This document shows, in pieces, positions 1-64,000 of a DNA stretch of 64,000 nucleotides (positions within the stretch are counted from its first letter, which is position 1; the number at the start of each line of letters is the position of its first letter). The DNA is from Patiria pectinifera (taxonomy: Eukaryota > Echinodermata > Asteroidea > Valvatida > Asterinidae): contig CM057148.1 of NCBI GenBank assembly GCA_029964075.1, positions 25,785,916 to 25,849,915 of the forward strand. Direction: 5' to 3'. The position numbers were made by a program, and so were the translations under genes. The notes below the pieces were generated by a model. That model did no database searches. It was not told the DNA's origin and saw only the letters and a list, made by a program, of their open reading frames with translations.

Positions 1-289
1 GTGATAGCAGCTCTACAAATCATCGTTAGTCAGTTAGTTCGTAAAAGCGTTGACATTTGCCTAGTTGTCTATTGCTCCTACAAATTTTAAACGATTTCAA
101 CCAAACTTTGTCAAAAGTATCAGTAGCCCAGCCCCAACATGTCACTTGACCAAACTGGGGTCAAAGGTCACGATGGGGTTAATACAGGGGCCAAAAACCT
201 GTGTTTTTTTTCAAACATGAATTCGTTGGCCCGCAGCTTCCGAGATATTTCCTAACGTTTCATTGGGGATAGTATTCCTCTGTTCTTGT
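1..289. other. Unassigned left end
   Basis: No ORF, repeat unit or gene B counterpart recognised. It contains GGGGTCAAAGGTCA, a common element motif. Confidence 0.5.
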
Positions 290-1199
290 GAATCCAGATA
301 CTAATAACTCGTAAGCATGGACGTCGCGAGAGCCAGGATAAGGAGGATAATCAAAACAGAATTAAAAGAAACTGGTCAAAACAATGTTATCTTAGTTAAA
401 TAGATCCATATTTAATAAAAAAACACCGCGGCAACACGAATACCCCAATTCAAATTTTGAACCTACTAAAACAAGAGAAACAATGTGTTTAACCCTCACA
501 ATCACCACCTCAGCCCCCACCTCCACCAATCTGCCCCCCCCCCCTTCTCAATATTTATACTGCCGGTGATTTCTGACATTCCTGGCGATCGTGGTAGGGG
601 AAGCATGTCCTCCCCACTCCCCAACAATACTTTTGGCGTGGGACGCCAAAGCGGTTATGGCTTTGACCACATCTCAAGATTTGTTTTAAAGAGCACGTAG
701 ATTTAAAAAAAAAAAATTACAAGAATCTTCACAGTAGTATTCCCTCCAAGTAATACCGGTGAAAGGTATTGCTCTTCCAACGCCATTGACAGTAAACAGT
801 GCGAGAAATGGACGTAAAACGTATACATGTACATGCAGACATGAATGTGTGAACAGCGCCCCTTAATTAGGTGTCATCTTTCCCCAATCCATTTTCGACT
901 TTTCCAAACTGTCGATCCCCCAAATGCTATAACAAGAAGTCGCCAATGCTGCTACTTTAATTGCATTTAAGTGCTTTTACAATTGAAATCCATTCAACCT
1001 TCTCCTAGCTACACTTCCATGTTATTCAAATGTCTAACTTAGGAAAAAATGCCGAATTTTCCCTGGAATCCCGAAACAAAGGTCGTCGAAAAATATAGGC
1101 TATTCAAACAGGCGCTGTGAGTGTCACAAAGGGTGTAATGGCCACTCTAATACTATGCGTCGTCAATATTTTGCATTCACATCAATATCTCACACAGCT
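290..1199 (+). repeat. Upstream segment shared by genes A and B
   Basis: Aligns with about 14500-15239 (GATACTARTRACTCGTAAG start, GTCACAAAGGGTGTAATGGC near the end). The 71-codon frame at 485 is not conserved. No gene is seen. Confidence 0.65.
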
Positions 1200-1467
1200 A
1201 CTCCTGTGTTTAAAATTGATAAATAAAAGTGTCAACTCAGATAATTGATTGCAATATCGCCCGCTCCCACTTAAACCCCGCCCATCTTGTTAACATGCAC
1301 CAATGAGAGACAAGAATATGATTGATCTAGTTCGTGTTCTTTCCTGATTGGCTGGCTGGTTATAACGTCTTCCTGTAGCTGTCTGCAAAGCGCAGCTGCT
1401 GGGGTGTTTTTTGTGCACGGTGATATACCATCAACCTGACGGATTCTCAATCATTGCATCTGTGACA
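1200..1467 (+). promoter_or_regulatory. Conserved upstream region of gene A
   Basis: Aligns base for base over most of its length with 15240-15545. It contains CCCCGCCC, a forward ACCAAT and a reverse ATTGGCTGG. The CRE-like site seen in the other copies is altered here (TAACGTCT at 1363). No clear TATA box or transcription start can be placed. Confidence 0.5.
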
Positions 1468-1513
1468 ATGGACGGAGCAGTAGCTTGGATTCTGATGGTA
1501 TCATCACTGACAG
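1468..1513 (+). CDS. Gene A exon 1, signal peptide
   Basis: ATG opens MDGAVAWILMVSSLT and one further base precedes GTAGGT, a good splice donor in phase 1. The same exon recurs almost unchanged at 15546, 38146 and 54059, and the intron start is also conserved at 15592. The short acidic start followed by a hydrophobic run fits a secretory signal completed by the first residues of exon 2. Confidence 0.75.
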
Positions 1514-4500
1514 GTAGGTTGAAGTTTGCTCTGTGAAGAAGTTTATTTGATAACCAGAAATAGCACGTAGTATACAAACGCCACTTTGGTGAATGTGCAC
1601 GTGGACAAAGTCCATTTACAGTGTTGAAAGACTTCTAAGTATTATTTGGCAATTACAAATGAATTCGTTTTTTTCAATCCCTGTTTTTTTACTAATCCAA
1701 AATGATAGACTGCACTCGATCTGCCCATATATTAAATATTCAGCCTGCACCACCATGCAGTTTTAAGAAAAAAACACAGTGGACACAAGATTGTGTACCA
1801 AACATTAAGTCGTCATTGTTTGTAAGACGAAGTACAATTTTCTTTCTCCGAATTTTTTTTTCATAGTCGGAGAGCTAGAGATGAAGTGGTATGTGTTTCG
1901 AGGATGCACATATTAGGCAGTGACCGGTTTTTTTTTTTTTTTTTGTGTGCCGTGTTATAACGCCAGTCCGACCAATTGCATACTGTTTTGATTAATCAGG
2001 GCCGTACGTGGGGAACTGGGGAGGGGCTGGTGCTGAGTGAAACCTCCACCCCAATAATTATCCAGTCGGCATTTAGAGCCTCGGTCGGTCGATCAGCCAC
2101 CAAATTAAAATACATAACAGCACGGGCTTTGATGGAGGGAGGTTGAGGTGGTGCGACGGGTATGGCAATTAACATTTGTTGTCGGTAAAATCCTCGTTCT
2201 GTCGACCACATCGTGTGTCACTCGGTAAATTATGCCGCATGAATAGCGCCACCTGTTGTGCTATAGAGTATCAAATATCTTTGAACAGCCCGTCCCCCAC
2301 CCTCCAACCCGGAACAAAAGTAGATGTCACTCCTCCATGTTTTAAATAATTTTGCGGCAGCCCGGTGATCGGAAAAAATCTACATTCCAGCAGGGATAGC
2401 CTATTGGCAAATTGTTGTCACACTCCCACCCCCATTTAAATTGGTCTGACCAATGACAGTAAGTCAAGAATGTTACAGATAATTCATAAAACTGTAGAGG
2501 ACTATTTCCTTCTGAGTAATCAGAGTTGATTTATTCGAATTCACCAAACGGTGTATTGGGAGCTCTTGGAACTCATCACGCAATTTGTTGTGTCAAAGTA
2601 ACAAGTAACAAAGATATTGATATTATGATGCTTTAGATTTATCGCTAGAGGGCGCTTAACCCATCTACTCTGCTTTGTATGGGGGAAAAAGTTTCCATAT
2701 TTTGCTTTCCAATATTAAAGATGCTCATCTTTCAAATTTTGGGCACCTTGGTTACCAATAGAAGGGCGGTAAAAATGCTTTTCACCACTTCGGAAATAAT
2801 GATAATTGTGTTGCGTTGGATTTACCGCGAGAGGGCGCTGGACCCATCCACTTCGTTTTGTATGGCAAACATTGTTTCCATTTTTTTTTGCATTCCAATG
2901 ATAGAATTCTTTAGAATGAAGCAGAAGCTCATCTTTCAAACTTTTGATACTTTATCACTAGGGGGCGGTATGAATCCTTCTCACCACTTTGGACATTATT
3001 TTTATTGTTTTGTTAGATTCACTGCGAGAGGGCGCTTCAAAAATCCAACTTAGTCTGAATTCAAATATTTGTTGAGTTCGATTGTTAGTGTCATTTGACT
3101 TATCGTTTAAACTTTAGCAACTCGCATTGTTATCGCTGGGTGGCGGTATAATCCTTTTCACCACTTTGCAATAAGGCTGCGTCGCAATTACTTGGCTACA
3201 ACAAGAAATTACACATGTGGCTACGGAAGCGGCTGCAGCCACTTCCCCGGCATAGACTGTGTGTTATTGCTAGTCGTAGCCAAGTAATTTGTATATGACC
3301 GAACTGAAGGATATTGGTTGCTATAGATCTATCGCGAGAGGGCGCTTTAACCATCCACCCTGTTTTTGTATGTGAACAAAAACTGTTTCCGTGGTTAGCA
3401 TTTGAATGTTTGTTACATTTATTTCGTGTGTCATTGGACTCATAGTACTCTTGGCGTTTTGGTTATCACTGGGCAGGCATAAATCATTTTCACTACTTGG
3501 TGCTGGGGGCGGGGTCTTTATATTTTACATCTGAATTCGAATCATTCACTGAGTACGCTTCAAATACAATAAAGATGGGATTGTTCTATTATTAGATAAT
3601 TATTTTGTGAGGAAAACTTTCAGCAACGATGATATGAAAATCTAAACGTCCTGACGTATCGGCGATATTCACTCAGTTTAAAAGCCCAAAGGGGAATTTC
3701 GGTGGAAAACCGTAAACCGGAGTAACGGACATTAACAAATTCACAAGATGTGCCCATTGGTATTCAAGCCTTGGTCACCAATGGTACATTCTAATCAATA
3801 TTGCACCACAAAAGTAACCTTAACATTGACCATTTTTTCTTTCTTTTTCTTTTTGCGTGCATGTTTACAAAAACTGTAGTGTTGGCCTCATGCCACAAAG
3901 TCTGCTTCATTGGATCGGAGTACAACCCCCAAGCTGGTATCCCACCCCGTTGGTTCCTGCCGTACAAAGATCCATGCGAATGCACATCGATACGTCTCGG
4001 TGGGATGCAAATGCCCGCTTCGTCATACCGCCAGGGGGCACCCCATTACCTGAAGGAGCTCTTCCTGAGTGAGGACTCCGACGAAATTCAAACTTACTTC
4101 AAGTGCAGTCGGACGACTGCTGCTAGTGGAACGACTTCTGCTGGTGGAGCGACTACTGCTGGTGGAACGACTACTGCTGGAGGAATGACTACTGCTGGTG
4201 GAGCGACTACTGCTGGTGGAACGACTTCTGCTGGTGGAGCCACTACTGCTGGTGGAGCGACTACTGCCGGCGGAGCGACTACTGCCGGTGGAGCGACTAC
4301 TGCCGGTGGAGCGACTACTGCTGGTGGAATGACTTCTGCCGGTGGAGCGACTACTGCTGGTGGAACGACTTCTGCTGGTGGAGCGACTACTGCTAGTGGA
4401 ACGACTTCTGCTGGTGGAGCCACTACTGCTGGTGGAGCGACTGCTGCCGGTGGAGCGACTACTGCCGGTGGAGCGACTACTGCCGGTGGAGCGACTACTG

Positions 4501-6955
4501 CCGGTGGAGCGACTACTGCCGGTGGAGCGACTACTGCCGGTGGAGCGACTGCTGCCGGTGGAGCGACTACTGCCGGTGGAGCGACTACTGCCGGTGGAGC
4601 GACTACTGCCGGTGGAGCGACTACTGCTGCTGGAGCGACTGCTGCCGGTGGAGCGACTACTGCTGGTGGAGCGACTACTGCCGGTGGAGCGACTACTGCT
4701 GGTGGAATGACTTCTGCTGGTGGAGCGACTACTGCTGGTGGAGCGACTACTGCCGGTGGAGCGACTACTGCTGGTGGAGCGACTTCTGCTAGTGGAGCGA
4801 CTACTGCTGGTGGAGCCACTACTGCCGGTGGAGCGACTACTGCTGGTGGAGCGACTGCTGCCGGTGGAGCGACTACTGCTGGTGGAATGACTTCTGCTGG
4901 TGGAGCGACTACTGCTGGTGGAACGACTTCTGCTGGTGGAACGACTTCTGCTGGTGGAGCCACTACTGCCGGTGGAGCGACTACTGATGGTGGAGCGACT
5001 GCTGCCGGTGGAGCGACTACTGCTGGTGGAATGACTTCTGCTGGTGGAGCGACTACTGCTGGTGGAACGACTTCTGCTGGTGGAACGACTACTGCTGGTG
5101 GAGCGACTACTGCTGGTGGAGCGACTACTGCCGGTGGAGCGACTACTGCTGGTGGAGCGACTGCTGCCGGTGGAGCGACTACTGCTGGTGGAATGACTTC
5201 TGCTGGTGGACCGACTACTGCTGGTGGAACGACTTCTGCTGGTGGAACGACTACTGCTGGTGGAACGACTTCTGCTGGTGGAACGACTACTGCTGGTGGA
5301 GCGACTTCTGCTGCTGGTGGAACTACTTCTGCTGGAGGAATGACTTCTGCTGGTGGAGCAACTACTGCTGGTGGAGCGACTACTGCTGGTGGAATGACTT
5401 CTGCTGGTGGAGCGACTACTGCTGGTAGCCCGACTGCAGTTAGTCAAACGACTGCAGTTAGTACAGGTAATACTTCCGGCTGTAATTACTGCTTCATTTC
5501 AAACTAAACTGTAAAAAAAAAAATGCCCGTAAAATTTACGGTCAAAAGTCGTGCGGCGAAGTTTCACCTGTTTACCGTATCATAGTCCGCAATTACTGCT
5601 TCTTTTCACGTGCATCGTATTTTCGAAAAAAAAACGAATGGTGCTCAATTTTTGTTTCATTTAAACTCTGCAACGTGTATTATAGGATTCATGAGAATTG
5701 AAAGCATTAAACATTTGCTTAATTTTAAAACTGGGCTGTATAAGGCTTGTGAAGGATTTACCGTAAAGTAAAACGTCCTTCATGTACAAACTGTCTTACA
5801 CTTCAGGAGTAGCCCAGTCTTCCTTGGATTGTTTCGAATACTAAATTTCCGTGATGTGAGCATTTGGGACCTGCCATATCATAATGAGGAATTACCCCCA
5901 CCTTTGACTTTTCAAGTTACCTTCATCATGTTAAACAGCAAATCATTGGCTTTCCAATGATACCAATTTATTTCTGTAGCTTTAATTTTTGCCAAAGATA
6001 TGCTACGGGAACTTCAACAGTGTCCCGCCGAATTTCTCCAACCCCACTTCGAGAAAAACGGCTTTGAAAAAAAGAAATACGCATTGCGCCGCCAACGGCA
6101 GTGGAAAACGTTCTTCAGTTTCCAACTTTTGGGTTTTTTTTTTCTTAACAAAAATGCATAGTGTGAATCAAAAGAACATGGTAACATTTATTTCATTGAT
6201 CAGCAGGACTTCATCAAACACAATTTAGGAAAGACATTGTATTTTTGGGTGATATAAAAAATGGACCTAACGCATCAATTCAAGGTGATGCCACGCTTAC
6301 CCGTAAAATCTAATTCAAATCACATGACTGCTGATTAAATCCCGCATGTTTTTCACGCATGTGTATTAACGTAAATGTCTTCAGTAGCCTGCAGAATAAA
6401 AGGTGCTACCGGCGGTGGGGAAACAAAAAGCAAATCCAGTCTTGGGCCAAGACTATCCTACGGCCTTTGGAAAGTCTCTGTCCCCAGCCGAAAAGTGGAG
6501 GCGCTCATAGACCCCCCATGATTTACGCCCGTGCTTTGCTAATTAGGATTGAATTCATTTCAGTCTAGGAATGCGTTAGGTTGCATCAAGCCCCTTTACT
6601 CAGTTTTATATAGCGGGGGCCATGTGAGCGGAGAAACATTCATGGCTACCTTCCACCGTGAATATATGTCCGTGATCCCCTAGACGAATTAAACCTGATA
6701 CGTACGCCACTGAAGAAAAAATCACGTGGGATTTATTTCAACTTACCTCGAAGAACGTGTCTGCCTTCATTCCCATTTAAGATTAACCCTTTCTTTGAAT
6801 GTTTTTTTTTGCAGGTGTTCAACACTGATCACGATACCCCAGTCACTAACATGTTTGATGAGAGTGTAGTGGCGACGGTAGTGCGCATTGAGCCTACCGA
6901 ATGGCATGTCCAGGTTCGTCTGCAACTGGAGTTGCTTGGGTGTCGCCGTGATTAA
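1468..6955 (+). CDS. Gene A: secreted hexapeptide-repeat (mucin-like) protein, discoidin domain lost
   Basis: I propose exon 1 at 1468-1513, exon 2 at 3880-5466, and either a short terminal exon at 5807-5844 or the old last discoidin exon at 6815-6955. Exon 1 encodes a hydrophobic signal start and ends in phase 1. Exon 2 begins with two bases that complete the codon and encodes a Cys-containing head, then 73 Thr/Gly/Ala-rich hexapeptides. Compared with paralogues B and C, the two exons encoding the first two thirds of the F5/8C domain are missing. The surviving last exon begins in phase 0 while exon 2 ends in phase 1, so joining them gives a stop after four codons. The 5807-5844 exon keeps frame and would give about 556 residues. 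The predicted product is a secreted, O-glycosylated stalk with no discoidin domain. It is either a decaying copy or a shortened functional isoform. Exon coordinates are my splice-site readings, not transcript-supported. Confidence 0.6.
1514..2639 (+). other. Intron 1 of gene A, first part
   Basis: Collinear with gene B intron 1, for example GGGCCGTASGTGGGGAACTG at about 2000 and 16060. The short frame there on the minus strand is not supported. No other feature. Confidence 0.6.
2640..3500 (+). repeat. Degenerate repeat of about 190 bp with GAGGGCGC motifs, intron 1 of gene A
   Basis: GAGGGCGC recurs at 2648, 2831, 3028 and 3338; the last interval is lengthened by an inserted inverted-repeat element. 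Each unit also has a second half with GGGCGG and CTTTTCACCACTT. The matching tract in gene B is 17800-18360. Confidence 0.7.
3186..3289. mobile_element. Small inverted-repeat element in intron 1 of gene A
   Basis: Perfect 14-bp arms AATTACTTGGCTAC and GTAGCCAAGTAATT enclose about 76 bp. The segment is absent at the aligned position of gene B, which fits a MITE-like insertion. Confidence 0.5.
3880..5466 (+). CDS. Gene A exon 2, Cys head and 73-unit hexapeptide array
   Basis: A pyrimidine-rich tract ends in CTGTAG at 3879. The exon starts with two bases that complete a Val codon after exon 1, and the frame is open from there. The head reads V-L-A-S-C-H-K-V-C..., has five Cys including C-E-C, and ends just before the repeat. 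The donor is ACAG|GTAATA at 5466, phase 1, so the exon is symmetric (1-1) and can be skipped without breaking frame. If this donor is not used, the frame runs on to a stop at 5507. Confidence 0.7.
4113..5429 (+). repeat. 18-bp coding minisatellite, 73 units
   Basis: Units follow RCGACTDCTGCYGGTGGA and encode Thr/Ala-Thr-Thr/Ser-Ala-Gly-Gly with a few Met, Asp or Ser variants. The span is 1317 bp, which is 73 units of 18 bp plus one in-frame 3-bp insertion. Every length change keeps the frame, indicating selection on the protein. Most units end Gly-Gly, unlike gene B where Ser-Gly is common. Confidence 0.93.
5807..5844 (+). CDS. Gene A candidate alternative terminal exon
   Basis: An acceptor ACTTCAG precedes two bases that complete a Gly codon in phase 1, then V-A-Q-S-S-L-D-C-F-E-Y and TAA. 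The same short open stretch, with the stop conserved and only third-position changes (Ser codon, Tyr codon), lies at 45129-45166 in gene C. It restores a clean end to gene A without the discoidin exons. Gene B lacks the segment. No transcript evidence is available. Confidence 0.4.
5845..6814 (+). other. Gene A intron with exon deletion scar
   Basis: 6260-6570 aligns with sequence before exon 3 of B and C. After about 6600 it aligns with sequence after exon 4 (GGCTACCTTCC). Exons 3 and 4 and about 1.4 kb between are missing. Confidence 0.65.
6815..6955 (+). pseudogene. Gene A orphan last discoidin exon
   Basis: It follows a T-rich tract and GCAG, then encodes V-F-N-T-D...N-M-F-D-E-S-V-V-A-T and ends L-E-L-L-G-C-R-R-D-stop, the C-terminal third of an F5/8C domain. 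It is 6 bp shorter than the B and C copies, with the loss just after the first two codons. Without its two partner exons the domain cannot fold, and the exon is out of phase with exon 2. Confidence 0.75.
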
Positions 6956-7599
6956 TTTGGTTGAATCAACGGTATTCTGAACATTAGCTTGTGCAATATT
7001 GCATTACAATATACTTTTGGCCAAACGCATTAAGGCAGAGCCAGACGGCAATGGTTTGGTACCGCTTGGACAGGCATGAATATACCATTGTGTATAAGTG
7101 TTACTAGATTAAAACAACAAAGAACACATCTGAGATAGCTGGAAGGCATAAGGTATTTGGCAACATGAGTGCGATAGAACTATGACCTTTTTTGGTGATA
7201 TTCAAAGAGGATAATTCAATAAGGTCGTGACAGTCATACTAATTAACATACTGTGAAATATGTAACCACTGAATAATATGCATAAGATTTGGAGTCCGGG
7301 TTGCAATTATTTGGTAACAAATATTAACCGTTTGAAATCGACTCAATAAACCATACCGCATACAGGTAATTATGACCAAATAAGCCATATTATATGCCAT
7401 AGCATAGGTGGATGACGTTTTCCCAAGAATTCTTTCGAGCAATTTTGGCTTAAAAATAGCGTGTGTTTTGAAATTCAATTTCATTGTTGATGTATTAAGC
7501 TTAATTAGAGTTTGTCTTTGAACTTCGCCGCTGTAAAAAAGCTAGAAAGTAGATAGCAGTAAAAGCAAACAAACAGAAACACAAACAAACAAATGGAAA

Positions 7600-8870
7600 A
7601 CAGGAAAAACATAAACAAAAACAAGGACACAACCAAAACACCTGAACAATAAGTCGGCGTGTACTGATGACGTCGCACTCTATTTACATGTGTGCTTTCA
7701 TATGGAAACCTGGTTGGGATGACGGTTTCGTAGAACCACAGAAAAGCAAACTGTAAACAAAGTATGATGCCATCAGTACGGATGCAGATTCAGGTTGACT
7801 GTAAATTTAAATCCAATTATAAGTTTCGGTTGACCATAGTTGCGATCTAGACAAATATTTCAATACAACTTGTATATAGAGAACACTTGTTCACATAAAT
7901 ATATTGTAAATACGTGTACCGTATAAACACAGTGTTAGCAAATCAATTTAATCGTTTAATATCATTTATTATTTCAATGCACTAATATTAATAATTGTGG
8001 CACTAAATATGACAAATTTGACTATTTAACGCGTTTAAAATTTCGAAAACAAAATGCACTTAGGCATTGCATTCGTTGTGTACTTAGTATATTAAAAAAG
8101 AAAAAAAATAGAATTGTATTTGGTGAAAATGTTCGTTTCCGTAGAGGTACATGACACCTTTTTAGTATGAGAGTTTGTCTCCATCTTTTGGGTGTCTTGT
8201 TTTAAACCTTTCGGTTTAAATGTTATGGTATTACTCCTCACGTCTTTTGTTCGCGGAAAAGGTTTAAGTACAGTTATACTAACTCTTTTATGAAATTGTT
8301 TAGCTCCGTATAATCGGAATTCGTAAGGTCAAGGAATGCAATGACAATCAGTACTGATAAGCAAACTAAATATTTGGAATAATATTTCATTATTTGAATT
8401 AAAAAAAATGTTACGACGCTCTAGTGACAATTTAATATCTAACGCAGTCAAAATTACCACAACAATGCACCTGAATTCGTGATTGTTGTTTTGTGTTATA
8501 TGCCTTAGTAATTGAGAAAGAGAAAAACATGTAAACACTTTGTTCGGGGAAAAAGTTTAATATTGAAGGCGGGTTCACTCTCCACGCGAATGCAAATGCA
8601 AAGAAAATTTATCAAGTGAAATTGCAAGTTTAAATGTGTTCACTTTTTTTGAATTCGCAGCACGAATACTTGCCGTGATGTCATATTTCAACCTTTGCAT
8701 CCGCTTTTGTGCCGAATGATAACCGGCTGTTACGCAGGGTTCGTCAACAGTTCGAGTGTATTAGTTTCAATCTATTAGAATAATGGTAACTCTAAGACAT
8801 TGTCGGTTCAAATATGTTTGTTGTGCTCATTTCAAAAAAATAAATAAATATATGTAAAGCAAAGCACTAA
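7600..8870 (+). repeat. 3'-flank repeat, copy 1 (after gene A)
   Basis: Contains ACACAACCAAAACACCTGAA, GATGCCATCAGTACGGATGC and the TTTAACGCGTTTAAAATT region. Four more copies lie at about 28226-29160, 29175-35040 (split by a LINE), 48130-49390 and 49680-50990. AT-rich; no coding content seen. Confidence 0.7.
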
Positions 8871-8966
8871 TGTTTTGTCTATCAGATGTTTATAAAAGTG
8901 TTTAGCTTTAAAAATTCGGAACCCGTAAATGTGTTGAATACCTTGCATTGAGAAGCTGGACCGTGA

Positions 8967-9152
8967 CAGGCGCGGATCCAAAGAGGCGTTTTGGGGGTCG
9001 ACCCCCCCCCCTTCCCTGTTTTGACACACACACCAAAACATAACAATTATATTAAAAATAATCATCTATATGTCTGTCTGTCCGCAACAATCGGACATAA
9101 AAGCAATCTAATGGGTCTGACCCCCCTTACCAAAAGTCCTTGATCCGCCCCT
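8967..9152. mobile_element. GGGGCGGATCC-type non-autonomous element
   Basis: Bounded by CAGGCGCGGATCC and GATCCGCCCCTG in inverted orientation, with poly-C/G and T-rich inside. Such termini are widespread in animal MITEs and are often grouped with hAT elements. That class is from general knowledge and not shown here. Confidence 0.5.
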
Positions 9153-9159
9153 GCTGGAG

Positions 9160-9479
9160 CAAAGGCGGATCCAGAACACAATTTTTTTCGGGGGCCAAAA
9201 AAAAATTGGTCCACCAAAAGTGGGTCAAACAAAATGACAGCGTGGGGTTCTTGGCCCGCTCGATTTTTTTTTTGGGGGGGGGGGATTCTAGATGCTCTGT
9301 GGTGGGATCTGAGGCAATTTCTGACCACTATAATCAATTTTGTTTGAAAAAAGATGATGATTCATTGCGACGTCACTTAACAAGAAAAAAATTGGGTTCG
9401 TTTAATATATTTATTTAGTTATTTTTTTTCGTGGGGGGGGGGGGAGGTTAGCCCCCGTCTCCCCCATCCGCCCTTTTGC
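9160..9479. mobile_element. GGGGCGGATCC-type non-autonomous element
   Basis: Begins CAAAGGCGGATCCAG and ends CCGCCCTTTTGC, with TGGAGCA next to both ends. It encloses a stretch near 9285-9350 that also occurs at 31395-31460 inside the Academ-like element. Confidence 0.5.
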
Positions 9480-9890
9480 TGGAGCAGTAAAGCCTGACAA
9501 ATTGTTCGCTCCTTGGCACGAACAGTTCTTTAACGTAAAATCAAATTGCAATCTGCAATATTAATTGTGTGCGGATTGTAACTCGCTGCATATCGTTTTC
9601 TATAGATTTATTGCTTCTAGTGTTTATGGGATGGCCATATCTAGACAAACCTTGATTGCTTCACGGGTTGTTTATTACAGGAAGAAGCTTCAGTTCCCAT
9701 CTGGTGCTGCACATTTACATATCGATTTCTGGCTTTTTACAACTTGGATTTCTTGTTGCTTTTTAAGACGATATTTCGTTAAATCGAGAACGGCAGAATC
9801 AGTCAGGATTTCTCATTGGTTCATGCATTACCCGCTTTCATGCGCTGCTCACGGTTTCCTGAGAGATTGCTAAAAAATGAAGCAGATCAA
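9480..9890 (+). repeat. Copy of a dispersed upstream module
   Basis: Contains TAACTCGCTGCA, GATCGTTTTCTA, a GTTTATGG...CTAGAC segment and CGATTTCTGGCT. Related copies are at 35400-35800, 37370-37620, 37625-37900, 51760-52180, 53280-53525 and 53530-53830. The 102-codon frame here is not conserved between copies, so coding is doubtful. Confidence 0.6.
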
Positions 9891-11339
9891 AATCATAGTA
9901 TTCAACCCCAACTATAGCATCATTATTTAAATGCGCAGAGTAATAAGTTAGCTTCTCCGGCAACGAGCCGAAATTGTCTAGTGTCCCCCCCCCCCTCTTT
10001 TCTCCATAAATTTCGTACACGTTTGTTACTACAGACAACTTTTTACACTTGTACAAATCCGATTGACTTTATTTTTTTTCATACATATAATAATACCACC
10101 GGAACATGATTACCGAACACTGACGAAATCATAACATCATCATGTGATCCTACGTTGTTTATGGTGTACATCGAGCATTTTCTTTTTGTTCCTCTTCCCT
10201 TTTCCTTTGTTTGTACACTAACTTTTTCGAAACAGCTCTCATTGGTTTTGTACACGTTTTGTAATCGAGGTCATCCTCGATTTGGTTCCTGTCGTCGATT
10301 CACCGATGATGTTGCAGGTGTGTGTCCTCGATTTACACCGCAAGCAAACGCCGAGTAACATTACATTAATTGCGATTTTTTACGACCTTTATCTTCTGAA
10401 GTGCAAGTCCGATTGGCTTGAAACTTGGTATGTGCATAGAGAGGGACTTGTTATAGATGGGCATTAAAGTAACGTCAGGATGATGTGGCCGTATAAAACA
10501 ATTAGATTTAGGGGAGTGATGGTGGAATACATACATGTAAAAGGCACATTCCTAGACAGGCTCCGAATCGAATTGGGGCGTAAATCTCATAAGCAGGGGC
10601 GACCGAACTATTTGTGACCATGCGACCTGACGCATCAGACTAAAGTGACGTCACAGGTGGAGGTTAAACATTGTTAACGTCCACCTGTGACGTCATGCTA
10701 TTGTTTCAGCGCTTCATTATTTTGCAGGAATGGAGCAGTGGTGATATCACCTCTCCATTATTTTGGGAAGGTAACATCTCCACCTCTCCTTTCGTACAAA
10801 ATAATGAAACGGAAAACGACACAAGGAAACAGAATCACTTGAATAACTGCTAAATCTTCGAGCAAATTTTAGTTTATAACAGCTGCATTAATTTCTCCCT
10901 TTTTTCGGGAATACAGTTGTTTTTCTTGGCGTACTTCCTTCAAAAAAGAATCATTCTTAACACATTTGAAAATACATGTACAAATACTGGCACTTCACAA
11001 TGTAAGAACATTTGTTTGTAAACATGCCATTTCATTAAACATACACAAACCTGACAAGTCGCATTTCTTTATATTTCCAAGCTTTCGTGGATTTTAAACA
11101 GTGATTTTGAGGCAGATTTAAAACAACACATGCGATATTTCTCAAACACTTTCATTTTATGTTTTACAATGTTGTCACAAAATATGCAGTACATAATATA
11201 CATGTAAACAGCAGGTCTTTGAGGTTTAAATTCAGAGTCAGTGTTATGTTCCTGTCGCGATCATTACGATGCATCGTTGTAGTCCCAGTCGATGAGATGG
11301 GCCTTTTCTTTCCTGTCTCCTCCTCTGTGTGCTTACCTT
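9891..11339. other. Intergenic between A and B, mostly unassigned
   Basis: 10330-10500 matches 51440-51560 (TTGGCTTGAAACTTGGTATG). The inverted repeat at 10646 is listed separately. Nothing else is supported. Confidence 0.5.
10646..10695. other. Perfect 16-bp inverted repeat with CRE and E-box
   Basis: TGACGTCACAGGTGGA at 10646-10661 is mirrored exactly at 10680-10695 around an 18-base spacer. Each arm holds TGACGTCA and CAGGTG. A second, looser inverted pair (CATTATTTTG / CAAAATAATG) follows downstream. Confidence 0.7.
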
Positions 11340-12215
11340 GCATTTGAGTGCGTCACTGGTACGTTTGTATCCTCTTACTGCAAATTAATTTCTCATCAAC
11401 CTCGTTGTCGTAGGCTTACATTGGAGTTGCTGCACTTGCTCGGAGCGAGTGATTTGTGCGACGTCCCGGAATACCTGCAGCTTTGCACAAATCTGACACG
11501 ACACAGGACAGTTTATGACGCCCCAGTTGCTGTGCTGTGTACCACACGTTGCCTTTAGGGTTAGCCAGAGGTCAGGCGCGGATCCGGGGCGGGACCGTCA
11601 ACTCCCCCCCCCCCCTGTCAAATTTATTTTGCATAGACATTCCTAAAAACTAATTTGAAACCCCCCTGCTCTGACCCCCAAAAAAAAAATATACGGGTTT
11701 AATGTCCACCTGTTCCAAATACAGAGGCAGCTGAGATACGGGGTATTTGTACACAATTCTGTAATCTAGTGTTAATAATCGTCGAATTTGAACAGCAACC
11801 CCTATTGAAATTTGGTACCAGCCCTCCCATCCCCACCCCCATCCACCCCTCGCCCCCAGTTTTTGATTTTACGGAGGCCAAGTGTCCGGAGAAGAAAACC
11901 TGTATATATTTCACATTTTTTTATGCTGATGAACCCCCCCCCCCTGCAAAAATTGCCAGATCCGCCCCTGGAGGTCTAATGTAGAAGGCGTCTGTTGCTT
12001 GCTGGGCTGGACAATGCTGTAGGTACTTTTTATACAGTCTCAAAATGCAGCGGGACGGATCGGCTTTGTTTTCATATGCGTCCACAACTTTGGAATTAAT
12101 TTTGCGATGTTTAAGCCCACTCTCATTTGCCTTGGAGACATCTTCGGCATAGCGTGAAACTTCCCACCATCCTTGTCTGTGGAGACAGCTGCGAGTTGCA
12201 GTTTCGCAAATCCTC
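11340..12215 (-). pseudogene. Crypton-like tyrosine recombinase remnant
   Basis: On the minus strand, 11971-12215 encodes segments such as E-V-S-R-Y-A-E-D-V, Y-E-N-K-A-D-P-S-R-C and L-Y-K-K-Y-L-Q-H-C-P, then A-F-Y-I-R-P. After the interrupting element, 11400-11567 continues A-N-P-K-G-N-V-W-Y and K-A-A-G-I-P-G, then T-N-H-S-L-R-A-S near 11440-11460, the His-x-x-Arg block of tyrosine recombinases. A frameshift or stop follows, with a Y-K-R-T-S-D trace further on. This is the domain shared by animal Crypton transposons and the ZMYM/QRICH1/KIAA1958 host proteins (DUF3504). It is broken by a stop, a shift and the inserted element, so it is not functional. Confidence 0.7.
11573..11970. mobile_element. 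GGGGCGGATCC-type element inside the Crypton remnant
   Basis: Starts CAGGCGCGGATCC and ends GATCCGCCCCTG, with the direct repeat GAGGT immediately on both sides (11568-11572 and 11971-11975). It splits the recombinase reading between A-F-Y-I-R-P and A-N-P-K-G. Confidence 0.7.
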
Positions 12216-13254
12216 GGGCATTATCCTTTACTTAACATTTAATTGTTGGGCCACTGCAGGTATTCAACGAATTCTGCCTCTGACATAAAAGCACGAATTA
12301 ATTGGACTTAGACAGAAACAAAACGGGCGTCAAAGTTTAAATGAATTCGAGCCCCCCCCCCCCCTCCCCTCGTCCTTCTCCCCTCCCCCACCAACCAACC
12401 ACCTTCGCATTTTGTGAGTGCAACGGAAAATCTTGAACGTGCAACAGTTTTCTTGGCCCCCGAAATGTTGCTTCTGAATTATCCTTGGTATGTACTATAC
12501 ACCGAGACACAACGACGAGTATTACGCGCATTGCGTGGTGCTCAACCATCCTTTGTATCGGCAACAGCGCTTCTGTGGATGGAGGACGCTATGAAAAATT
12601 GATATATAGATAAAAAATGAATTCATTTCTAGTCATGCTTGGGAAATTAATTTGGCAATTTTGTCGAAACGACGAAGCAGGTGGCAGGCAGTTAATGGAT
12701 GTGCTCTTTTGTGTCTCTCCCCGCTGTCACTAAATTATAAATCATAATGGTAGCATTCCACGCTTGGCCTACATCAGGGGAAAACGACTTTTAGTTTCTA
12801 CTACATGTAAACCATTCACTGTTCAAGTGTTAACAAGAAAAAAAAATAAAGATGTGCGACGGTAGAACAACTCTCAATTTGAAAAGTTTGCTTTCAATAT
12901 CCCGTTTATTGTCCGTCTTATACTGCAGAAGTGCGGAGGTTTCAATTAAATCCGAAAAGGGGGCTCACTCAACTTCGAATGTCTACTCTCCGTGTTAGGA
13001 GTCTTTTTTATTTGGTGCTTTTGACTGTAAAAAAAATCCCTCGTTCTCAAACAACAAAATGTCACTGAAGTATGTGTTTGGTACGCAACACCAACCAAAT
13101 TCAAACTATATTGATCGCGAAACTCAAAACCTCGAAAAGCGGCTGCACATGGGGTCACTTCCCGACTACCAATTTTGCTTGGCACAAACAAAACGACGTC
13201 GAGCGCCGTTCTCAAGGTTATATGAAAATAAGTGCTAGAATGAACAATGTAATA
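12216..13254. other. Unassigned intergenic DNA
   Basis: Contains poly-C tracts near 12350 and a 62-codon frame at 12414 that starts with GTG and has no recognised relatives. No gene is supported. Confidence 0.5.
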
Positions 13255-14125
13255 CAGAAACAGAATAATATGCATCTTAAGTAATCTTCAATTTAATTTG
13301 ACGTTGACTGAATGTTACCAGTAACATGGCCGGCACTGGACCATTTTGTATTTAGCCCCGCCCACGTATGATTTGTATATAATTCTCTCATTGGTTGCCA
13401 GCGAGTTTAGAACTAGCTCCAGTGGTCACCTGACCAAAATCTGTGATCTAATTGGTCAAAGCGTACTAAATGATCGACATGGAGGACAACTTTATTCACA
13501 TGAACATGCAGATGGTTATGCTTATAACTCCGTGTTCTGTACTTAAATACATGTTTAGCAATTCAAACTGTTGAAAAGTGGCTTAAAACGCGGTCACATG
13601 AATATCCTCAAGTAGATTTTGAACACGGAGCCTAAGCAAAAAATGCCAATTACCCCATAGACACCTCAACCCCCAACGTCATCCCCCATCCCTGCCCTCC
13701 TCGATATTTTTACTGCTGGAGGTTTATCGTGGTACTTGAGTGTGCTCAGCCCTCCCCCTCCCTCCAGAAAATGGGATGGAGACACCCATGCCTGTATAGC
13801 ACGGGGGACGATCGAGAGCAGAGATCATCACTTGTCTGCATTAGGAGTGATTTATCTCACTAGGGATGTAACACACTGAGTATACAGCTTGTCATACGTT
13901 GGTGAAGGGCAAAACCTTTTTATTGAATTAATTTAAAAATAATTGTTTGAATAAACAATGGAATACAGCAAAAGGAGATTGTCCTTCCTAAGTAATCGTC
14001 AACCTTAACTTTGACTGAAGTTATCAGTAACATGGCCGGGACTGGACCGAATTGATCAATGCGTGTTATTTGACCGACATGCAAGACGAGTTTATTGGCA
14101 TGAACCTGCATGATAGTATAACTCC
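13255..14125 (+). repeat. Direct repeat pair with CCAAT/GC-box segment
   Basis: The stretch around CAGTAACATGGCCGGSACTGGACC occurs near 13320 and again near 14027, each preceded by TTTGACTGAA-like sequence and followed by GACATGSARGACRA. The first copy has an extra segment with CCCCGCCCAC and ATTGGTT. No coding assignment. Confidence 0.55.
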
Positions 14126-15239
14126 ATGCGACAAGGGCTAGGCGTTCTCTGCCAGCGTGAACGAATAATGATAATTAAAAATTAAAACACAGAGAAGCTC
14201 TTCAAACATTAATTTCTCTCAGCACTGCGCTTCAGTGAATTACACAGTTACGGAGAAAGGAATATGGCGCAAAATTCATTTCTTCCCATTAAAAAAAACG
14301 ATTTCCTTTGTGTGTGTCCCTGTAAATGCCGAATTATTAATGGTACATGTCATCAGAGTTAACACGACATATATATTATCGCACATGATCCACCCACCAG
14401 GCAGTTATTTTTTGCGGGGGTTGGGATGTTCTTTTTTCCCCAGTGTTTTTTGTTTGTTATTGAAGCTGTTTTTCTTCGTACCTTTCTTATTTATGCAGAT
14501 ACTAGTGACTCGTAAGAATGAGCGTCGCGAGAGTAGCAGGCTAAATATGATAATAAAAACACAAGATGGTCGCAAACAATATTATCTAATTAAATATATC
14601 TCACCCTTCACCAAACCATCCCCTCCCCTTGTCGATATTTATACTGCCGGTAATTTCTGAAATTCCTGGCTCACGATATAGGGGCGTCGTATCCTCCCAA
14701 TTCCCCAATAATATTTTGGTGAGGGACAAGAACGCGGTGACTCCCCCAATCCTCGCAATACTTGGTCCCAGAGGATATTATTGTAACAAAATTAAAAGAA
14801 TCTTCACAATATTATTACCTCCCAGTATTACCGGTGAAAGGTGTTGCTCTTTTAACACCCATTGTCCGTTGATTCAACAATGGGAGGAATAGACGTAAAA
14901 CGTGTACATGCAGACATGCAAGTATGAACAGCGCCCCTTTAGTAAGGTGTCGTCTTCCCCCACCCCTTTTCTAAGCCGTTGGTTCCCCGCATGCTGGTAA
15001 GAATTGGCCACTGTTGGTACTTGTCGCTATATAGGTGATTTTACAATTTAAAACCACTCAACCTTCTCCTCGATACAATTGTATTTTATTCAAATGTCTA
15101 ATCAAAAAAAATTTCCGAATTTTACCTAAAATTCCGAAAAAAAGTCGTGGAAGTTAATCTAGGCTATTGAAACACGCACTGTGAGTGTCACAAAGGGTGT
15201 AATGGCCACTCTAATACTATATTGCGCCGTTAACATTTC
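14126..15239 (+). other. Upstream flank of gene B
   Basis: From about 14500 it is the duplicate of 290-1199. The 141-codon frame at 14235 lies largely before this and has low-complexity Phe/Leu content. I do not call it a gene. Confidence 0.5.
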
Positions 15240-15545
15240 GCATTCACATTAATATCTCACACAGGTACTCCGGTGTTCGAAATTGATAAATACAACTGTC
15301 GAATAAAGCAATTGATTGCAATATTACCAGCTCCCACTTAAACCCCGCCTATCTTGTTAACGTGTGCCAATAAAAGAAAGAATACGATTGATCTAGTTCG
15401 TGCTCTTTCCTGATTGGCTGGTTGGTAATGACGTCATCCTGTTTAGTGGTGTGCGAAGCGAAGCTGCCAGGGAGAGCTGGGGTGGTCTGTGTGCACGGTG
15501 ATATACCATCAACCTGACGGATTCTGGATCATTGCATTTGTGACA
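15240..15545 (+). promoter_or_regulatory. Conserved upstream region of gene B, with CRE
   Basis: Same arrangement as gene A: a reverse ATTGG (GATTGGCTGG) and a perfect TGACGTCA at 15429-15436, 117 bases before the ATG. CREB/ATF-type factors bind this palindrome, so stimulus-linked control is possible but inferred. Confidence 0.5.
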
Positions 15546-15591
15546 ATGGACGGAGCAGTAGCTTGGATTCTGATGGTATCATCACTGGCAG
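15546..15591 (+). CDS. Gene B exon 1, signal peptide
   Basis: Encodes MDGAVAWILMVSSLA plus one base, then GTAGGT. It differs from gene A at one position, where Thr is replaced by Ala. The preceding 300 bp are also conserved with gene A. Confidence 0.75.
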
Positions 15592-18500
15592 GTAGGTTGA
15601 AGTTTGCTCTGTGAAGAAGTTTATTTGATAACCAGAAATAACACGTAGTATCCAAACGCCACATTGGTGAATGTGGACAAAGTCCATTCGCAGTGTTGAA
15701 AGACTTCTAAGTATTTCCTGGCAATTTTTTCAATCCCTGTTTTTTTCTTTTAACTTATCTAAAATGACAGACTGCACTCGGTCTGCCCATCTAAGGATTC
15801 AGCCTGCACCACCAGGCAGTTTGAAGAAATAAACACAGTGGACCCAAAATTGTGTACCAAACATTAAGTCGTCATTGTTTGTAAGACGAAATGTCATTTT
15901 CTTCCTCCGAAAAAATGTTTTTGTTCATAGTCGGAAAACTAGAGGTGAAATGTTACGTTTTTCGAGGATGCACACAGTAGGCAGTGACCGGTGCTTTTTT
16001 GTGCCGTGCTATATCCCACCGCCAGTCCGACCAATTGCATACTGTTTTTGATTAATCAGGGCCGTAGGTGGGGAACTGGGGAGGGGCTGGTGCTGAGTGA
16101 AACCTCCACCCCAATAATTATCCAGTCGGCATTTAGAGCCTCTGTCGGTCGATCAGCCACCAAATTAAAATACAGAACAGCACGGGCGTTGATGGAGGGA
16201 GGTTGAGGTGGTGTGACGGGTATGACAATTATTATATAACCGACATACAGATCCTTGTCATTTGATTGGTGGAACTCACATCACGTGACATTTGTTATTG
16301 CTCCCATTCACGCCGCCGCTCAAAAAGTACTATCCGCCCATGGGTAATGGTATACAAATATTGAATGCTTCGAGTGGTGTAGTAAAACTAGCCTCCCGAG
16401 GTGATCCATGGACCATTCTATTTTCCCGAGGCGAAGCCGAGGGAAAATAGAATGGTCCATGGATCACCGAGGGAGGCTAGCTTTACTTCACCACGAGATA
16501 AAGCATTCAATATTTGTTTTATAACACTTCACCCACAGATTCTGCTTGATTTTAATATTTTACATTATTTAAATTTGAACACAGTTGAAATAAACTTTAA
16601 TTTCAATACAAAATTGGTGAAAAATGTATTTCTCTCTTAAAAACTAACCCTTCACGAAATGTTTGAACCCAAGTCTGCGGCGCGCTCTCTTTGGAATAAT
16701 ACGCGCTACGCACAACGCGCAACGCGCACACCAGCATGCATTTGCACACAAATACCGCGCCGTGGAAATAGTACTTTGGTTGCTAATGGTATAGTACTTT
16801 GGTTGCTATGCGCATAGTACTTTTGGCCGTGCACAGAAAGATAGCAAAATTAGAAAGTAACATGAGACTCGCTCTCGGCCAATCAAGACACAGAATCTGT
16901 GGGTGAGGTGTTATAAAAAACACTATTCAACAGTTAGGATCATGACGCGGTATTTGTGTGCAAATGCATGCTGGTGTGTGCCTTCAGCGTTGTGCGTAGC
17001 GCGTATTGTTCCGAAGAGCAAGCGCTACAGCGTTGGATTCAAACATTTTCGTGAAGGGGTGGTTTCAAAGGGAGAAATACATTTTCCTCCAGTTTTGTAT
17101 TGAAATAAAAGTTCACATATATCAAATGAGAAGGATCTATATGTCATTTATATAAAACAAATATTGAGTGGCTTTAAATTGTGAAATGGGAGGAATATTA
17201 TCGCTCGGTAAAATCTGGACTTGTCCATTTCACTCGGCTTCGCCTCGTGAAATGGAAAAGTCCAGATTTTACCTTGCAATAATATTCCTCCCATTCCACG
17301 CTGAGCCACTCAATATTTGTATAATATTTTGTTGTCGGTAAAATCCTTGTTCTGTCGACCACATCGTGTGTAATTCGGTAAATTATGCCGCCATGAATAG
17401 CGCTATCTGTTTCCTATATAGTATCATAGAATCTTTGAACAGCCCCTCCCCCACCATCCAACCCGAAACAAAAGTAGATGTCACTCCTCCATGTTTTAAA
17501 AGATTTTGCGGCAGCCCGGTGATCGGAGAAAGTTTTCCTTCTAGCACCTTCTAGCATGGATGACCTATTGGTTAGTGTTGTCACACTCCAACCCCCATTC
17601 GAATTGGTCTGACCAACGGCTCAGGTTTATTGCAATGACAGCAGCTCAAGCATGTTACAAATAATTCATAAAACTGTACAGGACTCTTTCCTTCCGACTA
17701 AACAAAGTTAATTTATTTGATTTCACTAAACGGTTGGTTCGGGCTCTTTAAACCCATCACGCAATTTCCTATGGAAAAATAACAAAACAGATATTGATAT
17801 TGTGTTGTTGCAGATTGATTGCAGGAGGGCGCTTTGCTTTGTATGGGCAAAAGGGTTCCATAGTTTGCCTTCCAATATTAAACATGCTCATCTTTCAACT
17901 TTTCAACCCTTTGGTTACCACTAGAAGGGCGGTAAAAATCCTTTTCACCACTTCGGAAATAATGATAATTGTTGCATTGCATTGCATTTTAATACCGCGA
18001 GAGGGCGCTGGACCCACCACTTCGTTTGTATGGCAAACATTGTTTCCATTTTTTTTTTGCATTGCAATAATTGAATTCTTTAGAATGAAGCTCATCTTTC
18101 AAACTTTTAATTCTTTATCACTTGGGGGCGGCATGAGTCCTTTTCACCACTTTGGATGTTATTTTGTATATTGATTTTTTGTTCCGTTAGATTTTCTGCT
18201 AGAGGGCGCTTCAAAAATCCAACTTAGTCTGAATTCAAATATTTGTTGAGTTCGATTGTTGGTGTCATTTGACAAATCGTTTAAACTTGAGCACCTTGCA
18301 TTGTTATCACTGGGTGGCACTTTTTACCACTTTGGTGGTGGTGGGGGGGGGGGGGCTTTTATATTTTACATCTGAATTCGAATCATTCACTGAGTACACT
18401 TCAAATACAGTCAAGATGGAATTGTTCTTATATTTGATAATTGTTTTATGAGAATAACTTCCAGCAACGATGATATAAAATAATGAAAAAGTCCTGACGC

Positions 18501-21500
18501 ATCGGCGACATTCACTAAGTTTAAAAGCTCAAAGAGGAATTTCGGAGGAAAACAGAAAACCGGAGTAACGGACATTATCAAATCCACAAGATGTGCCCAT
18601 TGGTATTCGAACCTTGGTCACCAATGGTGCATGCTAATCAATATTGCACCACAAAAGTAACCTTAACATTGACATAATTGTTTTCTTTTCTTTTGTGTGT
18701 GCATGTTTACGAAAACTGTAGTGTTGGCCTCATGCCACAAAGTCTGCTTCATTGGATCGGAGTACAACCCCCAAGCTGGTATTCCCCTCCGTTGGTTCCT
18801 GCCTCACAACGATCCATGCGAATGCATCGCTATACGTCTCGGTGGCGTGAATGTTCCTGCCTCGTCATACCGCCAGGAGGCGCCCCACTACCTGAATGAG
18901 CTCTTCCTGAGTGAGGACTCTGACAAAATTCAAGCTTACTTCAAGTGCAGTCGGACGACTGCTGCTAGTGGAACGACTACTGCTAGTGGAACGACTTCTG
19001 CTAGTGGAGCGACTACTGCTGGTGGAACGACTACTGCTGGTGGAGCGATATCTGCTGGTGGATTGATATCTGCTGGTGGAGCGACTACTGCTAGTGGAGC
19101 GACTGCTGCTGGTGGAGCGACTACTGCTGGTGGAGCGACTACTGCTAGTGGAACGACTACTGCTGGTGGAGCGACTACTGCTGGTGGAGCGACTACTGCT
19201 GGTGGAGCGACTACTGTTAGTGGAGCGACTGCTGCTAGTGGAGCGACTGCTGCTGGTGGAGCGACTACTGCTGGTGGAGCGACTACTGCTAGTGGAGCGA
19301 CTTCTGCTAGTGGAGCGACTTCTGCTAGTGGAGCGACTACTGCTGGTGGAGCGACTTCTGCTGGTGGAGCGACTACTGCTAGTGGAACGACTTCTGCTAG
19401 TGGAGCGACTTCTGCTAGTGGAGCGACTGCTGCTGGTGGAGCGACTACTGCTGGTGGAGCGACTACTGCTAGTGGAACGACTACTGCTGGTGGAGCGACT
19501 ACTGCTGGTGGAGCGACTACTGCTGGTGGAGCGACTACTGCTAGTGGAGCGACTACTGCTAGTGGAGCGACTACTGCTGGTGGAGCGACTACTGCTGGTG
19601 GAGCGACTACTGCTAGTGGAGCGACTTCTGCTAGTGGAGCGACTACTGCTGGTGGAGCGACTACTGCTGGTGGAGCGACTACTGCTAGTGGAGCGACTAC
19701 TGCTAGTGGAACGACTTCTGCTAGTGGAGCGACTGCTGCTGGTGGAGCGACTACTGCTGGTGGAGCGACTTCTGCTGGTGGAGCGACTACTGCTAGTGGA
19801 ACGACTTCTGCTAGTGGAGCGACTTTTGCTAGTGGAGCGACTGCTGCTGGTGGAGCGACTACTGCTAGTGGAACGACTACTGCTAGTGGAGCGACTACTG
19901 CTAGTGGAACGACTTCTGCTAGTGGAGCGTCTACTGCTGGTGGAGCGACTACTGCTGGTGGAGCGATATCTGCTGGTGGAGCGACTACTGCTGGTGGAAC
20001 GACTTCTGCTGGTGGAACGACTACTGCTAGTCGCCCGACTACAATTAGTCAAACGACTGCAATGAGTACAGGTAATATTTCCGGCTCTAACTACTGCTTC
20101 ATTTCAAACTACACTGTAAAAAAAAAATGCCCGTACAATTTTCGGTCAAAAGTCGTGCAGCGAAGTTTCACCTGTCTACCGTATTTTTTTAACGGTTGAA
20201 CCGTACTTTGTTTTATGGATAAAACCGATTTTGCTTCTATAAAAGGTCTGCAATTACTGCTTCTTTTCACGTGCATCGTATTTACAGAAAAACGAATGGT
20301 ACTCGATTTTTTCTAATAAATCAAACCCTTATTTTGAACAGTTTTACCAATCATTTGTGTCTTCTCCAATGCCTGTAGATTACTTTAAACACATCCGCCA
20401 TTGAAGCCTTTGGGCCTGGTCCATAATCCCGTTACACTTTGGTATGTCATACATACACATGCGCACCCATGCGCGTTTGCTTTACATAGTATTACGCTAT
20501 GCGGACATTTCTTTGTTTTCGTGTAGTTAAGAAAACTCAGTACAAAAAATAACTTTACTTTAACTGTGAAAACTCTTTCAACCCATTTTTTTTTTCTATG
20601 ATTCCTTTTTAGTGTTTCTCTTTTTTTTTGCCACGGATAAACCTAGTCCAAAAATGCCTTTAAACCTGTTTTCCAGAGAGGGTAAAACGTTATGTGGACA
20701 CGGCTTAGTCCACATAACGTCAACACAACCTGCATTATGTGGACACCTTTTGTTCACAAGTCCACATTGTGAATGCTAGACAAGCACATGTATGCACACA
20801 TGCTTTATGTTTGTTGTGTTAGCCTGCACGTAAACGTCAAACAAATTCACTCTTCACATCTTCTACCCGGCAAGTGACAATCTGTGTATTTAACACAAAC
20901 TAGCCAGATCACAAAATAAAACTTCAATAACAATTAAATCATGCAGAAAAATAGCCATTTATCGGCGATGCGCGAGCAATCCCATAGTAAACTGTGAGTT
21001 ACGGGTTTGTTGGTAAAACGTAACACGTACTTCATTTACGGTTACTCACAGTGAATATTTTCGTAACTTTCACTGTAAAATAAACAATGTGGTAATAAGA
21101 GGAAAAGATTTGGTTTTGTGTTGCCGTTGTTTCTTATCACTTCAATGATGTTGAACTCTTGATTAACTGACCGGAACGGTTCTCGGAGCTTACTTCGCTT
21201 AATAAAATAAATTCCTCCAGAGTCATAAATCAGACGAAAATGATGAAATCTATTTCATCCGTCAGTAGGAAATAATAGAAACGAAAAAAAAACCGGTTGT
21301 CTAACCCGCAACCTGAAGCACTGTGACCACGCGACCTACCGCATCAGAATAAAGTGATGCCACGCTTTTCCTCGTGGATTGCAAAATATGTTCAAATCAC
21401 ATGACATACTTATTCAATCACGTGATATTTTTCATGTTTGCGTAACAACGTAAATGACTTTAGTAGCATGCAAGGGGAAAATGCTACTAGCTGTAGGATA

Positions 21501-23328
21501 ACAAAATCCAATCCAGTCTTGGACCAAGACTACCCTACGGCCTTTGGAGAGTCTCCGTCTGCAGCCAAAAGGGAGGCTCACATAGACCCCTCCCGTGCTT
21601 TGCTTATTAGAATCAGTTAATTTCAGTCTATGAATGCGTCTATAATACATCAGCAGAGAATATTTTGCACTCGCACATGTCATCCGGATTAGATGTCTAA
21701 ATATTACCAGTTTCGGAGCCCCCTTCCTCAAAAAGAGGGATTGCCAGTTGACATGTATACATCGATATGGTTTATTTTCTCGCTTGACAGCAAAAGCTGA
21801 GTGTTCAGAGCCTCTTGGTATGGAGAACGGGACAATCCCTGATGATCATATCACGGCATCCAGCTTTCTTCCACATTCATGTTGTACACCCCAGAAGGGA
21901 CGGCTGAACAGTAGCGGTGTATGGACATCATCGAGGTAGGTAACAAATGAAACCATCGTTAGCTACCACAAATTACACCCAACACTTACATCCATATATG
22001 ACCTTACAAAGACGGAAGACATTTCATTCAATCTGATTTTATTTTGGTCCTAGCCGACAAAGTAGTTTATTTAACAAAATCAACTTCTTTTTGTATATTT
22101 AATATGTCTGTCACTCCCTCAATTACTGTTTTTTAAAAGGTTGCCTTGCAAGTCCGGTTTCCCGGTCCCTACACTATCGAATCTGATAGGAGGGGCGGAA
22201 ACCAGTCTACCCTGAGACAACTTCATTATTTTCGGGCAGCAATTAATTGGACATTTATTTCGTAGTTATTCCTTAAATAGAACACGGCCGATATATGTGT
22301 CTAAAGACTCATTCAAAATTGAGTAAGTTCTGCATTTGTACAAAGATGTTAATTGGAAAGAATATTTTTTTTCGGATGAAAGTCAAAATAGTACTGATAA
22401 AGCTTGAATGAACTCCACTAGTAACATTAATATACAAAAGGCTTCCAATCAATAGTTTAATCGCGTTCAGTTTTTGTCAATCCCTCTCCTGATAAAAGCG
22501 GGTGTTTTTTTGCGGAGCATGTTTATTTCATTGTTCCCCACCTCCATTCACACAGTGTACACAACAATGAAAGTTTCTGGATCGAGGTGAACCTGACTAC
22601 CAGTACAGTGGTGTCTGGCGTCATCACAAAAAGCCAGAGGATCGATCAGTTCACTGGATATGTAAAGAAGTATAAAGTGGCATTTAGGAAGCAGTCCACA
22701 TCCGATTCCACATATGTGACAGATGGAAACGGAAACGCCAAGGTACATTGATCACAATTTTCTTTATTTTTGTCCCACCTTTTTGTATTATCAAATCAAA
22801 GCATCCACGTACCCGTCAACCGCTACGAGTGGAATTACCCCATCACCCTCTTTTATCCAATATTACCAATAAAACGAAATTTGAAATTGCTCGCTTTGAA
22901 GAGCACCCACGTATATCGTACCTAAATTGGGAACAGCCATACGTTGTATGCAGCCCCCTTGCCTCTGTTTTGTATTGTGGCGGCTTGGTGAGCGCAGACA
23001 AATTGCTGGCTACCTTCCGCCGAGAAATGGTCTGTCAGTGATCTTCGCCAACGAAGTGCGTACGGTACTGATAACGTTATGAAGGATTTGTTTCCAACTA
23101 ATCTCCAAGAAAGTGTCTTCCTTCTTCCAATATTTTCACAGTTATAAAGATAAAACCTGTATTTGTATGCTTTTGTTGCAGGTGTTCACTGGTAACACTG
23201 ATCCCGAAACCCCGGTCACTAACATGTTTGATGACAGTGTGGTGGCGACCGTAGTGCGCATTGAGCCTACCGAATGGCATGGCTGGATTCGTCTGCAATT
23301 TGAGTTGCTTGGATGTCGCCGTGATTGA
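15546..23328 (+). CDS. Gene B: secreted hexapeptide-repeat protein with F5/8C discoidin domain
   Basis: Five exons at 15546-15591, 18722-20071, 21791-21935, 22556-22742 and 23182-23328 total 1875 bp and translate without a break to about 624 residues. The order is signal peptide, a head with five Cys, 60 Thr/Ser/Gly/Ala hexapeptides, then a discoidin domain of about 157 residues. That domain starts C-S-E-P-L-G-M-E-N-G, contains H-I-T-A-S-S, F-W-I-E-V-N-L and V-V-R-I-E-P, and ends E-L-L-G-C. The first and last Cys are those expected to form the family's disulfide. Discoidin domains bind glycans or phospholipids, and the repeat is a likely O-glycan stalk, so an extracellular adhesive or lectin-like role is inferred. 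The intron phases are 1, 1, 2 and 0. The acceptor of exon 4 has moved compared with gene C. An alternative exon 3 acceptor lies 6 bp downstream, at 21797. Confidence 0.72.
16231..17327. mobile_element. Composite hairpin/TIR insertion in intron 1 of gene B
   Basis: Gene A lacks this segment: the flanks ATGRCAATTA and TTTGTTGTCGG adjoin at about 2170. It contains a long hairpin at 16356-16515 with GAGGCGAAGC at its tip, an inverted-terminal-repeat unit at 16521-16914 (ATAACACYTCACCCACAGAT ends), and a second hairpin at 17158-17319 with GGCTTCGCCTCG at its tip. The interior also pairs imperfectly (GCATGCATTTGCACACA and its complement). No transposase is encoded. Confidence 0.75.
17800..18360 (+). 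repeat. Degenerate GAGGGCGC repeat, intron 1 of gene B
   Basis: Aligned to 2640-3500 with the same paired halves (GAGGGCGC and TTTTCACCACTT). It lacks the inverted-repeat insertion found in gene A. Confidence 0.65.
18722..20071 (+). CDS. Gene B exon 2, Cys head and 60-unit hexapeptide array
   Basis: The acceptor ACTGTAG at 18721 and donor ACAG|GTAATA at 20071 match gene A. The head aligns residue for residue with gene A with scattered substitutions. The exon is symmetric (phase 1-1). Confidence 0.75.
18955..20034 (+). repeat. 18-bp coding minisatellite, 60 units
   Basis: Exactly 1080 bp, 60 units of 18 bp with no frame change. Units encode Thr/Ala-Thr/Ser/Ala-Ala-Gly/Ser-Gly patterns. GGT and AGT alternate at the Gly/Ser position, so many units read A-S-G rather than A-G-G. 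Two units begin Ile-Ser and one contains Phe. Confidence 0.93.
20072..21790 (+). other. Gene B intron 2
   Basis: It starts like gene A, but 20300-21290 is replaced by unrelated sequence that removed the alternative terminal exon. From 21290 it again aligns with A (6260) and C (45660). Confidence 0.6.
20687..20720. other. 13-bp-arm inverted repeat in gene B intron
   Basis: ACGTTATGTGGAC and GTCCACATAACGT flank eight bases. The surrounding 20460-20830 is related to 38690-39050 in gene C intron 1, so it belongs to a dispersed element. Confidence 0.55.
21791..21935 (+). CDS. Gene B exon 3, N-terminal third of F5/8C domain
   Basis: Follows TTTTCTCGCTTGACAG and encodes A-E-C-S-E-P-L-G-M-E-N-G-T-I-P-D-D-H-I-T-A-S-S, ending G-V-W-T-S-S with donor AG|GTAGGT in phase 2. 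The opening Cys and the I-T-A-S-S motif are family hallmarks. A second usable acceptor six bases downstream would drop two residues. Confidence 0.78.
22556..22742 (+). CDS. Gene B exon 4, central F5/8C domain, shifted acceptor
   Basis: In gene C this exon starts after ACACAG, but here that site reads ACACAA. An upstream CACAG nine bases earlier keeps the reading frame and adds Val-His-Asn. The exon contains F-W-I-E-V-N-L, V-V-S-G-V-I-T-K-S and Y-K-V-A-F-R-K, and ends G-N-A-K in phase 0 before GTACAT. Confidence 0.72.
23182..23328 (+). CDS. Gene B exon 5, C-terminal F5/8C domain and stop
   Basis: Follows TTTTGTTGCAG. Encodes V-F-T-G-N-T-D, T-P-V-T-N-M-F, V-V-R-I-E-P-T-E-W and L-L-G-C-R-R-D then TGA. 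The G-N-x-D, N-x-F, R-I-x-P-x-W and E-L-x-G-C pattern is diagnostic of discoidin domains. Confidence 0.82.
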   Translation: MFTGNTDPETPVTNMFDDSVVATVVRIEPTEWHGWIRLQFELLGCRRD

Positions 23329-24460
23329 TTTGGCTGAATAAGTGGTATTCTGAACATTCGTTTTTGCAAGATTGCATTACGATGTACATTTGACCTAACG
23401 GATTAAGTGTTACTAGATTAAAACAACAAAGAACACATTAGAGGTAGCTGGAAGGCATAGGGTCTTTGGCAAAATAAGTGCGATATATGACATTTTTTGG
23501 TGCTTTTGAAAGAGGATAATACAATGAGGTTGTGTCAGCCATACTAATGAACATACTGTGAAATATGTAACCACTGAATAGTATGCACGCGATTCGGAGT
23601 CCGGGTTGAAATTATATGGTAACAAATGTTAACCGTTTGAAATCAATTCAATAAACCATACCGCATACATGTAATTATGACCAAATAAGCCATATCATAT
23701 GCCATAGCACATGTGGATGACTTTTCCCAAGAATTCTTTCGAACAATTTTGGCTTAAAAAAGTGTGTGTTTTGAAATACAATTTCATTTTTACTAAGCGT
23801 AATTAGCGTTTGTCGTCGAACCTCGCTGCTGTAAAAAAAAGCTAGAAAGTAGATAACAATAAAAGCAAACAAACTGCAAAACAAACAAACAAATTAATTA
23901 CAAGAAAACAACTAGAAATGTGATTAAAGAAGAAAAACAAAGAAAACAACTAGAAATGTGTTTGTGGACAAACACAAGCTGTTTCGGATATTTGAAATAC
24001 TGTGTGCACGTGACGAACAATCAGTGACGTCACTGTAAATGTCATCTATTACAGCACATTATAATACGTACATGTCAAGTTACAACCAAATCAAACATTA
24101 TAGTTCTGTAGATATAGGCCTATAAAAGAATAAAATGCCTCTTTAAGGGACGTCACATGACATTTGATGATGACGTCACTTCAATTTTCATCTATAAACC
24201 ATCCCTGTGAATGTGCATACCAAGTTTTAATCCAATCGGACTTGTACTTTCGAAGTTAAAGCGATTCGAAGAAATGCTCATTTAATGTCATGTAACGTGA
24301 CACATGATGACGTCATCGTTATGAACTCACTGGGGACCACCTCAGGCTGCTGGTCTTTCTAGTGTCTGACAAGTGTAAAGTCAATCAGACATACATGTAT
24401 AGAAGTGAAAAAGTGTATCAATTTGAAGAAAAATGTGAACAAAACCAATAGTGAAACAAT

Positions 24461-25140
24461 GCATCTTTAATGTGATGTAACCTAACACCTCATGACGCCA
24501 CGACGACGACTTTCTTCTAAGACCATCTGTGGGTGGTAGTCTAAGTGTGTTCCAAGTCTAACATGGATCGCATTTACGAAAGTGCCAAAGTAGAGTGTTT
24601 TAAAACGTGTACAAACCCTATGGGTAAAATGCATCTTTAATGTGACGTAACCTGAAACCTGATGACGTCACGATGACGACTTTCGTCTAGGACCATCTAT
24701 GGGTGGTGGTCTAAGTATGAGTTAAGTTTAAAGTTGATCGGATTTACGAAGATGCCAAACTGGAGTGTTTTAAAACGTGTACAAAACCTATAGGGAAAAT
24801 GTGCATCTTTAATGTGAAGTAACGTGACATCTGATGACGTCACGATCACGAATTTCTTCTAGGACCATATATGGGTGGTTGTGTAAGTGTGTACTAAGTT
24901 TAAAGTCGATCGGATTTACGAAGATGCCAAACTGGAGTGTTTTAAAACGTGTACAAACCCTATGGGGAAAAATGCATCTTTAATGTGACGTAACCCGACA
25001 CCTGATAACGTCACGATCACGAATTTCTTTTAGGACCATCTGTGGGTAGTGGTCTAAGTGTGTGCCAAGTCTGAAGTCGATGGCATTTACGAAAATGCCA
25101 AAGTGTATGGGTAGAAGAAAAGCGTGTACAAAACATATGA
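24461..25140 (+). repeat. Tandem repeat with a period of about 171 bp
   Basis: The start GCATCTTTAATGTGA recurs at 24461, 24631, 24803 and 24974, intervals 170, 172 and 171. Each unit has GACGTCACGA, GGACCATCTRTGGGT and CGTGTACAAA. Confidence 0.8.
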
Positions 25141-25892
25141 CAAAAAGTGGACAAATAAGAAAAAAAAACTAGAGATCTATGTCTGTTTGCAACAGAACAT
25201 AGGGCTTTTCCGCATTATGATTTTTTTTTTTAACAATAATATGCCCTGAATATGCATGAACATAAAATCTGTCAAAGTTAGCCGAAAAATCAGATAAAAC
25301 GGTCACTGTGGACAGGATTTCATCTCGGCAATACGATGTATGTGCGTGTGTACAAGGTCTTTGCTTGGACAAAGAGTGATCTAAATAACTTACTGGCAAA
25401 GAGTCGAAAACGCACTTTGAAAATCGACAATTATTTTTAAATTTTTGATGACGTCATCGTGACGTCATTTCGAACTTTGCATACTAGTATGATTAACTAC
25501 CTACCCACCAAGTTTCATGACAATTGGACCTTTCCTTATATGAGTTTTGAAAAATCGCATTTCGATGCCGTCATGATGACGTCACACATTTTTCAAGTTT
25601 TGTGCGAATAGCTATTACATAACAGACCAAATGCAAAAAAGAATTTTGCATTTTGCATGTTGCATTCGGGAGATATGGCTAAAAGGTCCAAAAAAATTAA
25701 TATTCATATAAAATCTCAGGATGACGTCATCATGACGTCACCTCATTTTTAATCTATAACACTTCCTGGTATAGCCACATACCAAGTTTCAACCCAATCG
25801 GACTAACATTTCTGTAGATATAAGACTTCACAATATGTACGTAAATTTTCAAAAATCAATAAAAAATTAGGTGATGACGTCACGTGACGTCA

Positions 25893-26748
25893 TAGTCTTG
25901 GCATAATTTTTGTATGAGGGTCTTCCTTTGCTGTAACTTTGATGACGATTCCAGATCGCCAAGTTATAAAAATGGTGGCTTGAAAACGTGTACAAAGTCA
26001 ATGGGTTAAAAATCCCACAGCAGAAAAACTGCACCTTTAAATACGTGATTTGCCTTTAAACTGAAACATTTTTAGAAAATATTACTTGATATTCTGACTC
26101 TTGGGAATATTTTCAATCAAATGGCAAACGTATAAAAAAATACGATTTCTTTTTCCTTCTCATAGTAATTCTCGGCCGAAGTTCAGAACTACTCAGTAAG
26201 ATATATCAGTGTTGTATAGGAAAAGACTTGTGGAAAAAGCTGTGTACAAAGTCTATGAGAAAAATGAATTATTCATGAATCCATAATAAGTCACTTGATG
26301 ATAAAGTCATCATGATGTCATAGTCTTGGCATAATTTTTGTATGAGGGTCTTCCTTGGCTGTAACTTTGATGACGATTCCAGATCGCCAAGTTATGAAAA
26401 TGGTGGCAAAAAAAGGAGAAAAGTCAATAGGTTAAAAATTCCACAGCAGAAAAACTGCACCTTTAAATGCGTGATTTTCCTTTAAACTGAAACATTTTTA
26501 TAAAATATTACTTACTATTTTAACTCTTGGAAATATTTTCAATCAAATGACAGGCGTAAAAAAATACGATTTCTTTTTCCTTCTCTTAGTAATTCTCAGC
26601 CGAAGTTCAGAACTACTCAGTAAGATATATCAGTGTTGTATAGGGAAAGACTTGTGGAGAAAGCTGTGTACAAAGTCTATGAGAAAAATTAATTATTCAT
26701 AAATCCATAATAAATCACTTGATGACGTCACCATGACGTCACTCTTCG
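25893..26748 (+). repeat. 428-bp direct duplication
   Basis: TAGTCTTGGCATAATTTTTG begins both copies, at 25893 and 26321. The rest, including the AGTAATTCTCRGCCGAAGTT segment, is repeated with few changes. Confidence 0.8.
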
Positions 26749-28024
26749 GGACACATCTTGGCTATAGGGACTATGCTTATGCCAACTTTCAATGATATCT
26801 GACAAGGATTAATGCCAAAAGTGCTATAAATACGTCACTGTCTATGCGCATGCATGAACATAAAATCTGTCAAAGTTAGCCGAAAATCGGCTAAAACGGT
26901 CACTGTGGACAGGATTTGACCTCAGCAACACGTGCGCTGCAGGCTGACTGACATACGATGTATGTGCCTATGTACAACGTACGTGCATGTACATGTACAT
27001 GTACATTGTGGACGTCCTGTCCTGTGCATGTTTTGAAGCAGAGGTATTGTCAACGTGAAGTTTTAAGCGTGCGCAGGGTATGTTCGAGTTCGCTTATCGC
27101 CTCGAAACTTTGAAATGTTTTAGACCTACCCTTCAATCAACAATTAAAGTAAAAACAAATATAAAAACTGCCATGGTTGATTTTTCAGGAATTTTCAAAT
27201 GAAAAAGGGTCTTTTCATTATAACTTCCGGTCTGATGACGTCATTCGCCTAAAACTTCGCACACGTCTTAAGGTGGTCAAGGTCATTATATACACTAATA
27301 TTTAGGCAATTCCGACAAACTTCGCCACAGACATATATTCAAAATACATTTTTGCAAATTTTCAACCTGTCGCTAGAGGGCGCTCGAAGATTACATGACG
27401 TCATCGGTAGATGATTTGAAGAATACTATCGGCCAAGAGACTAACATCGTTCAAAGCAGGTTCATTTCTATTACCACTTTCAAATAATAAGCCACTTCCG
27501 GTTTGGGCCTTTTTCGACCGGAAGCAAGGGTCACGTGATTTCACGCACACTGAAAGAAATAAAGACCTCGACCTACTCTACCACTTGCCGGCAACAGAAT
27601 GCTGCGGACGCGTACTGTTGATTTCTTAAGCATTTTTAAATATTAAAAGTGTCACAATTTAATTGCCTATAAATAAACACCTGATGACGTCATCATGACG
27701 TCATCATTACATAATGTTGTTTGAATTAGGGTCTTTGCTTTAACAAAGTTTGGTGTAAATGAATTACTGGCAAAGAGTCAAAAATGTCCTTTGAAAACCG
27801 ACATTATTTTTTTAAATTTTGTGTACAAAGTCTATGGGAAAAATTTAATATTCAAAAATCTATAATAAATAAGTCGATGACGTCATCATGACGTCACTCT
27901 TCGGGGCACATCTCTGCTATAAGGACTATGACTATGCTAACTTTGAATGATGTATGACAAAGATTAATGCCAAAAGTGGCACTGAGAAAAAACGTGTACA
28001 AAGTCTATGGGATTTTGGCGACAA

Positions 28025-28063
28025 AAAGAAGAAGAAGAAGAAGAAGAAGAAGAAGAAGAAGAA
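28025..28063 (+). repeat. AAG microsatellite
   Basis: About 13 AAG triplets directly precede the three-hairpin cluster at the right edge of the composite block. Confidence 0.95.
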
Positions 28064-28089
28064 AGAAAAACAATGAGAACAAAAAGAAA

Positions 28090-28220
28090 GGCTTTTCCGC
28101 TTTTTGCGGAAAAGCCAAAAATGAGAACAAAAAGAAAGGCTTTTTCGCAAAATTGCGAAAAAGCCAAAAAAAACTCTTAACGAAAACAAGAGCTGTTTCG
28201 GTGTGTACACCGAAACAGCT
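28090..28220. other. Cluster of three perfect hairpins
   Basis: 28090-28116 has 11-bp arms (GGCTTTTCCGC) and a T5 loop. 28138-28165 has 13-bp arms (GGCTTTTTCGCAA) and a 2-base loop. 28191-28220 has 14-bp arms (AGCTGTTTCGGTGT) and a 2-base loop. Each is preceded by an AAAC/AAAG-rich spacer. They lie exactly at the end of the repeat block and look like a transposon end structure. Confidence 0.8.
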
Positions 28221-28225
28221 AAAAA

Positions 28226-29160
28226 CAAGGACACAACCAAAACACCTGAACAATAAGTCTATATGTTCTGATGACGTCGCACTCTGTTTACATGTGTGCT
28301 TTCATATAGGAACCTGGTTGGAATGACGGTTTCGTAGAACCACAGACAAGCGCACACGTAAACAAAGTGTGATGCCATCAGTACGAATGCAGATTCAGGT
28401 TGACTGTAAATTTAAATCAAATTATAAGTTTCGGTTAACCTTAGTTGTGACCTAGACATACATTTCAGTACAGTTTGTATGTAGATAATCCTTGTTCACA
28501 TAAATCTAATGTAAATACTTGTTACGCATAAAAATAGTGTTAACAAATCAAATTTCATCTTTTGATATCATTAATTATTTCAGTGTACTAATATTAATAA
28601 TTGTGGCACTAAATATGACAAATTTAACTATTTAACGCGTTTAAAATTTCGAAAACAAATGCACTTGAGCATTGCATTGGTTGTGTACTTAGTATATAAG
28701 AAAAGAAAAATGTTAAAATTGTATTTGGTGAAAATGTTAGTTTCCGTAAAGGTACATAACACCTTTTTAGTATTACAGTTTGTCTCAATCTTTTGGGTGT
28801 ATTTTTAAAAAAAAATTCGAATCAAATGTTATGGTTTTACTCCTCATGTCGTTTTTTTCGCGGAAAAAGTTTAAGTACAGTTATACTAACTCTTTTATGA
28901 TTTTTTTTAGCTCTGTATAATCAGAATTCGTATAGTCAAGAAATGCAATGTCGTATTACTGATAAGCAAACTAAATATCTGGAATAATATTTCATTATTT
29001 GAATTCAACAAAAATGTCACGACACTAAAGTGACAAACGTGATATCTACCGCAGTCAAAATTACGACAACAATGCACCTGATTTCGTGATTGTTGCTCTG
29101 TTTTATATGCCTAAATAATTGAGAAAGAGAAGAACATGTAAAAACTGTATTCGGGGACAA
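28226..29160 (+). repeat. 3'-flank repeat, copy 2 (after gene B)
   Basis: Same order of conserved blocks as at 7600-8870, resuming directly after the TGACGTCA-rich insertion. Confidence 0.65.
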
Positions 29161-30051
29161 AGTTCAACATTCAAAGTTCATATGGGAACCTGGTTGGGAT
29201 GACGGATTCTTAGAAGCGCAGAAATGCACACACGTACACAAAGTGTGATATGCCATCAGTACAGATGCAGACTCGGGTTGACTGGAAATTTAAATCAAAT
29301 TACAAGTTTCGGTTGACCTTTTTTTGTGACCTAGACATACATTTCAATACAATTTAAATATAGAGAATCCTTGTTCACATAAATTTAATGTAAATACTTG
29401 TGACTTATAAAGATAGTGTAAGCGAATCAAATTTCATCTTTTAATATCGTTAATTATTTCAATGCACTAATATTAATAATTGTGGCACTAAATATGACAA
29501 GTTTTACTATTTTACGCGTTCAAAATTACGCAAAACAAATGCGTTTGAACATCGTATTAGTTGTGTGCTTAGTGTGTAAGAAAAGGAAAAAAAAGTACTC
29601 ATTTTGAAATTGTGTTCGGTGAAAATGTTAATTTCCGTAGAGGTACATAACACCTTTTTAGTATAAGAGTTTGTCTCAATCTTTTGAGGGTATTTTAAAA
29701 CCTTTTGGTCCAGATGTTATCGTATTATACTCCTTTTTTTTTCTTCTTGAAAACAGTTTAAGTACAGTTATACTTAAATGTTATGAAATTATTAAGCTCT
29801 GTATAATTCGAATTCGTAGAGTCGGGGAATGCAATGCAATGGTACTGATAAGCAAACTAAAACTTGACCATACAGCGGAGTGTGTCCGAGATCTTGGCTT
29901 CACTATCGACAACCAGCTTACCTTTTCTGAGCATATCCGCAAGACCTGCCGATCAGCATCCTGGGGAATTGTCAAAATGGGCAAAATCAGGAAATATCTG
30001 ACCAGTTACTCAACAGAGAGACTGGTCCATGCACTCATTACATCTCACATT

Positions 30052-33000
30052 TAGTGTGCCAGCCAAACAAGAAAAAGTCCTCTAGAAAAAAATTTCACGG
30101 CATTTTTGGGTAATAGCTGGCACCCATGCTAGATCAATTCTTTGAACCATTACAAATAAGATGTGGGTGGATGCCATCGTCAATTTTGGATTTCAAGGTC
30201 ATTTTTAAGGTCAAGTGAGGTCAAGTGAGGTCAAATGAGGTCAAATTTCACATTTTTTTATTATGTAGCAAATTTTATCTAAACTGATAGATCTATCCAC
30301 TTAAACTATTTTCATTATCATGTAAATATCCCCAGCTTGTTAAATACATCAATAAACTTTCATTTTAACACACAACTATATGGCATTAGGAAACACAAAA
30401 GTGTGATTTTCTCCAAATGTGTATATCTAAGTTGGGGTCCTTTATGGACATTTCAAATCATATGGGCCAGCAGCATACCATCACTACAGCTAACCAGCCA
30501 CTGTGTAGCAGGGGCAAGGAACTTGTATCTATGGGCGAATCCCAAGTTTGAGAAAGTATTTTTTTCTCTCTTGGGCGGACTCCATGTCTGCTTCAACTTC
30601 TTGAAAGCCATTGGTCAACACATGGAAAATGCTGGCCTTGATGATCTCTGGACTAAAGCAGGTGTGTATGCAGCCAGCACGGCAGCGAGTCTATGCTTGA
30701 TGACAAAGCCTACTACCGTGCTGTGAGAGGGCACCAACTTGTGTATGAAGCTCTGTGGCACATCAAATGGGTTTGAGTACTGGCTGGTTGAGAATGGTCA
30801 CGAACATGATGTGGAAGTGAAAAAACTTACCTGAAATGTGGCTAAGTTGTTCACAAAGAATGATGGCAGCAAAACAGAGGAACTGTGTAATGCAGTGGAA
30901 CGGCTGTCAAATTTTCTGAACAGTAAAAATGTTCAAGGCTCATCAAAGAGTTTGACAAGAAGCAGTCTAACAATGCAAACTTCACCTTGTGGTCAACATA
31001 CATGGAAACGGTGGAGATCCTGCTTGACTTCATCAGGGTAGATAACCGGACTATTAATCTTGAAGCCTTTGCAGCAATGCTGCCATGGCTCACCAGTACG
31101 ACCACACAAACTATGTAAGATGGGGACCTGTCTATCTCACAGTCATGAAACTCCTTGAGGAGACAGTACCAAATGTTTATGCTGAGTACTTGTACATCGA
31201 TGGCAATTTTGTTGTGAAGAGATCCCACAGGCGCTTCAACCAGGTTCCCGCGGATCAAGCAACTGAGTGGATAAACAAAACTTGCAAGATGCACAACGGT
31301 ATAATTGGCATAACACGGAATGATCAAGCCAGAAACAGGTTTTGCATCACATGGTCAGAACTAACGATCACGAATCACACAGGACATGAGATTTTGGATT
31401 CTAGACGGTCTGTGGTGTGATCTGAGGCAATTTCTAAACACTTACACCAATTTTTTTTTAAGCAAAAGATCGTAATTTAAACATAATTAAGTTCAACCTG
31501 GAAGATGATAAGACAGAACCCACCTTCATCCGTATAGTCTTCACTCCCAGAGAAAGCGTGATGTGGACGATGTGAAGAATCTTGTCACAAAATCGGATTT
31601 GATGTGTTTCAAATACACACCTCTACTTTCTTGACTGAAGAAGAGGGAGACGACCCCAATGTTAAAGACATCCCTCTGTTATCATTGGCAACAAGAGACA
31701 CTGCACCAAGTGACACAAGGAGCGATCTACTCACAGCTCAAGATCGAGGATAGCTGCACCTTCGATTCTTACCATTGTCAGGTGTCCCACCTGATTGAGA
31801 AAACTTTGGGGTGTAAGACGTGATTAGAAAAGATCCCTCAAAAAGCTTTGCTGACCTATACAAAGCAAGCGTTTCAACCAAGCATAATGTACAGAAAACT
31901 ATCAAAGCTGACAGAAAGTTACTCCAGAGACTGCTCAATGCCGTTACTGCAGGTCGGCCATAAGAAATGCTGGCCATACTGCACGAAATATGCCCAATTC
32001 CTGTGTCTTTGGCAAAGGCTGGAGGTGAAATGAACTCGACACCAAAGGCAGAGCTGATCAGCATCTTGACGTCTGGACTTAACACACTCCAGAAGTTCCT
32101 CATTCTGACAAGAAGACGTGTCTGGTCGATGGCGATGCATTCATCCAAGCTCTTGGAAAGCCTCAAGGATGCCAGACGTTTGGCGACTATGCTGATGTGT
32201 TTGTACAAAGTGTGGCAAATCACTTTGGACTGCACACAATGAGAGTTGATGTGGTGTTTGATCGGCACATTGGGGAAAGCTTGATAAAGGTAAAAACCCG
32301 TTCAAAGCGACTAGGCGAGAAAAAGCCAATTTCGAAGCTCATTGATGGACGCCATGTGCCACTTCTACATGTTTGGAGGCAATTCATTGAATTAGATGAA
32401 AACAAGGCCAATCTTGCTAAGTTTCTGTCTAAGGCCATCATGGAAAAAGGAAAAGATTTACCACATATGCAAATACGAGCTGGTAACAGGAGGCAGGTTC
32501 TCTGATAACAGAAACAAGGTTAACAAGAAGAGAGGACAACGAGCTTCGAGGAAACCATGAAGAAGCCTACACCAGAATAATACTCCATGTATATGAGGCT
32601 GTCAAAGAAGGATATCAGAGACTGCTGGTTGTCTGCAGAGACACAGATGCCATGTTACTTGTACTTCTGATTCACTTCCTTTCAACCCAAGCTGAAGTAT
32701 GGATGGTTGCTGGGACTGCTCAGAAGAGGAAATGCTACCCAGTTAATGCCATATCTCAGAGACTTACACAACCTGTGAGGGATAATGTGCTTAGCTTTCA
32801 TGCACTGACAGGCTGTGATATACAACCTCCTCCTTAAATGTACTGGCCATGGGGAAAAGTCGTGCTGGAAACCTTCTAGAACCACAACTTGTCGAGAGAA
32901 TTGGTCGTGATGGAGACCTTGCGCCTATCGAACAATTTGCATGTGACCTTTATGGCACTCCTGAGTTGTTAACCGTGCCAGGTTGCAACTGTTTGGGAAG

Positions 33001-33885
33001 GTTAAGAAGAGCTTTGAGGCACTGCTACCAACAAGAGATGCCCTGGAACTCCACACTGTGCGTGCAAAATACCAGGCAAAGATCTGGTTCCAGGAAGACC
33101 AGGAACACATCGATGTATCTTCTCCTATTGATGCTTTAAGCTCGGAAGATGGAGTCAGGCTGCCTTAAAGCAGTTTGGACATATACCTCCTATCCCATCT
33201 GCCTGTCTAGAGCTTGTTACTTGTGGTGCCAAATAAATCGAAGTTCACAGCAGCCCGATGCACATGCTTCCAAAGGAATCTGAGGTGCACCCTTGCCTGT
33301 GGGTGTGATGCCACTAAATGTACATGTACATGTAACTGCTGCAACCCAGCTGGCCAAGACTGATGAACCAATACAATAATAAAACTGTATAGGCCTATGT
33401 ACACAATCACGTAAGATATATTCCCTATTTCTTCAAGTCTTACGTAATCTGTACAGTGAATCATCACAGTAATGACCGAAGTGCAAGGTATAATTTAAGA
33501 AGACAAGTACATAAATATATATTGTGTGTATATTTCTATATGTTAGGTGAAAATAATACCTTTTTTCTTACAATGTTATATATGGAGATGAAATATTTAA
33601 TTTAACCTGTTAACTACAAGTGTCTGGTATGCCTAACTGTAGGATAACGATATTTTCAGAACAATACTTACGCTAGTAAGTTCCAAAATCTTCCAAAATA
33701 CAAAAGAAATAAACTTTTTACCATATTTGACCTTTGGCCCTCTAAATGACCTTTGGGGTCAAAATCCAGGGTGGCATCCACCTACTTTTCTTCCCCATCC
33801 TATGACTGATTGATCTAACATGGTTGCCTGCTATTACCCCAAAATGCCGTCTAAAGTATAATATGCCGTTTTGGCTGGTCCACTA
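30052..33885 (+). mobile_element. Academ-like DNA transposon inserted in the LINE
   Basis: The ends are imperfect inverted repeats over about 150 bp. Both read inwards TAGTG...CCAGCCAAA, then ACGGCATTTTKGGGTAATAG and GTTAGATCAAT-like blocks. The element is flanked by ATT on both sides, at 30049-30051 and 33886-33888. Removing it rejoins the LINE frame exactly, which confirms the borders. The decayed coding region has an XPG-like nuclease signature. A 3-bp target duplication plus an XPG-type nuclease fits the Academ superfamily as I remember it, but the family assignment is an inference. Confidence 0.65.
30477..33168 (+). pseudogene. Decayed transposase with XPG/PIN-like nuclease region
   Basis: Recognisable segments spread over shifting frames include L-G-G-L-H-V-C-F-N-F-L-K-A-I-G near 30570, R-W-G-P-V-Y-L-T-V-M-K near 31120, V-V-F-D-R-H-I-G-E-S near 32250, E-E-A-Y-T-R near 32560, D-T-D-A-M-L-L at 32639, and F-H-A-L-T-G-C-D near 32800. 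Related intact proteins usually read E-A-D-T-R, so the Tyr codon at 32568-32570 probably replaces a catalytic Asp. Several stops and frameshifts make the gene inactive. Related uncharacterised proteins are common in marine invertebrate genomes. Confidence 0.6.
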
Positions 33886-35177
33886 ATTGATTACTTTAAC
33901 AGCCTGTTGTCCGGTTTGCCCAAGTCAAACATCGCTCCATTACAACGTATTCAAAACTCCGCTGCCAGAATGGTCACTCGGACTAAGAAACATGACCACA
34001 TTACACCAGTCCTTCGGTCTCTTCATTGGCTTCCGGTTCACGAACGCATCATCTTCAAAACACTTCTCCTTGTTTTCAAAATCATTCACAACCTTGCCCC
34101 ATCATACCTCCAGAAGCTTGTATCTACCCGGTCCACAGCCATTTCATCTACATCCCGCCACCTCCGATCGCATTCTACAGCCCATCTTCAGTTATTGCCT
34201 GGACCTAAAACCAAAACCCGCTATGGCGACCGTGCCTTCTCTGTGCTAGCCCCGAAACTCTGGAACTCTCTTCCCATCCACATCCGTGAAACTGATTCAT
34301 TGGACTCGATCAAGACAATACTTAAGAGCTCTCTTTTTTCACAAGCCTTTGATCAGTAAATAATTGTAGATTGTAAATAATTGATAATCGTACAAGAAAC
34401 TACTGTGCGCTTTGAAACATGGTGGAAAGAACATTATAAATGTTGTAAGTTATAGTTATAATATCTGGAATGATATTCCATTAGTTGAATTCATCAAAAA
34501 TGTCACGACACTAAAGTGACAAATTTAATGTCTAACGCAGTCAAACTGACAACAATGCACCTGAATTCGTGATCGTTGATCTGCTTTATATGCCTTAGTA
34601 ATTGAGAAAGAGAAGAACATGTGAAAACTGTGTTCGAGGACAAAGTTCAACATTGAAGGCCGGTTCATTCTTCACGCGAATGCAAATGCAAAGTGAATCT
34701 AACAAGTGAATTTACAAGTTTAAATGTATTCAATTCGCAGCACGAATACTTGCCGTGATGTCACATTTTTACCTTTCCATCCGCTTTTGTGCCGAATGTT
34801 ATCGGCCTTTACGCAGAGTTCGTCAACAGTTCGAGTGTATGAGTTTCAATCTTTTATAAAGATGGTAACTCTAAGACATTGTCGGTTCATATATATTTGT
34901 TTTGCTCATTTAATTCCCTATTTCAAAAAACTAAATATAGCAAAGACACTAATGTTTCGTCTATTAGATTTTAATAAAAGTGTTTAACTGTTTGAATTAA
35001 GAACCTGTGAATTCAATTGATTACCTGACATTGAGAAGTTGGACAGGCGTAGATCTAAAGTTATAATAATTATAGTAATAATTATCTATATGTCCGCCTG
35101 TCCGCAACGATCGGACATAAAAACAATTTGATAGGCCTGAACCCCCGCAAAACTTCCTCGATTCGTCCCTGCAGCAG

Positions 35178-35401
35178 CAGGGGCGGATCCAGAACACAGT
35201 CTTTTTTTGGGAGGGGGGGGGGAGGATTTGGTCCTCCCAAAAATTGGGTCAAAAAATTACAGCTTGGGTTTTTTTTCAGGAAAAGATGGTGGTGTACGCA
35301 GTGCCTGCCTTTATTGCGACGTCACTTATAAAAAAAATTGTGTTCGTTTTTTTGGTTGGGGGGGGGGGTATGGCCACCGTTGGCCCCTGGATCCGCCCTT
35401 G
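35178..35401. mobile_element. GGGGCGGATCC-type non-autonomous element
   Basis: Bounded by CAGGGGCGGATCCAG and CTGGATCCGCCCTTG, 224 bp, with a G-run inside. The counterpart at 51156-51382 has the same interior and belongs to the duplicated upstream segment. Confidence 0.65.
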
Positions 35402-36479
35402 TGCCGGAGTAGTAATTGTAACTCGCTTCAGATCGTTTTTTAAAGATCCATTGTTTCCAGTGTTTATGGAGGTTTCCATATTCTAGACCAACTTAATTGC
35501 TGCTGGGGCTCTGTGTTTATAACCGGAAAGAAGCTTCGGTTCGCATGCTGGTCGCGCCGTTTCATATCGATTTCTGGCTGTTTACGACTTCGTGGATTTA
35601 TTGTTGCAATTTGAGAGGATATTATGTTCAGTCAAAAATTGCACAATCCGCCAAGCTTTCTCACTGGTTCCTGCGTTACCCGCTTCCAGCGCTGCTTAAC
35701 TGTTTATTGCAATATTGGTCAAGCTGGAGCAGATCAAAGTTTCTTCGGCCCCAACTACTTGCATAAAAAGTTCAATGCGCAGAGTAAGTATTTAGCTGTT
35801 CTGGCAACGAGCCTCAACAGTCTTGTTTTCGATATTTTTTTTTTCTTTTTTCTTTTACCATTTTTCTCCATAGACTTTATACACTTGTTTTCTTCATCCC
35901 ACTTTTACACATTCGAATTACCTTTTTGAAGCCCTTTTTTATTTAAACTACAACTCCTATTGGCTTGAAAACTGGTATGTACATAGACATGGACGCGTTA
36001 CAGATGATCATTAAACTTAAAGTGACGTCAAGATGATGTGATCGAGTGATTTTATATGAAGTTTTGACCATTAAACGTGTATGTTGCAAACAAAAAGCTA
36101 AATTTATCGATCTGTTTGTAGTAGGATTTGTAATAGGTTTTGTAAAAAGGTTAAAATGTTAGTGGCATCATGATGACGTTTTCATATGACGTCAAATGAA
36201 AGGTGATAATTGGAAGCCCTATATCTACGGAAGTAGAGTTCCAATGAAGTCGTAACTTTGTTTGTACATTAACAAGGAGGTGTTGCGGGTGAACATTGCA
36301 GTGACGTCATGATGAAATCATTTTGTGTGACGGGACATTAAAAAGGTTAAATTTTGATGTCTCCTATCACTGGAATAACAGGTTCTATTTAATTGAAACT
36401 GTTTTCCAAAGGACTGCCTGGAAGGTCGGCCAATTCCTTGAGGATGGTCATAAATATACGAAAATAAAATCATTTAAAT

Positions 36480-36530
36480 AACAGCCGAAACAGATGTGTT
36501 TGTTCACGTAACAAACACACCTCCCTTTGT
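36480..36530. other. TGTTTGT...ACAAACA hairpin end
   Basis: CAGCCGAAACAG precedes a hairpin TGTTTGTTCACGTAACAAACA. A near copy is at 52870-52910, and a related pair, reversed, marks the left edge of the block at 23900. This suggests one element family with TGACGTCA interiors. Confidence 0.5.
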
Positions 36531-36577
36531 GCAATTGTATTTTTTTTGTCAAATGTTTTCAACGTCTCCGGTCTTAA

Positions 36578-37046
36578 AGGGAATGTACATCATTGGCTTT
36601 TGCTGTAATTTTCAGAAATGTAGTATTTGCGGGGTTAGTATAACATATCAAATATTGTTAAACTGACATGTTTGAAGTTTTATGTTCGAAAATGCTGGAA
36701 TAACAAAGAAAAACAAAATTGTTCAAGTAGTCTGGTTCCCTGACTCCACCAAAGATGAAATGGATCAATTTATAGTTGCCAGAAAATTGTAAGGTAAAGG
36801 AACCAGTCTAGCTGGCCTGCACCCGTTTATGAACATGTAACCAATACTAAACAAAATTTGGACTGAAAAAAGGTAAATTTGGAGTAGTAGTTAAAATATA
36901 GTTAGGTTTTTCCAACGGTGGTCGGCCGATCACCGCCATAATTTTACAGGATGCTTTAGACTCTCATTTACCAACATCCTAGTAAGGTATTTCTTAAAAA
37001 CTTGGTAGTTTTATTTTTCGCTGTTTGCAAATGTTGTATATTCCCT
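36578..37046. mobile_element. 469-bp TTAA-flanked MITE
   Basis: Ends AGGGAATGTACA and TGTATATTCCCT form a near-perfect inverted repeat, and TTAA flanks both sides (36574-36577, 37047-37050). The duplicated segment upstream of gene D has the empty site with a single TTAA at 52960-52963. A TTAA target site is used by piggyBac and Kolobok elements. Which superfamily applies cannot be decided here. Confidence 0.85.
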
Positions 37047-37959
37047 TTAAAGATGACTGTCAGTGCAACATTTTTGATTTTGTTGCTCCTCATAAATTTT
37101 GACCTGAGGAGAAATTTGATTTTAACGATGTCCACTTTTTCTGAGCTTCTGCAGAGTTCAGGGGAAAAAAACCCGGTATTTGGTGTTGCTTTTTGGCACG
37201 AAGACATCATCCTTGTGAGTAGACTTGCTCCCAATCCATCATTATCAGTTTCACAGTTTACCCTGCTCGAACTACATGTATATTATTTTCTGTCAGCAAA
37301 TACATTTGCAAGTTACTAATCCATAACAAATTGTTCCTTCGCCTATTTGCTATCTCTATCAGATAGCAAAACCTCACAAATCGTTTGCTGCTTGGTACGA
37401 GCAGTTCTTAAGGGTAAAATCAAAATTGCAATATCTGCAATATTTATGCGAATTGTAACTCGCTTCAGATCGTTTTCTAAAGATCCATTGTTTCCAGTGT
37501 TTATGGAGGTTTACGTATCTAGATCAATTTGATTGCTGCTGGGAGTCTGTTTTTATTACACTTAAAAGCTTCAGTTTGCATGCGGTGCTGCGCCATTTCA
37601 TCAATTTCTGACTAAATTATGATTTCGCAAATTGTAATTGCAATATCTGCAATATTGCGCGAATTGTATCTCCCTGTAGATCGTTTTCTAAAGATCCATT
37701 GTTTAAAGTGTTTACGGAGGTTTCCAAATTCTAGACCAACCTTGATTGCCGCTGGGTTTCTGTGTTTATTACCGGAAGAAGTTTCAGTTCGTGCGGAGTC
37801 ATGCCGTTTCATATCGATTTCTGTCTGTTTACGGATGATTGTGGGGGCTTTTTGTTCAAATTAGAGAGGATATTTTGTTACCCCGAAAACTGCGCAATCA
37901 ACAGTGAGTTCTCATTGGCTGATGCGTTACCCGCCTAATGTATAAGCTGCGCCCACACT

Positions 37960-38145
37960 GTAGATTTGATCCAATGAAAACGTATCAACCTTCAATTTAA
38001 ACTAAGGATCTCTCCTAATTGGCTAGATATTTCGTTAGTGTGATGACGTCATCCTGTTCGGTGGTTTGCGTAGCTGCCGAAAAACGAATAGGCGCGGTTT
38101 TGTCATATGATGCAACTGACAGTTTCGTTCATTGCATCAGGGAGA
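37960..38145 (+). promoter_or_regulatory. Conserved upstream region of gene C, with CRE
   Basis: Contains forward CCAAT, reverse ATTGG and TGACGTCA at 38044-38051, 102 bases before the ATG. It aligns with 53880-54058 upstream of truncated gene D, whose CRE is at 53954-53961. Confidence 0.5.
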
Positions 38146-38191
38146 ATGGACGGAGCAGTAGCTTGGATTCTGATGGCATCAGCAGTGGCAG
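38146..38191 (+). CDS. Gene C exon 1, signal peptide
   Basis: Encodes MDGAVAWILMASAVA plus one base, then the donor GTAGGC. The upstream 200 bp match the truncated copy at 54059. Confidence 0.75.
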
Positions 38192-41100
38192 GTAGGCTGA
38201 CATTATTTTAAGTTTCATGTTGAATTTGGAAAACAGCTAAGTTCAGCCACAACATTTTACGATAATTATTTCACCTAGACCATCAAGCGCAAAAGGTGTT
38301 GATGTTGATGTGTGCTATAAACTTATTCTTTCAACTGCTAGGGAGTCTAAGCAAAAAGTAAAAGCAATAAGGAAAAGCTAAATAATGCTTGAATCGGAAT
38401 GAATACAATTTTGTATTTTTACTGTTCAGCATTTAAGAGACAACAGGTAGCTTTTTAATGTTGGATTGTGCGCATGGACGAATGCTTGTCAACAATAGGA
38501 TCTATTTTGTGTTTACGAAATGGCACACACACGAAAGTGTGTATTTTCCTGCTATTGGGGAGCCCCTATTGTCCCTCTTTTGTACTAACATTTTAGGAAG
38601 ACCTCCCATATGTTTTGTACACGTTGCCGAAATGGGGACCCTTCGGAAATAGGGGACCCTATTGTCCTCTGTTGTTCAACGTCCCCTTTTTAATGCAGAA
38701 ACAAACCCACACACAGACCCACATGTTTCGTTACATACTCAATGTGGACATTCTTTTGTTTTAGTGTAGTTATGGAAAACCTGTGAAACTCTTTCAACCC
38801 ATTTTTTTCATGATTCCATTTAGTGTTTCTCTTCATTTTGCCACGGATAAACCTGAGCCAAAAAAATGCCTTAAAACCTGTTTTCCAGAGAGAAGGAAAC
38901 ATTGTGTGGAAGTGGGCAAGTCCACACAACGTCGCTACAACCTGGTTTATGCGGACATCACTGTTCGGAAGTCCACATAGGGAATGTGATGCTTATACAC
39001 ACATGTACCCAGACACACTTATCGTTTGGTTTTTATGGGCTACACTTTTGTTCGACCCTAATTCCCTTCTTTTGTTCTCCTTTGTCCCCTTAGAAATCCC
39101 AAAATACGTAGCGTTACGGATAGGGGTACTTCAATTTCTAAAGACAGACTTGCGGGGTACCATTGTACCTATTGTTGCCCTTTGCTCCCGGTACCCCATA
39201 AGTGCAAATATGTAAGAGTATGTAAAACACCGGCAATCGTGGACCTATGACAAAAGGATTGGGACTCATGCAATGTGTCCACGATGGACCGAGCGTCCAC
39301 GATTGAAATATACAGTAACGTCAGCATTGAGTGGGCTTTTCTCGGCTAATTTTAAATTGTTTCTGGTATTTGAATTATTTTCATAAGATTTTGCTTCCTT
39401 TCTTTTCATTCGTCGTTGAAGCCGGCGGCTGCCACCTTGAGTGCGTGGCCAGCTGCACTTCTTGCAATTACTTTTCTGCAACCAATTATGACCATAATAG
39501 GCGTGCGTCAATTTGTAACGAAATAGTTCTTGTACTTATCTAACTTTAAACAATCTTTCTTGGCCACGAATGAAAAGAAAAAGGTGTATTTTATTATATA
39601 TCTTAGTACGACTTGATTAAACACAATTTGCAATTTGAAACCGTCAATATTGACGGCCTACTTATTTTTTTTTATTCAAAAAGAGGGCGCGTCACATTAA
39701 TAGATAACTTACTATTAAACAAAAAGAACTCACTCGTTGTTTGGGCAACAACTCAAGAAATACCGAATGTATTAAATTGAAATGTGGTCCAGTGATTAGC
39801 CATGATGTGTATCATCATCATCATCATCATTAGTCTAATTCAATCCACTGCTGGATGAAGGCCTCTCCACTAACTTTCCATGCTTTTCGGTCCCTTGCCA
39901 GTTGTTTCCATTTCTTCCCTATGAAATCAGAGATTTCATCTCGCCATCTCTTAGGCTGTCTTCCTCTTCGCCTCTTCAATGATAATGGCGTCCAATCCGT
40001 TACTTTCAGGGTCCATCTGTGGTTGTCTCTTCTCATGACATGTCCTGCCCAACTCCACTTTTTCTTTTTGATCTCAACTATTATGTCTCGCACCCCTGTC
40101 TTTCTTCTAAGATCTTCGTTCCTTATTCTGTCTCTCTTTGTGACCCCAATCATTATTCTTTCCATTGCCCGTACGGTGACTCGCAATGTTTGCTCTGATT
40201 TCTTTGAAGGTGCCCAAGTCTCAGCGCCATATGTTAGAACTGGGATGATGCACTGGTCGAAGAGTGGACGCTTCATCTTTTGCAGTATTTTTCTGTCCTT
40301 GAATATGTAACTCAACTTGCCAAATTTTGCCCATGCAAGTTGTATTCTCCTCTGAATCTCCTCTGAATTCCCAACCTTAAATGTGATCTTCTGTCCCAAA
40401 TATATGTACTCATCTACTGTGTCCAGTGTTTCATTCCCCACTTTAAATTGTGTTATGCCTGTGTTGGAATTGGACATCACTTTCGTCTTCTTCATATTCA
40501 TCTTAAGGCCAACTTTTCTACTTGATGTGTATAACATTAGGATATTACTTTCATTAGAAACAGTCAAATAATAAGGATACTATGACCGAAACAATGTAGT
40601 GTTCTAAACACTAAAAAAAAAAATACAATCCAAATAACATTCATTGTTGTTTGGGCAATAACCCGAGATATAGGCCTACCAGTTGTTTTAATGTCGCTGG
40701 TTTTCCTATCTAAATTTACGGGTAAACCCGGACGATTCGATAATTACTCTGGTACTCGAGACAATAAATTCACATTCACGCCGCGGCTCAAAAAGAACTA
40801 GCCGCCCATAGGGAATGGGAAATAATATTGAACAGTTAGGATTATTCTTGTTCCATGGCGCGGTACTTATGTGCAAATGCATGCTGGTGTGCGCGTACAG
40901 CGTTGCGCGTAGCGCGTATTGTCCAAAGAGTCAGCGCTACAACGTTGGGTTCAAACATTTTCGTGAAGGGGTGGTTTGGAAAAGAGAAATACATTTTCTT
41001 CCATTGTTGTATTGAAATAAAAGTTCAAATATATCAAAAGACAAGGATCTACATGTCAGTTATATGAAACAAATATTGAGTAGGTATTAATTGTGAAATG

Positions 41101-44100
41101 AGAGGAATATTATCGCTTGGTAAAAATCTGGACTTTTCCAGTTCACTGAGCTTCGCCTCGTGAAATGGAAAAGTCCAGATTTTACCTTGCGATAATATTT
41201 CTCCCATTCCACGCTGAGCCACTCAATATTTGCATTTATACAACACCTGAATAAATCCCCGTCATCTAATTGGTGGATCGTTGATCACATGTCTCGAATT
41301 ATTCGTACCGATGCACGGCGTGCGCGTGGCGCGCAACGCGCAGTGCAATGGTCGTACTATTGCACTGTGATTAGAAGTACCATTGCACTGTCACCCGCAC
41401 ATGTTGCCGATGGTGGCGCTGTGGTGTTTCAATTGGCAATAAAAGTTCTGAACTTATTGAACTGTTTGAGTTCTAAACTTATGGAAAAGTTTTAAGGTGA
41501 GAAAAATTGAATATTATAGTTCTCAACCCGTTGAACAGTTTGCCTAATATGATAACTCTGAACTCGTCAAACTTGTAAACAATTTTTAACCTGAATAAAT
41601 TGGCTATTAAAAATCAACCAATCAGATGACGAGGATTTATTCAGGTGTTATATAAAACAAATAATGAATGTTTTACGTTCGTGCAATAGAAAGAATAATT
41701 TCATTCGGTGACAGATGAAATGTTCCATTCCACTCGGCTTCGCCTCTTGAAATGGAACATTTCATCTGTCACCTCATGAAATTATTATTTCCATTGCACT
41801 CACAAACATTCCTTATTTGTATAACATCACCTTTACATCTAATTTCGCTCTGAGGCCTTCGAATAGACATTATTTACAAGTACGCAACAAACAGACGCGC
41901 GCTTAGAAGCGCGCGACGCATCAATAAATTAGACTGGCTCTACACCATAGAGCTATATTAAATTACTATAAACAGGAGGGCTCAACTAATGGGTCCCGAC
42001 ATTAAGTTGAAATTACATCAAGTCATCGGTCTTCATGTGTAAAATTATGAGATTCAATTTCGTGAGAAACCGTCAAACATTTCAAACAAAATTACAGAAA
42101 CAATATGGTGTTTTAAACGCGAAAAAAATATAATCCGAACAAAAGTCAATGTTCATGAAACAACAGCAACACATATGGCAAGGAAGAAATATTTGTTTAA
42201 CTGAAAGGGAAGTTCGTTTGTTTCAGTATATTGCAAGGGCATTTTACAAATACACTTTTGTCAACAAAAACTTTCTCTGGAAAAAGGGCGCACTAAACAA
42301 TATAGTTTTTTTCGCACGGAGACAAACGTGCCCTGACGGTCGACTTAAATCTCTTTCATTAGAGGGCGCGCGATATTAATAGTAGTCACCACCACTGACA
42401 AAGCATCAACATGGATGCCTCACTGTATTGAACAAGAAGAACACACTCGTTGTTTGGGTAATAACTCATAAAAGATTCAAATGTATTAAATTGAAATTTC
42501 GTCCAGTAATTTATCATGATGTGTAAAGTAAGCGTTTTTAATTTCAAGAGAAACCATTAAGCAATAACAATAATATAACCAAAACAAGTTAGTGTTTCAA
42601 ACGCAAAAAACAAACAAACACACATTTCGAATGAAGGTCAACGTTTACGGATACATAACACGCTCGTTGATTAGGTAATTATCCAAGAAATATAATTGTA
42701 TGAAGTTGATATGTGACATTAGGAGATTCAATTTCGTTAGAAACCGTCAACAATTTTATAACAATATGACTGAAACAATATAGTGTTTAAACGTGAAGAA
42801 TACTATCGGAATGAAAGTCAATGTTTCTGGAACAAAATCACCACAATCCTCTTGCAAAAGCAAAAAATACCCTGGTTTATTGAATTGGAAGTTCGTTTGT
42901 TTCACTATTTTGCAAGGGCATTTGCCTGCCCACTTTTGTAACTGAACTAAAATTTTAAGTCGAAAAAGGGCGGAAAAACGGACGCAGAAATAGCGGTCTT
43001 GCATGGAGACAACATTGCCGAACAGTCTACTTTAATTTTAGAGGGGCGCCACATCAATAGTGGTCACAACCACTGACATCTGTCTGTACAAAACATATGG
43101 AAGGTCTTTTAAAAAGAGAGGGAAAAAAAGGCTTTAACGATTAATTGAAGGCGTTTACAATGATCTCTGTGTGGATGATCTTGTGTTCCTTTAGAACTGA
43201 GGAATTGGGACGATGGGATATTCGCGAAAACAAATGCGCCGAGCCGGGTTGTTTTCTAGTACAAACCTTAGGGAACATGTTGAAAAAAGAAGAAGATCAA
43301 AAGAATAGGAACAAAAGGAGGAAACAATACATAGGAGGTCCTTATCAGTATGGGATTTAACGACTGCGTGTGCGTATGTGCGTTCACGAGTAATTTTCAC
43401 AAATTAATCGCCGGCGAACCGGGCGACTCGCCCGCCAAGCGCGCGACAGGTGACGAAGCTGCCTCGAACCTGCATGGGTGAAACTTTTTTCATGAATAAT
43501 TCAGTACTTTTGATGGAGTCATTGCTCTACACTGAGGGCGTATTCGAAACTCATTTCAATAAACACGAGAAGGGAGTTTTGAATGTCGAGAACCAATACG
43601 AGAACGATTGCGAACAGGATTTCCTCCCCCAGGGAAGCAACACGAGAACGGTGATTGCGAGCAGGATTTAAACCCCCCCCCCTTATTGGGAATTAGATAA
43701 AGAACGTCAAGATTAAATATGCCGGACTTACCGCAACTTGCGTATTAACTCTTTTGTTCATAAAATTGAAAACACTGTTAATTCATGAGTAGTATAATAC
43801 CAACTAAAATTCAGCAAAGAGTGGGCTTGTCTTTGCCATTTGTTATAACTGTCCCGAGATAGAAACAATTTTCTTGAGATCACTAGTTTTCAATTGTTTG
43901 GATTCGGCGTTTTAATATGGCGGCACTCCACGTGCAATTGGGCGATCGTAGAGTGCAATCTGTGGACACTATTCGTGTGTCACTCGGACCACTGTTCAAT
44001 TCGGGCGATTCACAATGCAGTGCGCCACCAAGAGTTTACCACGGAGAGTTCATTTTTCCCAGTGCATTGTGGGAGATGGTCGACAGATTCGCAGCGCGAG

Positions 44101-47100
44101 ACATTTGAAATTGTTTGTTTTTCTGGTTGGTAGTTTCGTAAGCGTACTATGATTCAAGTATATGTTTGCTATTTTTTTTTTCCTTTTTATCAATATGGTG
44201 TTTTTGTAAGGCGGCAGAACGCTATGCCCCAATCTATAACAAATCAAGTTGTCTACTGACACTCATTCAAAAGTGCCATGTTTTGTCGACCGCTAACTTA
44301 AAAAGTTGACTATCCATGACAAATTCTTGGTAGCGCACTACATTGCGAATCGCCCGAATTGATCCAGTGATCATTGCACTAACCTCTGGCCTACTGTGGC
44401 AGCTTGACAAAAACTTTTAAAAAGGCTTAAACGTCATGTTTCTTTCTTTCAGATGAATAAACATATTTTTTTTCATCGAGCCTGCTAATATATTCATGAA
44501 ATTGCTTCATCTGCCTGGGAAAAAAATTGTACGGTTTTATTTATTATCGGTTTTGAACCACAACCTTTTAATTCAATTCGGAAAAAAATGTAATAAATGG
44601 TAACCTCTCAGGAGCAACTATCACGATATCCACCAATGATTATTATTGATTTTGTCTTTTAATTCAAAGCTCTCTTTGTTGTTGTGGAGAGCGAGGCGAG
44701 GACGTGTTACTTCGGTCCCCCACCGGAACCTGATCCTGACAATCCAGATGACTGGATGAAGCAAGTCATGCGAGAGGTACGGGAACGTTGCCCGGGAAGG
44801 ATGCAACCTACCCCAGCTGATACTTGGAAACCTACCCAAACGGGTACGGGGAAACCTTCCCCAGCTGGTTCGGGGAAACCAACCACGCCAGCTGGTACGG
44901 GAGAACCGACCCCAAATAGTGCGGGGAAATCAACCACAGGCGGTACGGAGGAACTTACCACAGCCGGTACGGGGGAACCTACCACAGCTGGTACGGAGGA
45001 ACCTACCACAGCCAGTACGGAGGATCCTACCACAGCTGGTAAGTTAACCAACGATTGTGAGGACCATCGGATCAGGCACAGGAGAGATCGCATTAGGCTT
45101 ATTAAAATAAACCAGTTTTATATTTCAGGAGTAGCCCAGTCTTCATTGGATTGTTTCGAATATTAAATTTCCGTGATGTGAGCATTGGTGACCAGCCATA
45201 TCATAAAGAAGAATTACCCCAACCTTTGACTTTCCAAGTTACTTACATCATGTTAAAGCGCAAATCATTGGCTTTCCAATGATACCAAATTTATTTCTGT
45301 AACTTTAATTTATTCCAAAGAACTGCTACGGGAACTTGAACAGTGTCCCGCCGAAATTTCGCCAACCCCACTTCGAGAAAAACGGCTATGAAAAAAAAAA
45401 AGAAATACGCATTGCACCGCGAACAGCAGTGGAAAACTTCTTCAGTTTCCAACTTTTGGGGATTTTTTTTTCTCAACAAAAATGCATAGTGTGAATCAAA
45501 AGAACATGGTGAAATCTATTTCGTTGATCAGCAGGACTTCATTAAACACAATATAAGAAAGACATTGTATTTTAAGGTGATATAAAAATTGAAATTCCCC
45601 AGATTCGAATCCGAATTCTATAGCATTGTGAAAAGCTACCTAACCTAAGAGCTATATGAACCTAACGCATCAGTTCGAGACGATGCCACGCTTCCTTTGT
45701 AAAATCTAATTCAAATCACATGACTGCTTATTAAATCACACGTGTATTAAACGCAAATGCCTTCAGTAGCCTGCTGAAAAAAGTGCTAACGTAGCACGTG
45801 TGATTTAATACTCCAGTCTTGGGCCAAGACCTGCTTACGGCTGTTGGAGAGTCTCCGTCCCCAGCCGAAAAGTGAAGGCGCACAAAGATCTTCAGGATTT
45901 ACTCCCGTGCTTTGCTAATTAAAATTGAATTCATTTCAATCTAGCAATGCGTCCATATCCTAATACCTGAATCAGCCGACGACAATATCATTTACACACG
46001 CATGGGTCATCTGGGTTAGCTGACCACATTGTGTTAGTTTCCGATCCTCCCCCAACAAAAATATTAAACAAAATGTGAAGGGGGGGCGTGCGATTTGATA
46101 TTTAAACAATGATTTGGTTTGTATTCTTGCTTGGCCGCAATAGCAGAGTGTTCAGAGCCTCTTGGAATGGAGGACGGGACAATCCCTGATGATCACATCA
46201 CGGCGTCCAGTTCTTTTTTATGTTGCCCACCCAAGTTTGGACGGTTTAACAGTGGCGGTGTATGGAAACCATCGAGGTAGGTAACAAAGGAAACCATCGT
46301 TAGCTACCACAAATTACACCCAACACTAATTACATCTATATTTGACCTTACAAAGACAAAAGACATTTCATTCAATCTGATTTTATTTTAGTCTTAGCCG
46401 ACAAAGTAGTTTATTTAACGAAATCAACTACTTTTTGTTTATTTAATATGTCTGCCACTCCCTCAATTACTGTTTTTCAAGGTTGCCCTGCAAGTCCGGT
46501 TTCCCGGTCCCTACACTATTAAATCTGATAGGAGGGGCGGAAACCAGTCTACCCTGAGACAACTTCATTATTTTCGGGCAGCAATTAATTGGACATTTAT
46601 TTCGTCATTATTCCTTAAATAGAAGAAGGCCGATACCTTTGTCTAATGACTCATTCAAAATTGAGTAAGTTCTGCATTTGTAGAAAGATTTCAATTGAAA
46701 AGATTTTTTTTTTGTGGATGAAGGTCAAAAAAGTACTGATAAAGCTTAAATGAACTCCACTAAGAACATTAATATATAAAGTGTTGACACATTCAGATTA
46801 AAAGTTTTGAAATGCTTCAATGGTTTAATCGCGTTCAGTTTTTGTCAATCCCTCTCCTGATAAAAGCGGGTGGTTTTTGCGGAGCATGTTTATTTCATTG
46901 TTCCACACCTCTATCCACTCTGTGTACACAGCAATGAAGGTTCCTGGATCGAGGTGGACCTGGCCACCAGTACTGTGGTGTCTGGCGTCATCACAAAAAG
47001 CCGGACAAACAGCGGGAATCCTGGATATGTAACGAAGTACAAAGTGTCCTTTAGGAAGCAGTCCACATCCAATTCCACATATGTGACAGATGCAAACGGA

Positions 47101-47695
47101 AACGCCAAGGTACTTTGAACACAATTTTCTTTCTTTTTAGCCCACCTTTTTGTATTATCAAATAAAAGCATCCACGTACCCGTCAACCGCTACGAGTGGA
47201 AATACCCCATCACCCTCTTTTATCCAATATTACCAATAAAACGAAATTAAGAAATTGCTCGCTTTGAAGAACACCCACGTATATAGTACCTAATTGAGAA
47301 CAGCCAGACGTTGTATGCAGCCCCCTTGCTTCTGTTTTGTATTGTGGCGGCTGGGTGAGCGCAGACAAATTGCTGGCTACCTTCCGCCGAGAAATGGTCT
47401 GTCAGTGATCCTCGCCAACGAAGTACGTACGGTACTGATAACATTATGAAGGATTTGTTTCCAACTAATTTCCAAGAAAGTGTCTCCCTTCTTCCAATAT
47501 TTTCACAGTTATAAAGATAAAACCTGTATTCGTATGCTTCTGTTGCAGGTGTTCACGGGTAACATTGATCATTACACCCCGGTCATTAACATGTTTGATG
47601 AGAGCGTGGTGGCGACTGTAGTGCGCATTGCGCCTACCGATTGGTATGTCCACGTTCGTCTGCAACTGGAGTTGCTTGGATGTCGCCGTGATTGA
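38146..47695 (+). CDS. Gene C: secreted T/P/G-stalk protein with F5/8C discoidin domain
   Basis: Exons at 38146-38191, 44670-45038, 46144-46276, 46932-47109 and 47549-47695 total 873 bp, in frame throughout, for about 290 residues. The signal peptide exon is the family one. Exon 2 is different from A and B: it has two Cys, an acidic/proline start (P-P-P-E-P-D-P-D) and a short stalk of degenerate octapeptides around P-T-T-A-G-T-G-E. The discoidin exons are very close to gene B, including their introns, so the duplication that made B and C is recent at that end. The predicted product is secreted, with a short O-glycosylated linker and a lectin-like domain. Intron 1 is long because of inserted elements. 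A shorter isoform using 45129-45166 as last exon would lack the discoidin domain. Confidence 0.72.
38192..39812 (+). other. Gene C intron 1, first part
   Basis: Contains sequence related to gene B intron 20460-20830 and short palindromes near 39225-39305 (AATCGTGGAC and GTCCACGATT). No exon is seen. Confidence 0.5.
39813..40522 (-). mobile_element. 5'-truncated RTE-like LINE in intron 1 of gene C
   Basis: The minus strand encodes G-L-K-M-N-M-K-K-T-K-V-M, D-E-Y-I-Y-L-G-Q-K-I, V-L-T-Y-G-A-E-T-W, R-A-M-E-R-I-M-I-G-V and W-A-G-H-V-M-R-R, ending W-I-E-L-D-stop. This is the C-terminal part of RTE-type endonuclease/reverse transcriptases. The 3' tail is a short ATG-repeat tract. A perfect 10-bp target duplication TGATGTGTAT flanks it at 39803-39812 and 40523-40532. 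The frame is intact over the 700 bp, so the insertion is fairly young. Confidence 0.88.
41070..41819. mobile_element. Composite hairpin/TIR element in intron 1 of gene C
   Basis: Same plan as 16231-17327: a hairpin at 41070-41232 with GCTTCGCCTCGTGAAATGGA at its tip, a TIR unit at 41243-41648 (32-bp ends starting ACACCTGAATAAATCC), and a hairpin at 41659-41819 with GGCTTCGCCTC at its tip. The preceding 40770-41060 resembles 16900-17150. Confidence 0.75.
41820..43159 (+). other. Gene C intron 1, middle part
   Basis: Three to four degenerate copies of a stretch with GAAACCGTCAA and ACTCGTTG...AATAACTC, at about 40640, 42060, 42430 and 42720. AT-rich and non-coding as far as can be seen. Confidence 0.5.
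43160..43360 (+). CDS. Possible small secreted-peptide ORF or foreign exon
   Basis: From ATG at 43160 the frame reads M-I-S-V-W-M-I-L-C-S-F, then N-K-C-A-E-P-G-C, an acidic/basic helix-like part, K-R-R-K and a Tyr/Gly-rich tail ending Q-Y-G-I. A hydrophobic start, two close Cys and a multibasic site resemble a peptide precursor, but no family is recognised. CCTTTAG inside the frame could instead be a splice acceptor. It lies within gene C intron 1, next to a CpG-rich stretch near 43400-43450. It could be chance. Confidence 0.22.
   Translation: MISVWMILCSFRTEELGRWDIRENKCAEPGCFLVQTLGNMLKKEEDQKNRNKRRKQYIGGPYQYGI
43990..44369. mobile_element. Element with 45-bp imperfect inverted repeats
   Basis: TTCAATTCGGGCGATTCRCA and TGCGCYACCAAG occur at 43995-44034 and, inverted, at 44324-44365. 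It is probably a non-autonomous element. The 63-codon frame from 43917 overlaps one arm. Confidence 0.5.
44670..45038 (+). CDS. Gene C exon 2, alternative stalk module
   Basis: The acceptor TTCAAAG at 44669 leaves two bases that complete an Ala codon after exon 1, giving A-L-F-V-V-V-E-S-E-A-R-T-C as the end of the signal region. Octapeptide-like units P-T-T-A-G-T-(G/E)-E follow. The donor GCTG|GTAAGT is strong and in phase 1, so this exon is also symmetric and exchangeable with exon 2 of A and B. Confidence 0.7.
45129..45166 (+). CDS. Gene C candidate alternative terminal exon
   Basis: Acceptor TATTTCAG, then G-V-A-Q-S-S-L-D-C-F-E-Y-stop in phase 1, matching 5807-5844 of gene A. Use of it would leave a 90-bp intron and remove the discoidin exons. 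Confidence 0.38.
46144..46276 (+). CDS. Gene C exon 3, N-terminal F5/8C domain
   Basis: Encodes E-C-S-E-P-L-G-M-E-D-G-T-I-P-D-D-H-I-T-A-S-S, ending V-W-K-P-S, donor AG|GTAGGT in phase 2. The acceptor is CAATAG. A CAG three bases further on is an alternative in the same phase. Confidence 0.78.
46932..47109 (+). CDS. Gene C exon 4, central F5/8C domain
   Basis: The acceptor TACACAG joins to S-N-E-G-S-W-I-E-V-D-L, followed by V-V-S-G-V-I-T-K-S and Y-K-V-S-F-R-K. It ends G-N-A-K|GTACTT in phase 0. It probably carries the ancestral acceptor that gene B has lost. Confidence 0.8.
47549..47695 (+). CDS. Gene C exon 5, C-terminal F5/8C domain and stop
   Basis: After CTGTTGCAG, encodes V-F-T-G-N-I-D, T-P-V-I-N-M-F, V-V-R-I-A-P-T-D-W and E-L-L-G-C-R-R-D then TGA. 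Confidence 0.82.
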   Translation: MFTGNIDHYTPVINMFDESVVATVVRIAPTDWYVHVRLQLELLGCRRD

Positions 47696-47818
47696 TTGGG
47701 CTGAATCAGTGGTATTTTGATCTTTTGTTTTGGCAAGATGGCATTACAATATACATTTGACCAAACGCATTAAGGCAGAGCCAGACGGCAATGGTTTGGT
47801 ACCGCTTGGACAGGCATG

Positions 47819-47824
47819 AATAAA
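47819..47824 (+). terminator. Likely polyadenylation signal of gene C
   Basis: AATAAA lies 124 bases after the stop codon. The aligned position after gene A reads AATATA, a weak variant, and the segment is deleted after gene B. Confidence 0.45.
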
Positions 47825-48129
47825 CGGTTGTGTATTAGCGTTACTAGATTAAAACAACAAAGAACACATCTGAGGTAGCTGGAATGCATAAGGTCTATGG
47901 CAACATGAGTGCGATAGAAATATGACCTTTTTGGCGATATTCAAAGACGATAATTCAATAAGGTCGTGACAGTCATACTAATGAGCATACTGTGAAATAT
48001 GTAACCACTGAATAATATGCACAAAATTCGTAGTCCGGGTTGCAATTATTGGGTGACAAAAGTTAACCGTAAAACAGTAAAAGCAAACAAACAGAAACAC
48101 AAACAAACAAATGAAAAACAGGAAAAAAC

Positions 48130-50990
48130 ATAAACAAAACCAGAGACACAACCAAAACACCTGAACAATAAGCCTATATGTACTGATGACTTCGCACTCT
48201 GTTTACATGTGTGCTTTCATATGGGAACCTGGTTGGAATGACGGTTTCGTAGAACCACAGAAAAGCACACACGAAAACAAAGTGTGATGCCATCAGTACG
48301 GATGCAGATTCAGGTTGACTGTAAATTTAAATCAAATTACAAGTTGCGGTTGACCTTAATTTTGACCTAGACATACATTTCAATACAATATGTATATAGA
48401 GAATCCTTGCTCACATAAATATATTGTAAATACTTGTACTGTATTAACACAGTGTTAGCAAATCAATTTCATCTTTTATGATCAGTTATTATTTAAATGC
48501 ACCAATATTGATAACTGTGGCACTTATTATAACAGATTTGACTATTTAACGCGTTCAAAATTACGCAAAACAAATGCGTTCGAACATTGAATTGGTTGTT
48601 TGCTTAGTGTGTAAGAAAAGAAAAAAAATACTAATTTTGAAATTGTGTTCGGTGAAAATTTTTGTAGAGGTACTTAATACCTTTTTAGTATGAGAGTTTG
48701 TCTCAATCTTTTGGGTTTTTTTTTTTAAACCTTTCGGTTCAAATGTTATCGTATTACTACTTATTTCGTTTTTGTTCTTGAAATCAGTATAAGTACAGTT
48801 ATGCTTAAATTTTATGAAATTGTTTAGGTCTGTATAATCCGAGTTCGTAAAGTCGGGGAACGCAATGTCATGGTACTGATATGCAAACTAAATATCTGGA
48901 ATAATATTTCATTATTTGAATTCAACAAAAATGTCACGACACTAAAGTGACAAATGTAATATCTACCGCAGTCAAAATTAAGAAAACAATGCACTTGATT
49001 TCGTGATTGTTGCGCTGTTTTATATGCCTAAGTAATTGAGAAAGAGAAGAACATGTAAAAACTGTATTCGGGGACAAAGTTCACCATTGAAGGCCGGTTC
49101 ATTCTTCACGCGAATGCAAATGCAAAGTGAATCTAACAAGTGAATTTGCAAGTTTAAATGTGTTCACCTTCTTTTTTTTGAATTCGCAGCACGAATACTT
49201 GCCGTGATGTCACATTTTCACGTTCGCATTCGCTTTTGTGGCGAGTGTGAACCGGCCTTTACGCAGGGTTCGTCAACAGTTCGAGTGTGTTAGTTTCAAT
49301 CATTTCGAATGATGGTAACTCCTATAGATTGTCGGTTCAAATATGTTTGTTTTGATCATTTAGTTCATTATTTAAAAAAATAAAAATATAAAACAAAGAC
49401 ATTTAATTATTACCAAATAAGCCATATGATACGCCATAGCCCAGGTGGTTTTTTTTTTAGAATTCTTTCGAAACATGTTGGCTTCAAAAAAGCGTGTGTT
49501 TTGAAATTCAATTTCATTCTTGATGTATTAAGCTTATGTATAAGCCTTTGTCGTTAAACCTCGCTGTAAAAAAAAGAAGCTAGAAAGTAGCCTAAGGCAA
49601 TAATAAATGCAAACTAACAGAAACACAAACAAACACATACAAACAAGGAAAAAAAACAAAAAAACAACGGCACAACTAAAACACCTGAACAATAAGCCTA
49701 CATGTACTGATGACGTCGCACTTTGTTTACATGTGTGCTTTCATATGGGAACCTGGTTGGGATGACCGATTCTTAGAAGCACAGAAAAGCACACACGTAA
49801 ACAAAGTGTGATGCCATCAGAACGGATGCAGATTCATGTTGACTGTCAATTTAAATTAAATTATACACGTTTCGGTTAACCTTAGTTGTGACCTAGACAT
49901 ATATTCCAATACTTTTGTATATAGAGAATCCTTGTTTACATAAATATAATGTAAATACTTGTGACGTATATAGATAGTGTTAGCAAATCAAATTTCATCT
50001 TTTAATATCGTGAATTATTTCAATGCACTAATATTAATAATTGTGGCACTACATATGACAAATTTTACTATTTCACGCGTTCAAAATTACGCAAAACAAA
50101 TGCGTTTGAACATCTCATTAGTTGAGCGCTTAGTGTGTAAGAAAGAAAAAAGTACTCGTTTTAAAATGTGTCCGGTGAAAATGTTCATTTTTGTAGAGGT
50201 ACATAACACCTTTTTAGTATGAGAGTTTGTCTCAATCTTTCGAGGGTATTTCAAAACCTTTCGGTTCAGATGTTATCGTATTACTGCTTATTTATTTATT
50301 TTTCTTGAAAACAGTTTAAGTAGTTGTACTTAAACTTTTATGAAATTTTTTAGCTCTGTATAATCCGAATTCGTTAAGTCGGGGAATGCAATGTCATGGT
50401 ACTGATAAGCAAACTAAATATCTGGAATAATATTTCATTATTTGAATTCAACGAAATTGTCAGGACACTAAAGTGACAAATTTAATATCTAACGCAGTCA
50501 AAATAACACCAACAATGCACCTGAATTCGTGATTGTTGCTCTGTTTTGTAAGCCTTAGTAATTGAGAAAGAGAAGAACATGTAAAAACTGTGTTCGGGGA
50601 CAAAGTTCAACATTGAAGGCCGGTTCATTCTTCACGCAAATGCAAATGCAAAGAGAATCTAACAGTGAATTTACAAGTTTAAATGTATTCACTCTTTTGT
50701 TTCGAATCCTCAGCGCGAATACTTGCCGTGATGTCACATTTTCACCTTTGCATCCGCTTTTGTACCGAATGTTAACCGGCTGTTACGCAGGGTTCGTCAA
50801 CAGTTCGAGTGTGTTAGTTTCAATCTTTTAGAATGATGGTAACTCTAAGACATATTTGGTTCATATATGTTTGTTTTGCTCATTTAATTCCCTATTTCGA
50901 AAAATAAAGATAGCAAAGACACTAATGTTTCGTCTATTAGATTTTTATAAAAATGTTTAGCTGTATGAATTAAGAACCCGTAAATTTATT
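48130..50990 (+). repeat. 3'-flank repeat, tandem copies 4 and 5 (after gene C)
   Basis: Two head-to-tail copies of about 1.5 kb start near 48130 and 49680. Each begins with AACAAACA-rich sequence and contains the ACACCTGAACAATAAG and CAGATTCA blocks. Nothing coding is seen. Confidence 0.65.
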
Positions 50991-51155
50991 GATTACCTGT
51001 CATTAAGAAGTTGAACTGGCGCGGATCTACAGTTATAATAATTATAGTAAACATCATCTATATGTCCGCCTGTCCGCAACAATCGGACATAAAAACAATT
51101 TGATAGGCCTAACCCCCCCCCCCCCTGCAAAAATCTTGATTCGTCCCTGCTACAG

Positions 51156-51382
51156 CAGGGGCGGATCCAGAATACAGTATTTTTTTGAGGGGGGGGGGGA
51201 TTTGGTCCTTTCAAAAATTGGGTCAAAAAAATTACAGCGTGGGTTTTTTTTTTCAGGAAAAGATGGTGGTGTACGCAGTGCCTGACTTTATTGCGACGTC
51301 ACTTAAAAAACAAAATGGGTTCGGGTTTTTTTTTTGGGGGGGGGGGGTAATGGCCACCGTTGGCCCCCTGGATCCGCACTTA
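51156..51382. mobile_element. GGGGCGGATCC-type non-autonomous element
   Basis: Bounded by CAGGGGCGGATCCAG and CTGGATCCGCACTT, the duplicate of 35178-35401, so inserted before the C/D segment duplicated. Confidence 0.65.
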
Positions 51383-53879
51383 TGCTGGAGTAGTAAAGCC
51401 TGACAAATTGTTCGCTCCTATATTATTGGTACGATTGGTGCGATTTGTTAAGCCCTTCATCTTTTGAAGTACTAGTCCCATTGGCTTGAAACTTGGTATG
51501 TAGGGAGAGAAGGACTTGTTATAGATGAGCATTAATGTAACGTCAGGATGATGTGGCCGAATGATTTTATATGATCTTTAAACGTTTTGACCCATATACA
51601 TTAAATGTGCAGACGAAAATTCTTCATTCGGAATAATTTTTTTTTTTTGCAAGTGGTTCTCTTATATGTTTTGTAATAAATGTAAATGACATCATAATGA
51701 CGTTATCATGTGTCATGTGACGTCATATTAAAGGTGTTAATCGTTTTATGGTGTGTATTAGATAGCAAAGCCTTACAAATCGTTCGCTCCTTGGTACGAA
51801 CATTTCTTAAAGGTAACATAAAAATTGCAATATCTGCAATACTTGTGCAAATTGCAACTCGCTGCAGATCGTTTCTAAAAATCCATTGTTCCAGTGTTTA
51901 CGGAGGTTTCCATATTCTAGACCAACTTGATTACTGCTGGGGCTCTGTGTTTATTACCGGAAGAAGCTTCGGTTCGCATGCTGGCCGCGCCGTTTCATAT
52001 CGATTTCTGGCTGTTTACGACTTCGTGGATTTTTGTTCGGACAAAAATTGTACTGGTTCATGCGTTACCCGCTTCCAGAGCTGCTTACCTGTTTATTGCA
52101 ATATTGGTCAAGCTGGAGCAGATCAAATTTTCTTTGACCCCAACTACTTGCATAATAATTTCAATGCGCAGAGTAAGTAATTAGCTGTTCTGGCAACGAG
52201 CCTCAACAGTCTTGTTTTCGATATTTTTTTTTCTTTTTTCTTTTACCATTCTTCTCCATAGACTTTATACACTTGCTTTCTTCATCTCACTTTTACACAT
52301 TCGAATTACCTTTTTGAAGCCCTTCTTTATTTAAATTACAACTCCTATTGGCTTGAAAACTGGTATGTACATAGACGTGGACGCGTTACAGATGATCATT
52401 AAACTTAAAGTGACGTCAAGATGTGTGATCGAGTGATTTTATATGAAGTTGTGACCAATAAACGTGTATGTTGCAAACAAAAATGCTAAATTTATTGATC
52501 TGTTTGTAATAGGATCTGTAATAGTTTTTGTAAAAAGGTTAAAATGTTAGTGGCATCATGATGACGTTTTCATATGACGTCAAATTAAAGGTGATAATTG
52601 GAAGCCCTATATCTACGGAAGTAGAGTTCCAATGAAGTCGTAACTTTGTTTGTACATTAACAAGGAGGTGTTGCGGGTGAAGATTGCAGTGACGTCATGA
52701 TGAAATCATTTTGTGTGACGGGACATTAAAAAGGTTAAATTTTGATGTCTCTTTTCACTGGAATAACAGGTCCTATTCAATTGAAACTGTTTTCCAAAGG
52801 ACTGCCTGGAAGGTCGGCCAATTCCTTGAGAATCGTAACACATATATGAAAATAAAATCATGTAAATAACAGCCGAAACAGATGTGTTTGTTCACGTGAC
52901 AAACCCACCTCCCTTTGTGCAATTGTAATTTTTTGTCAGTGTTTTCAACGTCTCCGGTCTTAAAGATGACTGTCAGTGCAACAATTTCGATTTTGTTGCT
53001 CCTCATAAATTTGACCCGAGGAGAAATTTGATTTTAACGATGTCCACTTTTTCTGAGTGTCTGCAGAGTTCAGAGAAAAAAACCGGTATTTGGTGTTGCT
53101 TTTTAGCACAAAGACATCATCCTTGTGAGTAGACTTGCTCCCAATCCCTCATTATCAGTTTCACAGTTTACCCTGCTCGAACTACATGTATATTATTTTC
53201 TGTCAGCAAATACATTTGCAAGTAACTAATCCATAACAAATGCTTCCTTCGCCTGTTTGCTATCTCTATGAGATAGCAAAGCCTCACACATCGTTTGCTG
53301 CTTGGTACGAGCAGTTCTTAAGGGTAAAATCAAAATTGCAATATCTGCAATATTTATGCGAATTGTAACTCGCTTCAGATCGTTTTCTAAAGATCCATTG
53401 TTTCTAGTGTTTATGGAGGTTTACGTATCTAGACCAACTTGATTGCTACTGGGAGTCTGTTTTTATTTCCGTAAGAAGCTTCACTTTGCATGCGGTGCCG
53501 CGCCATTTCATCAATTTCTGACTAAATTATGATTTCACAAATTGTAATTGCAATATCTGTAATATTGTGCGAATTGCAACTCGCTGTAGATCGTTTTTAA
53601 AAGATCCATTGTTTCTACTGTTTACGGAGGTTTCCATATTCTAGACCAACCTTGATTGCCGCTGGGTTTCTGTGTTTATTAACGGAAGAAGTTTCAGTTC
53701 GCGTGGAGTCATGCCGTTTCATATTGATTTCTGTCTGTTTACGGCTGCTTGTGGGGGCTTTTTGATCAAATTAGAGACGATATTTTGTTACCCCGAAAAC
53801 AGCGCAATCAACAATGAGTTCTCATTTGCTGATGCGTTACAAGCCTCATGTATAAGCTGCGCCCACACTGTATATTTGA

Positions 53880-54058
53880 TCCAATGAAAACGCATCAACC
53901 TTCAATTTAAACTCAGGATCTCTCCTACGTGGCTAGATATTTCGTTATTGTGATGACGTCATCCTGTTTGGTGGTTTGCGGAGCTGCCGAAAAACGAATA
54001 GGTGCGGCTTGTGTTATACGATGCAACTGACAGATTCTCGATCATTGCATCAGGGAGA
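53880..54058 (+). promoter_or_regulatory. Conserved upstream region of truncated gene D
   Basis: Nearly identical to the gene C upstream region, with CCAAT and TGACGTCA intact. If active it would now transcribe into the satellite array. Confidence 0.5.
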
Positions 54059-54106
54059 ATGGACGGAGCAGTAGCTTGGATTCATCCGCTATCCAACAAG
54101 CTATAG
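54059..54106 (+). pseudogene. Gene D: exon 1 truncated by satellite
   Basis: The first eight codons (MDGAVAWI) and the upstream region match gene C. The sequence then switches to satellite at the shared ATTC (54080-54083), and the frame stops after seven satellite-derived codons. The splice donor is gone, so no family protein can be made from here unless the rest of the gene lies beyond the array. Confidence 0.85.
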
Positions 54107-57100
54107 TTTGTCAAAATCCATCCATGTTAAGGTACCTTTAGACCGCGACACATGAGAGCCATGTCAGCTGGCGCTCACAGCCCTTGCTATCGGACTGACA
54201 GCACAAAAACCAAACTGGGGCATCATGTACCTACGTCTGGGGCTTACTCCAAAAGTTTCAAGCCTCAAGCCTTGCCGAGTTGCCAGCTTGTTGGACTATT
54301 CATCCGCTATCCAACAAGCTATAGTTTGTCAAAATCCATTCATGTTAAGGTACTTTTAGACCGCGACACATGAGAGCCATGTCGGCTGGCGCTGACAGCC
54401 CTTGCTATGGGACTTACTGCACAAAAACGAAACTGGGGGCATCATGTACCTACGTTTTGGGCTCACTCCAAAAGTTTCAAGTCTGAAGCCTTGCCGATTT
54501 GTTAGCTTGTTGGCTTATTCATCTGCTATGCAACAAGTAATAGTTTGTCAAAATCTATACATGTTAAGGTACTTTTAGAACGCGACACAAGAGAGCCATG
54601 TCGGCAGGCGCTGACAGCCCTTGCTATGGGACTTACTGCACAAAAACGAAACTGGGGGCATCATGTACCTACGTCTTGGGCTCACTCCAAAACGTTCAAG
54701 TCTGAAGCCTTGCCGATTTGTTAGCTTGTTGGCTTATTCATCCGCTATCCAAGAAGCTATAATTTGTCAAAATTCATCTATGTTAAGGTACTTTTAGACC
54801 GCGACACATGAGAACCATGTCGGCTGGCGCTGACAGCCCTTGCTATGGGACTTACTGCACAAAAACGAAACTGGGGGCATCATGTACCTACGTCTGGAGC
54901 TCACTCCAAAAGTTTCAAGTCTGAAGCCATGCCGATTTGTCAGCTTGTTGACCCATTCATCCTCCATCCAACAAGTTATTGTTTGTCAAAATCTATCCAT
55001 GATAAGGTACCTTTAGACCGCGACACATGAGAGCCATGTCGGCTGGCGCTGACAGACATTGATATGGGACTGACTGCACAAAAACGAAACTGGGGGCATC
55101 ATGTACCTACGTCTGGGGCTCACTCCAAAAGTTTCAAGCCTCAAGCCTTGCCGATTAGCCAGCTTGTTGGACTATTCATCCGCTATCAAACAAGCTATAG
55201 TTTGTCAAAATCCATTCATGTTAAGGTACTTTTAGACCGCGACACATGAGAGCCATGTCAGCTGGCGCTGACAGCCCTTGCTATGGGACTTACTGCACAC
55301 AAACGAAACTGGGGGCATCATGTACCTACGTTTTGGGCTCACTCCAAAAGTTGCAAGTCTGAAGCCTTGCCGATTTGTTAGCTTGTTGGCTTATTCATCT
55401 GCTATCCAAGAAGCTATAATTTGTCAACATTCATCCATGTTAAGGTACTTTTAGACCGCGACACATGAGAGCCATGTCGGCAGGCGCTGACAGCCCTTGC
55501 TATGGGACTTACTGCACAAAAACGAAACTGGGGGCATCATGTACCTACGTCTTGGGCTCACTCCAAAAGTTTCAAGTCTGAAGCCTTGCCGATTTGTCAG
55601 CTTGTTGGCTTATTCATCCGCTATCCAACAAGCTATAGTTTGTCAAAATCCATCCATGTTAAGGTACTTTTAGACCGCGACACATGAGAACCATGTCGGC
55701 TGGCGCTGACAGCCCTTGCTATGGGACTTACTGCACAAAAACGAAACTGGGGGCATCATGTACCTACGTCTGGAGCTCACTCCAAAAGTTTCAAGTCTGA
55801 AGCCTTGCCGATTTGTCAGCTTGTTGGCTTATTCATCTGCTATCCAACAAGCTATAGTTTGTCAAAATCCATCTATGTTAAGGTACCTTTAGACCGCGAC
55901 ACATGAGAGCCATGTCGGCTGGCGCTGACAGCCCTTGCAATGGGACTTACTGCACAAAAACGAAACTGGGGGCATCATGTACCTACGTCTGGGGCTCACT
56001 CCAAAACGTTCAAGTCTGAAGCCTTGCCGATTTGTCAGCTTGTTGGCTTATTCATTTGCCATCCAACAAGCTATAGTTTGTCAAAATCCATCTATGATAA
56101 GGTACCTTTAGACCGCGACACATGAGAACCATGTCGGCTGGCGCTGACAGCCCTTGCTATGGGACTTACTGCACAAAAACGAAACTGGGGCATTATCTAC
56201 CTACGTCTGGAGCTCACTCCAAAAGTTTCAAGTCTGAAGCCTTGCCGATTTGTCAGCTTGTTAAACCATTCATCCGCCATCCAACAAGCTATAGTTTGTC
56301 AAAATCCATCCATGATAAGGTACCTTTAGACCGCGACACATGAGAGCCATGTCGGCTGGCGCTGACAGCCATTGATATGGGACTTACTGCACAAAAACGA
56401 AACTGGGGGCATCATGTACCTACGTCTGGGGCTCACTCCAAAAGTTTCAAGTCTGAAGCCTTGCCGATTTGTCAGCTTGTTGGACCATTCATCCGCCATC
56501 CAACAAGCTATAGTTTGTCAAAATCCATTCATGATAAGGTACTTTTAGACCGCGACACATGAGAGCCATGTCGGCTGGCGCTGACAGCCCTTGCTATGGG
56601 ACTTACTGCACAAAAACGAAACTGGGGGCATCATGTACCTACGTTTTGGGCTCACTCCAAAAGTTTCAAGACTGAACCCTTGCCGATTTGTAAGCTTGTT
56701 GGCCGATTCATCTGCTATCCAACAAGCTATAGTTTGTCAAAATCCATCCATGATAAGGTACCTTTAGACCGCGACACATGAGAGCCATGTCGGCTGGCGC
56801 TGACAGCCCTTGCTATGGGACTTACTGCACAAAAACGAAACTGGGGGCATCATGTACCTACGTCTGGGGCTCACTCCAAAAGTTTCAAGTCTGAAGCCTT
56901 GCCGATTTGTCAGCTTGTTGACCCATTCATCCGCCATCCAACAAGCTATAGTTTGTCAAAATCCATCCATGATAAGGTACCTTTAGACCGCGACACATGA
57001 GAGCCATGTCGGCTGGCGCTGACAGCCCTTGCTATGGGACTTACTGCACAAAAACGAAACTGGGGGCATCATGTACCTACGTCTGGAGCTCACTCCAAAA

Positions 57101-60100
57101 GTTTCAAGTCTGAAGCCTTGCCGATTTGTCAGCTTGTTGACCCATTCATCCGCCATCCAACAAGTTATAGTTTGTCAAAATCCATCCATGATAAGGTACC
57201 TTTAGACCGCGACACATGAGAGCCATGTCGGCTGGCGCTGACAGACCTTGCTATGGGACTTACTGCACAAAAACGAAACTGGGGGCATCATGTACCTACG
57301 TCTGGGGCTCACTCCAAAAGTTTCAAGTCTGAAGCCTTGCCGATTTGTCAGCTTGTTGACCCATTCATCCGCCATCTAACAAGCTATAGTTTGTCAAAAT
57401 CAATTCATGTTAAGGTACTTTTAGACCGCGACACATGAGAGCCATGTCGGCTGGCGCTGACAGCCCTTGCTATGGGACTTACTGCACAAAAACGAAACTG
57501 GGGGCATCATGTACCTACGTTTTGGACTCACTCCAAAAGTTTCAAGTCTGAAGCCATGCCGATTTGTCAGCTTGTTGAACCATTCATCCGCCATCCAACA
57601 AGCAATAGTTTGTCAAAATCCATTGATGATTAGGTACCTTTAGACCGCGACACATGAGAGCCTTGACGGCTGGCTCTGACAGCCCTCGCTATGAGACTTA
57701 CTGCACAAAAACGAAAATGGGGGCATCATGTACCTACGTCTGAAGCTCACTCCAAAAGTTGCAAGCCTGAAGCCTTCCCGATTTGTCAGCTTGTTTAACC
57801 ATTCATCCGCCATCCAACAAGCTATAGTTTGTCAAAATCCATCCATGATAAGGTACCTTTTGACCGCGACAAATGAGAGCCATGTCGGCTGCCGCTGACA
57901 GTCCTTGCTATGGGACTTACTGCACAAAAACGAAACTGGTGGCATCATATACATACGTCTGGGGCTCACTCCAAAAGTTTCAAGTCTGAAGCCTGGCCGA
58001 TTTGTCAGCTTGTTGAACCATTCATCTGCCATCCAACAAGCTATAGTTTGTCAAAATCCATTCATGATAAGGTACCTTAAGACTGCAACACTAGAGCCAT
58101 GTCGGCTGGCGCTGACAGCCCTTGGTATGGCACTTACTGCACAAAAACGAAACAAGGGGCATCATGTACATACGTCTGGGGCTCACTCCAAAAGTTTCAA
58201 GCCTGAAGCCTTGCCGATTTGTCAGCTTGTTAACCCATTCATCCGCCATCCAACGAGCTATAGGTTGTCAAAATCCATTCATTATAAGGTACCTTTAGAC
58301 CGCAACACATGAAAGACATGTCGGCTGGCGCTGACAGCCCTTGCTATGAGACTTACTGAACAAAATGAAACTGGGGGCATCATGTACATACGTCTGAGAC
58401 TCACTCCAAAAGCTTCAAGTCTGAAGCCTTGCCGATTGGTCAGCTTGTTAACCCATTCATCCGCCATCCAACAAGCTATAGTTTGTCCAAATCCATCTAT
58501 GATAAGGTACCTTTAGACCGCGACACATGAGAGCCACGTCGGCTGGCGCTGACAGCCCTTGCTATAACTTTCTGCACAAAAACGAAACTGGGGTATCATA
58601 TACCTACGTCTGGGGCTCACTCCAAAAGTTTCAAGTCTGAAGCCTTGCAGATTTGTCAGCTTGTTGACCCATTCATCCGCCATCCACGAAGCTATAGCTT
58701 ATCAAAATCCATCCATGATAAGGTACCTTTAGACCGCGACACATAAGAGCCATGTCGGCTGGCGCTGTTAGACCTTGCTAAGGGACTTACTGCACAAAAA
58801 CGAAACAGTGGGCATCATGTACCTACGTCTGGGGCTCACTCCAAAAGTTTCAAGTCTGAAGCCTTGCCGATTTGTCAGCTTGTTGACCCATTCATCCGCC
58901 ATCCAACAAGCTATAGTTTGTCAAAATCCATCCATGATAAGGTACCTTTAGACCGCGACACATGAGAGCCATGTCGGCTGGCGCTGACAGCCCTTGCTAT
59001 GGGACTTACTGCACAAAAACGAAACTGGGGGCATCATGTACATACGTCTGGGGCTCACTCCAAAAGTTTCAAGTCTGAAGCCTTGCCGATTTGTCAGCTT
59101 GTTGACCCATTCATCTGCCATCCAACAAGCTATAGTTTGTCAAAATCCATTCATGATAAGGTACCTTTAGACCGCGACACATGAGAGCCATGTCGGCTGG
59201 CGCTGACAGCCCTTGCTATGGGACTTACTGCACAAAAACGAAACTGGGGGCATCATGTACCTACGTCTGGGGCTCACTCCAAAAGTTTCAAGTCTGAAGC
59301 CTTGCCGATTTGTCAGCTTGTTGACCCATTCATCCGCCATCCAACAAGCTATAGTTTGTCAAAATCCATTCATGATAAGGTACCTTTAGACCGCGACACA
59401 TGAGAGCCATGTCGGCTGGCGCTGACAGCCCTTGCTATGGGACTTACTGCACAAAAACGAAACTGGGGGCATCATGTACATACGTCTGGGGCTCACTCCA
59501 AAAGTTTCAAGTCTGAAGCCTTGCCGATTTGTCAGCTTGTTAACCCATTCATCCGCCATCCAACAAGCTATAGTTTGTCAAAATCCATCCATGATAAGGT
59601 ACCTTTAGACCGCGACACATGAGAGCCATGTCGGCTGGCGCTGACAGCCCTTGCTATGGGACTTACTGCACAAAAACGAAACTGGGGGCATCATGTACCT
59701 ACGTCTGGGGCTCACTCCAAAAGTTTCAAGTCTGAAGCCTTGCCGATTTGTCAGCTTGTTGACCCATTCATCCGCCATCCAACAAGCTATAGTTTGTCAA
59801 AATCCATCCATGATAAGGTACCTTTAGACCGCGACACATGAGAGCCATGTCGGCTGGCGCTGACAGCCCTTGCTATGGGACTTACTGCACAAAAACGAAA
59901 CTGGGGGCATCATGTACCTACGTCTGGAGCTCACTCCAAAAGTTTCAAGTCTGAAGCCTTGCCGATTTGTCAGCTTGTTGACCCATTCATCTGCCATCCA
60001 ACAAGCTATAGTTTGTCAAAATCCATCCATGATAAGGTACCTTTAGACCGCGACACATGAGAGCCATGTCGGCTGGCGCTGACAGCCCTTGCTATGGGAC

Positions 60101-63100
60101 TTACTGCACAAAAACGAAACTGGGGGCATCATGTACCTACGTCTGGGGCTCACTCCAAAAGTTTCAAGTCTGAAGCCTTGCCGATTTGTCAGCTTGTTAA
60201 CCCATTCATCCGCCATCCAACAAGCTATAGTTTGTCAAAATCCATTTATGATAAGGTACCTTTAGACCGCGACACATGAGAGCCATGTCGGCTGGCGCTG
60301 ACAGCCCTTGCTATGGGACTTACTGCACAAAAACGAAACTGGGGGCATCATGTACCTACGTCTGGGGCTCACTCCAAAAGTTTCAAGTCTGAAGCCTTGC
60401 CGATTTGTCAGCTTGTTGACCCATTCATCCGCCATCCAACAAGCTATAGTTTGTCAAAATCCATCCATGATAAGGTACCTTTAGACCGCGACACATGAGA
60501 GCCATGTCGGCTGGCGCTGACAGCCCTTGCTATGGGACTTACTGCACAAAACGAAACTGGGGGCATCATGTACATACGTCTGGGGCTCACTCCAAAAGTT
60601 TCAAGTCTGAAGCCTTGCCGATTTGTCAGCTTGTTGACCCATTCATCCGCCATCCAACAAGCTATAGTTTGTCAAAATCCATCCATGATAAGGTACCTTT
60701 AGACCGCGACACATGAGAGCCATGTCGGCTGGCGCTGACAGCCCTTGCTATGGGACTTACTGCACAAAAACGAAACTGGGGGCATCATGTACCTACGTCT
60801 GGGGCTCACTCCAAAAGTTTCAAGTCTGAAGCCTTGCCGATTTGTCAGCTTGTTGACCCATTCATCCGCCATCCAACAAGCTATAGTTTGTCAAAATCCA
60901 TCCATGATAAGGTACCTTTAGACCGCGACACATGAGAGCCATGTCGGCTGGCGCTGACAGCCCTTGCTATGGGACTTACTGCACAAAAACGAAACTGGGG
61001 GCATCATGTACCTACGTCTGGGGCTCACTCCAAAAGTTTCAAGTCTGAAGCCTTGCCGATTTGTCAGCTTGTTGACCCATTCATCCGCCATCCAACAAGC
61101 TATAGTTTGTCAAAATCCATCCATGATGAGGTACCTTTAGACCGCGACACATGAGAGCCATGTCGGCTGGCGCTGACAGCCCTTGCTATGGGACTTACTG
61201 CACAAAAACGAAACTGGGGGCTTCTTGCACCTACGTCTGGGGCTCACTCCAAAAGTTTCAAGTCTGAAGCCTTGCCGATTTGTCAGCTTGTTAATCCATT
61301 CATCCGCCATCCAACAAGGTATAGTTTGTCAAAATTCATTTATGATAAGGTACCTTTGGACCGCGACACATGAGTGCCATGTCGGCTGGCGCTGACAGCC
61401 CTTGCTATGGCACTTACTGTACAAAAACGAAACTGGGGGCATCATGTACCTACGTCTGGAGCTCACTCCAAAAGTTTCAAGTCTGAAGCCTTGCCGATTT
61501 GTCAGCTTGTTGACCCATTCATCTGCCATCCAACAAGTTATAGTTAGTCAAAATCCATCCATGATAAGGTACCTTTAGACCGCGACACATGAGAGCCATG
61601 TCGGCTGGCGCTGACAGCCCATGCTATGGGACTTAATGCACAAAATGAAACTGGGGGCATCATTTACCTACGTCTGGGGCTCACTCCAAAAGTTTCAAGT
61701 CTGAAGCCTTGCCGATTTGTCAGCTTGTTAAACCATTCATCCGCCATCCAACAAGTTATAGTTTGTCAAAATCCATTTATGATAAGGTACCTTTAGACCG
61801 CGACACATGAGTGCCATGTCGGCTGGCGCTTTCAGCCCTTGCTATGGCATTTACTGTACAAAAACGAAACTGGGGGCATCATGTACCTACGTCTGGAGCT
61901 CACTCCAAAAGTTTCAAGTCTGAAGCCTTGCCGATTTGTCAGCTTGTTGACCCATTCATCCGCCATCCAACAAGCTATAGTTTGTCAAAATCCATCCATG
62001 ATAAGGTACCTTTAGACCGCGACACATGAGAGCCATGTCGGCTGGCGCTGACAGCCCTTGCTATGGGACTTACTGCACAAAAACGAAACTGGGGCATCAT
62101 GTACCTACGTCTGGGGCTCACTCCAAAAGTTTCAAGTCTGAAGCCTTGCCGATTTGTCAGCTTGTTAACCCATTCATCCGCCATCCAACAAGTTATAGTT
62201 TGTCAAAATCCATCCATGATAAGGTACCTTTAGACCGCGACACATGAGAGCCATGTCGGCTGGCGCTGACAGCCCTTGCTATGGGACTTACTGCACAAAA
62301 ACGAAACTGGGGGCATCATGTACCTACGTCTGGGGCTCACTCCAAAAGTTTCAAGTCTGAAGCCTTGCCGATTTGTCAGCTTGTTGACCCATTCATCCGC
62401 CATCCAACAAGCTATAGTTTGTCAAAATCCATCCATGATAAGGTACCTTTAGACCGCGACACATGAGAGCCATGTCGGCTGGCGCTGACAGCCCTTGCTA
62501 TGGGACTTACTGCACAAAAACGAAACTGGGGCATCATGTACCTACGTCTGGGGCTCACTCCAAAAGTTTCAAGTCTGAAGCCTTGCCGATTTGTCAGCTT
62601 GTTAACCCATTCATCCGCCATCCAACAAGGTATAGTTTGTCAAAATTCATTTATGATAAGGTACCTTTGGACCGCGACACATGAGTGCCATGTCGGCTGG
62701 CGCTGACAGCCCTTGCTATGGCACTTACTGTACAAAAACGAAACTGGGGGCATCATGTACCTACGTCTGGGGCTCACTCCAAAAGTTTCAAGTCTGAAGC
62801 CTTGCCGATTTGTCAGCTTGTTGATCCATTCATCCGCCATCCAACAAGCTATAGTTTGTCAAAATCCATCCATGATAAGGTACCTTTAGACCGCGACACA
62901 TGAGAGCCATGTCGGCTGGCGCTGACAGCCCTTGCTATGGGACTTACTGCACAAAAACGAAACTGGGGGCATCATGTACCTACGTCTGGGGCTCACTCCA
63001 AAAGTTTCAAGTCTGAAGCCTTGCCGATTTGTCAGCTTGTTGACCCATTCATCCGCCATCCAACAAGCTATAGTTTGTCAAAATCCATCCATGATAAGGT

Positions 63101-64000
63101 ACCTTTAGACCGCGACACATGAGAGCCATGTCGGCTGGCGCTGACAGCCCTTGCTATGGGACTTACTGCACAAAAACGAAACTGGGGGCATCATGTACCT
63201 ACGTCTGGGGCTCACTCCAAAAGTTTCAAGTCTGAAGCCTTGCCGATTTGTCAGCTTGTTAACCCATTCATCCGCCATCCAACAAGCTATAGTTTGTCAA
63301 AATCCATTTATGATAAGGTACCTTTAGACCGCGACACATGAGAGCCATGTCGGCTGGCGCTGACAGCCCTTGCTATGGGACTTACTGCACAAAACGAAAC
63401 TGGGGCATCATGTACCTACGTCTGGGGCTCACTCCAAAAGTTTCAAGTCTGAAGCCTTGCCGATTTGTCAGCTTGTTGACCCATTCATCCGCCATCCAAC
63501 AAGCTATAGTTTGTCAAAATCCATCCATGATAAGGTACCTTTAGACCGCGACACATGAGAGCCATGTCGGCTGGCGCTGACAGCCCTTGCTATGGGACTT
63601 ACTGCACAAAAACGAAACTGGGGCATCATGTACCTACGTCTGGGGCTCACTCCAAAAGTTTCAAGTCTGAAGCCTTGCCGATTTGTCAGCTTGTTGAACC
63701 ATTCATCCGCCATCCAACAAGCTATAGTTTGTCAAAATCCATCCATGATAAGGTACCTTTAGACCGCGACACATGAGAGCCATGTCGGCTGGCGCTGACA
63801 GCCCTTGCTATGGGACTTACTGCACAAAACGAAACTGGGGGCATCATGTACCTACGTCTGGGGCTCACTCCAAAAGTTTCAAGTCTGAAGCCTTGCCGAT
63901 TTGTCAGCTTGTTGACCCATTCATCCGCCATCCAACAAGCTATAGTTTGTCAAAATCCATCCATGATAAGGTACCTTTAGACCGCGACACATGAGAGCCA
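54080..64000 (+). repeat. 219-bp tandem satellite, about 45 units, running off the window
   Basis: Units are 219 bp (some 218) and share GGTACCTTTAGACCGCGACA and GACAGCCCTTGCTATGGGAC. Because 219 is a multiple of three, each unit keeps a 61-codon open frame on the plus strand, ending at the TGA of ACACATGAGAG. Many also keep a 69-codon frame on the minus strand. The first seven or so units and those at 57650-58760 are more diverged. Units from 58900 onward are nearly uniform. No match to a known protein is recognised, so I treat the frames as by-products. The array begins inside exon 1 of gene D. Confidence 0.95.
57650..58760 (+). repeat. Diverged island within the satellite
   Basis: About five consecutive units carry many private changes and small indels, such as loss of the GGGACTT start region and changed ACATGAGAG. 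Units on both sides conform to the consensus. The island may mark an old array edge buried by later expansion. Confidence 0.6.

Follow-up and report, generated by a model that had tools for sequence, protein, structure and literature searches.

Introduction

In common bean, the Co-2 resistance gene cluster lies within the khipu satellite, and genes and satellite have been duplicated together (PMC6102362). In bivalves, arrays of the satellite phBglII400 show abrupt junctions located in palindromes, 13 of 16 breakpoints falling in the longer palindrome and the remainder in the shorter one (PMC5139131). The TCAST satellite of Tribolium is found near or within genes, and insertion of a retroelement into a satellite array as well as circle-based spread have been proposed there (PMC3411249). 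In yeast, tandem duplication of CUP1 arises by unequal nonhomologous recombination between sites of little or no homology (PMC4232551).

At the locus analysed in this study, the first exon of a gene, called gene D, runs into a large array of a 219-bp satellite. Like khipu/Co-2, this locus combines a fast-changing gene family having satellite among its copies with joint segmental duplications and interchromosomal exchange. However, khipu is subtelomeric and its genes encode plant immune receptors, whereas the family considered here is one of secreted proteins residing mostly on one chromosome. Furthermore, unlike in the khipu/Co-2 excerpt (PMC6102362), the satellite here cuts the gene within exon 1. 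The switch is abrupt, as in phBglII400, with the junctions there lying in palindromes and the D join lying in a hairpin loop (PMC5139131). Unlike the edges described for phBglII400, array edges here occur at several unit positions, and among the edges seen only that of D falls in the loop. Satellite beside or within genes and a retroelement within a satellite array, the latter as a proposal in the case of Tribolium, are features in common with TCAST. However, TCAST elements are intronic or intergenic, and the word exon is absent from the text available, so that no exon-satellite fusion is described there (PMC3411249). As with CUP1, a duplication, here a proposed one, would have begun by the joining of sites with little or no homology. 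However, the CUP1 excerpt involves no satellite, and its repeat units are ~1.2-2 kb long around a single gene (PMC4232551). By analogy, the gene D case fits these known kinds of satellite/gene rearrangement. In the portion of the open-licence literature that was searched, no exon-satellite fusion of this particular kind was met.

Because the point at which the coding exon gives way to the large array is defined to the base, the join provides a firm test case. The presence of a counterpart of D and of satellite-bearing relatives on the same chromosome makes a role of the satellite in block duplication directly testable. If the satellite takes part, the locus connects satellite DNA with the growth of a gene family located mostly on one chromosome; if not, it is a gene truncation of the ordinary sort, situated where a repeat-rich domain begins.

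Gene family and exon structure

The window, i.e. the whole stretch of 64,000 nucleotides that was analysed, corresponds to C20:25785916-25849915, and the genome searched comprises 613.5 Mb in 1020 contigs. The features around the gene starts and the join are as follows.

1468..1513, + strand: exon 1 of gene A, with exon 2 from 3880
15546..15591, + strand: exon 1 of gene B, with exon 2 from 18722
38146..38191, + strand: exon 1 of gene C, the closest paralogue of D in the window, with a different exon-2 type in frame at 44670
54059..54083, + strand: exon 1 of gene D, cut short (from ATG to ATTC) but with its first seven codons complete
54080..54083, + strand: ATTC common to exon and satellite at the join (microhomology)
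54080..64000, + strand: in-window part of the 219-bp satellite array (Tandem Repeats Finder, period 219)

Exon 1 (46 nt) joins exon 2 in frame in genes A and B to give MDGAVAWILMVSSL(T/A)VLA-SCHKVC... The product of gene A starts with MDGAVAWILMVSSLTVLA-SCHKVCFIGSEYNPQ... and continues into a cysteine-bearing domain, and the translated exon 1 fits a signal-peptide-like start. Pfam returned no family for the five window reading frames tested. Of 225 candidate matches to the exon-2 domain, 150 are scored matches, and 72 of the 75 strongest are on C20. A 30-base exon-1 pattern allowing up to 3 mismatches is found at 68 places, 65 of them on C20; gene D itself has 4 mismatches to this pattern and falls outside that count. 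The genes at 1468-20107 are thus members of a secreted-protein family concentrated on one chromosome (C20), whose first exon is strongly conserved and which carries a cysteine domain.

Gene C carries the same signal exon together with a different second exon (SEARTCYFGPPPEP...) at 44670. It looks as if the upstream region and the signal exon were common to unrelated mature parts. Further downstream, genes A and B have long in-frame 18-bp minisatellites, which code for Thr/Ala/Gly-rich stretches and extend over 4114-5426 and 18956-20028, respectively.

The join between exon 1 of gene D and the satellite

Positions 54059-54083 read ATGGACGGAGCAGTAGCTTGGATTC, and the satellite follows immediately. 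Codon 8 (ATT) is common to exon and satellite, and the fused D frame reads MDGAVAWIHPLSNKL before it reaches a stop, 15 codons in all. Genes D and C are 93.4% identical over 52960-54083, and the similarity ends at 54083. In the four-way alignment of A to D, gene D departs from its paralogues right after ATTC. An earlier note on this DNA had claimed that the satellite begins within a signal-peptide exon and that gene D switches to it at codon 8 with the 4 bases ATTC at the join. The switch is borne out by the direct run of ATGGACGGAGCAGTAGCTTGGATTC into the 219-bp repeat, by the end of the paralogue match at 54083 and by the A-D alignment, and the term signal-peptide exon fits the translated exon 1.

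A 17-base exon-1 start is present in 7 distinct copies in the DNA examined; six of them are normal, and D alone passes into satellite. Genome-wide, the 25-base exon-1 core is found in 18 exact copies when the next base is A, C or T, copies followed by G lying outside this count; 17 continue with T, as in the normal exon, and D alone continues with A. Because only D among these 18 copies continues with A, the join is confirmed as present in the assembly beyond chance. The join has the appearance of a gene that broke in one copy of a much-duplicated family and was then connected to satellite DNA, a tidy instance of a commonplace class of rearrangement.

Exon 1 of D could nevertheless be intact in the animal if the assembler had jumped from it into satellite. 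Runs of 500 N occur in or beside arrays on C2, C18 and at C20:28.14 Mb, and an unplaced 47-kb contig (C48) carries the 219-bp satellite in the three stretches sampled, in line with such an artefact. However, the 64-kb window is without any N, the join included, and just 4 bp are shared at the join. The structure of the array bears on this alternative as well.

The 219-bp array beside gene D

With downstream DNA added, Tandem Repeats Finder follows the array beyond the window to coordinate 76708, giving 102.4 copies. Its far end has two further components.

76709-78409: putative retroelement piece with reverse-transcriptase-like reading frames, its identity being read from the frames
78410-78559: last partial satellite unit and end of the array

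The array starts at unit position 1 and ends at unit position 150. Averaged over 8 units, identity to the consensus is 95.1% at one end and 95.8% at the other; central values mostly exceed 99%, apart from dips to 95.4% and 97.6%. As is typical of satellite DNA, the array is long and head-to-tail, with a homogenised centre and diverged edges. No higher-order repeat was found over the entire array; a weak 4-unit pattern (units 2-6, 4-8 and partly 1-5) is confined to the D edge.

Unit 1, at the join, has 93.6% identity to the consensus, as against 99-100% for most central units. It shows 13 differences from the consensus, 6 of which are absent from units 2-12. Because unit 1 is more diverged, as expected of an old natural array edge, an assembly artefact becomes a smaller concern, though it stays one. 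The units at the join belong to the diverged edge, whereas misjoins are expected in the homogeneous centre. We consider it unlikely that the join was made by the assembler.

The far end of the array passes without a gap into other repeats. The far side (L015-L016) contains more tandem arrays, with units of 142 bp, 225 bp and 68 bp among others, and forms a repeat-rich domain. The earlier note had proposed that the remaining exons of gene D be sought beyond the array, and this expectation was disappointed: no match to exon 2 of either the A type or the C type was found in the 87.6 kb starting at coordinate 76401, a stretch that includes 85.4 kb past the final unit of the array. None of the C20 exon-2 matches listed falls between 25804875 and 28143257. 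Matches of the far-side DNA to the window, E and F are mostly sequences that recur several times, and one unclassified match of 84 bases (76%) is to DNA between the two exons of E2.

These results bear on the possibility that an array, perhaps a circular multimer, was inserted into an intact gene D, whose 3' half would afterwards have been lost or displaced. Dispersal of excised satellite through rolling-circle replication has been proposed (PMC3411249). In addition, the start and the end of a small array on C1 fall at nearly one unit position (~154), as those of an inserted circle would, but its 1466 bases do not make whole units. In the 87.6 kb covered, the interrupted gene does not resume past the array, and a gene that continues there with an A-type or C-type exon 2 was rejected for this distance. 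Nor does the window array start and end at one unit position (1 versus 150). Both observations speak against insertion, which we regard as rather improbable.

Microhomology and the hairpin spacer

The satellite unit contains a spacer that can fold into a hairpin.

54285..54320, + strand: first full hairpin spacer of the array, with an 11-bp stem and a 14-base loop containing ATTC (DNA fold -10.5 kcal/mol, z -3.4)

Among random breakpoint pairs, at least 4 bases are shared in 1.5% (P = 0.015), which is weak by itself, and gapped similarity as high as that observed at the join is seen in 1.4% of random junctions (P = 0.014). When the exon site is held fixed, 6 of the 219 satellite positions score equally well, the true position included. 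The join has shared identity above chance, as microhomology-mediated junctions do, although the stretch is short. The suggestion of illegitimate recombination, made in the earlier note, stands as the best account of the join, given the 4-bp ATTC and the rarity of such sharing at random junctions.

On the satellite side, the D join cuts the loop of a hairpin with an 11-bp stem, equivalent to the spacer at 54285-54320. Two spacers folded as DNA gave -10.5 kcal/mol, with z of -3.8 and -3.4. The retroelement near the far end is inserted in the same kind of hairpin spacer as the D join; that so short a spacer should have been involved twice is a hint and nothing firmer.

The probable origin of the join is a break within exon 1 of D, followed by microhomology-mediated repair that connected it to a satellite unit. 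In such a process, a double-strand break would have occurred in exon 1 of gene D and would have been repaired by microhomology-mediated joining, or copying, at an ATTC exposed in the satellite hairpin loop. The array would then have expanded and been homogenised by unequal exchange, while the edge units would have retained old differences. This would explain the join, the missing 3' part of the gene and the divergence of the units at the edge. What is left of gene D is a copy without its tail, in which the upstream DNA and 7 codons are kept and the remainder is replaced by the array; C, E1 and F are homologous to it only as far as the join.

The 219-bp satellite elsewhere in the genome

Among the matches listed, the 219-bp unit is found on C1, C2, C3, C5, C6, C10, C12, C13, C18, C20 and C21 and on unplaced contigs, and its presence in arrays on several chromosomes is a further property of satellite DNA. 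Eight array starts, three on C2 and one each on C5, C10, C12, C13 and C21, enter at unit position 147 after a common flank (L027, L029, L031, L032 and L035-L038; six chromosomes); they were found via the pattern or the common flank, which makes the sampling biased, and the one on C12 is slightly irregular. Pattern sites with a preceding G (n = 8) comprise 4 true array starts and 4 point changes within arrays. Blind probes for array starts reached an edge in 1 of 6 cases (on C1), and those for array ends reached an edge in 4 of 13 cases and a gap in 1 of 13.

Array ends lie at unit positions 138, 150, 154, 62 and 38, on which grounds a single fixed array boundary everywhere was rejected. Two array ends leave the unit at position 138 into a common tail, 95% alike over 604 bp, and further long copies of this tail exist on C10, C13, C3 and C18 and on unplaced contigs. 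The common flanks and tails suggest that arrays have spread along with their edges. Because the D edge has neither the common head nor the common tail, it is probably a derived edge.

One copy of the common flank (L032:1425-1915) includes a stretch of ~490 bp with ends that are inverted-repeat-like by eye and with matches on many chromosomes; this stretch may be a short transposon nested in the common array flank. The small array at C1:19756854-19758319, read as two pieces (L047, L044) that lie 700 bases apart, starts and ends at near-identical unit positions, in the manner of an inserted circular multimer, and its right flank matches a repeat upstream of the C5 array head.

Gene0, gene0-prime and the E1 block

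A second block on C20 resembles the part of the window that ends at the join.

48059..54083, + strand: segment collinear with C20:28170445-28176497, ending in E1 exon 1 (88.4% over 6160 columns)

In total, C20:28163640-28176497 is collinear with window positions 44446-54083 and continues to exon 2 of E1, which is the counterpart of D with both exons. As in a tandem segmental duplication, the first copy (D) is cut at the join, and E1 runs past it to exon 2.

Two exon-2 relatives have satellite upstream. Exon 2 of gene0 is at C20:25775757, ~11.6 kb left of gene A exon 1, and is preceded by 3.9 units of 219-bp satellite in the same orientation. Exon 2 of gene0-prime is at 28.143 Mb and has satellite in the same orientation ~1.1 kb upstream, with a 500-N gap at C20:28141150-28141649 directly left of this 28.14-Mb satellite. 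With the satellite set aside, the two loci have 94.2% identity. No similarity to the gene0 left flank was seen in the 3150 bases on the left side of the gene0-prime gap. No exon 1 with up to 3 mismatches is present between D and gene0-prime or, for gene0, back to 18.9 Mb. As a control, the 72 strongest C20 exon-2 matches were examined for an exon 1 with up to 3 mismatches on the same strand in the 7 kb upstream; it is present for 31 of them and absent for 41. Conversely, among 37 C20 exon-1 copies (0-2 mismatches), 24 are accompanied by a listed exon 2 at a distance of up to 7 kb, whereas the other 13, including gene C, are not. Because 41 of the 72 exon-2 copies likewise lack a recognisable exon 1, its absence at gene0 and gene0-prime is uninformative, and the idea that D and gene0 are telling complementary halves of one gene was weakened by this control.

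Satellite subtypes give a mixed picture. When compared with 28 other loci, only the window array, the 28.14-Mb satellite and C48 have both 11C and 48A as the majority state; several of these 28 loci were drawn from the same arrays, and L030 on C6 is mixed for 11C/48A. By eye, the gene0 satellite is 11C/48A as well. Unlike gene0, 8 of the first 10 units adjoining D are 11T/48T, the state of most other arrays, and a simple derivation of the D-edge units from the gene0 satellite is unsupported by subtype. The best match of D units 1-10 is on another chromosome for 5, in the own array for 4 and tied for 1, from 412 other and 108 own units.

Within the general proposal of break and microhomology-mediated joining, one route would make use of gene0. 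The gene block would have been duplicated, and D exon 1 would have been joined to the satellite upstream of gene0 on the second copy, giving the order D-exon-1 / satellite / gene0-prime, with the 2.28 Mb that now separate the two sides stemming from a subsequent event or from an error in scaffolding. This route would account for three features: satellite flanks the order gene0-A-B-C-D on both sides; a second block contains gene0-prime together with a counterpart of D in which exon 2 is retained; and the left flank of gene0-prime, past the gap, is unlike that of gene0. Gene0-prime is preceded by satellite of the majority subtype of the window array, and a 500-N gap and 2.28 Mb separate it from D; a presumed single junction that is now split by 2.28 Mb speaks against the route, as do the gapless transition of the array's far end into other repeats and the better matches of 5 of the 10 D-edge units on another chromosome. 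As judged from the unit variants, the subtype partly agrees with it (11C/48A) and partly disagrees (11T/48T at the D edge). Its weight is lowered because so many exon-2 copies lack exon 1 in the control, and we put it forward only tentatively, as a possibility well short of an even chance.

The same proposal also covers the case in which D was broken in exon 1 and joined by deletion, inversion or translocation to an array with its own far end, gene0 being unrelated. The D-edge units are as similar to arrays on C3, C6 and C13 as to their own array. At the other end, the far-end units and an array end at C3:13.145 Mb have the variants 12T, 34C, 70T, 102G, 138A and 140T in common, and both arrays end at unit position 150. 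In addition, the repeats of the far flank cluster on C19, C21, C22 and C1. These observations favour such a rearrangement, which, however, can attribute the duplicated block and the satellite subtype common to gene0, D and gene0-prime only to coincidence. We give it a serious chance, a little under even.

A broader reading would make satellite between exons 1 and 2 of a secreted-protein gene a repeated breakpoint on C20, every round of joining leaving a block edged by a tailless exon 1 and a headless exon 2 with satellite in between, driving expansion of the family and letting stranded promoters transcribe satellite hairpins. It would link the expansion of the family to the concentration of its strongest exon-2 matches on C20 (72 of 75). 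We regard it as very improbable.

Upstream DNA of gene D

The DNA in front of the join has the following features.

53763..54058, + strand: promoter-proximal and 5' leader DNA of gene D, a putative promoter, aligned with A, B and C and with C, E and F
53954-53961: TGACGTCA element upstream of D, also in B and C

The earlier note placed a conserved promoter upstream of the join. The conservation holds, in that this DNA is conserved with C, E and F, but its promoter function is inferred only, and the shared TGACGTCA element carries little weight. Over 1093 aligned upstream columns, D has 33 private substitutions versus 24-27 in C, E and F; over the 126 columns up to the join, it has 0 versus 3-5. 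Because no private substitution is found in these 126 columns, the stranded promoter region of D shows no visible decay, which may reflect recency, constraint or chance. In the promoter-driven satellite transcription that the earlier note raised as a possibility, RNA would pass from exon 1 into the array. The array lies in sense orientation relative to the upstream region of D, and neither AATAAA nor ATTAAA occurs from 54084 to the window end.

The palindrome TGACGTCA is present at 32 sites in the 64-kb window, far above the expectation for a random 8-mer, and the presence of the motif in both B and C says little because of this frequency. Its abundance is probably due to carriage by a repeat.
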